Shown: in pieces, positions 1 through 64,000 of the stretch
Layout of the letters: each line of letters begins with the position of its first letter
Numbering within the stretch: the first letter of the stretch is position 1
Assembly (NCBI RefSeq): GCF_035046485.1
Contig: NC_085137.1
Location: 318,538,739-318,602,738, forward strand
Source of the DNA: Aedes albopictus
Taxonomy: Eukaryota > Arthropoda > Insecta > Diptera > Culicidae
DNA length: 64,000 nucleotides
Direction of reading: 5' to 3'
Translations under genes and position numbers: made by a program
Notes under the pieces: generated by a model
What the model was told of the DNA's origin: nothing
The model's database searches: none
The model's input: the letters and a program-made list of their open reading frames with translations, nothing else

Positions 1-152
1 TAGCGGTGGCCTTATCCTTCACGTACTCCAAATGACTCTCAGCGATTCGATGCACGATGGCCGACTTGCACTTCCGATCCCTCTGGAGCCATTCTTCATG
101 TTTAACGGCCTTCTCTCTTCGGACTTCTTCGGTATCGGTCGCCAAAACTCAT
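1..152 (-). pseudogene. Ty1/copia gag fragment (cut by window edge)
   Basis: Read on the minus strand this stretch is open and gives a peptide with the core SAIVHRIAESHLEYVKD. It lines up with the segment ALIVSYIADSHLEHVRDM of the complete copia gag at 32.4-36.8 kb in this window. It is therefore part of the gag (UBN2-type) domain of a different copia family member. Upstream of the fragment, near position 152, the frame meets stop codons and similarity is lost, so the N-terminal part is missing. The other side continues off the window, so I cannot say whether a longer element lies to the left. No LTR is visible here. Confidence 0.65.
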
Positions 153-336
153 TGTCATTGTCTATTAAATAAACGGATCGTAAATGCGAGCGTATTTAAA
201 TGTGCCTCAAAACAACGGATTCTGACAAGGGTCTGAATAGGACACTCTCGTCTAACCCATTCGAATATAATCAGCAAGAAGCTTCCGCCTGTGTATAACT
301 ATTGAGGGCTCAGCTTACGGTTCAAAACATCTTAAT

Positions 337-693
337 GGGGCACGTTCGGTGTAGTACTAGATTTGTAGTAATGAGCTGAATTTTAGTATGGTGAGAAGGT
401 CAATTCTCCGTTTCTGCAATGAAATGGTGCAAAAAGCGTGGGTATTATGATTCCTTACCTAATTTGATGCTGTTTGAGCAAAACTTTGGATAACTATGTT
501 GTTTATGTTTCAAGAAATGGAGAAAATAACAACACTGTTGCCCAAAGTTTTGCTCAAACAGCATTAAATTAGGCCAGGAGTCATAATACCCACGCTTTTT
601 GCACTATTTTATTGCAGAAATGGAGAATTGACCTTCTCACCATACTAAAATTCAGCTCATTACTACAAATCTAGTACTTCATCGATCTGTCCT
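337..693. mobile_element. Foldback MITE, subfamily A, copy 1
   Basis: A 357-bp near-palindrome. One end begins GGGGCACGTTCGGTGTAG, the other reads AGGACAGATCGATGAAG on the opposite strand. Inside these the two arms are inverted copies of each other almost to the centre. It is flanked by AT on both sides (335-336, 694-695). There is no coding capacity. The family recurs in this window and is split into subfamily A (these ends) and subfamily B (AGGAAGCAATCAG ends). Confidence 0.85.
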
Positions 694-695
694 AT

Positions 696-1008
696 AGATT
701 GTAGAAACTAAACCGGACAACGAACAAGTTGTGGTATTAATGGATCTTTTGGTGAAATCTTAGTATTCGATGCATAAGGAGAAACAAAAACTTTAAAATT
801 CCTCAAAGGGAACGTTTATAATTTAAATTCAATTCCAAATAATGCAATGCAAATCAATAGGTAGCTAAATGTAAATTAGTAGTGAATACGTTTGCCGGAC
901 ACGAACGCCACAGGAGTAGTAAAGTGCCTTGAACAAATATTAATAATAATAGAAATCGATTGAAAAAGCCGTTTAGTTTCTTCCTATTTTCACAACACAA
1001 TGATCACA
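696..1008. other. Unassigned spacer
   Basis: AT-rich sequence between a MITE and a SINE. I see no ORF, terminal repeat or recognisable RNA gene. Confidence 0.5.
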
Positions 1009-1010
1009 TC

Positions 1011-1622
1011 TTCTTCTTCTTTATGGCTCGACGTATCCACTGGGATTTGGCTTGCCTCTCTTCAATTTAGTGTTCTTTGAGCACTAGGACAGATCGGTGA
1101 AGTACTAGATTTGTAGTAATGAGCTGAATTTTAGTATGGTGAGAAGGTCAATTCTCAATTTCTGCAATGAAATGATGCAAAAAGCGTGGGTATTATGATT
1201 CCTTGCCTAATTTGATGCTGTTTGAGCAAAACTTTGGGCAACAGTGTTGTTGTTTTCTCCATTTCTTGCAACATAAACAACATAGTTATCCGAAGTTTTG
1301 CTCAAACAGCATCAAATTAGGAAAGGGATCATAATACCCACGCTTTTTGTACCATTTCATTGCAGAAACGGAGAATTGGCCTTCTCACCATACAAAAATT
1401 CAGCTAATTACTACAAATCTAGTACTACACCGAGCGTGCCCCCTTCTCCACAGTTATTAGTTGAAGGGGTTTCTTTGCCTGCCATTGCATGAATATGTAT
1501 ATTTTGAGGCAAGTACAATGATGCACTATGCCCAGGGAGTCGATCAGAACGGGAATCGAACCCGCCGTCTCCGGATTGGCGATCCATAGCCTTAACCACT
1601 AGGCTAACTGGAGACCCCATCA
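1011..1622 (-). mobile_element. Feilai-like tRNA-derived SINE, split by a MITE
   Basis: The two parts (1011-1085 and 1443-1622) together match the SINE at 18060-18347, including the stretch around 'cttcaatttagtgttctttg' and the 'cacagttatta' segment. On the minus strand the head is tRNA-like: an A-box-like tagcctagtggttaaggc and a B box GGGTTCGATTCCC near 1552-1570. These are the internal RNA polymerase III promoter boxes that define such SINEs. The body is interrupted by the subfamily A MITE at 1086-1442. It is not a functional tRNA gene, because there is no cloverleaf outside the boxes. Confidence 0.75.
1086..1442. mobile_element. Foldback MITE, subfamily A, copy 2 (inside SINE)
   Basis: 357 bp, inverted relative to copy 1: starts AGGACAGATCGGTGAAG and ends with the complement of GGGGCACG. 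The flanking dinucleotide looks like CT here (1084-1085, 1443-1444) instead of AT. The restored SINE sequence is two bases longer than the other SINE copy at this point, so the duplication is uncertain. Confidence 0.8.
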
Positions 1623-1743
1623 CAGTGACCACATCATATTTACAGTAATTTTTACACAATCTATCACTTAACACCTAGCATCCACGCACCAATGCATGAA
1701 CCCTCTGCCAAAAATAATCATTTCCAAACAACACTCTGATATC

Positions 1744-2271
1744 CGTATGACTTTGTACATGAACAAATGACTCATCAAACAGCCTAAATTAAGCGAGCGT
1801 ACAATCATCACTGTCGTAATCCTCAAAATTTGAGGATTACGACAGTGATGATTGTACGCTCGCTTAATGGGGCACGTTCGGTGTAGTACTAGAATTGTAG
1901 TAATGAGCTGAATTTTAGTATGGTGAGAAGGTCAATTCTCCGTTTCTGCAATGAAATGGTGCAAACAGCGTGGGTATTATAATTCCTTGCCTAAATTGAT
2001 GCTGTTTGAGCAAAACTTTGGACAACCATGTTGTTTATGTTGCAAGAAATGGAGAAAACAACAACACTGTTACCCAAAGTGTTGCTCAAACAGCTTCAAA
2101 TTAGGCAAGGAATTATAATACCCACGCTGTTTGCACCATTTCATTGCAGAAACGGAGAATTGACCTTCTCACCATACTAAAATTCAGCTCATTACTACAA
2201 ATCTAGTACTTCGCCGATCTGTCCTATTTAGGCTGTTTGATGAGTCATTTGTTCATGTACAAAGTCATACG
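1744..2271. repeat. 169-bp perfect palindrome, opened by a MITE
   Basis: If the MITE at 1869-2225 and one flanking AT are taken out, 1744-1868 joins 2228-2271 to give a palindrome of 169 bp centred on position 1828. The outer arms (1744-1789 and 2226-2271) and the inner hairpin (1789-1867) are exact complements by eye. The palindrome starts and stops abruptly: the flanks beyond 1743 and 2272 show no complementarity. No obvious target duplication flanks it and no ORF lies in it. It could be a short foldback transposon or a recent inverted duplication. Confidence 0.8.
1869..2225. mobile_element. Foldback MITE, subfamily A, copy 3 (inside palindrome)
   Basis: 357 bp, same ends and orientation as copy 1. 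It is flanked by AT at 1867-1868 and 2226-2227. Removing the element plus one AT restores a perfect palindrome around it, which fixes both boundaries and shows that the duplication is AT. Confidence 0.9.
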
Positions 2272-2576
2272 AATGTTTTAATGTTTTAATGATTTAATAT
2301 CTCCTTCCGAGAGTCGCCGTGGGAATCCGGGTGTCTTTTCGCTTCCGAGCGATCGGAGTCCATTTTTCCCTTCTTCGATTTTCACACACGCGACTGTACT
2401 CTAGAAACTTATCGGAGTGAATGTCCGTTCACCGCCAATCATCCAGCTCATTGACCAATCCTGATGCCTGTGTGGTAGTGAAGTAGCAACTACGGCTCTC
2501 TTCCGAAGGAAGAACTCACGCTTAAAGCGCCAGATTTGTTCCGTCCAATTTTTTTTTTTGATTTACAAACAACTAT
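2272..2576. other. Unassigned sequence, probably intronic
   Basis: No ORF of note. A segment near 2453-2485 (ttgaccaatcctgatgcctg and onward) resembles 16895-16930, so part of it is an interspersed repeat. If the prefoldin exon downstream is spliced as inferred, this lies in the preceding intron or upstream of the gene. Confidence 0.4.
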
Positions 2577-2585
2577 ATATTTTTT

Positions 2586-3043
2586 GGGTCTGCCAAACGT
2601 ACGGCATAAGGCCGTTTGGCATAAAATAATTTCTGTAAAATATGAACCACATACTTAACGTCAAAAAAGAAAAAGTATTCCAAAGCAGGATAATGCATTA
2701 TAATGCAATAATTTTTCTAAATATAATAAGCAGACAAGGATGATTTGCTGGAAAGAACCATTACCGGAATCTAAATTGCTTGTATCGATAAAGAACAGCC
2801 TATATACAAAAGAAGGAACATTCCCCTTCCGGAAAAAAAATCAAATTCATGGAAGCAAAAGGTTATTTCGAAAATAAGAGATCTAAAATAATGCACCACT
2901 AACGAGCTTGCCTTCCTTCCATTGAAGGTTGTTTTTTAATTTTTCTACAGAGGGAAAATATAGTTCACATATTCTTTATGCCAAACGTCCTTTATGCCAA
3001 ATGTCCTTATGCCAAATGTCCTTATGCCAAACGTACCAGACCC
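2586..3043. mobile_element. 458-bp MITE with 9-bp target duplication
   Basis: Ends are GGGTCTG and CAGACCC, followed inward by repeated TTTGGCATAA-type motifs in inverted orientation (near 2605-2632 and 2980-3035). The flanks carry an exact 9-bp direct repeat ATATTTTTT (2577-2585, 3044-3052). The target had an older tandem duplication (gatttacaaacaactata on both sides). A 9-bp duplication suits Mutator-like elements, and 8-bp superfamilies are an alternative because the repeat is T-rich. There is no coding capacity. It probably lies in the intron before the prefoldin exon. Confidence 0.75.
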
Positions 3044-3131
3044 ATATTTTTTGATTTACAAACAACTATAGAAATAATCATACATTTTAACATCAATTAT
3101 CGAACCTTTCCTCTCTTCACGTTTCCGCCAG

Positions 3132-3447
3132 AACTGTGATCGACACGCTAAAAACCGTGGAACCCGGCCGAAAGTGCTTCCGGCTGATCGGAGGTGTCCT
3201 CTGCGATCAAACCGTGGAAATCGTCCTGCCTCAGCTGGTGCAAAACAAGGAACAGCTGGAGAAGCTGATCGAAAACGGTAAGGAACAGATCACGAAAAAG
3301 GGTCTGGAGATCAACCAGTTCAAGGACGAGCACAATATCAAAATTCGAGGCCAGGATACGGCGCAGGCGGCCAACAGCGAAAAGGAAACGGCCGACGACA
3401 AAGCGGGCGCCTCCGGAACTCGGAACGTGCTGGTGGGAAATCTGTAA
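3132..3447 (+). CDS. Prefoldin subunit 2, last exon
   Basis: Prefoldin is the heterohexameric cytosolic chaperone that hands nascent actin and tubulin to the CCT/TRiC chaperonin. Subunit 2 is a beta-type subunit, with two coiled-coil helices joined by a beta hairpin. The exon encodes VIDTLKTVEPGRKCFRLIGG, then VLCDQTVEIVLPQL, then the C-terminal helix with KEQLEKLIENGKEQITKKG and the stop at 3445-3447. The (V)IDTLK, RKC(F/Y)R and GGVL landmarks are typical of metazoan subunit 2. The N-terminal helix, roughly 40 residues, is missing. A good splice acceptor (ctcttcacgtttccgccag) ends at 3131, so the first exon must lie upstream, beyond the transposon-filled intron, and I do not find it in the window. 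The C-terminal tail is low complexity (Ala/Gly/Lys/Asp). No frame damage is seen in the part present. Confidence 0.85.
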
Positions 3448-3870
3448 GACCAAATCTAGCTCTACCTACTGTCGTTTGTATCTTCTTGAGATCGTCTTTA
3501 ACGCTCGACACTTGAAAATGAGATCCCAAATGAGTGCCCTTTCTGAGTCCTGGAAATGGGGGGCGTAGATTTCCACCGGTTGTACAATTTCGGTATTTTT
3601 CTAGAAATTGCAAGTAATTCGTTTCCCTCACCAGTCTAGCGTTTTGGAATGGTTCAATAGGCGCCAATAGGGAAACAAGTCGAAGATTAGAGCGCAGAAC
3701 CCCAAGAACTATTCATTATTGAAACATTATTTATCAGCGTAATCCGTAATCGCGTAGAAGCTAGATCATATCTCCAGACCGATTCTTAACTCCGGTAAGC
3801 ACTAACGCAGATTTTAGTTTTACTCTAATCGCTATCATTTCTCTGTTCACCAACTTGTTGCTTGAATAAA
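3448..3870 (+). terminator. Prefoldin 3' UTR and poly(A) signal
   Basis: Downstream of the stop codon there is about 420 bp without ORFs, ending in a canonical AATAAA at 3865-3870 in the context cttgaataaattac. This is the first such signal in the right orientation and spacing, and is inferred to end the prefoldin transcript. Confidence 0.55.
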
Positions 3871-4569
3871 TTACTTATTAAGGATAGATATTATTTTTGA
3901 TGCGATTGATTTATACCGTAGGATTATCACATCATTCGTTCGTAAAGTGAACTGTAAAAAGTTCGAATGAGTGTAATCGGTTTCGTACCTTTTAATTCCG
4001 CCCTAATTGCTTATCCTTCGACAGATACGCGTATTTCGACTACCGTGGGGTGCCCATATTTCGTGCACTTAAGAATTCTCAAAGTTTGATAAACGACTGA
4101 AATTGTACCATAAAGTATTTCAGATTATTTGCTTCAATAATATTAATTAAGTACTGGCACAGTAGCTTGCAAGAAAAATATAAATTAGGCAACTTTACAT
4201 TATACAAAATAGTTACAGCATTGGTTTTGATTTGTTTGAAAGTGCCAAATTTCGTGCACGGGTTCCAAATTTCGTTCAAAATGGGTCCAAATTTCGCTCA
4301 CTCTAAAAGACGAAGAATTCGCCTAAATGCGTTAATTTTCAAAACTTAGCATACTCGTATAATACCCATGAAACCATTACGTGTAGATAAAATCGATGTC
4401 TGTGACGAAATATGAATGAATATTTGCTGCTTCCCATGTTCGTCCCGGATGTTTTATTTAAGATTTCCACAAATCCTTCTGTAGTTTTAAGGGTTATTAT
4501 TTTTGACGTTTGTTTTGCTCTTTAATTGATATCTTAATTAAACAATATACTGTTTGCTAAAGCATTGTA
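3871..4569. other. Unassigned intergenic sequence with short AATTTCGTGCAC-like motifs
   Basis: The motif 'atttcgtgcac' or a close variant occurs at about 4057, 4249, 4268 and 4290 within 240 bp. The stretch near 4020-4042 (acagatacgcgtatttcgac) looks like a dispersed repeat, but I find no matching second end. There are no supported genes. Confidence 0.35.
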
Positions 4570-5162
4570 GCATTGTCCAGTTAGAATCCGGACGCAAAGT
4601 AAAATTTATTGTGACGCTCTAAATGATCATAATCATCATTCTTCCACAGCAATCTGATTATAAACTAGTCCTTTGTTAATGATGAAAAGTTCATCGATTT
4701 TCTTGCAACGAGTGAAAAGTTATTTCAGATTGAAGACAAGAGAAGGAAAAAAATCTTGCACAAACATGTTAAAAATTTAGCGTGGTGAGGTCCGACAGCC
4801 GCCAAAAATGTTAAAATATCCAAAACCATTATGTGTGATGTGCTCAGATGTTGTTAATCATGCCATGAGGAAGTGTCCCCGGAAGATTGAAGCTTGTGTT
4901 CATGGATTAATCTGCTTGGAATTCCAAGATGTGGCAAGAAGCTCGAGCTCTGAGCATCGTTTTCTCACATCACGATAATGACACCAAATGTGTACAAGGA
5001 TAATAGCCTCAAGAACCGCGTGCTGCTTATCAAAAATGCACAAGAGACATCTGTAGAGGTTTGAGTTACTTTGACGAGCCAGAGATGTTCAGTGGTATCA
5101 TCACGAAAAGTGTTTAACAAAAAAAAAACACTCACATTTCGCCTCCTTTGAATTCACTGAAT

Positions 5163-5520
5163 AGGAAGCAATCAGTGAAGTACTAGATTGAAAGTAGTGA
5201 GCTGGATTTTTGTATGGTGAGATAATCAGTTCTCCATTTCTGTAATGAAATGGTACAAACAGTGTGGGTTATATGGTTTCTTGACTAATTTGATGCTATT
5301 TGAGCAAAAGTTTGGGTAACTGTGTTGTTGTATTATTTATTTCTTGCAACTTCAACAACACAGTTACCCAAAGTTTTGCTCAAACAGCATCAAATTAGGC
5401 AATAAACCATATAACCCACGCTGTTTGCACCATTTTATCGCAGAAATGGAGAACTGATCATCTCACCATACAAAAATCCAGCTCACTACTTTTAATCTAG
5501 TACTTCACTGATTGCGTCCT
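5163..5520. mobile_element. Foldback MITE, subfamily B, copy 1 (tandem pair)
   Basis: 358 bp with ends AGGAAGCAATCAGTGAAG and CTGATTGCGTCCT; arms inverted almost to the centre. AT at 5161-5162 precedes it and AT at 5521-5522 follows it. The second AT is also the left flank of the next copy. Confidence 0.88.
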
Positions 5521-5522
5521 AT

Positions 5523-5880
5523 AGGAAGCAATCAGTGAAGTACTAGATTGAAAGTAGCGAGCTGTATTTTTGTATGGTGAGATGATCAGTTCTCCATTTC
5601 TGCAATGAAATGGTGCAAACAACGTGGGTTATATGGTTTCTTGCCTAATTTGAGGCTGTTTGAGCAAAAGTTTGGGTAACTGTGTTGTTGAAGTTGCAAG
5701 AAATAAATAATACAACAACACAGTTTCCCAAACTTTTGCTCAAACAGCATCAAATTAGGCAAGAAACCATATAACCCACGTTGTTTGCACCATTTCATTG
5801 CAGAAATGGAGAACTGATCATCTCACCATACAAAAATCCAGCTCACTACTTTCAATCTAGTACTTCACTGATTGCTTCCT
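5523..5880. mobile_element. Foldback MITE, subfamily B, copy 2 (tandem pair)
   Basis: 358 bp, directly after copy 1 and separated only by one shared AT, with AT again at 5881-5882. The chain AT-element-AT-element-AT is what successive insertion into a flanking AT would give. Confidence 0.88.
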
Positions 5881-7067
5881 ATTGCCCTTAATTTCGCAAG
5901 AAGAGAAATGTTTGGCAAAGTTTCTTTGGATTCCTAATCAGACTGGTAGAGGGTCTCAAGACATTGCAGAGATGACCCGTCTGTGAGACACGCCGAAGGG
6001 GTAGATGCTAAAGTTTACTACCATTGTGCAGATTTTTAAGGAAGTTAACTCGGAAAAAATGAGAAAATGTATAAAAAATTTAATTAAACAATTTAAATTA
6101 TATTTTTCCATGAAACTACAATAAATTCTCTTTGATGTGAGGGCCTAACCTTTTCTGTTTGTTATTGCACCTCAGAGATATAAGTGATTATCCGCGTCCG
6201 GATTCAAAGTGGACAATGCCTTATTTGAATCAAATGTTCACTAACTTTACTGATGGCCAGTTATGTAAATCAATTCATTTTTGTAATTGTGGCTTTTGAC
6301 CTTTCTATTTATGTGCCATTAATAGGCACATTCCTCCGGGAGTTTTTTTGTTTTTTTTTTTTCCTTCTAAACCATAGGGGGATAAATCTGCTCATCAGAC
6401 ACCCTAACAGGAAGGTTAGGGTAGTGTGGGGATGAGGCCGTCTTCTACAATGCCGGTAGAAGCCAGGACTACTCTCTCCTCGACCCACTAAAACACATTC
6501 CTATGGTCGCCAAACCCTACGTCTCTCCGGAACCACCAAGAAGGTATTGCTTCAGAGAGGGGCTAGTGCATATCGCACCCTCAAGGTTAGCTGCCGTAGC
6601 CTAGCAGCAACGAACATCGATGACTCGCTCTGGAGAGTCCATCACGATAGCATGCTGGCGCTTAGCCAGTTTCCCGAGTGGTCCTCGCCACTCCCTTTGT
6701 CCACGGAAGGCGGGCAGGGTCAACCCCGCCCGCGCCCTACTGCTGAGCGGACATCAAGAACTGATGCCCACATGCAACCCGATCTGACCTGCTGAAGGCA
6801 AGGGTATCACTACCCTTCAGGCCTTATCAGCTGCATCCGTAGGTTGCAGACAGCAGGGTCTCACCTACCCCGACCCTTGCCGGGGACCCCTTTCCAACCG
6901 CGGGCTCAGATCCAACCCAGTAGACTGACGCCACGACAGCACCGCTACCGGGACTTCCTCTCCGCGGCCACTTAATCGCTATAAGGGTCGATCTCGACCG
7001 CAGGGCACCGGTATGACCTACGAAGCCGACTTCGAACCCCTGGACCACCTCTTGTACTGCATCTAGA

Positions 7068-10000
7068 CTAGCCATTCTCCGAGTCCACGCGCCACCTCCT
7101 TTGTAGCTCCCAGACGATATGGGTGATAGCCGTTGAAACGGCATTCCAGCTAATCTCATCCCTACACATTCTCTGGACCAAGTTGTCCGGAGTTGTGTCC
7201 TCCCCGCATGTGGCAAGCATGCGGTCACGCATTGTGCGAAAACGCGGGCACACGAACAAAACGTGTTCCGCCGTTTCCTCTAAACCATTGCACATTGGGC
7301 ATTCGGGAGAATCCGCATGCCCGAAACGGTGTAGATACTGTCGGAAGCAACCATGACCTGTAAGGACCTGTGTCAGGTGGAATGAAACTTCCCCATGGCG
7401 CCTATTAATCCAACTATCTACCCTCGGTATCAACCTATGGGTCCACCTTCCTTTGGTGGAACTGTCCCACGCGCGCTGCCATTTGACCATAGAGGCCATC
7501 CTGACAGTCTTGCGTATGCCTCTTGTGCCGCGCATTTCGAAGCACTCCATATCCTCACTGATAAGAATGCTGATGGGCACCATACCAGTAATGACACAGA
7601 GAGCGTCGTGTGACACGGTACGGTACGCGCTTGCAACCCTCAGACACATAAGCCTGTAAGTACTTTCCAGCTTCCGTCGGTAGCATTCAGTACTTAGCGC
7701 GGTACCCCACGCCGGGCCGCCATACCTAAGTATGGACGTAGCAACACTAGCCAGAAGCTTGCGCTTACTGGCGTACACCGCTGAGCTATTGGACATCATC
7801 CGGGACAGTGCCGCAATAGCTGTGGAGGCTCTTTTACAGGCATAATCGACGTGGCTACCGAAGGTAAGCTTATCGTCGATCATCACGCCCAAGTGCTTGA
7901 CAGAGCGCTTCGACAGGATAGTGCACTCTCCTACACTGATCTCCGTCTGCTGCGCCGACTGCATGTTGTTAACAACCGTCACCTCTGTCTTGTGGTGAGC
8001 CAGCTCCAGTTTTCTGGACCGCATCCACGCCTCCACAACCTTGATCGAGTGGTCGGTAGTCAACTTCACCTCCTCGATCGTTTCACCGTAGACTTCGAGC
8101 GTAATATCATCGGCAAATCCGACAATCACCACTCCCACTGGGTACTCTAACCTCAACACCTCGTCGTACATGACATTCCATAACACCGGACCCAGGATGG
8201 AACCTTGCGGGACTCCTGAGGTTATGTGAAAGCACTTCCGACCCACCTCCGTGTCGTAAACCAGTACGCGATTCTGGAAGTAGCTTCCGAGAATCTTGTA
8301 CAAGTACTCCGGTATCCCCAGACGCAAGAGCGCATCGGCAATAGCAGCCCAACTGGCGCTATTTAATGCATTCCTTACATCCAGAGTCACTACCCCGCAG
8401 AAGCGAATTCCCCTCCTCTTAGGCTCGAGTGCTTTCTCGGCGGTTTTTGTAACCGACAAGATAGCGTCTACGGTGGACCTCCCCTTCCGGAAGCCATACT
8501 GGTTGCTCGAGAGACCATTTACGCCCTCAGTGAACTTCAACATTCTATTGAGGATGATCTTTTCGAGCACCTTCCCCGCCGTGTCAATCAAGCATATTGG
8601 TCTATATGCCGACGGGTCTCCGGGTGGTTTCCCCGCCTTTGGCAATAGTACCAGGCTCTGCCTCTTCCAAGCTTCTGGGAAAACTCCCTCGTAGGCATCA
8701 CCCCACGGGTTCGTATTGGCACTCTGACAGAGACCCTCAAAGCAGGCCTTCTTGCTTGCTCTTATCTCGGTCTTGAGCGCGGCTTTTGCAGCGGCGAATA
8801 CCACCCGCCGTTCGTTTCGCTCTTCCTCTGATCGTGCTCGCTGCATCCGCCGCCTAGCCCGTAGGCAGGCGCGGCGCAGGTCCGCAATCGCGTCGGTCCA
8901 CCAGTAAGCCGGTGGCCTCCCATTTCTAGGGTGGACTCGCCTAGGCATGGTCGCATCACACGCACGTGAGAGCACCGCTACCAGCTCGTCGCCGTCTAAA
9001 CCGAGTAAGTTTCGCTCACGGCGGAGCGCTTCCCTAAATACCTCTTCGTCGAAGTATGATGTCTTCCACCTACGAGGGCTTGGCCTTGGCCTAGCCGCCT
9101 CTTCTATCCGCTGTCTGCTGTTGTTGTAGTCGATACTGTAGCGAACTGCCAGGTGGTCGCTGTGAGTGTAGCCATCATCTACTCTCCAGTTCGGACTACT
9201 TGTTAGGCCAGGACTACAAAAGGTCACGTCAATAATAGGAGGCAATCAGTGAAGTACTAGATTGAAAGTAGTGAGCTGAATTTTAGTATGGTGAGATGAT
9301 CAATTCTCCATTTCTGCAATGAAATGGAGCAAACAGCGTGGGTTATATGATTTCTTGACTAATTTGATGCTATTTGAGCAAAAGTTTGGGTAACTGTGAT
9401 GTTGTATTATTTATTTCTTGCTACTTCAACAACACAGTTACCCAAACTTTTGCTCAAACAGCATAAAATTGGACATGAAATCATATAACCCACGCTGTTT
9501 GCTCCATTTCATTGCAGAAATGGAGAATTGATCATCTCACCATACTAAAATTCAGCTCACTACTTTCAATCTAGTACTTCACTGATTGCCTCCTATTGAC
9601 TCCGCTCCATTTCGACTATAGGTACTCTTGGTACCGACGTTAGCCAAGTCGACATCTAAGATGGCCAGTGTTTCTAGCAGGATCTGACCCCGCTGGTTCG
9701 TGAAACGGCTTCCCCATTCCACAGCCCAGGCATTAAAGTCACCCGCTATTACCACCGGCCTTCGCCCTGTTAGCACGGTCGTTAAGCGGTCCAGCATTTG
9801 CGTGAACCGCTCGATCGGCCACCGCGGAGGCGCATAACAGCTACAGAAGAAGACCCCGTTTACTTTGGCGACCACGAAGCCCTCATAGGTAGTAGACACC
9901 AACTCCTGCACGGGGTATTTACCCGTCGTCCATATCGCCGCCATTTTCCTGGTCCCATCCGAGGCCCAGTTGCCGTTGCCGGCGGGTACTCGGTATGGGT

Positions 10001-10100
10001 CCGAAATGATGGCGATATCCGTCTCCCACTCAGAAACCGCCTGACAAAGCAGTTGCTGAGCCTCATCACAGTGGTTCAGGTTCAGCTGCGTTACCTGCAC
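7068..10100 (-). pseudogene. ORF2 endonuclease / reverse transcriptase of R1-clade element, broken
   Basis: The first part (10100 to 9595) is an apurinic-type endonuclease: start MQVTQLNLNHCDEAQQLL, then the core VIAGDFNAWAVEWGSR. The MITE at 9237-9594 splits it in the middle of the endonuclease. The remainder (9236 to 7068) carries the end of the endonuclease (DGYTHSDHLAVRYSI), RT motifs including GVVTLDVRNALNSA, SGVPQGSILGP and the catalytic GFADDITL, and a C-terminal Cys-His motif (CPMCNGLEETAEHVLFVCP). Taking out the MITE and one AT keeps the frame exactly. Between NTNPWGDAY and EGVFPEAWKR (junction about 8690/8691) the usual block of roughly 100 residues with the first RT motifs (APGPDGIP-type) is absent, apparently an in-frame deletion. 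One RT motif also reads VRNALNSA, where family members usually have a phenylalanine. Confidence 0.8.
9237..9594. mobile_element. Foldback MITE, subfamily B, copy 3 (inside ORF2)
   Basis: 358 bp with ends AGGAGGCAATCAG and CTGATTGCCTCCT, flanked by AT at 9235-9236 and 9595-9596. Removing it with one AT restores the retrotransposon reading frame across the site (AESIIDVTF). A TA duplication would leave a frameshift, so this copy decides the target-site assignment. Confidence 0.92.
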
Positions 10101-11680
10101 TGTGATTTGTTGCTCACTGCGGCTTTCTTAAAGGCCGGGCACCCTGGACCACCCATCGCATGTCTGTTTTTCGAGGTTTTCCCGGTACAGATCATGCATA
10201 TGGGCGGACTCGTGCAGCTTTGGGCCTTATGACCTTCAGCGCCGCATCGCCTACACAGTTTGCGCCTGTCGGGGCCTTTGCAGTCCCACGACTTGTGTCC
10301 TGGTTCCAGACACCTGAAGCAAACCTCAGGTGGCTCGTGGAATGTCAGGTGACATACACACCAGCCCACCTTAATACTCCCTACTTTAACGGACTTTTTA
10401 ACATCCGCCACAGGTAGCTGAACCAAAGCTATCTGTGTCCCTGCTGGCCCTCTCCGTAGCTTAACGGCTGCGGCGGCCACCTGCACATCGCACTGTTGCC
10501 GCAGTGCCGTGACGAGCTCTTCCACTTCGGTGATCTCGTCAATGTCTTTGACCTTCAGAGTCGCCTCATGTGTCAGAGCCCTCACCTGCACACCTTCGCC
10601 AAGGACCTCTTCTGCCAGCCTTTTGTAGGCGGCGCCCTTGTGCTCCTTCTGGCGCTTCAGCTCCAGGATCATCTCGCCCGTACGAGTACGTCTAATACTG
10701 CGTACGTCGGCTCCAAGACCCTCAAGCTTGGCGTCGCTTCGCATCGTCTTCAAGACGTCCGAGTACTTGGACTGTTCCGTCTTGATGACGATAGCGTCGC
10801 CCTTCTCACGCCTGGCACCTGCCTTCCTACGCCTTGGTTTGGCGTCCTGTACTTCTACCTGCGGATTCACCTTCTTCTTCTTCCTCCGCTCTACCTTTGT
10901 CCAAGGAGGGTCTTCTCCTTGGATCGCCCTGCTCTGTGGCTGCTGAGGGCCCACCATTGGTCGCAACCCCTTGTTCCCATCATTCCAGGACGGGCCAGCC
11001 TTTTCAGGCCCACCCTTCCCAGCTTTCCGGGAACCCTGGCTGGGGTCCGACTTTCCAGCGTTACCACCGGCTTTCGGGGTTATTATACGCCTGGCCTTGC
11101 GGGCGCCGCCAGACAGCTCCTCACCTGACGGCTGCCTCGCCCGCTTATGCGAATGCTTGTCACGTTTGTCACGAGCATTCGCTTCCACACTCCTCGGACT
11201 ACCTGCGAAGGAGAAGGCCTCTGTTTGTGTAAACTTCGACACATTCTCCTTTGCTGGTTCCGCCGCTGTAGCAGCCAGCAACGCCACCGCGTGCTCCTGC
11301 TTGGCCTCATCGACAGACACTCTAAGTCTAAGCAAGGCCGTTTTCAGGTCCTTGCTTATACTCGACTTAGTTGTCGCAAAGTCGATGATTTTGCCAAGCT
11401 GGTGCTCAGCAACCTCTAATGCGGGCCGTCCTTTACCAACTTCTTGGCTAATGGCCCTCAGCAGCCACGCTCCGTCCATGACCTCCACCGGCTGGCTTGC
11501 CGTGGAGTGGACAGGAGCTCCCACGCTTGAGCTACGTAAGCTACCAGCACCTGACTCCTCGCTTCTCCTTGTCGGAGACCTCATCAACCCACTTCTTGCG
11601 AAGGGGTTGATCGCACCACTACTTCCACCTAAGTTATTTGATTTTTGATTTTTGCTCATACTTGTTCCCACGAGTTGCAC
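10091..11680 (-). CDS. ORF1 gag-like nucleic acid-binding protein of R1-clade element
   Basis: 529 codons, uninterrupted. The N-terminal two thirds is rich in Ser, Lys and Arg, with basic patches such as RRKAGARREKGD. A folded segment (about residues 300-420) precedes the zinc-knuckle region. Near the C terminus three Cys-rich knuckles follow one another: CFRCLEPGHKSWDC, CRRCGAEGHKAQSC and a variant CMICTGKTSKNRHAMGGPGC. This triple-CCHC arrangement is the hallmark of R1, I and Jockey gags, which coat the element RNA. The stop overlaps the start of ORF2 by about 10 nt (ORF2 ATG at 10100), a usual coupling in this clade. ORF1 looks intact and could still make protein. Confidence 0.85.
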   Translation of the reverse strand: MQLVGTSMSKNQKSNNLGGSSGAINPFARSGLMRSPTRRSEESGAGSLRSSSVGAPVHSTASQPVEVMDGAWLLRAISQEVGKGRPALEVAEHQLGKIIDFATTKSSISKDLKTALLRLRVSVDEAKQEHAVALLAATAAEPAKENVSKFTQTEAFSFAGSPRSVEANARDKRDKHSHKRARQPSGEELSGGARKARRIITPKAGGNAGKSDPSQGSRKAGKGGPEKAGPSWNDGNKGLRPMVGPQQPQSRAIQGEDPPWTKVERRKKKKVNPQVEVQDAKPRRRKAGARREKGDAIVIKTEQSKYSDVLKTMRSDAKLEGLGADVRSIRRTRTGEMILELKRQKEHKGAAYKRLAEEVLGEGVQVRALTHEATLKVKDIDEITEVEELVTALRQQCDVQVAAAAVKLRRGPAGTQIALVQLPVADVKKSVKVGSIKVGWCVCHLTFHEPPEVCFRCLEPGHKSWDCKGPDRRKLCRRCGAEGHKAQSCTSPPICMICTGKTSKNRHAMGGPGCPAFKKAAVSNKSQCR

Positions 11681-11992
11681 GAGAAATAATGTGCACCACG
11701 CCAGAGCTCTGCATTAACGCGGTAAGGGACAGCATACTGTGGGGGGTGCCCAGGTACCCCACAGGCTCCGTTAAAGATCGAGCATCTTTTTCACCCCCTC
11801 GATCACTCATTCCTCGGCACGGGTCGCTTGACACCTTGAATTGGGGTTAGTAGTCCTATTCTTAGCCGGCAACTACGCGGCTGACTCGCAAGCGGGGGGG
11901 GGTGCGTCAGGCCCCAGGACATCCGTCCCTGCTGCCCCTCCGGGAGTTTAGTTCTATTAAAGTGTCGTCTTCCAAATTTGTGTTCTGGCAAT

Positions 11993-12349
11993 AGGATGCA
12001 ATCAGTGAAGTACTAGATTGAAAGTAGGGAGCTGGATTTTTGTATGGTGAGATGATCAATTCTCCATTTCTGCAATGAAATGGTGCAAACAGCGTAGGTT
12101 ATATGATTTATTGACTAATTTGATGCTGTTTGAGCAAAAGTTTGGATAACTGTGTTGCTGAAGTTGCAGGAAAAAATAATACAACAATACAGTTATCTAA
12201 ACTTTTGCTCAAACAGCATCAAATTAGCCAATAAATCATATAACCTACGCTGTTTGCACCATTTCATTGCAGAAATGGAGAATTGATCATCTCACCATAC
12301 AAAAATCCAGCTCACTACTTTCAATCTAGTACTTCACTGATTGTCTCCT
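11993..12349. mobile_element. Foldback MITE, subfamily B, copy 4
   Basis: 357 bp; AT at 11991-11992 and 12350-12351. It is the first of three head-to-tail subfamily B elements (this one, 12352-13787 and 13790-14361), each separated by a single AT. It lies about 40 bp beyond the 5' end of the R1-clade element. Confidence 0.88.
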
Positions 12350-12523
12350 ATAGGAAGCAATCAGTGAAGTACTAGATTGAAAGTAGTGAGCTGGATTTTT
12401 GTATGGTGAGATGATCAGTTCTCCATTTCTGCAATGAAATGGTGCAAACAGCGTGGGTTATATGGTTTCTTGCCTAATTTGATGCTGTTTGAGCAAAACT
12501 TTGGGTAACTGTGTTGTTGAAAT

Positions 12524-12881
12524 AGGAGGCAATCAGTGAAGTACTAGATTGAAAGTAGTGAGCTGGATTTTTGTATGGTGAGATTATCGATTCTCCATTT
12601 CTGCAATGAAATGGTGCAAACAGCGTGGGTTATATGATTTCTTGCCTAATTTGATGCTGATTGAGCAAAAGTTTGGATTACTGTGTTGTTGTATTATTTA
12701 TTTCTAGAAACTTCAACAACACAGTTACCCAAGCTTCTGCTCAAACAGCATCAAATTAGACAAGAAATCATATAACCCACGCTGTTTGCACCATTTCATT
12801 GCAGAAATGGAGAATCGATCATCTCACCATACAAAAATCCAGCTCACTACTTTCAATCTAGTACTTCACTGATTGCCTCCT
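12524..12881. mobile_element. Foldback MITE, subfamily B, copy 6 (nested)
   Basis: 358 bp, ends AGGAGGCAATCAG and CTGATTGCCTCCT; inserted at the centre of copy 5. Its right AT (12882-12883) is shared with the next subfamily A element. Confidence 0.86.
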
Positions 12882-12883
12882 AT

Positions 12884-13599
12884 AGGACAAATCGGTGAAG
12901 TACTAGATTTGTAGTAATGAGCTGAGTTTTAGTATGGTGAGAAGGTCAATGGGGCACGTTCGGTGTAGTACTAGATTTGTAGTAATGAGCTGAATTTTTG
13001 TATGGTGAGAAGGTCAGTTCTCTGTTTCTGCAATGAAATGGTACAAAAAGCGTGGGTATTATGATTGCTTGCCTAATTTGATGCTGTTTGAGCAAAACTT
13101 TGGATAACTATGTTGTTTATGTTGCAAGAAATAAAGAAAACAACAACAGTGTTGCCCGAAGTTTTGCTCAAACAGCATCAAATTAGGCAAATAATCATAA
13201 TACCCACGCTTTTTGCACCATTTTACTGCAGAAATGGAGAATTGACCTTCTCACCATACTAAAATTCAGCTCATTACTACAAATCTAGTACTTCACCGAT
13301 CTGTCCTATTCTCCGTGTCTGCAATAAAATGATGCAAAAAGCGTGGGTATTATGATTCCTTGCCTAATTTAATGCTGTTTGAGCAAAACTCTGGGCAACA
13401 GTGTTGTTGTTTTCTCCATTTCTTGCAACATAAACAACATAGTTATCCAAAGTTTTGCTCAAACAGCATCAAATTAGGCAAGGAATCATAATACCCACGC
13501 TTTTAGCACCATTTCATTGCAGAAACGGGGAATCGACTTTCTCACCATACCAAAATTCAGCTCATTACTACAAATCTAGTACTACACCGAACGTGCCCC
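12884..13599. mobile_element. Foldback MITE, subfamily A, copy 4, opened by another A copy
   Basis: It begins AGGACAAATCGGTGAAG at 12884, is interrupted after 12948, resumes at 13310 (tctccgtgtctgc) and ends with CCGAACGTGCCCC at 13599. Flanking AT at 12882-12883 and 13600-13601. It is inverted relative to the copy nested in it. Confidence 0.84.
12951..13307. mobile_element. Foldback MITE, subfamily A, copy 5 (deepest nest)
   Basis: 357 bp, GGGGCACGTTCGG to GATCTGTCCT. AT flanks at 12949-12950 and 13308-13309. Removing element plus one AT restores the host copy to ggtcaattctccgtg, its consensus, again showing an AT duplication. Confidence 0.88.
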
Positions 13600-13789
13600 A
13601 TTGCAAGAAATAAATAATACAACATCACAGTTACCCAAACTTTTGCTCAAATAGCATCAAATTAGTCAAGAAATCATATAACCCACGCTGTTTGGACCAT
13701 TTCATTACAGAAATGGAGAACTGATCATCTCACCATACAAAAATCCAGCTCACAACTTTCAATCTAGTACTTCACTGATTGCTTCTTAT

Positions 13790-14361
13790 AGGACGCAATC
13801 AGTGAAGTACTAGATTGAAAGTAGTGAGCTGGATTTTTGTATGGTGAGATGATGAATTCTCCATTTCTGCAATGAAATGGTGCAAACAGCGTAGGTTATA
13901 TGATTTATTGGCTAATTTGATGCTGTTTGAGCAAAAGTTTAGATAACTGTATTGTTGTATTATTTTTTCTTGCAACTTCAACAAGACAGTTATCCAAACT
14001 TTTGCTCATACAGCATCAAATTAGGCAAGAAATCATATAACCCACACTGTTTGCACCATTTCATTGCAGAAATGGAGTACAGGTCGGACTCGATTATCCG
14101 GAGTTGGGTTCGGATGCCTCTCAAACGTATATCTGGGGAACGGAATGATCTATAAAGGTAAAATTTTGACATTTTATCAAGCCAACTTTGATTATTGGTC
14201 AGCCAAATTTTCAGCTTCTTACAGCATTCCGTTTGCTAGATATTGTTTTGGGAAACGTCAGAACCCGACTCCGGATAATCGAGTCCGACCTGTATTGGTC
14301 ATCTCACCATACAAAAATCCAGCTCACTACTTTCAATCTAGTACTTCACTGATTGCGTCCT
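13790..14361. mobile_element. Foldback MITE, subfamily B, copy 7, with a TA-flanked MITE inside
   Basis: Starts AGGACGCAATCAG, ends GATTGCGTCCT; AT at 13788-13789 and 14362-14363. The right arm is interrupted at 14080-14292 by an unrelated 213-bp MITE. Without that insert it is about 357 bp. Confidence 0.86.
14080..14292. mobile_element. 213-bp mariner/pogo-type MITE
   Basis: Terminal inverted repeats of about 26 bp begin CAGGTCGGACTCGATTATCC and are matched at the right end. Flanked by TA at 14078-14079 and 14293-14294, the duplication of the Tc1/mariner/pogo superfamily. The CAGG.. start and 'ATTATCCGGA' body are typical of pogo-derived MITEs. No ORF of transposase type. Confidence 0.85.
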
Positions 14362-14363
14362 AT

Positions 14364-14536
14364 TAGGCGTACGGCAATAATTTGCTTGAATGAAATTAGC
14401 GGCTGTAAACTACTACTCCCAATGTTTGGATAAAAAAAACCATCCCGAGCTAACTTAGTATTCCCACATTTATAAATTTGTTTATTTTTTCACTTTCTAC
14501 GTAGTTTATGAGCAGTCCCTAGCTAATTTCAAACCA
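14364..14536. other. Short unassigned spacer
   Basis: Sequence between two MITEs with no recognisable feature; probably older host sequence that received the AT-targeted insertions. Confidence 0.4.
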
Positions 14537-14538
14537 AT

Positions 14539-14894
14539 GGGGCACGTTCTGTGTAGTACTAGATTTGTAGTAATGAGCTGAATTTTAGTATGGTGAGAAG
14601 GTCAATTCTCCTTTTCTGCAATGAAATGGTGCAAAAAGCGTGGGTATTATGATTTCTTGCCTAATTTGATGCTTTTTGAACAAAACTTTGGATAACTCTG
14701 TTGTTTATGTTGCAAGAAATGGAGAAAACAACAACACTGTTGCCCAAAGTTTTTCTCAAACAGCATCAAATTAGGCAAGAAATCATAATACCACGCTTTT
14801 ACCACCATTTCATTGCAGAAACGGAGAATTGACCTTCTCACCATGCTAAAATTCAGCTCATTACTACAAATCTAGTACTTCACCGATCTGTCCT
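14539..14894. mobile_element. Foldback MITE, subfamily A, copy 6
   Basis: 356 bp, ends GGGGCACGTTCTGTGTAG and GATCTGTCCT; AT at 14537-14538 and 14895-14896. Arms inverted, centre around 14715. Confidence 0.87.
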
Positions 14895-15091
14895 ATTCAA
14901 ATAGTTATTAGAACTATTATTAATTGTTGAGAACCACTTAACATTCTCTCAACTCTCGCCGCTCTGCTTGCTCGCCGATAGCATTTCAATATGCGATCGG
15001 TTGATGCACAAAAGCAGATATTAGGATTAGAAGTATTGTAGTCGTCATCTCGTATACGTGTCGCGTCTTGTAATGTAATCTTTCATGTCAT

Positions 15092-15447
15092 GGGCACGTT
15101 CGGTGTAGTACTAGATTTGTAGTAATGAGTTGAATTGTTGTATGGTGAGAAGGTCAGTTCTCTGTTTCTGCTATGAAATGGCACAAAAAGCGTGGGTATT
15201 ATGATTCCATGCTTAATTTGATGATGTTTGAGTGAAACTTTGTATAACCATGTTGTTTATGTTGCAAGAAATGAAGAAAATAACAACACTGTTGCCCAAA
15301 GTTTTGCTCAAACAGCATCAAATTAGGCAAGGAATCATAATACCCACGCTTTTTGTACCGTTTCACTGCAGAAATGAAGAATTGACCTTCTCACCATACA
15401 AAACTTCAGCTCATTACTACAAATCTAGTACTTCACCGATCTGTCCT
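15092..15447. mobile_element. Foldback MITE, subfamily A, copy 7
   Basis: 356 bp, begins GGGCACGTTCGG (one G fewer than other copies) and ends GATCTGTCCT; AT at 15090-15091 and 15448-15449. Slightly more diverged in the left arm than neighbouring copies. Confidence 0.86.
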
Positions 15448-15763
15448 ATAAAGTTACGTTTTTAATGTGTTTCGTTTACACCTGGAGTTTCAATACACTG
15501 CAATGTGTCTCGGCCACCCCGAACTCCAGGTTGTAACATTAATAATCGAATAATGCGATGGCCACAAGTACACGTGAACCTGTAAAACAAAGTTATAAAA
15601 AAGAGTGCACGAAATTAAAAACCCATACAAATCGTGGGTTCCCCACTAAAGTCACTTTTTTCAGTAAATTGGTCACTAAAGTAGTCACTATTTTCGTTAA
15701 TCTGACTACATAGAAAAACATTTATTGTCAAAATTGATGGACAAATTTTTCTCAGAAACCCTA

Positions 15764-16423
15764 GGGTAACCAATATAATTTGGACCCCCATATATTTTGG
15801 ACCCCTTGAGTCGTATTATCACAAATTTCTCAGATTTGATGAAGAGATTGCGAAAAATTTTAGAATCATTCGCTAAATTAGATTGCTCTGCACGGGCAGC
15901 AATCATTTCCGCACTGGAAATAGCATTATTTGCCTTGAAATTCATTTTTGTCAATCTCGTCATCCGTGTCAGTGTCGTACCATGTTTACAAAAAGAGATT
16001 GCGGTGCTGAGGAAACTTGCAGATGTAAACAAAAACGTTTATCATTCTAGCGCATTAAATTCGCAAAGTTCGTCTAATCAGCCTTTGTCAATCAAGTAAT
16101 TAGGATGTGATCCAGCATATTCAAGTGGCAGATTGGCAGAAAATAGTTTCAAACGGGTTTAAACACCGGGTGTCCAAAATACATACTTGAGAGGGTCCAA
16201 AATATATTGGGGTGTCCAAAACAGTGTAAACTGGTGCTTCAAAAATAAGTTATTTTCATCAAATTTTCAGTCAGAAATGACCTTGTGGGTATTTTTAACG
16301 GACAGTAGAGGCTTTAACGATCATACGAACATAATCATAATGTGTAACACCCTCTGAATATGTATGTTTTTGACTTAAATTCAAACTAATGTCCTCTAGG
16401 GGTCCAAAATTCGACCGTTACCC
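15764..16423. mobile_element. 660-bp TA-flanked DNA element with GGGTAAC ends
   Basis: The left end GGGTAACCAATATAATTTGG is matched inverted by the right end (ccaaaattcgaccgttaccc), and TA lies on both sides (15762-15763, 16424-16425). Inside, 'ggtccaaaata'-type motifs recur near both ends (15779-15810, 16145-16215, 16395-16410). A 100-codon ORF (15797-16099, +) and a 108-codon ORF on the other strand overlap each other. Neither resembles a transposase I know, so they may be chance or a remnant of captured coding sequence. Probably a non-autonomous Tc1/mariner-type element. Confidence 0.7.
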
Positions 16424-16485
16424 TATCCTTGAAAAATTTTCGGTTGCGCCGCTTATTACGCTATTATTATTGTTGTCTTTATTAA

Positions 16486-16612
16486 CCTTCATCACGTTGG
16501 GAGCTTTGGAAAAAAATTACTTTAACGAACCTTCTTCGTGCATTAGCTGGCGCTCACCTCGCTGACGTAGTGCACGTTTTGGGGTCGTAACGACCTCAAT
16601 GCACGACGAGGG
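16486..16612. mobile_element. Possible piggyBac-type MITE (TTAA-flanked)
   Basis: A 127-bp segment between TTAA at 16482-16485 and 16613-16616. Its ends CCTTCATCACG and CGACGAGGG are imperfectly inverted. TTAA duplication plus CCYT ends is the piggyBac signature, but the repeats are short and the match is partial. Confidence 0.5.
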
Positions 16613-16616
16613 TTAA

Positions 16617-17146
16617 GGAGGCTTAATGCAAACTTAAAACTACAGTTTTCTCGTATTTCGATGAAGTAAAAAAATAATGTGTTACTATGATCCTAGATGA
16701 ATTTCTGAAATATTATAGTTTTTCATAGCTTTATTCCTTAAGTTTTTTCATTCAAAATTTCAATTTAATTACGCATTATTTCAAACTGTTAAGAATTAGA
16801 TGTTTGGATTGAGTTTAGCGGATCGGAGTACGATAACACATACCCAGCTAAAACGAAGTCTTATATAATGTGAATATGATGCTTAAGTGGAGACCATTAA
16901 CCAATCCAAATTCCTGTGTGGTAGTGGTTTGTGTTCAGATTTCCCGTGTTAATCTATCTGTAAGAACTTTGTAAACATCTTTTGTTCTCACGTATATGGA
17001 TAGGCTTGCATTAGGTTTCGTGAGACATTTTTTGGACAACTCAATATGCGTACATGTTTCCATTCAACCGCGTGTAAAGTGTACGCATATCGCCTCCATT
17101 TTAGCATCCTATTCAACTTCATATTCAATCGTGTGTTGTTATTACA

Positions 17147-17148
<2 letters not shown>
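16617..17148. other. Unassigned spacer
   Basis: AT-rich; contains a stretch near 16895-16930 related to 2453-2485. No supported gene. Confidence 0.4.
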
Positions 17149-17216
<68 letters not shown>

Positions 17217-17258
17217 GGTTACAGAGATGAACTATCAGCCACGGGCTGAAAGTCTCTT
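17149..17258 (-). repeat. 67-bp T tract with retrotransposon 3'-end hairpin
   Basis: A run of about 67 T at 17149-17215 is followed by a hairpin (17224-17256: gagatgaac...gctgaaagtctc). The same kind of hairpin occurs just before the poly(A) of the I-clade element in this window (38421-38450). Read on the minus strand this is a 3'-end hairpin followed by a long poly(A), so it is probably an extremely 5'-truncated non-LTR insertion of roughly 45 bp. A target duplication was not found. Confidence 0.5.
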
Positions 17259-17826
17259 ATTTTTGTGTTAAATGTGCTATTTTAACTTGTAAATATTCCT
17301 CTAGCATTAATGCACATTTATAGGGCCCTGGCAGAATAGAAGCCCGCAATCCTATTTCGATTGCCAACATTCAGGCCATTTCGGGCAGTTATTAAGACTA
17401 GAGATGTAAACCTTTCCCTGGCACAGACTTCAAGTTATAGAACTCTAGTGGTGAAACCCGAATCGGGATATGCCCCTTAGGATTAGAAAATCCTAGACAA
17501 AACTTAAGCTATGAAAGCAACTTATGCTGCGAACAAATGGCAACCTGCCAGAGTAAATACGATTACAGGGTTGACTGATGGACAAACAACATTTATGAAA
17601 CCTCCTCGTCATCCTGTCATCGGAAATTGTTATCCACTAGGGTAATAGGGCACCCAAGTAACAATTTCTATGCTTTCTGCTCTTAGACACTATTTATAGA
17701 GGTTTTGTCATTGCTTTGGTAAACCCTTTTAGGTTTAATAAAGCATTATATATTGAAAAGCAGTCTTAATGACACATGCAACTTCAAAACACTTTGTAGG
17801 TACCCAGAAGCCAATTCAATAAAACT
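17259..17826. other. Unassigned spacer
   Basis: No ORF, SINE or terminal repeat that I recognise. AT-rich, with several 'taaagcatta' like words also seen around 18430-18560. Confidence 0.35.
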
Positions 17827-17828
17827 TA

Positions 17829-18043
17829 CCGTGGATACACAGTTATGGATCACACACGGTTACGGATCAATTGGATGTTTACGATCGTATGTTGCAGCTT
17901 AGCATGGCATGGAGTGGCATAGTATAGTGTTTATGCTACGAAGACTAAGCTATGTTATGTCATGCTGTGCAGAGAGGCGACATTTGACCGTAAACATCTA
18001 TTTGATCCGTAACCGTGTGTGATCCATAACTGTGTATCCACGG
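17829..18043. mobile_element. 215-bp MITE with ~60-bp inverted repeats
   Basis: Ends CCGTGGATACACAGTTATGG and its inverted partner at 18024-18043. The complementarity extends about 60 bp inward with few mismatches (e.g. ttacggatcaattggatg against catctatttgatccgtaa). TA at 17827-17828 and 18044-18045 points to the Tc1/mariner superfamily. Non-coding. Confidence 0.85.
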
Positions 18044-18059
18044 TATCTGCTAACCTTTC

Positions 18060-18347
18060 CTCTCCTCTCCTCTTCTTGGCGTAACGTCCTCACTGGGACA
18101 AAGCCTGCTTCTCAGCTTAGTGTTCTATGAGCACTTCCACAGTTATTAACTGAGAGCTTCCTCTGCCAATGACCATTTTGCATGTGTATATCGTGTGGCA
18201 GGCACGAAGATACTCTATGCCCAAGGAAGTCAAGGAAATTTCCTTTACGAAAAGATCCTGGACCGACCGGGAATCGAACCCGTCACCCTCAGCATGGTCA
18301 TGCTGAATACCCGTGCGTTTACCGCCTCGGCTATAAGGGCCCTTATA
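18060..18347 (-). mobile_element. Feilai-like tRNA-derived SINE, full length
   Basis: 288 bp, flanked by an exact 11-bp direct repeat GCTAACCTTTC (18049-18059 and 18348-18358). On the minus strand it starts with tRNA-like A box (tagccgaggcggtaaacg) and B box (GGGTTCGATTCCC, about 18268-18280) and ends in a simple (AAGAGG)-type tail. The tRNA-derived head would be transcribed by RNA polymerase III, and mobilisation depends on a LINE partner. It is the reference copy used here to recognise three decayed fragments. Confidence 0.88.
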
Positions 18348-18358
18348 GCTAACCTTTC

Positions 18359-18954
18359 TACCGAGCAAAAATTTTACTCTAAACGGCCTGTAAAGTAGAT
18401 ATTAAACCTGAATCCTAAAACTTTTTTCAAAGCCGCATGCATAACGTATGGCATCGGCTTTAAAACTTATTAGAATGCATAAAGTCGCAATAAAGCAGCC
18501 TTAAACCTTTTCAGGATTATAAGCGGAAGCATTAAAGCAAGCTAAGGAGTTTTTTCTGCAATGCGATCTCCTTGTGGAAAATCGATTTGATAGGCAGTAC
18601 AAACGAAAACGTAATCAATCACGCATTATTTCGTTTCCCACTACTTAAAACACCAAATAGTTCATAATTGGGATTTAATATACTATATACCTACCTAACA
18701 CTGGATCAAATAAAACAACAGCCTCAAATTACTACCAAATACTGCTGAAAAACAGAAAAACACATGAAATTTTCGTTTGTTTACATTTTTGACGGCTACC
18801 GGCCAGCCGGAGAGTTTTTAAGAAGGGTCAGTCTGAACACGCCTTTTCTTAAAACCTAATAGTGTTTTGAGTAGCGCAAATCAAATACGTTAAGAATAAG
18901 TGGGCCAACACTGGGCTTTGTTCCGTATTCACAAAAAACAGTAACTCTAGAACA
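18359..18954. other. Unassigned spacer left of Tc1 element
   Basis: AT-rich, no supported gene. Words such as 'cttttaaacc' and 'ggatt..aagc' recur here and around 21975-22870 on the far side of the Tc1 element. This hints that both flanks belong to one older repeat, but I could not define its ends. Confidence 0.35.
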
Positions 18955-19349
18955 TACAGTGTATCAAAAAATTGTCCGTACAGCACTCTCTTTGAGAAAA
19001 AGTCAGCTAAAAAACATTTGTTTTAAAACAACATCAACATCGTGTTTACTTCTTTCAACATAGAAATATGTCTGTTTTGATGTTACGTATTCAAAATTAT
19101 TTTATTTTTAGTTACTTTTATTTTAAAATTAATTTACTTAAAATACCCATGAAATCGACGCCAAAAAATTGTCCGTACAGTTACGTCCTACTCTGAAGTT
19201 AGTCTAGTAAACAAACGTTTGACAATCTATCGCGAGCGAACCCACCCGCAGCACGAGTATCCAGTGTTTGCAACAACAGAATCGGTAAAGTACTTGTTTT
19301 TGATAAATTTTGGACAATTTTTGAAGAATTTTGGTGTATTTTTCAGAAA

Positions 19350-21710
19350 ATGGCCGTTCCACACAGCAAAATCCCAGTTGACATTCGAAAACTGATTGTC
19401 AATCTCAAGAATGAGGGTAAAAGCTTGTCCGAAATAGCAGGTGTGGTGAACCGTCCACGATCATCGGTTCAGTATGTTCTTCAAAACTACCAGAAAACAA
19501 AATCGCTGGAGACTACTCCCGGGAGAGGCCGCAAACCAAAGCTAACAAACCGTCATAGCCGATTGATTCTTCGGGAAATTAAACGAAATCCTAAGGTGAG
19601 TGCTCCCAAACTGGCTGACAGTCTATCGCGGTACGGCAACATTGAGGTAAACGCTCAAACCGTACGAAACAAAATCCGTGAGAAAAGTTACCGAGGTTGC
19701 GTTGCTCGGAAGAAACCGTTCATATCCGCCAAAAACATTAAGAAGCGACTGGAATATGCCCAAAAGTATGTGGTCGAACCAGAGGAATATTGGGAGAATG
19801 TTATTTTTACGGATGAAAGTACCCTGGCCAAGTTCGCAGGGGTTGACGGTATTAAAGTGAAGGAGTTTCATTTTGATTATTGTAATGTAGTGTTCTTTAG
19901 TGAAACATATCACCTTTTCAACACTTTAATGCGCCTCCAACGGTTCATCACGAACCGGCTGCTGCAGATGGAGTATGGCTGATCATATGCATCAGACATG
20001 CTCGATAAACAGGAGGAACCGCCAGGGCTCAGTAGAGTCTATTCCCAAGCAATAGTTCCAAGTCGGTTGAATTTGAGAAGGTTTTGATGATCGTTACAAA
20101 TCCTAATAAAAGTATTATAGGATTTGTGACAGGTTTTGGAACCTTTTACAGCCATCTGACTTCAAAATGTTGTTTGGGCTCTATTTCCCACGTTTCTCGG
20201 TTGATTTTTATTACATAGTAATTTATTAATGTCATAGTCGCTTTTTCGAATTTTTACAATGTTAGTTGGTCATATTTTCTTTAAATAAAGCAATACAAAT
20301 CGACCGAAGAATCAATAGTGGGAAGGAGATTTGCAGCACTTAATTGTGCTGATAGATTCAAAGCTAACGTGCGAACACTTAAACGCATTGTTGACGTCAA
20401 TGCGTTCGACGTGACATTTTGGACAAAAACTGAATGCTTTATATTAACTGAACAACGTTACTTGTGTATGACTAGGTTGACATTTCTAGGCTACGCTTGA
20501 GAAAATGACATGGTTCATCTAGGTAGGACCGATAGGACAATTGAACGAATTTGAATATTTTTAATAGTATTTGTAGCGGGATGAAAGTTGACATGAAATC
20601 TTTATTATTTTTAAATTTTATTGCAATCAACTGACCAACATGGCGTATTTTTGTTTAACTCTTAGATGTTCAGAAGTTCAGTTACATGTTTCTGTGGATT
20701 TTGGACCGATGACAATTTAAGGACACAAGAGATGAACACAAGTAGAAAACGATTAGCGAAATCAAGAAAACAATTTGACACAGGATCGACTATATTTTAA
20801 CATACAGGGTTCGATTGATTCGATGAAAAAAAAGGCCAACTGACTTAACGAGGAGAAAAACATATTTAACCATACCACAAAATCAAACAAGGAGACAAAC
20901 ACAAACCGTGTGACCATAACACTACATAGGCAAATCCTGACTGACTGACCAATTGAAAACTTTCCAATCTTCTACCGTATCTTTCTGAGTCAGTTGCAAC
21001 AGTGTCTTAATATCATTTTCCGCGTACGGCTGGCAAACTGCTTCTGAAAGATTACGTACTCTTTTCTATCTTCAGGTCTAGTGTAGAGGTTTCAACTCTA
21101 TTCAGAGTGCAGCTAGAAACCTAGCAAAAAAAAAAATGTTATTTTTACGGATGAAAGTAAATTTAACATTTTTGGAACTGACGGACTGGTTAGAGTGTGG
21201 CGCCAACCAAACACCGAATTGAATCGGAAGAATCTGCGACCGACTGTTAAGCACGGTGGCGGTAATGTTATGGTTTGGGGTGCATTCAGTGCAAACGGTA
21301 CCGGAAACTTGACGTTTATCGAATCTACTATGGACCGTTTCATGTATCTGGACATTTTGAAGCAAAATTTGAAAGCAAGCGCGGAGAAACTGGGCCACGG
21401 GACCGATTTCCGGTTCGTTCAGGATAATGATCCGAAGCATTCTTCGAAGTTGATCAAGGAATGGCTGCTGTACAACGTCAAATCAACACTCCCTCACCCT
21501 CCCCAATCACCAGACCTTCATCCGATTGAAAATTTGTGGGACCATCGAAAAATCCGGGAACATACGATTCAGAACAAGAACCAGCTTAAAAAGGTACTGA
21601 TGGAAGAATGGCAGAAAATCCCAACCGAAACTACCCGGAAACTGACTCTATCGATGAAAAGGCGTCTGCAGAGTGTGATTGCAGCAAAAGGTGGTCACAC
21701 AAAATATTGA
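19350..21710 (+). pseudogene. Tc1-family transposase, split by insertion
   Basis: The N-terminal half is 19350-19821: paired-like helix-turn-helix DNA-binding region (IPVDIRKLIVNLKNEGKSL through RSSVQYVLQNY), a GRGRKPKL linker (GRPR-like AT hook), the second HTH, then the first catalytic motif VIFTDES. The C-terminal half is 21160-21710: KFNIFGTDG, the GGGNVMVWGAFS motif, the second aspartate in VQDNDPKHSS, and the third residue in HPIENLW. Thirty-four residues separate the second Asp and the Glu, so it is DD34E. The ORF ends with GGHTKY and a stop at 21708-21710. It is broken only by the insert at 19822-21134, whose removal with one target copy rejoins the two halves at VIFTDESK. As it stands it encodes a truncated protein ending at 19982 with about 53 foreign residues. 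Confidence 0.88.
19822..21134 (+). mobile_element. Retroposed 1.3-kb sequence with poly(A) inside transposase
   Basis: A 25-bp direct repeat (19797-19821 and 21135-21159, starting aatgttatttttacgg) flanks this stretch, and its right end is a run of about nine A (21126-21134). Long target duplication plus 3' poly(A) is the mark of LINE-mediated retroposition, in the same orientation as the transposon. The body shows no RT, gag or tRNA-like boxes. It is AT-rich with a possible internal AATAAA at about 20285. It may be the 5'-truncated end of a LINE whose 3' UTR I do not know, or a copy of a host transcript (processed pseudogene of UTR sequence). Confidence 0.82.
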
Positions 21711-21973
21711 CAAGGTTTCTTGAGTCCGACTTCCTGAAATTATTGCGTTGTACGGACAATTTTTTGATTCAATTTTTTTTACCTTTTTATGTTAATCTTT
21801 TTTTAAGCATTGTTCATGTTTTTTTATATGAATTTGAATGTTCAATATGAAAGACCAAATGTTTGTCTGATAACTGAAATAAATATGGTATTGTTATTGG
21901 CTGTTTAAATGTGTTTAATTAATGCCTTTCAATATAAGCGTTTGCTGTACGGACAATTTTTTGATACACTGTA

Positions 21974-22884
21974 TTGCTTTTAAACCAAGTGCTCTTAAAC
22001 AATCTCAATCAAAACCAAAAGGGTTTAACTTGACGACATCCATATTTTTAGCCGCGATATACTGTTCCTGCTTGCGACTTGTGCACGCCATGTTGATGTT
22101 TGGGTTGAAGTTTGAATGCATAATTTTGTTAACTTTAATCCCACTTCTTATTTTTAATATGAGAAAACCGCAATTTGTCGTGGCGCTTCGTTTTATTCAA
22201 TAGTAATTTGATGCATTATACGAGTAAACTACAGTGGCATGAGTTTCTGTGTTATAGAAACAAAGTTTAACGCCGCAGAAATTTGCAACAAAATATCATG
22301 GACATTGCTGGCCGATCTTATTTTGTTTTTTTTAAAGCATTCATTATCAATTTAAAATTTACTCCATTTAATTTGATTTCAGATTTATTTTAATGGTTTT
22401 AATCGTTCATTCAAGATGTTTTATTGTCTATCCGGTTGGAATCAAGATCGACATTCAATCAAAAATTGCCATTTCCTTGATCCACAAGTGTCGCAACTGT
22501 TTCGCATCGCTGTGTTGCTGACAACAACGGGAAGGATGCGCACTACTTTTGACATGATTAAAAAACGTCGCAAGTTGGGTCGCGTCGCGACTTGATTGAG
22601 CGAAGTCCGGTTTGGTGGCGGCCCGACAATACGAACTGTGATACGGCTTGTTGATCTTCTTGCGACCTACAAAACAGATCTTATCTTTGCTGTATAGCAG
22701 ACTACAGGAATGTGTCATAAATGAAATAGCCTATAAAACGTTTTAAGGAATGGTTTTAACAACCTCGTGTAGGGTGGGCCTTTTCTAAGGTTTTATCACG
22801 GTATTATTAAAGCTGTTAGGATTACTAAGCTTTAAAATGAGTTTTAACAGTTTGATTGTAACAACAGCTTGTAGGCAATTGGCT
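21974..22884. other. Unassigned spacer right of Tc1 element
   Basis: Contains two unrecognised ORFs, 21922-22203 (+, 93 codons, hydrophobic) and 22455-22718 (-, 87 codons, Cys/Ser rich). Neither has family resemblance, splice context or codon bias that I can use. I regard them as chance ORFs. Confidence 0.35.
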
Positions 22885-23180
22885 TCTTTAGCGATGTTGA
22901 GATAATCCCATATTCTGAATCTGCACGCCAAACTGAGCCGAAATCCAAATTTTCATGAATTTTGGAGCCCGGGAACCTATTTAAAAATCAATTTGAAGTT
23001 TGTATGGGATCGATTAGTCGAATTACCCCTCGTCGGATTTTGGGCTGAGCTGTCAAGCAGTTGCCCAGCTGTCAAAAGGTGATTTGAATAAATCTTTTTG
23101 AAATTGATTTTAGGTATCAATAAAAAGTTATAAAAATCTGAAAAAAATCATAGAGGCTTAGAAAAAGGTGCACTTTCGTT
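22885..23180. repeat. Dispersed repeat, copy 1 (GAATCTGCACGCC family)
   Basis: The stretch cttctttagcgatgttgaga... through 'gaattttggagcccgggaac' and 'ttgaagtttgtatggga', with the flanking 'gctgtcaagcagttgcc', matches the layout of the 322-bp element at 41525-41846. It is AT-rich and non-coding. Right boundary uncertain. Confidence 0.5.
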
Positions 23181-23284
23181 TAAAAATGTAAAATCATTGA
23201 ATTTTTCTGAATTTAAAAACCCAATTGTGATGTCCTAATTTATTACGCATTTGTAAGGTTCCACTATAATATGTCATATTTTAA

Positions 23285-23350
23285 TGTGCATTTGTAGTCA
23301 GTGCCGGATTTAGGCTTCGGGGGGCCCGGGGCAAACTTTATAGAGTAGGC
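23285..23350. repeat. GGGGGGCCCGGGGC-type repeat end
   Basis: The phrase 'gtgccggatttaggcttcgg' followed by GGGGGGCCCGGGGC resembles the end of a dispersed insect DNA repeat seen in many genomes. A partner end was not found, so only the motif is reported. Confidence 0.35.
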
Positions 23351-24250
23351 CCCCAAAAGCAAGATTTTAACAATTTAAACCATATATTATTTTTTTGTCA
23401 ATGTTGTGTAATTCGTATTTTTTAAATTTCTACTGTTTTTTTTTGCGATTGCAATATTTTACGAATACTTCAAGAATTAGACTGAAAAAAGTTAGGTCCT
23501 TAGGGGGCAACTGTAGCAATAAATTCTCGAAAACGTCGGTGAAACCCAAAATATAGATATGTAAAACCACTGCTTCGAGATGTTTTTGGAAGCTAGGTTT
23601 CCAAAAATGATCCGAATTTCCTAAGCATCCCCTGGCATAATTATCATATCTTTCCCATAAAAACATCTGTCCTCAACGAACTGAGGCAGATGGGTATTAA
23701 GCAGGTGTTTTCAGAATATAATCGTATAATCAACAGAAGCATGCACAATCATTGTCAAGTGATTGAATTATTAAACTATCAATGAAATGACATTTCTCTT
23801 GATACACAAATATCGTTTAATTTACTCTGAAAAATGTAATCTTTGGTTTTGTTAAGAAACGTTAAATTGTTTTACAGAACTCAATAAAAACTTTCAAGAG
23901 GTTTTAGAGTAACTCGTGTACACCAAAATTAACAAGAAACATCTCTTTATCCAATTGATGAATATTGTATACCTCTCTAGAGAAACAATTGAATCGTTTA
24001 GATGTTGTTTTTTTTTTTTAATTTCAATTGGATGAACAATTTTTTTTTGCATTTATGAATAAATTGACAAAACAGTTTTATGGTTTTTGAATGGCAGCTC
24101 ATATCGAAAAAAAAAAAATATCCCACAAAAACTGTAAATCCATTTTAAAAACAGTGCCAGTGCACCGAAAATCATGAAGTTTAGGAATTCGATTGATTCT
24201 CAAGTCAAATTTCATATTATGAAATTATCTCGATACTTTTGGTAACCCAA
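23351..24250. other. AT-rich spacer, nothing recognised
   Basis: Long A and T runs, no ORF above noise, no terminal repeats that I can pair. Confidence 0.45.
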
Positions 24251-24254
24251 TTAC

Positions 24255-24535
24255 AACTACCCTACACAGCAAAAAATAATGTAAAACGCCCCGACGTAAT
24301 CATGCTGATGTACTAATAACAGCGACGTAACCGTGATTTTCATATGCAAAATTACACAGGTTGGATGCTAATCTACATCTTTCTTCAAATTACACAAATA
24401 AATTTTCACAAGTTTGCATTACGCCATACCTGTGTAATATTCACATGAAGAGAACGTGAATATTACACAGAAACAGCTGCAACCAAGTGGTTCCATTCAA
24501 TAATGTGTGAAATTACACAGAAGCAATGTCATATT
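24255..24535. repeat. Repeat with clustered ATTACACAG motifs
   Basis: ATTACACA(G/A) or its complement appears at about 24351, 24391, 24433, 24468 and 24515. Two of the copies form an inverted pair around 24431-24475 (tgtgtaatattcac...gtgaatattacaca). Likely a short non-coding repeat element; ends not defined. Confidence 0.4.
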
Positions 24536-24763
24536 GCTCTTTTTCGATGCGATATTAAATCTAGCAACACTGGACTACTTTGTTGTTATCGGCCCGGTCG
24601 GCAAAGCGAGCAGCCATCTTGAAGTAGTCTTTCGTCGATAGAAGTTGAAGAACTTTTATTTTGTTGCATTCTGAAGCATAAAGGCAAGCTTTATTCAAAA
24701 GACTAATATTTTAATTTAACTAATTAAACAGTTTTCATTTCAGCGGTGGTAGTCGATGCCGAT

Positions 24764-25250
24764 ATGCCTCCAGTGTTTAATAAACATCAATCGTTAGCTT
24801 CGAAATCGTACCACTGTAGCGGCCGCAGCTTAATTGTGAGTTTCTTCATTATTTTTCAGTATAATCCGGCTAATTATCACATTTGTTTGTTCCAGTTCCT
24901 GGACAGTATGGACCAGATACCATACAAGTGCTCAGACTGCACACCGGGAGACAATCTGCAGGTGGCGAATTACGGGTACTACAAGGTGGGCAAACACTAA
25001 GGTGGACGACGGATTCGATTCCAACGAGAGGAGTGCAATGTGTCCTCGCACGAAACCACATACAATTTTGAAAACGCCATGAACAAAACGGAGCGAGTGC
25101 GGCATATTGAACCCACGAGCTTATCAGAGAATTTGGAGTCAAGTACGCCGACCCGGCTGGATTCCAAGTTAGTGCCCCAGCCAACTTTTGCATTTTCCCC
25201 GGGTCAAAAATCTGCCAGGAAAAGCTATCCGTGCCCTTAACCACCAACGC
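24764..25250 (+). pseudogene. Candidate decayed gene with a 60-bp intron
   Basis: An ATG at 24764 opens MPPVFNKHQSLASKSYHC. After LI comes a good donor (att|gtgagt, 24836), a 60-nt stretch ending in tttgttccag (24895), and an exon continuing FLDSMDQIPYKCSDCTPGD... to a stop at 24998-25000. The intron length is ordinary for mosquitoes. Downstream, other frames carry clean-looking stretches (25040-25240, with STPTRLDSKLVPQPTFAFS), suggesting frameshift damage rather than a finished 58-residue gene. I do not recognise the protein. An upstream acceptor-like tttcatttcag ends at 24743. Confidence 0.3.
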
Positions 25251-25526
25251 AAGCCGTGACTGTCAAGTATGATCCCGGCAAATACATGATTCCTACATTT
25301 GCCACCGACACGGCATCCTGAGGTCGTCAAAGCCCATTTGGTTTAGAAGCTGGTATTGACTGGTAAACCCCAACCGTGGTCCGTCGTAGTGATCTGTTCA
25401 AGCATGAAGGCATGGGAGAAGTTGATTTGCTCGAGGTTCATCAGGATTCTGGTAAGAATTACTACTTATTCTGGGTTCGAAGAAGCGGGTATTGAGAAAC
25501 ACATCTGCACATAAATTATTTTTTAT

Positions 25527-25605
25527 CTGGCCTACAATCTCACTAGTACAAAGCCTGTTCGTTCAGCTCAGTGTTCTTTAAACATTTCCTCAGTTACATT
25601 GTTAC
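25527..25605 (-). mobile_element. Decayed Feilai-like SINE tail fragment
   Basis: The stretch 'agtacaaagcctgttcgttc...gctcagtgttctttaaacat' aligns with 18090-18140 of the complete SINE. Only the tRNA-unrelated 3' part remains. Confidence 0.55.
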
Positions 25606-25859
25606 ACATATTAGTTTCCCTTTTCCATGGTTGCTCGTGGCTTCATAGCTCGGCCTTCGTCGAAATCGTCGCGTTGTCGAAATCGGTGTAGTGCAGTGAG
25701 CTGGGGAGTTGCAAGAGCAATGCAACGTTCACTCTGATCTGCCCATGGATCACAAATTCCGTGTTCCGATCATCAGGAACAACGGGAAACTTTGGAGTAG
25801 GATTGAAAACAACCGCAACTGCAGCATTTTGCCGGGTATTGTTTCATCCGTTACTCCCT

Positions 25860-27033
25860 CCAAGAGTTACAAGACTCTTCTCCACAATTTCCCCGGGAAT
25901 CTCTCCGGCAATTATTCAAGAACTTCTCCAGCAGTTCCACCTGACTACCTCCAGGAGTTATGGGAATTTTCTCCAGAATTTCTTCATGGATTTCCAGGAA
26001 ATTCTCCCCCAGCAGTTCCTCAGGAATCTCTCGAATATATTTTCATGAATTTTTCAGAAAGCAGTAGTTATAAATCCGATGCGTTTTTTCCTTACAAAGC
26101 ACAAGCTTTCCGCATAAAACAGTGTTTACCAGACTGCATTATCTCAAGTATTTTTATGAGAGATCCTCCAGGATTTTGCTGAGAATTCTTTTAATATTTC
26201 CCCGGGAATCTTGCAATTCCATTAAGAATTCTTCCAGGAGTTTTCCCAATAGTTGTCCTCTATTCCGCTAATTCTTCAGAAACCTCTTCAAGCGTTCCAC
26301 GGAAATTCCTCCAGAATTTTATAGCGAATTTTTTCCAGTAGTTTCGTTGGAATCCCTCCATAGACTCTCCAGGAATTTTACGGAAATTTCTCCAAGAGTT
26401 CCACAAGAATTCCTCCAGCATTTATGTGAGACTCTCTCCAAGATTTTTTTCGAAATTTTCACTAATTTCTCCATATTGGCACTGAACCTTCCCTCCAGGA
26501 ATTTTCTGGAAATTCATCATTTTTATGGACATTCCACCGAGATTTCTCTTAGTATTCTCCGAGGAGTTTCACAGAAATTCTTCCAATATTTGCCTGAGAG
26601 TTTAACTAGGATTTTCCCGACCATGATTTAAGAAGTTCTCCGGGAAATCCTTTCGGCAATTCCCAAGAAATTAATTCAAGAGTTTCTTGGAATCCCTTCC
26701 AGAAGGTACCCGTGAATTTTCTTCAATAATTTTCCGGAAATCCCTGCAGTAGTTCTTCAGGAGCTCGTTCAACAGTTCCGCGGAAGTTCATTCACATCAG
26801 ATGATCCCAATAAATTATCTCAGGGAATTCGCTGGAATTCATCCATGGGTTTTTTCGAGGGTTCTTTAGAAATATTACAAGGAGTTCCATGAGAATTCCT
26901 ATAGAGGATTACCAATAATTCATTAAGAATTTGTGGTAGAATTCCTCCAGAATTTTCTTGAAAGTGTATCCATGAATTCTCTTGAAATTTCCCCATAGTT
27001 ATTCAGGAAATTTCTAAAAGGAAATTTCTAATA
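25860..27033. repeat. Diverged ~24-bp satellite, left block
   Basis: Irregular repetition of 'ggaattcctccagnagtt'-type words, the same satellite as 38487-45470 but much more diverged. The block is interrupted at 27033/27044 by the I-clade element. The ORFs reading through it (e.g. 25709-26182) are by-products of a repeat period divisible by three. Confidence 0.75.
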
Positions 27034-27521
27034 GTATTTCCCCCTCATTCGAGTTCGGGACACTGTTGTGTATTGTAGCAACCGCGTACGCGCTCGGAAT
27101 ACTGTTGTTTTAAGTGGTTTTTCGCGATCTTTTTACCCGGAAAACTTATAAGTTGTGTGCCACCTGGAGTGAACTAGTGCGTACACTAGAATTCCAATTG
27201 AAATCGGTGAAGAATTAGTGGAAAAAAGCAGTTCAAAAAGTGTTTCCCCGCGTGGTTCTGACGGCACATATCAATCACATTGCATTGTTTAGCCGACACT
27301 CCTGCTGCTGTATAGCTCTGTGACCCGAGTGCAAGGAGTGTTTAAAATAGGAACAAATTGACTTTTTCAGTTGTTAGTGGAAAGTTTTTCTGAGAAGTGC
27401 TGAAGTAACCGGAGTCCTTTTTTCGCTCCATATAAGTACTAGTGGTTTCCAACCGACACGCCGCGGACCAAGAAAAGAAGAATCAGTCGTTCACACCGTT
27501 TTTTCACGGCCGGCCGGCGCC

Positions 27522-29144
27522 ATGCTGGCTAATGGCCATCCACCCCATCCAGGGGACCCAGGGGGCCCCGGTGGTGGTCATACGAGTACGTGGAATCGAC
27601 GACATAGTGACTACGCCGGTCCACTACTACCGGATTATATGGACCCAGATGGTACGGCAGGTCAACTGCAGTATCTTAAAATGGAAACAACCACGGGCGC
27701 GATGCCACAAGATCCTTTTCTCCTACGTCTGTCTGTAGAAAAGGCAATTGGGAGTCCCATCTTCGGAGCTTTCAAGGAGAACAAGGGATTATCCTACGTT
27801 CTGAAGGTGCGAAGTCAGGAACAAGTCAACCGACTGCTTCGCATGACACAGCTCCAGGACAGCACCCCCATTCGAATCTCGGAACACCCTTTCCTGAATC
27901 AGAGGAAATGTGTCGTGACAAACCATGATTCCACCGGGCTGACTGACAGTTATCTACTCGAACAACTCTCGAACCAAGGTGTCAAAGAGGTGAAGCGAAT
28001 CACGCGGAGAACCCCGGACGGCAAACGCGAGAACACAGCCACTGTGATTCTCACCATTAGAGGCACAGTCATTCCAGACCACATTGACTTTGGCTGGTCT
28101 CGCTGCAAAACCCGCAAGTACTACCCATCCCCAATGCTGTGTTTCCGTTGCTGGGAGTATGGACATGCTGGTAAGCGGTGTACCAATCCTCAACGCATCT
28201 GTGGTCGCTGTTGCAAGGTTCACCCAGAGGACCAGGATGATAGAACTGGAGCAGATCAGATGCGCATGCCAGGATATCAGTGCAAAGAGACACCGTCCTG
28301 CAAACACTGCAAATCAACAGATCATTCCGTGTCGAGCCGTAAATGTCCAGTGTATGAAAAGGAAATGTCTATCCAACACATCCGAGTGGACATGGACATT
28401 TCGTATCCACAAGCCCGCAGAGAGTACGACGCTCGGCAAGGAGCCAGTCGAAGCAACGGCACATTCTCTGGAGTTGTCAATGCTAGTAAAGACACTGAAA
28501 TTGAACATTTGAGGAATACAATAACGAAGCTACAGACAGATGCAGAGGCAAGGGAAACAAGGATGGCCGAGATGGAACGAGCTCTGCAGAGTCACACCAT
28601 TAGCGACCGCCTCGAAACAGCAAAAGACCATGGTACCATCGGAGAGCTGGTAAAACAGGTCGCGGCTCTCACGGAGACGGTCAAAAATCTACAAATTGCA
28701 CTAGCATCTAAGGACAAACATATCAAACGGCAAAATCGTATCATCTCCGAGCTTCGAGGCAGTCAAAAAGCACCTAGTGAACAAGAAACTCCGACGATTG
28801 TTGATGTTGTAGAACCACAGAATCAAATGGAAATCGCTGCCTCTCAAACTTCATCTGAAGATTCTGTAGATGAACGGGTTTCAAATTGGATTTCAAGTGT
28901 TCCGGCGAAGAATAAACAGAAACCGATGCACGATAAAACGAATGCCGATAATATGTCCGATCACAGCATAACCTCGACAAAATCTAAAGCGACAGGAACA
29001 TCCAATGCCACCCAGAACTCAAACCTACCAAAACGAGGCCACTCTGGCTCCGATTACAGTTGCCTCTCTGGCAACTCCAATGCATCCACCGACACCAAGC
29101 GGAAACACAAACACCGCAAGAAAGGTGGTAAAACCAAACAATAA
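27522..29144 (+). CDS. ORF1 gag-like protein of I-clade element
   Basis: 540 codons starting at the first ATG after the 5' UTR (atgctggctaatggcc). After an N-terminal Gly/Pro-rich segment comes an RRM-like region with 'TGAMPQDPFLLRLSVEKAIG'. From about residue 205 there are three Cys-rich knuckles: CFRCWEYGHAGKRC, CGRCCKVHPEDQDD (variant spacing) and CKHCKSTDHSVSSRKC. A coiled-coil stretch follows (about residues 325-420, IEHLRNTITKLQ...TETVKNLQIAL), then a Ser-rich region and a basic tail (KRKHKHRKKGGKTKQ). These are the features of the RNA-coating ORF1 proteins of I and Jockey elements. Intact. Confidence 0.88.
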   Translation: MLANGHPPHPGDPGGPGGGHTSTWNRRHSDYAGPLLPDYMDPDGTAGQLQYLKMETTTGAMPQDPFLLRLSVEKAIGSPIFGAFKENKGLSYVLKVRSQEQVNRLLRMTQLQDSTPIRISEHPFLNQRKCVVTNHDSTGLTDSYLLEQLSNQGVKEVKRITRRTPDGKRENTATVILTIRGTVIPDHIDFGWSRCKTRKYYPSPMLCFRCWEYGHAGKRCTNPQRICGRCCKVHPEDQDDRTGADQMRMPGYQCKETPSCKHCKSTDHSVSSRKCPVYEKEMSIQHIRVDMDISYPQARREYDARQGASRSNGTFSGVVNASKDTEIEHLRNTITKLQTDAEARETRMAEMERALQSHTISDRLETAKDHGTIGELVKQVAALTETVKNLQIALASKDKHIKRQNRIISELRGSQKAPSEQETPTIVDVVEPQNQMEIAASQTSSEDSVDERVSNWISSVPAKNKQKPMHDKTNADNMSDHSITSTKSKATGTSNATQNSNLPKRGHSGSDYSCLSGNSNASTDTKRKHKHRKKGGKTKQ

Positions 29145-32100
29145 AAAGAATAACGGCCTTGCTCAGTCGTCCATAATAACGACCTAATCAAGCTGAGAAA
29201 ATATTCTCACCTATCATCTTCCCTCCGCAACCAAGCGTAGAAACAGAGAAAACCCACGAGTCGACTGAGCAAACTCACCTACACCTTACGACGCCAACTG
29301 CAAATCCAGAATACGAGCTAAACAACACAACGACAACAGGGGCCATGGACAGTCGGGGCCCCGATAGTGCGGACGATACACCCCTACCGGAACTAGCGGA
29401 TAACCCCCGGCATCCTAGCGGAACTGTTGTCTCCGGGACGCACAAGGGTCATAGTACCTATTCCCCGGATTTCCCAACATACTGTCCGGGCAGCCAGGGC
29501 CCCGCCAGTGCGGAAGTCTTGGTCGTACCGGAACTGGCGGACAACCTCTGGCACTCGGTCAGGATTGGAAGAGGGACGCAAAAGGGATTCACATCCTATT
29601 CCCCTATGGACATCGAGGGAGACAAGCAACCGAGTACCACAAACCTTGCCCCTGCCACCAGAAAGAGGATGAAGATCGGGACGCCCAATTCCCCGAAGGA
29701 CGACGAGGGAGCCAAGAATCAGCCTAGACGAAATCCGAGAAGATCCTGCCGCTTTCCCGTACCGAACAGCATATGTGATACTCCGGAAACCCGGAATCAA
29801 AGCCCGGGAATGGCAACGATCCGAAACACAAATCCCAGTTCGGCCAGGAATACAACTGTTGATGACCCCGCTACAGAGAGCCAATTCTTCGCACCCCTTG
29901 GTCCTGAGATGACGAATGCGCAGCTTTACGATACCTTGCACCGCTCTCGCTATGGCACTCAGGCCGTAATACTGCCTGGATGTTCCAATTACCAGTCCTA
30001 CGAAAACTTCCAAACCCCAAGACCACCGTATTCACCATCTCAACCGGCGCTGATACCTATTACAGGGACTGTCTCTGGCCGGTCATCCCCCTCGCTGCAG
30101 GCCATCAATGGCCGTACTTTTGCCATACAGTGGAATATGAACGGCTTCTTTCACAACCTCCCAGGGCTTGAGATGCTTGTCCGCGACCAGCAGCCAACAG
30201 TTCTTGCCTTGCAAGAAATCCACCGGGTAACGCCGGACGCAATGAGTAGAACACTTGCAAATCGTTTCAGATGGTACACCAAAGGCGGCTCTAATGTGTA
30301 TCGTTCAGTAGCTCTGGGAATAGCTACAGAAATACCAGCCGACGAGATCATTCTTGACACCGACATGCCTATTGTAGCAATACGCCTGTCATGGCCTTTC
30401 CCTTTATCAATCGTATCCTTCTATCTTCCGAACGGTAAATTGCCGAATTTCAAAAGGCGAATGGAACAAATTATTCAAGCAATCCCAGAACCGATGATGT
30501 TAATGGGGGACGCTAATGGGCACCACCAAGCTTGGGGTGGTCGTCAGAACTGCCCTCGTGGTTCAAATATCTTGAACGTTGCTAATAGGCATCAGCTAGT
30601 TCTTCTCAATGATGGATCTCCAACCTTTAAACGTGGAAACACCGAGTCTGCTATAGACATTTCATTAGTCTCGTCGCGCCACGCCAACAGATTCTTCTGG
30701 ACTGTCGATCAAGATATGCATGGAAGTGATCACTATCCAGTTCTACTATCTCTCACTGGGCACATCGTACCTGAAACGTCTAGGCGCCCCAGGTGGAAAT
30801 ACAGTGAAGCGGATTGGGAAAGTTTTCAAACAGCTGTAGAGAGTAAACACTATGCAACGGCGCCGTCAAACGCAATGGAATTCGTCGACATAATCAGTAG
30901 CGCTGCTAAAGACACGATACCTAAAACCAGTTCCAAACCTGGACGACGAGCCTTATACTGGTGGTCGGATGTAACTAAAATAGCGATCAAGGCTCGGCGA
31001 AAAGCTCTAAGAGCTTTCAAGAGGCTCCCCGATGATCACCCGGGAAAAAGTGAAGCAAACAGCCGGTACAACGAAGCCCGCAACAGCTGTCGCCAAGTAA
31101 TACGAGAGGCTAAGGAAAAATCATGGGCTGCTTTCCTGGACGGCATCAACGACAGCCAATCCGCGACCGAAATTTGGGGTAGATTCAACAGCCTACAGGG
31201 TAAAAGGCGAACCAAGGGGTTCGCCCTGAAAGTCAACGACACTGTTACTAGAGATCCGACAATCATCGCAGATGCACTGGCGGATCATTTTAAGGATGTT
31301 TCGTCCATACAGCGCTATAATAAAACATTCCTCGATCGACACCCGTCTGCAGCAACAGCAATCGAACAATTTTTTGTCCCACCGGATCGGGGACAGAGTT
31401 TCAACAATCCTTTCTCCATGAGAGAATTAGTTTTTGCCCTCCAGAAGGCCAGAGGAAAATCTGCTGGTCCTGATGATATTGGATACGAAATGCTGAAAAA
31501 CCTATCCACATGCGGTAAGCGGTATCTACTTGAAAACATCAATCAGGAATGGACCAACGGAACCTTACCAGAACAATGGAAACATGGATTGGTAGTTCCG
31601 ATTCCGAAAGGCACCGGACCGACCAATACGGTAAATAACTTCCGGCCTATCACTTTAACCAGCTGTGTAGCGAAAGTGATGGAACGAATGGCAAACCGAC
31701 GACTGGTTGAATTCCTCGAAACAAACAGAAAACTTGACCCCCGTCAGCACGCATTTCGGCCTGGATTCGGAACCGGAACATACCTGGCCTCCTTAGGTCA
31801 GATTCTGGACGATGCAATGAGACGCGGTGAACACGTTGAATTAGCATCTCTGGACTTGGCCAAAGCCTACAACAGGGCCTGGATGCCTGGAGTTCTCCAT
31901 CAGTTGGCTGGCTGGGGCATTACTGGGAATATGCTGAAATTTCTGCAGAATTACTTGTCACACCGCACTTTTCAGGTTGCAGTCGGTAATCATCGATCAA
32001 AAACTGTCTGTGAAGAAACCGGAGTCCCACAGGGCTCGGTCATTGCTGTTACCCTGTTTCTTGTTGCTATGAATGGCGTTTTCGTCGGATTACCTGCGGG

Positions 32101-32427
32101 CGTTTTCATCCTGGTGTACGCCGACGACATCCTGCTGTTGGTGATGGGTAAGCACCCTAAGATGATTCGCAGGAAGCTACAAGCAGCTGTATCTGCCGTC
32201 GGTAGGTGGGCAGCTCGAAACGGTTTTGATATAGCAGCAGAAAAGTGTGCCAGGCTGCACATCTGTGGAAGTAACCACAAACCACCGAAGCAACCAGTGG
32301 TCATCAACGGGACTCCAATACCAATGCGGATGGCTTTCAAAATATTAGGAGTGACGCTCGATCGTAGACTAAATTTCCAGAAACACTTCAAAAACACCAA
32401 AGACAATTGTAAGAATAGGTTGAATCT

Positions 32428-32573
32428 TTTAGACTATCGGGCTTTCGTAGGCGATAAGGAAAAACTACGTCTGAACAGTAGAACGACTTGTTTAATAATG
32501 ATAACAGTAACTAAGCGTAACTAAGACATCTAATGAATAGCAAAGTCAACAGTTCCTTTGATTAGCTTCAACA
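32428..32573 (-). repeat. 3' LTR of copia element
   Basis: 146 bp. On the coding strand it begins TGTTGAAGCTAATC and ends in GATAGTCTAAA. The TG start is canonical; the terminal AAA in place of CA is unusual but is present in both LTRs. Confidence 0.92.
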
Positions 32574-32582
32574 CCCCCTCTT
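32574..32582 (-). promoter_or_regulatory. Copia polypurine tract
   Basis: On the coding strand AAGAGGGGG lies immediately before the 3' LTR, the position where plus-strand DNA synthesis is primed. Confidence 0.75.
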
Positions 32583-32604
32583 GTTGACGTGCTTGAAGAC
32601 TCTT

Positions 32605-35600
32605 CTACAGCAAACCAATCCTTCTGCGAAAATCCTCGAATGTTTTAATAGTCAATGATTTTGTTAAAATGTCTGCTTCTTGATCACAGGTTGGAACATA
32701 GTGAATCTTGATTTTTCCTTGTCCTACCGCATCACGAATAAAATGATGTTTCACATCTATATGCTTGACACGTTTTGTTTCTTCTGTTTTTGACATAGCT
32801 ATAGCACCTTGGTCCTCCGAAACTTGAATTGGAAATACATTCTTCAATGGCATTAGATCATTTAACAATCCACCCAGCCATATTGCTTCACTTGTACAAG
32901 AACTCATTGCTACATATTCCGCTTCTGTAGACGACATTGCAACGGTTTGTTGCTTCTTCGATGACCATATTACGGTATTCCCATAAACTTTCATTAGGTA
33001 TCCGGATACGCACTTTCTATCTATCTCATCACTCGCATAATCGGCATCAGCAAATGCATGAACAGCAGGCAATAGACGATTTTTCTGGTACGTCAATTTC
33101 ATAGTTTTTGTTCCCTGCAGATACCTTAGAACCCGCTTTGCTTGCTGCCAGTGCTGCTCACCAGCCGCATCTTGAAAACGGGCCAAATATCCAACAATGT
33201 AACACAAATCAGGTCTTGTTCCCATCATTATGTACATCAAACCTCCGATCAGCTCTCGATAGGGATTCTTGCATTCGCCACTAAATTTCTCCAAATGAAG
33301 GTTAGGTTCAGCTGGGGTCTTGACAGGGTTGCATTGTTCCATTCCAAAATTGAGTAATAGCTTATCGATTTGTCCGGTTTGGGAAAGTGTCATCAGACCT
33401 TCTTCCATCTTACGTTCCACTTTGATTCCGAGGAAATGGTGTACCTCGCCCATATCAGCCATTTCAAATTCTTTCTTCAATTTTTCTTGAATATTTCTCA
33501 CTACTCTTGCATCTTTTCCAGCGATTAATAGATCATCGACGTAGATTACAAGGTACACGGAATTCTCCTTTTCTTCCTTCACATATAGGCAGTAATCGTG
33601 ACGGGAACGTTGAAAACCAAGACTGACCAAAAATTCATTAAACCGTTTGTTCCAGCATCTTGAAGATTGTTTGAGGCCATACAAGGAACGCTTCAAAAGA
33701 CACACTTCTCCATTTCCAGTTGGCAGCCCTTCTGGCATGGTCATGTACACCTTTTCCTGCAACTGGCCATTAAGGAAGGCCGTCCTGACATCCATTTGAA
33801 ACACCAGCAAATCCTCCGTATTAGCTATCGCCAGTAATGTCCTAATAGTTGCCAATTTTGCCACTGGAGCGAAAGTTTCCTCGTAATCCACGTGTTTACG
33901 CTGCAGAAAACCTTTTGCCACTAGCCTCGCTTTGTACCTCACAGGATTTCCATCAGCATCCGTCTTGATGGTAAAAACCCACTTGCATGGCACCAACCGC
34001 ACTGCCTCTGGTCGTTTAACGAATTCCCATGTTTGGTTTTTGATAAGAGATCTCAGTTCGTCATCCACAGCCTTTTGCCAATCTGTTTGATTAGGGTGCC
34101 CTTCTATATCCGAGTATTTTGATGGAATCTGTGAATCGTTGACTGCGACAGAAAATGCTCGATAGGAAGAAACAAAATCATGTAACCAACCTGGTCTCCT
34201 GCACTCCCGGCCACTAGACCTCGGAACATTCTCCTCTTGAGAGTTCCCATTTGATTGTGGCGGGAGTGCGACTTGTTCTTCTTCCTCGGTGGCTGAAGTG
34301 TAGTCCTCATCTGCACATTCTCCATCTACTTGTTCTGGTTGTTCGCAATTCACCACACTAGCTTCAATGTCTGCTACAGAATCAGTTGACGGCGCCTTCG
34401 CTTGCATTCTTGGAATTTCAGCAGAAACGGTGATCCCAGGCGGCTGCATCTTATCTTCTTTGTAAGGAAATACCAGTTCATTAAACTTCACATCTCGTGC
34501 AACAAACATTCTGCGCTTCTCACGATCCCATAATCGATATCCGTTTGGAGAGTATCCCAACATCATGCATCGCTGTCCAGTTGGATCCAGTTTTCCACGT
34601 TTGGGCTTTGGAATCCAGGAAAATCCCAGGCAACCGAAAATGCGTAACTTGCCAACATCAGGTTTCTCTTCATTCCAGAATTCTGCAGGTGTGGCTGAAC
34701 CTGACAATGCTTCACAAGGACTTCTATTTGTAACATATACGGAATTCAAAATTGCTTCACCCCATAACATCTTTGGAGCACCAGAAGAAACTAACATTGC
34801 TCTCATTTTTTCTACTATAGTTCGATTGAACCTTTCGGCTACCCCATTTTGTTGAGGTGTATATCCAACCGTAGATTCTACTTGAATTCCTTTGCTTTCA
34901 TAGAAAGCTAACTGCTCGTTCGAAAAGTATTCACGGCCCAAATCACATCTTAAATGCTCAATTTTCTTTCCAAATTTAGCTGTGACCATAGCTTCATACA
35001 CTTTGAAATATTGGAAAACTTCATCTTTGTTGCGCATCAGAAATACAACAGCATAATGGGAAAAATCATCAATAAAGCTTACAAAATAATGTTTTCCGTC
35101 GTACGTGGGGGGTGAAATTTTTCCGCATACATCCGTGTGAACTCTTTCCAATACTCGTTTTGTCGCTGGCCTGGAACCATTGAACGGCAGCCTCACCAAC
35201 TTGCTTTCAGCACAGGGTTCGCAGAAAATTTTCTCGCATTTCTTCAACGTGTCCAATCCTAGAACCATCTCCGATTGCTTCAATTTTTCCAGATTTTTTA
35301 ATCCAAGATGTCCGTACCTTTGGTGCCACAGCATAGTTTCAGCCTCAGCATCATTTTTCGTCACCAGAGCAGCATCCTTCCTTTCATTCCACATACGCAA
35401 GTAGTACAAATTTCCTCGAACTTCAGCTTCTCCCACTATTCGGGTGCCTTGCAGTATTACCGCTCTCTCTGCTTGAAAATCCACCTTTATTCCAACCTTC
35501 ACGAGTTTCCTCAGAGATAGCAGGTTAAACTTGAGATTTGGGACATAAACCACTTCTCCTACTCTGAATGCCACAGCCTTCCCATTGACTACTGATCTTG

Positions 35601-36630
35601 CTGATACGGTTCCTCCTTTGGTTGCCCACATACTTTCTCCATCTTTAGCACACTCTATCTTCACAGGTTCCGGTAACTCTTCAAGCACCTCGAATAAATC
35701 TTCATCATTGACCATGTGCCGACTAGCACCACTATCTATTATCCATTCCAGTACATTTTCTCCCAAGTTTGTCCTGTCAGAGCTTCTCATCATCAACGCA
35801 ACTTCCCGATCTATTGGTACTTCAGCAACATGTGCTCTGCCAGTCCTTTCCGAAACCTTCGGGCATTCGAACCGCCTGTGTCCAAATTCACCACAACTAA
35901 AGCATTTTCCGGAAAAAACTGATTTCATCCTGCCTCTGAACGCTCCCGATCTTGCTTCATTATTTGAGCTCATAAAACCTTCGTCTCGTCCATTTCGTCC
36001 TGATCGTGCAGCTAGAACGGCTTCGCCGTTTACTGTTCCACAAGAATCATCTCGTCCTGCTCTCTTCTGCTCCTCGGCCAGCAATCTTGCTTTAACGATA
36101 TCGATCTTGAGTTCTTCGTCTTTCAAATTCTCCAAAGCGGTTGTTACAGTATCGTACGATGATGGTAGCGTCATGAACAGCTGACTAATAACATCCTTGT
36201 CACACATTTTGGATCCAGCATTCTTCAATTGGCGAACTAATTCATCGAACTTGCAGAAATGTTCCTTCAATGATCCTCCTTCCGGCATTTTGAGATTGTG
36301 CAGACAGCGGCGAATATAATTCAAAGCAGCAAATCCAGTTTTTCCAAACGTCCTCTTCAAGCTATTCCACATTTCTTTGGCTGATTCCATATCTCGTACG
36401 TGTTCCAAATGACTATCCGCAATGTAAGATACGATCAACGCCTTAGCTTTTTCATTACGTTCTTCATAACTTGATTTCACGTCAGCCGTAGCTTCGTCCG
36501 CTGGTGGATCATCAACGATTGCCTTCTTTACTCCATGCGCTGCCAGTTGCGTTTCGACTCGGAACAGCCAAGTATCGAAACCTTCTCCAGAAAATTGCGT
36601 AATTCCTGCCTTCTGTGCCGTAGACGCCAT
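32605..36630 (-). CDS. Copia gag-pol polyprotein
   Basis: 1,341 codons in one frame, the usual copia size and layout. Gag: MASTAQKAG start, UBN2-type capsid region with DSHLEHVRDMESAKEMW, zinc knuckle CFSCGEFGHRRFEC (about residues 241-254). Protease: DSGASRHMVND (about 299). GAG-pre-integrase LWHQRYGHLGLKNL (about 435). Integrase: HTDVCGKI, then LRCDLGREYFS, then PQQNGVAERFNRT; the middle motif departs from the common DNGGEY but keeps the Asp. RT: QMDVRTAFLNG, YGLKQSSRCW and the catalytic YVDDLL (about 1030). RNase H: FADADYASDEIDRKC and MSSTEAEYVAMS. All catalytic positions that I can place are present. It begins 60 bp after the 5' LTR, and the stop is 31 bp before the 3' LTR. Likely competent. 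Confidence 0.93.
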   Translation of the reverse strand: MASTAQKAGITQFSGEGFDTWLFRVETQLAAHGVKKAIVDDPPADEATADVKSSYEERNEKAKALIVSYIADSHLEHVRDMESAKEMWNSLKRTFGKTGFAALNYIRRCLHNLKMPEGGSLKEHFCKFDELVRQLKNAGSKMCDKDVISQLFMTLPSSYDTVTTALENLKDEELKIDIVKARLLAEEQKRAGRDDSCGTVNGEAVLAARSGRNGRDEGFMSSNNEARSGAFRGRMKSVFSGKCFSCGEFGHRRFECPKVSERTGRAHVAEVPIDREVALMMRSSDRTNLGENVLEWIIDSGASRHMVNDEDLFEVLEELPEPVKIECAKDGESMWATKGGTVSARSVVNGKAVAFRVGEVVYVPNLKFNLLSLRKLVKVGIKVDFQAERAVILQGTRIVGEAEVRGNLYYLRMWNERKDAALVTKNDAEAETMLWHQRYGHLGLKNLEKLKQSEMVLGLDTLKKCEKIFCEPCAESKLVRLPFNGSRPATKRVLERVHTDVCGKISPPTYDGKHYFVSFIDDFSHYAVVFLMRNKDEVFQYFKVYEAMVTAKFGKKIEHLRCDLGREYFSNEQLAFYESKGIQVESTVGYTPQQNGVAERFNRTIVEKMRAMLVSSGAPKMLWGEAILNSVYVTNRSPCEALSGSATPAEFWNEEKPDVGKLRIFGCLGFSWIPKPKRGKLDPTGQRCMMLGYSPNGYRLWDREKRRMFVARDVKFNELVFPYKEDKMQPPGITVSAEIPRMQAKAPSTDSVADIEASVVNCEQPEQVDGECADEDYTSATEEEEQVALPPQSNGNSQEENVPRSSGRECRRPGWLHDFVSSYRAFSVAVNDSQIPSKYSDIEGHPNQTDWQKAVDDELRSLIKNQTWEFVKRPEAVRLVPCKWVFTIKTDADGNPVRYKARLVAKGFLQRKHVDYEETFAPVAKLATIRTLLAIANTEDLLVFQMDVRTAFLNGQLQEKVYMTMPEGLPTGNGEVCLLKRSLYGLKQSSRCWNKRFNEFLVSLGFQRSRHDYCLYVKEEKENSVYLVIYVDDLLIAGKDARVVRNIQEKLKKEFEMADMGEVHHFLGIKVERKMEEGLMTLSQTGQIDKLLLNFGMEQCNPVKTPAEPNLHLEKFSGECKNPYRELIGGLMYIMMGTRPDLCYIVGYLARFQDAAGEQHWQQAKRVLRYLQGTKTMKLTYQKNRLLPAVHAFADADYASDEIDRKCVSGYLMKVYGNTVIWSSKKQQTVAMSSTEAEYVAMSSCTSEAIWLGGLLNDLMPLKNVFPIQVSEDQGAIAMSKTEETKRVKHIDVKHHFIRDAVGQGKIKIHYVPTCDQEADILTKSLTIKTFEDFRRRIGLL

Positions 36631-36675
36631 CCGATAAACTTCTCATCAACTCTTTCTTTTCGCAAAAACGTAGAA

Positions 36676-36689
36676 CCGGGCCCACAACC
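36676..36689 (-). promoter_or_regulatory. Copia primer-binding site (initiator tRNA-Met, internal)
   Basis: On the coding strand the bases directly after the 5' LTR read GGTTGTGGGCCCGG. Copia elements prime from a half-molecule of initiator tRNA-Met cut in the anticodon loop, whose site reads GGTTATGGGCCCAG. The similarity supports the same unusual priming here, with two differences. Confidence 0.7.
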
Positions 36690-36835
36690 TTTAGACTATC
36701 GGGCTTTCGTAGGCGATAAGGAAAAACTACGTCTGAACAGTAGAACGACTTGTTTAATAATGATAACAGTAACTAAGCGTAACTAAGACATCTAATGAAT
36801 AGCAAAGTCAACAGTTCCTTTGATTAGCTTCAACA
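36690..36835 (-). repeat. 5' LTR of copia element
   Basis: 146 bp, same sequence as the 3' LTR by eye. Must contain the promoter for the genomic RNA; no clear TATA box is evident in so short an LTR. Confidence 0.92.
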
Positions 36836-38149
36836 AATCTCATCAGAGCGATATCTAGCAGACGCACACGCAGCGACAGGACTACCAGATTCCGTGTAGC
36901 CGAGGCCATCATCGTAAGTAGAATCTTCTACGGCATTGAAGTCACTTGCCGTGCCTCAGATGAACTTCTCCGCACACTTGAACCGACGTTCAATAAGACC
37001 ATCAGAATAATCTCCGGTTTGTTGCCATCTACACCAGCTCCAGCAGCTTGCTCGGAAGCAGGCATCTTGCCTTTCGAGTTCAAACTAGTCCTCACCATTT
37101 GCAGCCGCGCGATCAGTTTCCTGGAGCGTACCAAAAATAGCAGGACCGTTGGCTTCCTTTCTAATCAAGCCAATCGTGTCCTGGAAACCCTGTGCAATTA
37201 CCGGCTCCCCCCGGTGGCTGCGCTCCACCGCATCGGGCCAAGAAGCTGGTTAGCGAAGAATCCCATCGTCGACAATTGCATAAAAATTAAATTTGGAAAA
37301 AATGCTAACCCCGGTCAAGTGCAGGCCCATTTCAAGGAGCGAATCAACAGGAAGTACTCCCTTGCGGATATAAGATTCACAGACGGATCTAAAAGAAATA
37401 ATATGGTGGGCGCTGGCATTTTTGGAAATGAGATCAGTGAATCTCACAAACTGCCGAACATATGTTCCGTCTTTTCGGCGGAAGCAGCAGCGATTTTCAG
37501 AGCGGTGTCTCTACCGAGCGCTGTCCCAATTCTGGTGGTTACCGATTCAGCGAGTGCGTTGCAGGCCATCGAATCTACAACAAATAGACACCCGTTTATA
37601 CAATGGATACAACGCGCACTGGAAGAAGGGAACAAAGATGTTTCCTTCATCTGGGTACCTGGTCATTGCGGCATACAGGGTAACGAAAAGGCGGACACAT
37701 TGGCAAACCTTGGCCGGCACAGTCGCCTGTTGACACCAAAATCACCAGCTGATGACGTACGACTATGGATCAAGAACATTGTCTGGGATTCCTGGTCCCA
37801 GCGCTGGCATCGAGACCGAATAAGTTTTGCTAGAAAAATTAAACCAACCGTTGAGCGATGGCCAGATCTAATATCCCGAAGAGAACAGGTAGTCCTCTCT
37901 CGGCTACGTACGGGCCATACCAGAGTTTCACACAATATGGGAGATACAAGGGGCGGATTCAGAACATCTTGCGATAGTTGTAACACCCATAACTCTGTTG
38001 AACACTTTGTGGCAAACTGCCCAACTCTGCAACACCTTCGAATCAAGTATAATATTACGTGTATCCAGGAAGCACTCGGCCACGACAAAGTTAGACAAAC
38101 CGTTCTACTAAGTTTTCTGAAAGATGCCAAGCTATACGACGCTATATAG

Positions 38150-38475
38150 CCGGAATCACAACGAACAAATCCCAAGAAGACCTCAGCAAGCACATGGACA
38201 AGATATGGACACCGGAATTCAAATGGAGTTTCTTCAAAATTTAGAAAATGATAATATGAATGGTTTTACCTTAAAAGAGCCCCATCTGGACTCTTAATTC
38301 ATTTGATCTGAGATCGTAAAAATAATGAATTGTAATTATATTATCGAATTGCCAGTCCCTTTCCCCCTGGTTTTTCAACCAGTTTCCCATCCCAAAAATA
38401 CCCACTGCTCTCACTATTATGAGATGAACCAGCCTAGGGCTGAAAATCTCAAAAATAAAGACAAAAAAAAAAAAA
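38150..38475 (+). other. 3' UTR of I-clade element with terminal hairpin
   Basis: About 325 bp. A hairpin at 38421-38450 (gagatgaacc...tgaaaatctc) is followed by AATAAAGAC and 14 or so A. The hairpin recurs at 17224-17256 and is a plausible recognition structure for the element's own RT. Confidence 0.7.
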
Positions 38476-38486
38476 AGTATTTCCCC

Positions 38487-41400
38487 AAAACCTGAGGCAT
38501 TTATGTAAAATCCCTCCAATATATCGCTAGTATATCTCCCAAAAATTCCCCTAGGAATTCCAGAAAAAATTCTCTAAGTTTCTCGAGAATTCCTTTTAGA
38601 GTTCCTCTAGAATTCCTCCAGGAAATCCTCGGGTATTCAGAAGTTCTCTAGGAGTTCCTCGGATATTCTTACAGGAGTTCCTCGGGTATTCATCCATGAG
38701 TTCCTCGAGAATTCCTTTAGGAGCTCCTTGGGGATTCCTCCAGGAGCTCCTCGGGGATTCCTCCTAAAGTTCCTCGGGCATTCCTCCAGGAATTTCTCGG
38801 CAATTTCTCCAAAAGTTTATCGGGGATTTCGCCAGAAGTTTCTCTGGAATTCCTCCAGGAGTTTCCCGGAAATATCTCCAGGAGTTCCTCGGATATTCCT
38901 CCATTATTTCCTCGGGAATTCTTCCAAGGAGTTCCTAGCGAATTCCTCCAGGAGTTCCTCGGAAATTCCCATGGAAATCCCTTCAAGAGTTCTTTTGAAA
39001 TTACTCCAGGAGAGCCTCGGGAATTCCTCCAGGAGTTCATCGGGTATTCTTCCAGAAATTCATCGGGAATTCCTCCTGGAGTTACTCAGAAATTTCTCCT
39101 GGCTGTCCTCTGAATTCCTCCGGGAGTTCCTCCAGCAGTTCCAAATTACTCCAGGAGTTCCTCGGAAATTCCTCTGGGAGTTTCCTAGAAATATCTCCAG
39201 GAGGTCTGCGGATATTCCTTCACCAGTTCCTCGCGAATTCCTCCAGGAGTTCCTCGAAAATTCCTCCTGGAATTTCTCGGGAATCCTTCCACGAGTTTCT
39301 CAGAAATTCCTCCAGGAGTTTTGGGGAATATCATCAGAAGTACCTCGAGAATTCCTCCAGGAGTTCCCCGGAAATATCTGCAGGAGTTCTTCGCGAATAT
39401 CTCCAGAAGTTCCTCGAAAATTCGTTCAGGATTTCCTCAGAAATTCCTCCAGGAGTTTCTTGGAAATTTCTCCGAGAGTTCCTCAGAAATTTCTTTGGAA
39501 TTTCCTCTTGCTCTTCCTCGGGAATTCATCCAGGAGTTTCTCGGGAATTACTTCAGGATTTCCTCGGCAATTCCTCCTGGAGTTCCTCGGGAATTCTTCC
39601 TGAAGTTGCTCGGAAATTCTTCCTGAAGTTCCTCGGGAATTCCTCCTGAAGTTTCTTGGGAATTCCTCCTGGAGTTTCTCAGGAATTGCTCCAGGAGTTT
39701 CTCGGGAATTCCTCCAAGAGTTCCTCGGGAATTCTCCAGAAGCTCCCTATAAATATCTGCAGCAGTTCTTCGGGAATATCTCCAGAAGTTCGTTGGGAAT
39801 TCTTCCTGGAGCTCCTTGAATATTTCTCCGGGAGCTCTTCAGGAATTTCTCAAGAATTTCCTCGAGTATTTATCCAGAAGTTCCTAGGAATTTTTCATCA
39901 ATAATTCCTCTGAAATTCCTCCAGGAGTTCTTCGGGAGTTGCTTCAGGAGTTCCTCAGGAATTGCTCCAAAAGCTCCTCGAGGATTCCTCTAGGGAATGT
40001 CCCCAGAAGTTCTTCGTGAATTCCTCCTGGAGTTCCTTGAAAATTTCTCCGGGAGCTCTTATGGAATTTATCAAGAATTTTCTCTGAAATTTCTATTTTT
40101 CCCCAGGAGTTCCTCGGGAATTCCTCCAGGAGTTACTTGGAAATTTCTCCGGGAGCTCCTCAGAAATTTCTTTGGAATTTCTTCATGCTCTTCCTCGGGA
40201 ATGCATCCAGGAGTTTCTCGAGAATTACTTCAGGATTTCCTCGGCATTCCTCCTGGAGTTCCTCGGGAATTCTTCCTGAAGTTCCTTGGGAAATCCTCCT
40301 GGAGTTCCACGGGAATTCCATCAGTTCCAAGTTGCACCCAGAGTTTCTCTGAAATTCCTCTAGGAATTCCTTCTGAAGTTCCTCGGGAATTTCTCCTGGT
40401 GTTCCTCTGAATTCCTCCAGGAGTTCCTCAGAAATTCTTTCATCAGTTCCAAGTTGCTCCCAGAGTTCCTCTCAAATTCCTCTAGGAGTTCTTCGGGAAT
40501 TCCTTCTGGAGTTCCTCGGGAATTGCTTCAGGAGTTCCTCAGGAATTGCTCCAGTTCCATTCCATCAGCTCCCAGGTGCACCCAGAGTTCCTCTGAAATT
40601 TCTCTAGGAGTTCCTCGGAAATTCCTTCTGAAGTCCTCAAGAAATTATCCTGGTGTTACTCTGAATTCCTCCAGGAGTTCCTTAGAAATTCTTCCATCAG
40701 TTCCAAGTTGCTCTCAGAGTTCCTCTGGAATTCCTCCTGAAATTCCTCGGAAATTGCTTCAGGAGTTCCTCAGGAATTGCTCCAGAAGCTCCTCGAGCAT
40801 TCCTCTAGGGATTCGTCGGAAATTCTCTAGGAGCTCCCCAGAAATATCTGCAGCAGTTCTTCTGGAATATCTCCGGAAGTTCCACGTCAATTCTTTCTGG
40901 AGTTTCTTGAAAATTTTTCCGGGAGCTTATCAGGAATTTCTCAAGAAGTTCCTCGAGGATTCATCCAGGAGTTCCTACGATTTTTTCATCAAGAGTTCCT
41001 CTGGTATTCCTCCAGGAGTTCCTCGGAAAATCCTCATGAAGTTCCTCGGAAATTCCTCGAGGAGTTCCTCGGTAATTCTTCCTGAAGTTCTCCGAGTATT
41101 CCTCAAGGAGTTCCTACAAGAGTTTCTCGGAAATTCCTTCTGGAGTTCCTCGGGGATTCTTTCAAAAGTTCCTCGGGAATTTCTCCTGAAGTTCTTCGGA
41201 AATTCCTCCAAAAGCTCTTCTGAAATTCCTCCAAGAGTTTCTCGGGAATTCCTTCAGAAGTTCCTCGGAAATCCAACCAGAAGTTCCTCAGCAATTCCTC
41301 AGCAGTTCCTTAGAAATATCTCCAGAAGTTCTTCGGGAATTTCTTCAGAAGCCCTTTGGAAATTCCTCATGGAGTGCCTCTGAATTGCTGCAGAAGTTCT

Positions 41401-44275
41401 TCGGGAATTGCTTCAGGAGCTCCTCGGGGATTCCTCCTGAAGTTCCTCAGAAATTCCTTCAGGAGTTTTTTGGGAATTTCTTCAGAAGTTCCTCTGAATT
41501 TCCTCTAGGAGTTTCTCTGGAATTGGGTTCTTTGGGGGGTCCAGATTATTTCACAATCAGATTCTCCGCCCAAAAATTAGTCGAAATCCAAAATTTCTTA
41601 ATTTTTGGAGTTTGGGAACTGTTTTTAAAATGCATTTAAAGTTTGTATGGGAACATTTTTTGTTCGGGTTGAACTGTCATTTTATCGATAGAGCTGTCAT
41701 TCTATTCACGAAAATTAAAACTGTTTTGTTAATTAAGCCATCAAAACAATGGTATTGGAATCCAATAAAATCACGTTATACTCAGAAAAGTGAGCTCTTT
41801 CGGTAAGGCTATAATCAATAGCAGTATTTTATTCACTAAACAACCCAATTCCTCAAAGAGTTCGTTGGAAATTCTTCCAGGAGTTCCTCGGGAATTGCTA
41901 CAGAAGTTGCTCGGGGATTCCTCGGAAATTCTCCTGGAACTCCCCAGAAATATCTGCAGGAGTTCTTCGGGAATATCTCCAGAAGTTCCGCGTTAATTCC
42001 TTCTGAAGTTCCTTGAAAAATTTTCCGGGAAGTTCTCAGGAATTTCTCAAGAATTACCTCGAGGATTTATCCAGGAGTTCCTAGGAATTTTTCATCAAGA
42101 GTTCCTCTGGTATTCCTCCAGGACTTCCTCAGAAACTCCTCCAGGAGTTTCTCGGAAATTGCTTCAGGAGTTCCTCGGAAATTTTTCGAGAATTTCCTCG
42201 AAGATTTATCCAGGAATTCCTTGGAAATTTTCACCAAGAGTTCCTCTTCCTGAGGTTCTCCGAGAATTCCTCAAGAAGTTCCTAAAAGAGTTTCTCGGGA
42301 TTCCTCCTGGAGTTCCTCGGGAATTTTTCCAAGAGTTCCTCGAGAATTCCTCAAGGAGTTCCTTGGGAATTCTTCCAGAAGTTCTTCGGGAATTCCTCCT
42401 GAAGTTCTTCGGGAATTCCTCCAAAAGCTCTTCTAAAATCCCTCCAAGAATTCCTCGGAAATTCAACCAGAAGTTCCCCAGCAATTCCTCCATCAGTTCC
42501 CCGGGAATATCTTCAGAAATTCCTCGGGAATTTCTTCAGAAGTCCCTTGGAAATTCCTCCTGTAGTTCCTTTAAACAGCTGCAGGAGTTCTTCGGGAATT
42601 GCTCCTGGAGCTCCTCGGGGATTCCTCCTGAAGTTCCTTGAAAATTCCTCTAAGAATTTCTTGAAAATTCCTTCAGTAGTTCCTTAGGAATTTCTTCAGA
42701 AGTTCCTCTGAATTTCCTTTAGGAGTTTCTCTGGAATTCTTCAAAGAGTTCTTCGGGAATCGCTTCAGGAGTTTCTCAGGAATTACTCCAAAAGCTGCTC
42801 GGGGATTCCCCGGAAATTCTGCAGGAGCTCCCTAGAAATATCTGCAGGAATTCTTCGAGAATATCTCCAGTAGTTCCTCGTGAATTTCATCAGGTGTTCC
42901 TTGAAAATTTCTCCGGGAGGTTCTCAGGAATTTCTCAAGAATTTCCTCGAAGATTTATCCAGGAGTTCCTTGGATTTTTTCACCAAGAGTTCCTCTTCCT
43001 GATGTTCTCCGAGAATTCCTCAAGGAGTTCCTAAAAGAGTTTCTCAGGATTCCTCCTGGAGTTCCTCGGGAATTTTTCCAAGAGTTCCTCGAGAATTCCT
43101 CAAGGAGTTCCTTGGGAATTCTTCCAGAAGTTCTTCGGGAATTCCTCCTGAAGTTCTTCGGGAATTCCTCCAAAAGCTCTTCTGAAATCCCTCCAAGAAT
43201 TCGTCGGAAATTCAACCAGAAGTTCCCCAGCAATTCCTCTATCAGTTCCCCGGGAATATTTTCAGAGATTCCTCGGGAATTTCTTCAGAAGTCCCTTGGA
43301 AGTTCCTCCTGTAGTTCCTTTGAACAGCTGCAGGAGTTCTTCGGGAATTGCTCCAGGAGCTTCTCGGGGACTCCTCCTGAAGTTCCTTGGAAATTCCTCT
43401 ACGAATTTCTTGAAAATTCCTTCAGAAGTTCCTCTGAGTTCCTCTAGGAGTTTCTCTGGAATTCTTCAAAGAGTTCCTCGGGAATCGCTTCAGGAGTTTC
43501 TCAGGAATTACTCCAAAAGCTGCTCGGGGATTCCTCGGAAATTCTCCAGGAGCTCCCCAGAAATATCTGCAGGAATTCTTTGAGAATATCTCCAGTAGTT
43601 TCTCGTGAATTTCATCAGGAGTTCCTTGAAAATTTCTCCGGGAGGTTCTCAGGAATTTCTCAAGAATTTCCTCGAAGATTTATCCAGGAGTTCCTTGGAT
43701 TTTTTCACCAAGAGTTCCTCTGAAATTACTCCAGGAATTCCTTGGAAATTCCTCCTGAAGCTCCTCTGAATTCCACCAGGAGTTCCCCAGGAATCCCTCA
43801 AGCAGTTCCTCAGGAATATCTCCAGAAGTTCCTAGGGAATTGCCCAAGGAATCCCTCGGAAATTCCTCTTGGAGTTCCTCGGGAGTTGCTGCAGGGAATT
43901 GCTCCAGCAGCTCCTCGAGGATTCTTCCAGGAATTCCTCGGCAATTCCTCCAAGAATTTCTTAAAAATTCCTTCAGGAGTTCCACGGGAATTTCTTTAGC
44001 AGTTCCTCGAAATTTCCTCCAGGAGTTCTCAGTAAACATCATCAGGAGTTCCTTGGGATTTCCTTCAGGAGTAGAATTTTCCTCGGAATTGCTACAGGAG
44101 TTCCCCGGAAATTGCGACAGAAGTTCCTCGGTAATTGCTCCAGAAGTTCCTCTGGTATTACTCCAGGAGATCCTCGAGAATTGTTCCAGCAGTTCTGTGA
44201 GAATTGCTTCAGGAGTTCCTTGGGAATACCTTCAGGAGTTCCTCAGTAATTGCTCCAGAGGTTTCTTTGGAACCT
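38487..44275 (+). repeat. ~24-bp satellite, main block (GAGTTCCTCGGGAATTCCTCC)
   Basis: About 5.8 kb of imperfect tandem units of 23-24 bp, consensus near aggagttcctcgggaattcc. Because 24 is a multiple of three, long ORFs full of EFLGNSS, RSSSGIPP or PGVPREFL run through it in several frames. These are not genes. There is a higher-order period of about 730-760 bp in the right part: the segment starting 'gaagatttatccagga' at about 42200 recurs at about 42950 and 43676. A 322-bp foreign element sits at 41525-41846. Confidence 0.9.
41525..41846. mobile_element. 322-bp element inserted in satellite (AATT duplication)
   Basis: Unrelated to the satellite on either side. Ends GGGTTCTTTGGGG and, inverted, GGGTTGTTTAGTG; flanked by AATT at 41521-41524 and 41847-41850, where the satellite itself resumes. 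The interior shares the phrase 'gtttgtatggga' and the 'tttttggag..gggaac' layout with 22885-23180, so both are copies of one dispersed family. Non-coding. Confidence 0.65.
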
Positions 44276-45470
44276 CCTGGATGAATTTCCGTGGAACTCC
44301 AGGAGGAATTCCCGAGGAGCACCTGAAGGAATTGTAGTGAACCTGCGGGAGAAATTCATGGGGAACTCCTGGAGGAATATCCTTGAAACTCCTAAATGAA
44401 TTACCGGGGAACTCCTGAGAATACTGCCGTGGAATTCCCAAGAAAAACTGGATGCATTTCCGAGGAGCTACTGGAGGATTTTCCGAGGAGCAACTTGTGG
44501 AGGAACTCTTGACACTTTCGTCTCGGTTGAAATCCGAAGTTTCCCCACACGCGACAATCGAGTTTTCTCCAATTCCTAACCTAACGTCGGACGTAGTGCG
44601 CTGGGCAGCGGTCCGGGCCTCCATCCAGCGCGCTTTGCCGACGCACGGTTTAAGAGAAACATCGATTTCCGCGTGTCAAAAATTTCCGATTTTCAACTGC
44701 CCGAACGATAGAATTCCCGAGGAACTCCTGAAGGAATTCCCTAAAAACTCCTTGAGGAATTTCCATGGAACTTCTGGAGCTCCTGAAGGATTTCCAGTGG
44801 AACTGCTAGAGAAGTTCCCGAGGAATACCTGAAGAAATTCTCGAGGTACTTCTGGAGGAATTCCCGAGAAACTGTTGGAAGAACTCCCGAGACACTCCTG
44901 GAGAAATTCTTGTGGAACTCCTGCAAGACTTTACACGAAATTTCTGAAGGAATCCCAGAGAAGCATCTGCAGCAATTCCCGAAGAACTCCTGCATATATT
45001 TCCGGGAAAGGAATAACCTTAGAACTCCAGGAATAATCCTTGAGTAACTCCTGGACGAATTCCTGGGAAGCTCTTGGAGGAATTCCCGGGAAACTCCTGG
45101 AGAAATTACCGAGGAACCCCTGGAGAAATTCCCGAGGAACTCCTGAGAAATTTCCCGGGAAACTTCTGAAGGTGTATCCTTTAAACTTCTGGTTGAATTA
45201 ACGGGGCACTCCTAGAAATACTACGGTGGAGGACCTGGAGGTATTCCCGAGGGACTCTCGAGCAACTCCTGGAGGAATTCCCAAGGAACTCTTGAAAGAA
45301 TTCCCGAGGAACTCCGGCAGGACTTCCCGAAGAACTCCTTGAGGTATTCCCAAAGACCTCCCACAGAAATTCCTGGAGAAACTCCTGCATAAATATCCGA
45401 GGAAGGAATAACCTTGGAATTCTTGGATGAATCAGCGTAGAGCTCTGGAAAGAGCTTCTGGAAAAATAGG
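44276..45470 (-). repeat. ~24-bp satellite, inverted block
   Basis: At about 44270 the satellite switches strand: units now read GAGGAACTCCTGGAGGAATT on the plus strand. The block continues to about 45470, broken by a 215-bp unrelated stretch at 44495-44709. Such an inversion inside a satellite could come from a hairpin-mediated rearrangement or from fusion of two arrays. Confidence 0.85.
44495..44709. other. Unique island inside the inverted satellite
   Basis: Non-satellite sequence running from 'gaactcttgacactttcgtc' to 'cccgaacgatag'. GC-rich around 44580-44650. No terminal repeat or ORF that I can assign; may be a remnant of a transposon or of the sequence at which the satellite inverted. 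Confidence 0.45.
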
Positions 45471-45478
45471 ACCAATCG

Positions 45479-45610
45479 GTTAAGTACTAGATTTGTAGTA
45501 ATGAGCTAAATTTTTGTATGGTGAGAAGGTAAATTCTCCGGCTCTGCAATGAAATGGCACAAAAAGTGTGGATATTATGATTCCTTGCCTAATTTGATGT
45601 TGTTTGAGCA
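45479..45610. mobile_element. Foldback MITE, subfamily A, truncated half
   Basis: One arm only: AGGACCAATCGGTTAAG at 45479 (after AT at 45477-45478) through 'tttgatgttgtttgagca' at 45610, where similarity stops abruptly. It marks the right edge of the satellite. The missing arm is not found nearby. Confidence 0.78.
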
Positions 45611-45908
45611 CATTAAGCAACTACTGGCACAATTGATTTCCAAAACAGGCACCGAGATTACACTAGGAAAACATCTTACTCTTGCTTTGACTAATTTCTA
45701 CAAAATTAGTTATTTAATCCAAATTTAATCAAACAATTATGAATGCTAATGATTATTATCCAGTATTTGTATATTTCAGAATGACGACGTCGCTGTTTTC
45801 AAGCAGTACTTTATGCACCGCTGCCGTCAGAATTGTCCCCCAGCTATTTTGTGCCCGCAGAACCAGCTTGAATTATATATTATATAATAATGATTCTTAT
45901 CGATTCTT
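45611..45908. other. Unassigned sequence left of giant LTR element
   Basis: AT-rich, no ORF. It ends in ATAAG (45909-45913), the target duplication of the LTR element that follows. Confidence 0.45.
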
Positions 45909-45913
45909 ATAAG

Positions 45914-46170
45914 TGTCGTGAACCGAGGAACGGTTCACGGATCATTTTGTACGGAAGTATTCCGTAATTTACCCATCCGCAGGGCAATTCACACGAACAA
46001 CACAACCGTCTTCGTACACATCCATTTTTAGACTGAATTCTTGCGTGCTCGCGCGCGAGCACAAACCTGTTTGAACACACTTATTTCTGACTAACAATAA
46101 TCTGCCAACTCGTAACCCACAGAAATAAATAAACAGTTAATATTTTATTCCATGACATCTTATTCCTACA
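45914..46170 (-). repeat. LTR of giant element (left, probable 3' LTR)
   Basis: 257 bp, TG...CA ends. Contains an interrupted inverted repeat near one end (gtgaaccg...cggttcac), an 18-bp perfect palindrome GTGCTCGCGCGCGAGCAC (46045-46062), and AATAAATAAA at about 46122-46135. Confidence 0.88.
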
Positions 46171-46192
46171 TTCACCTTCACCTCTACTCTCT
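46171..46192 (-). promoter_or_regulatory. Putative polypurine tract of giant LTR element
   Basis: On the minus strand the 22 bases before the LTR contain 19 purines (agagagtagaggtgaagg...). It supports a right-to-left reading. The plus-strand alternative has no purine run before the other LTR. Confidence 0.5.
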
Positions 46193-46419
46193 AGTGAATG
46201 TTATATTCATCAACATATGAGAATATTTAAAGCATACAACATACAATAATTCAGACAATGCTTACAATAATACTTAAAATACATTATCAACTAAAAAATA
46301 CCTTGTTTAAACACATCCTTAATACATCACAATTAACATTTTAAAGCACCACTCATCTAGTTCTATCTCTTGTTGAATATGTTTTATTCGTTTCAGCTTA
46401 CCAGACTCAAACTTATTTT

Positions 46420-48172
46420 AAGCAGCAAAACCAGTAAAACATTCAACAACTTCCTCGACAGTTCGCAATTTATACGTTCTAACACACCTCAACGAGCTCT
46501 GTCAGAAAATCACATAAGCAGCAAAACCAGTAAAATATTCAATAACTTCCTCGACAGTTCGCAATTTATACGTTCTAACACACCTCAACGAGTTTTGTCT
46601 GATCTTTGGCATGCTATGTTGGGTTGAGCTTACCAGGCTCAAAAAATCACATAAGCAGCAAAACCAGTTAAATATTCAACAACTTCTTCTACAGTTCGCA
46701 ATTTATACGTTCTAACACACCTCAACGAGTTCTGTCTGATCTTTGGCATGCTATGTTGGGTTGAGCTTACCAGGCTCAAAAAATCACATAAGCAGCAAAA
46801 CCAGTAAAATATTCAACAACTTCCTCGACAATTCGCAATTTATACGTTCTAACACACCTCAACGAGTTCTGTCTGATCTTTGGCATGCTATGTTGGGTTG
46901 AGCTTACCAGGCTCAAAAAATCACATAAGCAGCAAAACCAGTAAAATATTCAACAACTTCCTCGACAGTTCGCAATTTATACGTTCTAACACACCTCAAC
47001 GAGTTCTGTCTGATCTTTGGCATGCTATGTTGGGTTGAGCTTACCAGGCTCAAAAAATCACATAAGCAGCAAAACCAGTTAAATATTCAACAACTTCTTC
47101 TACAGTTCGCAATTTATACGTTCTAACACACCTCAACGAGTTCTGTCTGATCTTTGGCATGCTATGTTGGGTTGAGCTTCCCAGGCTCAAAATCACATAA
47201 GCAGCAAAACCAGTAAAATATTCTACAACTTCCTCGACAGTTCGCAATTTATACGTTCTAACACACCTCAACGAGTTCTGTCTGATCTTTGGCATGCTAT
47301 GTTGGGTTGAGCTTACCAGGCTCAAAAAATCACATAAGCAGCAAAACCAGTAAAATATTCAACAACTTCCTCGACAGTTCGCAATTTATACGTTCTAACA
47401 CACCTCAACGAGTTCTGTCTGATCTTTGGCATGCTATGTTGGGTTGAGCTTACCAGGCTCAAAAAATCACATAAGCAGCAAAACCAGTAAAATATTCAAC
47501 AACTTCCTCGACAGTTCGCAATTTATACGTTCTAACACACCTCAACGAGTTCTGTCTGATCTTTGGCATGCTATCACAGACAAACAGACGTAACACTCTT
47601 CAAAACGGCTTGGCACATGCATTTAACGATCAATTCAAATTTCATTTGGTTTGCGCGATCGTTCCACCAGATGCGCTAGTGTTCGATCGCTTTGACGTTT
47701 GCCAGTGTACACGTTGCTTAATGATGCAAACGAAAATTATAGGCAATTTGTGTAGTAGTGTGCGTGTCAACAAAACGTCAAATTGAAATCCATCATGGTC
47801 GACAGTGTCACGCGCGGTTCTACCAACAGGTGGCAGTGTGCTCATGAAAATGACACCGGGCAAAAGTTTTTGATGAATTTCCTCTTAGAGTTACGTCTGT
47901 TTGTCTGTGATGCTATGTTGGGTTGAGCTTCCCAGGCCCAAAATCACATAAGCAGCAAAACCAGTAAAATATTCAACAACTTCCTCGACAGTTCGCAATT
48001 TATACGTTCTAACACACCTCAACGAGTTCTGTCTGATCTTTGGCATGCTATGTTGGGTTGAGCTTCCCAGGCCCAAAATCACATAAGCAGCAAAACCAGT
48101 AAAATATTCAACAACTTCCTCGACAGTTCGCAATTTATACGTTCTAACACACCTCAACGAGTTCTGTCTGAT
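46420..48172. repeat. 137-bp tandem array, left part
   Basis: About ten units of 137 bp; landmark words are 'cacataagcagcaaaacc', 'ctcgacagttcgcaattt' and 'gatctttggcatgctatg'. Units are nearly uniform, with variants shared by non-adjacent copies (cttcttctacag against cttcctcgacag). A 335-bp element interrupts at 47575-47909. The array continues beyond the foldback element at 57781. Confidence 0.9.
47575..47909. mobile_element. 335-bp DNA element (CACAGACAAACAGACG ends)
   Basis: Inverted ends CACAGACAAACAGACGTAAC at both sides; flanked by ATGCTAT (47568-47574, 47910-47916), which is array sequence. A 7-bp exact match with a mismatch at the eighth base suggests a superfamily with an 8-bp duplication (hAT or P-like). 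A 72-codon ORF inside is not recognised. Confidence 0.8.
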
Positions 48173-48184
48173 CAGGCACCGAAA

Positions 48185-48435
48185 TTATCTGATAGAAGGT
48201 GATACTATCAATTATCTGATAGACCACTGATACTATCAATTTGAGCTACTGATACTATCAGTTCTTTTCTATCAGTGATAGTATCACTGATAGAACGGGT
48301 TCTATCAGGGATAGAAAAAATAGAGATAGTATCTCTATCAGTAAAAATAGTGATAGAGATACTATCAGTAAAACTTCTATCAATTGATAGAGATAGAAGT
48401 TCTATCTCTATCAATTGATAGACTGATAGAAAGAA
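48185..48435. repeat. GATAGTATC microsatellite, left arm
   Basis: Irregular mixture of gatagtatca, tgatag and gatagaga words, partly self-complementary (tctatcagtgatagtatcac), so it could form hairpins. It lies directly inside the left terminus. Confidence 0.85.
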
Positions 48436-48489
48436 AATTGTTGGACAATGAGCAAGACGCATCATAAGCCGTCATAAAATATTAGGTTC

Positions 48490-50695
48490 TGAATAGACAT
48501 TATGAAACCCATGCAATATAGGTATTTTCGGAACGGGCTCGAAGAGTAGAAGCCAAAAATCGATGTCCGCCGCCATTTTGAAATCAAAGATGGCGGCCAT
48601 CGGATTTCAAAAACTGTTGTAAACCCATGCAATATGGGTATTTTCGGAACGGGATCGAAGAGTAGAAAACGAAAATCGATGTCCGCCGCCATTTTGAAAT
48701 CCAAGATGGCGGCCATCGGATTTCAAAAAATGTTGTAAACCCATGCAATATGGGTATTTTCGGAACGGGCTCGAAGAGTAGAAAACGAAAATCGATGTCC
48801 GCCGCCATTTTGAAATCCAAGATGGCGGCCATCGGATTTCAAAAAATGTTGTAAACCCATGCAATATGGGTATTTTCGGAACGGGCTCGAAGAGTAGATG
48901 TCGAAAATCGATGCCCGCCGCCATTTTGAAATCCAAGATGGCGGCCATCGGATTTCAAAAAATGTTGTAAACCCATGCAATATAGGTATTTTCGGAACGG
49001 GCTCGATGAGTAGAAGTCGAAAATCGATGTCCGCCGCCATTTTGAAATCCAAGATGGCGGCAATCGGATTTCAAAAGCTGTTGTAAACTTATGCAATATG
49101 GGTATTTTCGGAACGGGCTCGAAGAGTAGAAGTCGAAAATCGGTGTCCGCCGCCATTTTGCAATCCAAGATGGCGGCCATCGGATTTCAAAAACTGTTGT
49201 AAACCCATGCAATATAGGTATTTTTGGAACGGGCTCGAAGAGTAGAAGTCGAAAATCGATGTACCCCGCCATTTTGAAATCCAAGATGGCGGCCATCGGA
49301 TTTCTAAAAATGTTGTAAACTTATGCAATATGGGTATTTTCGGAACGGGCTCGAAGAGTAGAAAACGATAATAGATGTCCGCCGCCATTTTGAAATCCAA
49401 GATGGCGGCCATCGGATTTCAAAAAATGTTGTAAACCCATGCAATATAGGTATTTTCGGAACGGGCTTGAAGAGTAGAAGCCAAAAATCGATGTCCGCCG
49501 CCATTTTGAAATCAAAGATGGCGGCCATCGGATTTCAAAAACTGTTGTAAACCCATGCAATATGGGTATTTTTGGAACGGGCTCGAAGAGTAGATGTCGA
49601 AAATTGGTGTTCGCCGCCATTTTGAAATCCAAGATGGCGGCCATCGGATTTCAAAAACTGTTGTAAACCCATGCAATATGGGTATTTTCGGAACGGGCTC
49701 GAAGAGTAGATGTCGAAAATCGATGCCCGCCGCCATTTTGAAATTCAAGATGGCGGCCATCGGATTTCAAAAAATGTTGTAAACCCATGCAATATAGGTA
49801 TTTTCGGAACGGGCTCGATGAGTAGAAGTCGAAAATCGATGTCCGCCGCCATTTTGAAATCCAAGATGGCGGCAATCGGATTTCAAAAGTTGTTGTAAAC
49901 TTATGCAATATGGGTATTTTCGGAACGGGCTCGAAGAGTAGAAGTCGAAAATCGGTGTCCGCCGCCATTTTGCAATCCAAGATGGCGGCCATCGGTTTAA
50001 AAAATGTTGTAAACCCATGCAATATAGGTATTTTTGGAACGGGCTCGAAGAGTAGAAGTCGAAAATCGATGTACCCCGCCATTTTGAAATCCAAGATGGC
50101 GGCTATCGGATTTCAAAATCTGTTGTAAATCCATGCAATATGGGTATTTTCGGAACGGGCTCGAAGAGTAGAAGTTGAAAATCGATGTCCGCCGCCATTT
50201 TGAAATCCAAGATGGCGACCATCGGATTTCAAATGTTGTAAACCCATGCAATATGGCGATTTTCGGAACGAGCTCGAAGAGTAGAAGTCGAAAATCGATG
50301 TACGCCGCCATTTTGAAATCAAAGATGGCGGCCATCGGTTTAAAAAATGTTGTAAACCCATGCAATATGGGTATTTTCGGAACGGGCTCGAAGAGTAGAT
50401 GTCGAAGATCGATGTCCGCCGCCATTTTGAAATCCAATATGGCGGCTATCGGATTTCAAAAATTGTTGCAAACCCATGCAATATAGGTATTTTCGGAACG
50501 GGCTCGAAGAGTAGAAGCCAAAAATTGATGTCTGCCGCCATTTTTAAATCCAAGATGGCGGCATCGGATTTCAAAAAAAAATGTTGTAAACCCATACAAT
50601 ATGGGTATTTTCGGAACGGGCTTGAAGAGTAGAAGTCGAAAATCTATGGACTCCGCCATTTTGAAATCCGAGATGGCGGCCATCGGATTTCATAC
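48490..50695 (+). repeat. 116-bp tandem array, left arm
   Basis: About 19 units of 115-116 bp with the words 'gggtattttcggaacggg' and 'aagatggcggccatcgg'. The period leaves all frames open, so overlapping ORFs (FEIRWPPSWISKWRRTSIF, MAAILDFKMAADIDF) appear in many frames on the minus strand; they are not genes. Confidence 0.9.
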
Positions 50696-51619
50696 AGGGT
50701 GATTGGTTCCGGACTTTACAAAATTTTAGGGCATCTAGGTCTTCAAAAGTTATGGAAAAATGCCCAAGGAACATAGGGTCGGAAACCACTGCTAAGTGAG
50801 TCATTCAAATTTTATTTTTTTAAAGTAAGCTCATTTTTGAAATCAAATGTCTCAGGAATTAAAGGTCGTACGTAATGCTTGAAACGAAAGCTAATGAACT
50901 TATCTTTCTTAGCTTTTTTGACGGGGATTTGGTAAAACTACTTTCAAATTTCAAAAAGTTTGCAAAAAGTGTCTTAAAAATCAGTCATTTTTTAAGTATT
51001 TAAAAAAAAATTTAAATGAATAAATAACTTCTGTTAAAAAAGTTCTTCTACAAAACATGCACAAACTTGTTCTCTAAAAATGTTTCTTTGACAGCAAAAC
51101 TCTATCTTTTGTAGATTACCCAAGGGGTTGGTCATTCAGCACACTTCATTTGTGCCGTGATTTTTGAGCGTGTGCCAATATGTGCCTAAACTGTGCCGGT
51201 TGTTTTTCAGTGTGTGCCGAAGTGTGCCGAACGTGCTGGAGGTTTGCCGAATGTGCCCAGTGGAATATTTTCTTAGAATGTTTTTGCGCTAATTATAATC
51301 CTGTCTATTTTTGGCGAATGTTATTGGTCTAGTCGGTGTTTACCGACAAAATTCCACCCAGAACACTTGTCTAGAATCTGTATGAAGGGATTTTTTGCAA
51401 TCGTAAGTATAATGACAGTTTGATTCCATACCGCAAAGTTGGATTTCTATGTTGTGCCCATGTGTGCCGGATTGTGCCGGCATGTGTGCCGAGATGTGCC
51501 GGCATGTGTGCCGGGCACAATGTGCCGAGTGACCAACCCCTTGAGATTACCCAAAAAATGATTTTGAAAATAACACTCCAAATTGCATAAACTTCATACC
51601 AAAACAATGGTCATCACCC
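50695..51619. mobile_element. Possible DNA element with (C/T)AGGGTGAT ends
   Basis: Left end cagggtgattggttcc follows a TA; the right end atcaccct is its complement for about 8-9 bp. The interior is AT-rich and non-coding and carries the 423-bp insert at 51121-51543. Short terminal match, so tentative. Confidence 0.4.
51121..51543. mobile_element. 423-bp hAT-type MITE rich in GTGCCG motifs
   Basis: Ends CAAGGGGTTGGTCA inverted, with an exact 8-bp duplication AGATTACC (51113-51120, 51544-51551). Near both ends short GTGTGCCGA/GTGCCGG words are repeated many times, so subterminal repeat clusters flank an AT-rich middle. Such subterminal motifs are typical hAT transposase binding sites. Non-coding. 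Confidence 0.88.
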
Positions 51620-51621
51620 TA

Positions 51622-51788
51622 GGGGCTGTCCATTAATTACGTAAGGGAATTTTTACGATTTTTCAACACCCCCTCTCCTCCTTGTAAGATTTTTTGTATG
51701 ACAACCCAAAATTTTTTGTATGGCTCGTAAGATTTCTCAAACCCCCACCTCCCCCCCATAAACCCTTATGTAATTAATGGACAGCCCC
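51622..51788. mobile_element. 167-bp MITE (GGGGCTGTCCATTAATTACG ends)
   Basis: Terminal inverted repeats of about 24 bp starting GGGGCTGTCCATTAATTACG; CTA on both sides (51619-51621, 51789-51791). This end sequence is one that I recall as common among short insect MITEs. Non-coding. Confidence 0.85.
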
Positions 51789-51791
51789 CTA

Positions 51792-52115
51792 TCAGTTCGC
51801 GCGTTCGTATGTTGTTGCTCCACAGCATGAAGACGACGGCAGCTGCTGGTGCTGTCGTTACGAACGGAAAACGAGTTCGCTCTTTGACGCGTCGTATCTC
51901 CGCCTGCGGAAGAAAACGAGGCGGAGTTTGGTATTAATAAATCGTGTGAGCAAACTAAGTGCGACGTTTCGACGGAGCGAAAGCACCGATGAAAGTTTAT
52001 TAAAAAGAGCATACATTTATATCCCTCGCACTCGTAGCTCTGCTGCGGTGCTGTTCAGATGAGGGGGTCTATGCGTGCGGCAATTTAAAAGATTTTTTTT
52101 TATTTGACAATGTAA
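51792..52115. other. Unassigned GC-richer stretch in foldback middle
   Basis: Contains CG-rich words (gacgacggcagctgctgg, acgcgtcgtatctccgcctg) unlike its surroundings and a 91-codon minus-strand ORF (51737-52012) without known motifs. It may be captured host sequence. Confidence 0.4.
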
Positions 52116-52119
52116 GTGC

Positions 52120-52178
52120 ATTCTTCTTCTATCTGGCATAACACCCCCACTAGGAGGAGACTGTTTCTCAGCTTTTAA
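52120..52178 (-). mobile_element. Decayed Feilai-like SINE tail fragment
   Basis: 'ttctatctggcataacaccc...gactgtttctcagctt' aligns with 18068-18120 of the full SINE. Confidence 0.55.
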
Positions 52179-52179
52179 A

Positions 52180-53490
52180 GGAACGTTGGGGATTTTTAGG
52201 CGATATTGGGGAGGATAACGGAAATTTTGAATTCATGAGGTTCTTCGGAAAAAAATGATGCCTCTGGAAAATCTAAGCAGCAAGTTGGGCATTTTTTTAG
52301 AAGTTGGGGATTTTAGGAGAAGTTGGGCAAGTGAGAGGAACATTGGGCATTTTAGGAGAATTTGGTGATTTTAAAGGAACTTTGGGACCTATGGGAGATA
52401 TTGGGGAAAGTAAAGAAAACTTAGGAATCTTTAGGTTCTTCGAGGAAAATGATGCCTCTGGGAAATCTAAGCAGCAAGTTGGGTATTTTTTAGATGCAGG
52501 GGATGTTAGGAGAAGTTGGGCATTTTAGGAAAGGTTGAGGATTTGAGCAGAAGCTAGGAGTTTTAGGACAATTTGGGGATTTTTAAGGGTCATTGGGGTT
52601 TTCAGGAGATATTGGGGAGAATAAAGGAAACTTAGGACTCAATAGGTTCTTCGAGGAAAATGATGCCTTTGTAAAATCTAAGCAGCAAGTTTTGTATTTT
52701 TTTAGATGTTGGGGATTTTAGGAGAAGTTGGACATTTTAGGAGAATTTGGGAGAAGTTTTGGGAGATATTGGGGAGAATCAGGGTTTCTCATTTCCACTT
52801 TTCATCTTCTTCCACATTCGAAGACAGTCAGCAGCGAACGGTTATCGCTTTAGTTCGTGTGTATGCTTGTCAGCGACGACAGCAAATTCCGGCGAACGGT
52901 GGGAAGCCACACTTGGAAATTACTCATTCGTCCACATTCGCATCGCAAGCGAATGCGATTCGTGAGTGATGCGATTGATATTGTGCATACGAATTTTTGA
53001 TGTTTTCGAATTATTTTCTTTGCTAATCTAGCATTTCAGCAACAATACAGTAAAAATGTATGCATTACATGCAGAAATTCTCTTCTACTTATGATAATAG
53101 CTGCTTCGATCGCTCACCAGTATTCTTCACTATTTGCCATTCATTCATTCGCTTGCGATCCAAACTGCGACGAATGGCAACGAATATTCATGTCAAGCAG
53201 CTGGCTCATCGCTTCCCACTGGTGATGGGGTTGCGTGTTTGATCACGACGATCCGTTTGCTGCATCTTTCTCGATTCGCTTCAGCAAAGAGGAGTGAATA
53301 TGAATGGAGTGAGGTGAATATACCGATCCTTGGGGAGAATAAAGGGAACTTAGAACTCATGAGGTTCTTCGAGGAAAATGATGCCTATGGAAAATCTAAG
53401 CAGCAAGTTGGGCATTTTACGAGTAGTTGGGGATTTTAGGAGAAGTTGGGGATTTGAGAGGAAATTAGGCATTTTAGAAGTTTCTGGAAA
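52180..53490 (+). repeat. Low-complexity GGGGATTTTAGGAGAAGTT repeat
   Basis: Short units near 'ttaggagaagttggggat' are embedded in a longer period of about 200 bp marked by 'ggttcttcgaggaaaatgat' and 'aatctaagcagcaagttggg' (about 52234, 52432, 52650 and 53362). The spacing between the last two is wider because about 540 bp of unrelated sequence (about 52775-53315) interrupts; its ends are not clear. ORFs here are by-products. Confidence 0.75.
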
Positions 53491-54415
53491 TGATGCCAGG
53501 ATAGGTTATTCACATTTGATCCCGTATGATAAATGTACTTACCGCCTAAGTTTTGTTTTACCCAACTGCCAGTTCAATATACTCAAACTTGGGTACTGTC
53601 GAAGACGGCTAGTAAAAATAAATCAAGTAAATATGAGCCGTCTTTGGCACTGTTCTTTTTATTCAATTGTGGCTTCCCGCACCGAACTGTCAAAGTTGGG
53701 TTGTTTTGCTTTTCGAGCTTTGACACAGTAGCAACTACGAATTGTACGGTCATCTCATGCTCATGCTTAATATAGAGAGTTAATGAGAGAGGAGATAAAA
53801 AAAAACTTAAAAGTTAGTTTAAATGTACTCAAATTTAGGAATTTGGGATTTTCCATTTACGCGGAAAAATAAGAGCACAGTGCTGCTCGTTGGTTGTTCG
53901 GTGGTTGGGGCAAAACCCAACTGAAAAGCACTGTCTATGTCAAATTCAAGTTTTACGTCTGACCGCCGACGCACCGAAGCTCCTATATACAGAAGGTTTG
54001 TGCAAGTATGTGGGTATATCGTGACGTAATTCTCGTCACTTGCGTGTGTCTAGAGCATTTTGGTCAGTTGCCTCAACCAATGAATACGATTCACTAATCG
54101 GGGTGCAGTCGTAACCCAACCAACGAATCCCCGCTGTACTCAATTTTATTTATCAAAGTTATTTCCACCTAACTTAAGGGTTGCGTGCGCCTAGCCAATA
54201 GATGTTATTGATGTTGCTTCCGTTTGCTTCCATTTGAAAAAAAAATATCTATTTTCACTCAACAGAAATTTCGTGCCAGAAACTCCATTTTTGTTGACGT
54301 ACTCGAATTGCAACAGTTAGGCTGTTTCGTTTTTAACTCTTCGACAACAATAAAAAGAGCGCTTGAAAAGGAATATTAAAAAGAACTCAAATTCGAATTT
54401 TTCAGGTTCTCCAGG
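53491..54415. other. Unassigned sequence in foldback middle
   Basis: Mixed AT-rich sequence with words ccgtctttggcactgttc and cccaactgaaaagcactgtc. A 117-codon ORF (53378-53731) is partly low complexity and has no known motif. No transposase signature found on either strand. Confidence 0.4.
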
Positions 54416-54439
54416 TAGTGATGAATAAACCACCTCACG

Positions 54440-57380
54440 GCAAAATTCCCTTTCTTGGATTTCAAAATGGCGGCGGACATCGATTTCCGACGTCTACTCA
54501 TCGAACCCGTTCCGAAAGTACCCGTATTTTATGGGTTTCAATCGACTTTCAAGATCCGATGGCCGCCATCTTGAATTTCAAAATGGCGCCAAACATCGAT
54601 TTTTGACTTCTACTCTTCGAGCCCGTTCCGAAAATACCCATATTTCATGAGTGTCTATCGGTTTTCAAAATCCGATGGCCGCCATCGTGTATTTCAAAAT
54701 GGCGGCGTACACCGATTTTCGACATCTACTCTTCGAGCCCGTTTCAACAATACCCATATTGAATGGGTTTACAACAGTTTTTGAAATCCGATGGCCACCA
54801 TCTTTGATTTCAAAATGGCGGTGGACATCTATCTTTGGCTTCTACTCTTCGAGCCCGTTCCGAAAATACCCATATTGCATGGGTTTACAACAGTTTTTGA
54901 AATCCGATGGCCGCCATCTTGGATTTCAAAATGGCGGCGGACACCAATTTCGACATCTACTCTTCGAGCCCGTTCCGAAAATACCCATATTGCATGGGTT
55001 TACAACAGTTTTTGAAATCCGATGGCCGCCATCTTGGATTTCAAAATGGCGGCGGACATCGATTTTTGTCTTCTACTCTTCGAGCCCGTTCCGAAAATAC
55101 CCATATTGCATAGGTTTACAACAGTTTTTGAAATCCGATGGCCGCCATCTTGGATTTCAAAATGGAGGCGGACATCGATTTTTGACTTCTACTCTTCGAG
55201 CCCGTTCCGAAAATACCCATATTGCATAGGTTTACAACAGTTTTTGAAATCCGATGGCCGCCATCTTGCATTTCAAAATGGCGGCGGACATCGATTTTTG
55301 ACTTCTACTCTTCGAGCCCGTTCCAAAAATACCCATATTGCATGGGTTTACAACATTTTTTGAAATCCGATGGCCGCCATCTTGGATTTCAAAATGGCGG
55401 CGGACATCGATTTTTGGCTTCTACTCTTCGAGCCCGTTCCGAAAATACCCATATTGCATGAGTTTACAACAGTTTTTGAAATCCGATGGCCGCCATCTTG
55501 GATTTCAAAATGGCGGCGGACATCGATTTTTGGCTTCTACTCTTCGAGCCCGTTCCGAAAATACCCATATTGCATAGGTTTACAACAGTTTTTGAAATCC
55601 GATGGCCGCCATCTTGGATTTAAAAATGGAGGCGGACATCGATTTTTGACTTCTACTCTTCGAGCCCGTTCCGAAAATACCCATATTGCATGGGTTTACA
55701 ACAGTTTTTGAAATCCGATGGCCGCCATCTTGGATTTCAAAATGGCGGCGGACACCAATTTTCGACATCTACTCTTCGAGCCCGTTCCAAAAATACCCAT
55801 ATTGCATGGGTTTACAACAGTTTTTGAAATCCGATGGCCGCCATCTTTGATTTCAAAATGGCGGCGGACATCGATTTTTGTCTTCTACTCTTCGAGCCCG
55901 TTCCGAAAATACCCATATTGCATGGGTTTACAACAGTTTTTGAAATCCGATGGCCGCCATCTTGGATTTAAAAATGGCGGCGGACATCGATTTTTGGCTT
56001 CTACTCTTCGAGCCCGTTCCGAAAATACCCATATTGCATGGGTTTACAACAGTTTTTGAAATCCGATGGCCGCCATCTTGGATTTCAAAATGGCGGCGGA
56101 CACCAATTTTCGACATCTACTCTTCGAGCCCGTTCCAAAAATACCCATATTGCATGGGTTTACAACAGTTTTTGAAATCCGATGGCCGCCATCTTTGATT
56201 TCAAAATGGCGGCGGACATAGAGTTTTGGCTTCTACTCTTCGAGCCCGTTCCGAAAATACCCATATTGCATGGGTTTACAACAGTGTTTGAAATCTGATG
56301 GCCGCCATCTTGGATTTCAAAATGGCGGCGGACATAGAGTTTTGGCTTCTACTCTTCGAGCCCGTTCCGAAAATACCCATATTGCATGGGTTTACAACAG
56401 TGTTTGAAATCTGATGGCCGCCATCTTGGATTTCAAAATGGCGGCGAACACCAATTTTCGACATCTACTCTTCGAGCCCGTTCCAAAAATACCCATATTG
56501 CATGGGTTTACAACAGTTTTTGAAATCCGATGGCCGCCATCTTTGATTTCAAAATGGCGGCGGACATCGATTTTTGGCTTCTACTCTTCGAGCCCGTTCC
56601 GAAAATACCCATATTGCATGGGTTTACAACAGTGTTTGAAATCTGATGGCCGCCATCTTGGATTTCAAAATGGCGGCGGACACCAATTTTCGACATCTAC
56701 TCTTCGAGCCCGTTCCAAAAATACCCATATTGCATGGGTTTACAACAGTTTTTGAAATCCGATGGCCGCCATCTTTGATTTCAAAATGGCGGCGGACATC
56801 GATTTTTGGCTTCTACTCTTCGAGCCCGTTCCGAAAATACCCATATTGCATGGGTTTACAACAGTTTTTTGAAATCCGATGGCCGCCATCTTGGATTTCA
56901 AAATGGCGGCGGACATCGATTTTTGGCTTCTACTCTTCGAGCCCGTTCCGAAAATACCCATATTGCATAGGTTTACAACAGTTTTTGAAATCCGATGGCC
57001 GCCATCTTGGATTTCAAAATGGCGGCGGACACCAATTTTCGACATCTACTCTTCGAGCCCGTTCCAAAAATACCCATATTGCATGGGTTTACAACAGTTT
57101 TTGAAATCCGATGGCCGCCATCTTGGATTTCAAAATGGCGGCGGACGTCGATTTTTGGCTTCTACTCTTCGAGCCCGTTCCGAAAATACCCCTATTGCAT
57201 GGGTTTACAACAGTTTTTGAAATCTGATGGCCGCCATCTTGGATTTCAAAATGGCGGCGGACACCAATTTTCGACATCTACTCTTCGAGCCCGTTCCAAA
57301 AATACCCATATTGCATGGGTTTACAACAGTTTTTGAAATCCGATGGCCGCCATCTTGGATTTCAAAATGGCGGCGGAACT
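54440..57380 (-). repeat. 116-bp tandem array, right arm (inverted)
   Basis: About 25 units of 115-116 bp, the reverse complement of the left arm ('ccgatggccgccatcttgg', 'cccgttccgaaaataccc'). More homogeneous near 55-57 kb than at the inner edge (54.45-54.75 kb), where units are diverged, as expected if unequal exchange homogenises the array core. Confidence 0.9.
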
Positions 57381-57494
57381 CGTTTTTTGGTATCCGGAAG
57401 ATAAATATTGTTGATTATAACAAATATTTCATTTCAAATTAATATTTTTTTATTCAATTTTTTCCCACTATGCGGAAGATTTATGTTCCGGATT

Positions 57495-57770
57495 TGCTAT
57501 CAATGATAGGATAGATAGAGATAATGATAGAATTTTTCTGATAGTATCTTTTTTTTTTAAAGATAGATGATAGAGATAGACCACGTCTATCCTTGATAGT
57601 AAAAATGCTGATAGTATCAGTAACCTTCTATCAGCTGATAGAGATAATTATTTTATCTTCTATCCATCAGTTTAAAAAAATTGATAGTATCTCTATCAGT
57701 GCCCCTACTGATAGTATCAGTTGATACTATCCAAAGATAGGACTGATAATGATAATTGATAGAGATAATT
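57495..57770. repeat. GATAGTATC microsatellite, right arm
   Basis: Same word set as 48185-48435, inverted overall, directly inside the right terminus. Confidence 0.83.
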
Positions 57771-57780
57771 TTGGTGCCTG

Positions 57781-60569
57781 TGTCTGATCTTTGGCATGCT
57801 ATGTTGGGTTGAGCTTACCAGGCTCAAAGAATCACATAAGCAGCAAAACCAGTAAAATATTCAACAACTTCCTCGACAGTTCGCAATTTATACGTTCTAA
57901 CACACCTCAACGAGTTCTGTCTGATCTTTGGCATGCTATGTTGGGTTGAGCTTACCAGGCTCAAAAAATCACATAAGCAGCAAAACCAGTAAAATATTCA
58001 ACAACTTCCTCGACAATTCGCAATTTATACGTTCTAACACATCTCAACGAGTTCTGTCTGATCTTTGGCATGCTATGTTGGCTTGAGCTTACCAGGCTCA
58101 AAAAATCACATAAGCAGCAAAACCAGTAAAATATTCAACAACTTCCTCGACAATTCGCAATTTATACGTTCTAACACACCTCAACGAGTTCTGTCTGATC
58201 TTTGGCATGCTATGTTAGGTTGAGCTTACCAGGCTCAAAAAATCACATAAGCAGCAAAACCAGTAAAATATTCAACAACTTCCTCGACAATTCGCAATTT
58301 ATACGTTCTAACACACCTCAACGAGTTCTGTCTGATCTTTGGCATGCTATGTTGGGTTGAGCTTACCAGGCTCAAAAAATCACATAAGCAGCAAAACCAG
58401 TAAAATATTCAACAACTTCTTCTACAGTTCGCAATTTATACGTTCTAACACACCTCAACGAGTTCTGTCTGATCTTTGGCATGCTATGTTGGGTTGAGCT
58501 TACCAGGCTCAAAAAATCACATAAGCAGCAAAACCAGTTAAATATTCAACAACTTCTTCTACAGTTCGCAATTTATACGTTCTAACACACCTCAACGAGT
58601 TCTGTCTGATCTTTGGCATGCTATGTTGGGTTGAGCTTCCCAGGCTCAAAATCACATAAGCAGCAAAACCAGTAAAATATTCTACAACTTCCTCGACAGT
58701 TCGCAATTTATACGTTCTAACACACCTCAACGAGTTCTGTCTGATCTTTGGCATGCTATGTTGGGTTGAGCTTACCAGGCTCAAAAAATCACATAAGCAG
58801 CAAAACCAGTAAAATATTCAACAACTTCCTCGACAGTTCGCAATTTATACGTTCTAACACACAGAGATGGCATAGATACACTGATAAACAGCTCTGCGTA
58901 CACATCTTCAATAAACTGTGCGCCGCTCTGTTTTGCTACGAATGTGGACCGGCAACAAACACACATCGCTTAGCCGTAAAACTTTGCGGGAGAGTGCAAA
59001 TGTGTAAGTTGCCACACCATCTGCGCGAGGCGTCACAGAGCTCAAACTTCTTCTGCGTGAGCTTCGCTCATTTCTTGAAATGTGCTACACATCTGCGCTG
59101 TCTGAACTGGAAGTTGTAGGCTCTCGGCATTACAGAGTAGCGCAGCGCTGCGATGTGAGCTGTGTGTTAGACTGTACTTTCTCTTGCTTTCCTGCGCTCA
59201 CCGTCGTGCGCGATGCGACAACGATGCCGAGTGCGTGCAGCCCGACAACGCAGAAGATAATTCTTTACACGCACTCTTTCTCATCTTGCAGGCTGTGTGA
59301 AATGTGTATTTTTTCATCTTCTCACTTAGCGCTCTGAGGAGCATGCCATCTCTGCTAACACACCTCAACGAGTTCTGTCTGATCTTTGGCATGCTATGTT
59401 GGGTTGAGCTTCCCAGGCCCAAAATCACATAAGCAGCAAAACCAGTAAAATATTCAACAACTTCCTCGACAGTTCGCAATTTATACGTTCTAACACACCT
59501 CAACGAGTTCTGTCTGATCTTTGGCATGCTATGTTGGGTTGAGCTTCCCAGGCCCAAAATCACATAAGCAGCAAAACCAGTAAAATATTCAACAACTTCC
59601 TCGACAGTTCGCAATTTATACGTTCTAACACACCTCAACGAGTTCTGTCTGATCTTTGGCATGCTATGTTAGGTTGAGCTTACCAGGCTCAAAGAATCAC
59701 ATAAGCAGCAAAACCAGTAAAATATTCAACAACTTCCTCGACAGTTCGCAATTTATACGTTCTAACACACCTCAACGAGTTCTGTCTGATCTTTGGCATG
59801 CTATGTTAGGTTGAGCTTACCAGGCTCAAAAAATCACATAAGCAGCAAAACCAATAAAATATTCAGCAACTTCCTCGACAGTTCGCAATTTATACGTTCT
59901 AACACACCTCAAAATCTTTGGCATGCTATGTTAGGTTGAGCTTACCAGGCTCAAAAAATCACACAAGCAGCAAAACCATTAAAATATTCAACAACTTCCT
60001 CGACAGTTCGCAATTTATACGTTCTAACACACCTCAACGAGTTCTGTCTGATCTTTGGCATGCTATGTTGGGTTGAGCTTACCAGGCTCAAAAAATCACA
60101 TAAGCAGCAAAGCCAGTAAAATATTCAACAACTTCCTCGACAGTTCGCAATTTATACGTTCTAACACACCTCAACGAGTTCTGTCTGATCTTTGGCATGC
60201 TATGTTGGGTTGAGCTTACCATTCTCAAAAATTCACATAAGCAGCAAAACCAGTTAAATATTCAACAACTTCCTCGACAGTTCGCAATTTATACGTTCTA
60301 ACACACCTCAACGAGTTCTGTCTGATCTTTGGCATGCTATGTTAGGTCGAGCTTACCAGGCTCAAAAAATCACATAAGCAGCAAAACCAGTAAAATATTC
60401 AGCAACTTCCTCGACAGTTCGCAATTTATACGTTCTAACACACCTCAACGAGTTCTGTCTGATCTTTGGCATGCTATGTTGGGTTGAGCTTACCAGGCTC
60501 AAAAAAATCACATAAGCAGCAAAACCAGTAAAATATTCAGCAACTTCCTCGACAGTTTGCAATTTATAC
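57781..60569. repeat. 137-bp tandem array, right part
   Basis: About 17 units continuing the array at 46420-48172 in the same orientation, interrupted by a 493-bp element at 58862-59354. One unit near 59900-59930 has lost the 'aacgagttctgtctg' segment. The block ends where the 73-bp array begins, in mid-unit. Confidence 0.9.
58862..59354. mobile_element. 493-bp hAT-type element in 137-bp array
   Basis: Ends CAGAGATGGCAT and ATGCCATCTCTG (partial inverted repeat), flanked by an exact 8-bp duplication CTAACACA (58854-58861, 59355-59362) taken from the array unit. The interior is GC-richer (gcgctgcgatgtgagctgtg) than the array. No transposase. Confidence 0.87.
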
Positions 60570-61250
60570 GTTGGATTTAAATTTTTAGTTGACCCAACTA
60601 GGTCCGATGGCTACTCCACACCACCGACCAACCTATTCGAAAGTTGGATTTAAATTTTCAGTTGACCCAACTAGGTCCGATGGCTACTCCGCACCACCGA
60701 CCAACCTATTCGAAAGTTGGATTTAAATTTTCAGTTGACCCAACTAGGTCCGATGGCTACTCCGCACCACCGACCAACCTATTCGAAAGTTGGATTTAAA
60801 TTTTCAGTTGACCCAACTAGGTCCGATGGCTACTCCGCACCACCGACCAACTTATTCGAAAGTTGGATTTGAATTTTCAGTTGACCCAACTAGGTCCGAT
60901 GGCTACTCCGCACCACCGACCAACCTATTCGAAAGTTGGATTTAAATTTTCAGTTGACCCAACTAGGTCCGATGGCTACTCCGCACCACCGACCAACCTA
61001 TTCGAAAGTTGGATTTAAATTTTCAGTTGACCCAACTAGGTCCGATGGCTACTCCGCACCACCGACCAACCTATTCGAAAGTTGGATTTAAATTTTCAGT
61101 TGACCCAACTAGGTCCGATGGCTACTCCGCACCACCGACCAACCTATTCGAAAGTTGGATTTAAATTTTTTAGTTAACCCAACTAGGTCCGATGGCTAGT
61201 CCGCACCACCGACCAACCCACTCCAGAGTTGGATTTAAATTTTGAGTTGC
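60570..61250 (+). repeat. 73-bp tandem array
   Basis: Nine or so units of exactly 73 bp starting gttggatttaaattttcag and containing 'gacccaactaggtccgatgg'. Copies at 60570, 60643, 60716, 60789, 60862, 60935, 61008, 61081, 61154. Nearly uniform in the middle and diverged at both edges. Confidence 0.92.
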
Positions 61251-61262
61251 CCCATATATGCC

Positions 61263-61500
61263 TTTCCAACAACTTCTATTACAGTTCACAATTTATACGT
61301 TCTAGCACACTTCACCGAATTATGTCTGATCTTGGGCATCCTATGTTGGATTAAACCTACCAGGCTCAAAACCACATGAGCAGCAAAACTCACGTTACGT
61401 GAACAATAAAATTACAAATACAATTACAAAACCATACAATATTTGCATCAACGACCAACTTTCACCTGAGTTGGATTATGAATGTTCAGTCGACCCATAC
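61263..61500 (+). repeat. Diverged single copies of the 137-bp and 73-bp units
   Basis: 61263-61393 is a divergent 137-bp unit ('acagttcacaatttatacg', 'gtctgatcttgggcatccta'). It is followed near 61455-61500 by a divergent relic of the 73-bp unit ('accaactttcacctgagttg'). They look like founder-like copies outside the homogenised arrays. Confidence 0.65.
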
Positions 61501-62280
61501 ATGCCTTCCAATCATTTTTTTTTATAACCAAGTTCATTGCAAGCTCGATTGCTAGTTCAAAATTAATAGACCTGTCTGTAATTCCATTTTTTTTTTTGCG
61601 CGTACACTAAGCCATTTTGAGACTTAGTACTTTCATCGAATCTATCACGAACTATTAAACTTAAATTCTCTATCCAACTAGGTCTAACTACCGACCAACC
61701 ATACTGACTTTTTTTGTATTGTCCCAATAAGCTCTTCTAAATTACCTCCTCAAAGAGGCAATCTTCCAGTTCACTATCTGAGACTCTATTTGGCGACAAA
61801 GATCAATACCCATGTCCACGCTATATTTGGTCCCTTACAATCTACAAGCAAATATTATTGTATTTTTCTGTCCGATCATCATGTGTTGGGAACGTTGTAT
61901 CTCTTTGTTTTCACCCAAAAACCAATCCCCTTTTCTTCTGTTTTAAAAATCGTTGAAAAATATAACAACCGTAGCCAACTTTGAAGTTCGTATCAGTTCA
62001 TAAAATGTAATGATAATTTTGCGAATATCAATACAATAATCATGTCCAAAACGCGTAAAATACCATTTGTGCAACACTTCCACCTATGAGTTTTGCTTTG
62101 CGACAGATTGCCAATCAGCCTCCCTCCATCGTGCCAACCCAATGCCAAGCAATAAACCATTTTACAAGCCGATTCGGATCAGCTGATCGCTTATTTCATG
62201 AATGAAAACTTGGCAGGAAGTGCCGTACTAGAAGTATAATATCAATATCAACATTGTTGTCATTTAATCTAATGTGTTAT
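61501..62280. repeat. 5' region of giant element, copy 1 of an internal duplication
   Basis: Within this, about 61885-62240 ('gggaacgttgtatctc', 'aatatcaatacaataatcat', 'acttccacctatgagttttg', 'atcgtgccaac') is paralleled in order by 62465-62830. No gag-like ORF in any frame. Confidence 0.6.
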
Positions 62281-62835
62281 TGTGCGAACCCTGGTACGAA
62301 CTTACGGCTTATCGTGTTCATCATCCCTACAAAGCTAGCAGCCAACATCAATCGGGTTCCCTCATATACAATGCATTTGGGTTCCCATCCCTTAACAATG
62401 GTACAAGATGATGGAATCGAAAACATGACGTCATCGCGCCTGGGTTGTTTAACAATCATGAGTTTGGGAACGTTTCACCTTTTCATTTGCCCAAACACCT
62501 ACACTCCCTTTTATCTATTCTAAAGTACATCTACTTTTGAAAGTCGTTGAAAAAAATACAGCAACCATCATCAGGTCGTATCTGTCCATAAAATTGGGTT
62601 AATTGTTCATTTTGCGAATACATACCCAGGTAATATCAATACAGTAATCATATCCGTAAAATACTTTTTGTGTATGCTTCCACCTACGAGTTTCGCTTTG
62701 CGTTTAATTGCCAATCAAATTCTTTCTACCGTGCCAGCGTTATGTCACATCGCTCCGTCAGTCAGTTAAGCAATACTTTATTAAACGAGCCAATCTTATG
62801 AATGAAAATGTGTCAGGAAGTAGCGTTAAGCATGC
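62281..62835. repeat. 5' region of giant element, copy 2 of an internal duplication
   Basis: Diverged direct copy of about 61885-62240 ('gggaacgtttcacc', 'aatatcaatacagtaatcat', 'gcttccacctacgagtttcg', 'accgtgccagc'). Offset about 580 bp. The copies differ widely, so the duplication is older than the satellite homogenisation. Confidence 0.6.
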
Positions 62836-63448
62836 GTGAAGGAGTTCAGACAAATGTTGTTTTATTTACCTCGTTTGTTCTTCTCAGCACTGCGGCTCCG
62901 TCAAAGGCTACCCACGAAACCGGATGATTACATACCTGTTAGGAAGTTAATTTGTCTCGATGCGCCACTTTTCACCGAATTCCGTAGTAACTCGCGAAAA
63001 TGGCCTTTTCAAAAGGTGATCCTCTCTCGTGCAATCACAAAATAAACCCGTATCACTCCTCCCACGAAACACAAATAACAAACACTTCACACAAAAAAAC
63101 GAATCTTCGCTGCTTGTCATCATGATGCCAGAGGTTGCAGCGATGACATTTCCTATTGGGGACTACGAAGGTGATGATTTTGTTTGCGGTTTTCTGTGAG
63201 AAAGTGAAGGAGGGAAGATTTTTTGCTTTTTTTTCACTCATACTCCCATAAGAAACCCCGTAGGAAGAAAGAGTGTTTCCCGGCTCATCAACCTTCGTAG
63301 TCGCGAATTGGAAAAAAGTACCGGCAGCAGCGGCGTCGATTTGGTCGTGGCCGAAAAAAAAATCAGACCGCTGCATCGCAGACGTTCCTGATGGCGGTCT
63401 CTCATTTTACACCGTTTTCAATTCAACTTACCGGTTGGAACATCCGGT
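62836..63448. other. 5' leader-like region next to the probable 5' LTR
   Basis: Contains two overlapping unrecognised ORFs on the plus strand (62836-63045, 63273-63521) and one of 107 codons on the minus strand (63053-63376). None shows a gag zinc knuckle, protease or other retroelement motif. Confidence 0.4.
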
Positions 63449-63467
63449 TCTCTACCGACCGAACCAT
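63449..63467 (-). promoter_or_regulatory. Putative primer-binding site of giant LTR element
   Basis: On the minus strand the sequence after the LTR reads A then TGGTTCGGTCGGTAGAG. TGG would pair with the CCA end of a tRNA, but I cannot match the remainder to a specific tRNA from memory. Confidence 0.35.
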
Positions 63468-63724
63468 TGTCGTGAACCGAGGAACGGTTCACGGATCATT
63501 TTGTACGGAAGTATTCCGTAATTTACCCATCCGCAGGGCAATTCACACGAACAACACAACCGTCTTCGTACACATCCATTTTTAGACTGAATTCTTGCGT
63601 GCTCGCGCGCGAGCACAAACCTGTTTGAACACACTTATTTCTGACTAACAATAATCTGCCAACTCGTAACCCACAGAAATAAATAAACAGTTAATATTTT
63701 ATTCCATGACATCTTATTCCTACA
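63468..63724 (-). repeat. LTR of giant element (right, probable 5' LTR)
   Basis: 257 bp, same sequence as the left LTR by eye, including the palindrome. Matching sequence implies recent integration or recent gene conversion. Confidence 0.88.
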
Positions 63725-63729
63725 ATAAG

Positions 63730-64000
63730 TAAATTAAATTTAATAAAAAAAAATCAACGTCACAAATAAAATGTTCCTGTAGGATATACACGCAGAAAAA
63801 TGACGCTTGTTTGAAACAATAAAATGCTTCGTTGATTTTCAAACTGAGAATTTACTTATACCAAAGTTATATTTTTCTGCTCTTACTTAGAGTTTATCGA
63901 TTAAAACAACCAATCACCATTTTTTCATACAACGTCAGAAACTTCATTTGTTTCTACAAAATGGGGACCACAAACATGGCCTGGAAGCACTCACACATCT
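63730..64000. other. Unassigned flank
   Basis: AT-rich host sequence after the target duplication of the giant element. No feature recognised up to the window edge. Confidence 0.45.

Follow-up and report, generated by a model that had tools for sequence, protein, structure and literature searches.

What occupies the 17.8 kb between two identical long terminal repeats (LTRs) in the Aedes albopictus genome, and can it move satellite repeats from place to place? In the stretch of 64,000 nucleotides analysed here (the window), direct LTRs with TG...CA ends lie at 45914-46170 and 63468-63724. They are identical at 257/257 bases and are bordered on their outer sides by ATAAG, the single target duplication characteristic of an LTR retrotransposon. 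This agrees with the preliminary description, which had assigned both LTRs to one integration and regarded everything between them as one non-coding, LARD-like element filled with satellites. Our analysis very probably resolves the locus as a smaller object, a non-autonomous LTR retrotransposon on the minus strand that has about 7.2 kb of its own sequence, carries tandem arrays and was later invaded by nested transposons. The element is real, fairly recent and gene-less, and when it moves to a new place on a chromosome it takes two tandem-repeat arrays with it.

Read along the minus strand, the element opens with its 5′ LTR (63724-63468), followed one base further inside by a candidate primer binding site, TGGTTCGGTCGGTA (63453-63466), and a leader of about 1.9 kb (61537-63467). 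Next come a module made of a single diverged 137-type unit and a diverged 73-type unit (61255-61536), a 73-bp array (60570-61254; 9.4 units according to Tandem Repeats Finder, and present in four sibling copies as well), a 137-bp array of about 27 units in total (46419-60569), a 3′ region (46171-46418) ending in the polypurine tract AGAGAGTAGAGGTGAAGGTGAA, and the 3′ LTR (46170-45914). The tract just inside the 3′ LTR is identical in the six copies compared, as expected of an LTR retrotransposon. The primer site is the same in this copy and at loci L009, L010 and L011, the last representing a diverged subfamily B in which the leader just inside the unchanged primer site has diverged; it agrees with the complement of a tRNA-Ser-type 3′ end plus CCA at only 11 of 14 positions. 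Beyond its high-copy miniature transposon (MITE; 63158-63315, ends approximate), which accounts for 35 of the 42 listed leader matches, the leader has matches at no fewer than five loci, every one bearing arrays. One segment inside the leader occurs twice in diverged form, at 61941-62136 and 62535-62736 (68% identity, E 9e-18).

The preliminary inventory was right about the 137-bp and 73-bp arrays and the duplicated leader, and missed a third array and the inserts. Later insertions make up about 10.6 of the 17.8 kb, namely a 9.6-kb foldback-like DNA transposon and three MITE-like inserts. Tandem Repeats Finder places the 137-bp array in four blocks (46419-47574, 47910-48173, 57781-58862 and 59355-60572). 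The three inserts that interrupt it bear target duplications of their own, and the array register is picked up again beyond them. They are a 335-bp MITE (47575-47909) with terminal inverted repeats (TIRs) CACAGACAAACAGACG and the 7-bp duplication ATGCTAT, with relatives at 90-93% in L020 and L046; the foldback-like transposon (48173-57780), whose TIRs begin CAGGCACC and whose 8-bp duplication is TGTCTGAT; and a 493-bp hAT-like MITE (58862-59354) with TIRs CAGAGATGGCAT and the 8-bp duplication CTAACACA. The leader MITE is matched by an empty site in L010. The third array, of 116-bp units, lies in two inverted blocks, at 48505-50692 on the plus strand and 54453-57389 on the minus strand, which are the left and right arms of the 9.6-kb transposon. 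Long inverted arms of tandem repeats together with a target duplication are the hallmark of the foldback type; the small number of its ORFs that were tested gave no recognisable transposase.

These insertions bear on the possibility that a single large LARD-like element takes up all 17.8 kb and mobilises the three satellites together. All three arrays do lie between one identical LTR pair, but the 116-bp arrays sit within an insert that has inverted ends and a target duplication of its own. With a query spanning the right end of this insert, the boundary falls at 57780/57781: 30 listed matches from foldback copies elsewhere stop at query positions 147-155, matches to the 137-bp array start at 151-157, and this copy alone spans both sides. 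The right end is dispersed at about 39 places, some 38 of them elsewhere and stopping at 57780; 25 matches, this copy included, cover the entire right-end query that stops there. Neither the foldback ends nor the 116-bp unit was found in any of 14 sibling loci, three of which show short matches of 67-85% to the foldback core. The 116-bp arrays belong to a DNA transposon that was inserted after the element landed, and the single-element reading, already contradicted by this evidence, has next to no probability left. The proposed element size of 17.8 kb is not supported, as nested insertions account for about 10.6 kb of it. LARDs have LTRs of kilobase length around an extended, conserved interior without genes, so that LTRs of 257 bp do not support this name in its strict sense. 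TRIMs are very short as whole elements, which does not fit the other two-LTR copies of the present family, spanning 5.2, 6.0 and 9.0 kb.

Searches of the source genome (1.34 Gb) returned LTR matches at 17 or more loci, 15 of which were read. Four of these 15, including the copy described here, retain two LTRs, and three of the four have an identical LTR pair and a 5-bp duplication of their own. The two siblings among the three lie at C1:238.04 Mb (duplication CTAAT, LTRs 257/257) and C2:229.79 Mb (TTCTC, 241/241). Four solo LTRs are flanked by GATGG, ATTAC, GAACC and CGCAG. Such dispersed independent copies and solo LTRs are typical of an LTR retrotransposon, and the proposed check for further copies with the same leader and arrays gave a positive answer. 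The order LTR, 3′ region, 137-bp array, 73-bp array, single unit and leader is kept in five copies. Individual copies depart from the full structure: L010 has no clear target duplication, L009 has no 73-bp array and only a small part of the leader, and the copies at C1:255.2 and C1:73.4 have no 5′ LTR. The assembly of long arrays is difficult, and two solo LTRs or two elements might have been joined artificially across unresolved repeats. This is very improbable, given that the inner flanks of the two LTRs are of the tract and the primer kind, the outer flanks share ATAAG and the same anatomy is repeated in four other copies.

The absence of gag-pol noted previously was upheld in the parts examined, where the longest open frame (46171-46418 plus 61255-63467) has 117 codons. 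None of ten ORFs tested, from the 140 stop-to-stop ORFs of at least 60 aa listed for 45-64 kb, reached a curated Pfam cut-off. Around the siblings, no LTR-type gag-pol was found in ten ORFs tested among the 34 of at least 150 aa at 16 loci, one of the remainder being a 159-aa frame that L025 has at the edge of its leader. Two reverse-transcriptase ORFs were rejected as partners: that at L017 belongs to a non-LTR element lodged within a solo LTR, and that at L015 is antisense to an element fragment and outside it. No coding copy or autonomous partner with similar LTR, primer site and purine tract, as had been envisaged, appeared among the matches listed in the genome searches with the LTR and the leader. 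A search combining the LTR end with the primer site gave 92 sites, where the reversed control gave 30, and 54 of the 92 have CGACA-A-TGG[TC][AG]CAG[TC]CGGTA in common (hand count). The two that were read, L062 and L063, were discarded as partners, their LTRs being otherwise unlike. Just the last 46-50 bp of LTR-B are shared by 17 of the 40 matches listed in the LTR-B search, and the primer site was absent after this segment in all five sites examined of the 17. We suggest that an autonomous LTR element using a tRNA-Ser-type primer would supply, in trans, the proteins that copy and integrate RNA made from the LTR, and that every new copy would take the arrays along.

Three subfamily-A copies, each on a different chromosome-sized contig, have exactly the same join between the 137-bp and 73-bp arrays over about 30 bp, and their first and last 73-bp units show the same edge variants; two subfamily-B copies agree exactly in a different join. 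Because the order is held in five copies and array edges are common within subfamilies, we conclude that the arrays travel with the element. The interiors behave differently. In a comparison of unit-variant order that left out L010, which has three full units, none of ten copy pairs rose above the level of shuffled arrays (the observed value was reached by between 60 and 300 of 300 shuffles). Most units have their nearest relative in the same copy (16 of 23 in this one). These two results indicate that array interiors are remade rather than simply copied.

Where the arrays came from is suggested by single units. The 137-type unit of the 61255-61536 module is about 80-85% identical to the array units, and the module, presumably ancestral, is 94-97% conserved in L010, L011, L023 and L025 and absent from L009. 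Five copies of the element still contain single diverged units, and the 3′ region holds a relic of the 137-bp unit (about 70-74%). Alternatively, the element may have captured satellites already present in the genome and spread them without amplifying them in place. Consistent with this, both units form arrays at places without a recognised LTR, for example C2:209.16 and C2:194.75 Mb. Of nine places with the 73-bp unit, however, the eight that were read (all except C2:309.26) have it adjoining 137-type sequence, in an element-like manner; at C2:323.5 this neighbour is a 39-bp piece only. Together with the persisting single units and the relic, this makes capture unlikely, and amplification in place is favoured. 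The arrays may have originated within the element when an internal module, comprising one unit of 137 bp and one of 73 bp, was duplicated; their copy number would change by unequal exchange or when reverse transcription slips. The earlier suggestion that a retrotransposon can seed or spread tandem repeats holds for spreading; the seeding of free satellites is not supported, since the 73-bp repeats adjoin 137-type sequence wherever flanks were read. The mosquito satellite piRNAs tapiR1 and tapiR2, with letters as given in PMC9781653, had no match within six substitutions in the window.

Elements of this kind are already described in another mosquito. Marsano et al. 2012 (PMC3286476) report 38 coding-free LTR families with internal tandem repeats in Culex quinquefasciatus, so the idea that such an element is unusual in an insect is not supported. 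These cqUNK families have LTRs of 125 to 931 bp, a primer site often of the Ser or Arg type, a polypurine tract and one or more tandem arrays (periods of 150 and 73 bp in cqUNK_26). Their duplications, where found, measure 4-5 bp, and they have neither coding capacity nor a known master copy. Our element, likened to them by description, shares the LTRs, tract, duplications and arrays and has a candidate primer site; its complex tandem repeats are bracketed by LTRs and no coding capacity was found in the parts examined, as in the cqUNK type. Copies of one cqUNK family need not share a repeat, according to that paper, whereas the siblings here share both repeats and the array edges. In plants, Vondrak et al. 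2019 (PMC7004042) and PMC11963269 describe Ogre/Retand elements whose arrays expand, some becoming satellites. These resemble the present element in holding tandem arrays inside an LTR element before the 3′ LTR; many of the carriers keep gag-pol, whereas here no coding copy was among the matches listed and no free satellite was seen at the places read. The nested 9.6-kb transposon resembles by description the Tetris foldback of Drosophila virilis, which has tandem repeats in long inverted arms (PMC4079207), of about 220 bp as against 116 bp here.

Passive retrotransposition of repeats, offered as a hypothesis in Marsano et al. 2012 (PMC3286476), gains direct support here, because the same array edges recur in independent insertions, some of which are bordered by target duplications of their own. 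The locus also shows that nested transposons are able to mimic a giant multi-satellite element. The 137-type units fall into three depths of divergence (about 98%, 88% and 78% alike). We tentatively raise the possibility that a gene-less lineage has kept the same array pair and order through at least three such depths, re-making the arrays locally at each locus. It would then be an enduring source and carrier of paired satellites, and one possible reason is that the arrays serve the element in packaging, transcription or escape from silencing. With its LTR at 17 loci or more in one genome, this small family lets the copy number of mobile arrays be measured, along with their unit order and homogenisation.

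The element at 45914-63724 is bounded by two LTRs (45914-46170 and 63468-63724) that are identical over 257 bases, start with TG and end with CA, with ATAAG bordering the whole on both sides, in agreement with the matching LTRs and external duplication of the preliminary description. Because a purine tract (minus strand) lies on the interior side of the left LTR and a primer-site-like sequence on that of the right LTR, one base in from it, the element reads on the minus strand, with the leader adjoining the 5′ LTR and the arrays toward the 3′ end. The reported lack of coding motifs was also borne out. Outside the arrays and large inserts the longest open frame has 117 codons, and the Pfam cut-off was reached by none of 10 ORFs tested, from 140 ORFs of at least 60 aa in 45-64 kb.

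Just outside the element, a long diverged tandem region (38646-45361) is based on a 23-bp unit (CTCCAGGAGTTCCTCGGGAATTC) that flips to its reverse complement at about 44260. Farther away, repeated blocks starting ATAGGAAGCAATCAGTGAAGTACTAG form tandem pairs of 360 and 172 bp (5161-5882 and 12350-12691), and non-LTR reverse-transcriptase/endonuclease ORFs occur with Tc1/mariner-like transposase pieces (7071-11713, 29180-32521 and 19203-21707).

Most of the 17.8-kb length is nested insertion. The inserts are a 335-bp MITE (47575-47909; duplication ATGCTAT), a 9608-bp foldback-like element (48173-57780; inverted ends CAGGCACC..., duplication TGTCTGAT), a 493-bp hAT-like MITE (58862-59354; duplication CTAACACA) and a high-copy MITE at about 63158-63315, for which sibling copy L010 has an empty site. 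At the first three, array landmarks are spaced 477, 9753 and 638 bp apart, and subtracting insert and duplication restores the normal spacing of 135, 137 and 137 bp. From lengths only, the four total ~10.6 kb and leave ~7.2 kb as the element's own part, which revises the 17.8 kb first ascribed to it.

The long inverted arms of the foldback-like insert are built of 116-bp repeats. Its right end gave 46 matches at ~39 places including this copy (40 of 42 candidates scored); the whole 391-base query was covered in 25 matches at 91-100%, and the other ~38 places, at 87-99%, represent a large foldback-like family with 116-bp arm repeats. With a query spanning this end (boundary 150/151), 30 listed matches at other foldback places end at query 147-155, 137-array matches start at 151-157, and only this copy covers both sides among the matches listed (~150 of 195). 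Neither the insert's ends nor its 116-bp unit were found in 14 sibling loci, although its core has short matches at 67-85% in three of them. An all-in-one LARD carrying all three satellites in a single element is very hard to reconcile with this absence and with the split at the boundary, and we regard it as extremely improbable. Since the foldback end recurs elsewhere, the boundary splits cleanly and siblings lack it, the third (116-bp) array is foreign to the LTR element. The nested element resembles Tetris (PMC4079207).

Whether sibling copies share the leader and arrays between LTRs with their own 5-bp duplications had been left as a question; other copies with this leader and these arrays exist, and two of the other two-LTR copies have their own 5-bp duplications. 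The LTR gave 23 matches at 17 loci of the 1.344-Gb assembly (1494 contigs), and at least one more fragment is indicated at C2:133.97 (chromosome-sized contig and position in Mb). This copy and 14 others were examined, leaving out C2:320.9 and C2:501.3. Both LTRs are present in four of the 15: this copy, L009 (C1:238.04; LTRs 257/257, duplication CTAAT), L011 (C2:229.79; 241/241, TTCTC) and L010 (C3:420.66), whose LTRs differ at four mismatches and two gap positions and which lacks a clear duplication. In five, a single LTR remains beside interior sequence (C1:255.2, C1:73.4, C2:150.5, C1:226.3, C3:338.4) and six are isolated LTRs, one partial. Four isolated LTRs have their own duplications (GATGG, ATTAC, GAACC, CGCAG); in a fifth, L020, the LTR enclosed by GGCAT carries an unusual extra 24 bp. 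There (L020:4709-4974), ATGG comes after the solo LTR, and then the final 20 bases of an LTR end of subfamily B, a diverged group of copies, appear a second time, all inside GGCAT; this looks like a product of aberrant reverse transcription with its joint at the primer site. The L011 LTRs have an identical counterpart 155 Mb away in solo LTR L018, so subfamily B moved recently as well.

The order 3′ region, 137-bp array, 73-bp array, single diverged unit and leader is found in five copies (this copy, L010, L011, C1:255.2 and C1:73.4); L009 has only the 137-bp array and a 133-bp leader stub. By motif, this copy, L009, L010, L011, C1:255.2 and C1:73.4 hold 26, 27, 5, 43, 35 and 41 units of 137 bp and 9, 0, 2, 8, 10 and 6 of 73 bp, L010 being broken up by inserts. 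Across three subfamily-A copies, each on a different contig, ~30 bp at the array-to-array join are identical, the preceding 75 bp vary by 1-2 bases, and the first and last 73-bp units carry the same edge variants. The subfamily-B join (two copies) differs from that of A and is identical between both over 75 bp. Independent capture of the arrays is ruled against, since it would not yield common joins and edge variants; the arrays move together with the element. The order of unit variants was conserved better than in shuffles in none of 10 pairs of copies, and the nearest relative of most units lies within its own copy, which argues for turnover of array interiors and against simple copying.

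The 73-bp unit occurs at nine places with 84 matches (all 11 candidates scored) and adjoins 137-type sequence at 8/8 places examined (C2:309.26 left out; C2:323.5 a 39-bp piece only). At C2:209.16, ~2.6 kb of 73-bp array lies next to 137-type units ~88% alike. At C2:194.75, a 6.2-kb 137-type array, with units at 87-96% (mostly 92-96%) to a query drawn from it, adjoins 73-type units at 77-84%; this query reached 78-82% at other loci among the matches listed, with further matches at C2:231.01, C3:104.76 and C2:415.09. The 137-bp search gave seven loci among the matches listed (~150 of 444; 40 of 50 candidates scored), six being element copies and the seventh, C3:338.45, lying ~20 kb from an LTR fragment. 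Single diverged units past the 73-bp array are retained in five copies and the 3′ region holds a relic of the 137 unit, together best read as the unamplified ancestor of the repeats.

All four copies compared share the primer site TGGTTCGGTCGGTA, even though the leader right after it is diverged in subfamily B. LTR end plus primer site, at up to three mismatches, occurred at 92 sites versus 30 in a reversed control; by hand count, 54 of these sites have the form CGACA-A-TGG[TC][AG]CAG[TC]CGGTA. The primer part of this form is TGG plus the complement of a tRNA-Ser-type 3′ end; the genome holds 25 such ends, which we take to be tRNA-Ser (23 exact), versus none in a reversed control, and the element's own site agrees with the form at 11/14. 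An autonomous LTR element primed by tRNA-Ser is inferred to act in trans on the gene-less element. As for the autonomous partner raised in the preliminary description, no coding copy with the element's LTR or leader was found, the leader search covering 40 of 1673 candidates, being dominated by a leader MITE and missing the L009 stub. Of 34 ORFs of at least 150 aa in 16 loci, 10 were tested. Of the reverse transcriptases seen, one is of non-LTR type and lies within L017, and the other, in L015, is an antisense fragment located outside the element.

Three LTR-end and tRNA-Ser-type primer sites at C2:27394724, 27397303 and 27400012, spaced 2.6-2.7 kb on one strand, suggest candidate tandem short LTR elements. 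Seventeen matches elsewhere, at 87-98%, cover the final 46-50 bp of the subfamily-B LTR (hairpin plus ACGACA); in the five with following letters, GCTG comes next in four and the primer site in none.

A literature search, in which papers are not searchable by sequence, found no published description of this LTR family. It has plant parallels in the work of Vondrak et al. 2019 (PMC7004042) and in Retand elements (PMC11963269), and is a further case beside the Culex families of Marsano et al. 2012 (PMC3286476). Compared with that report, the family in Aedes albopictus gives stronger evidence for the passive spread of repeats by retrotransposition.
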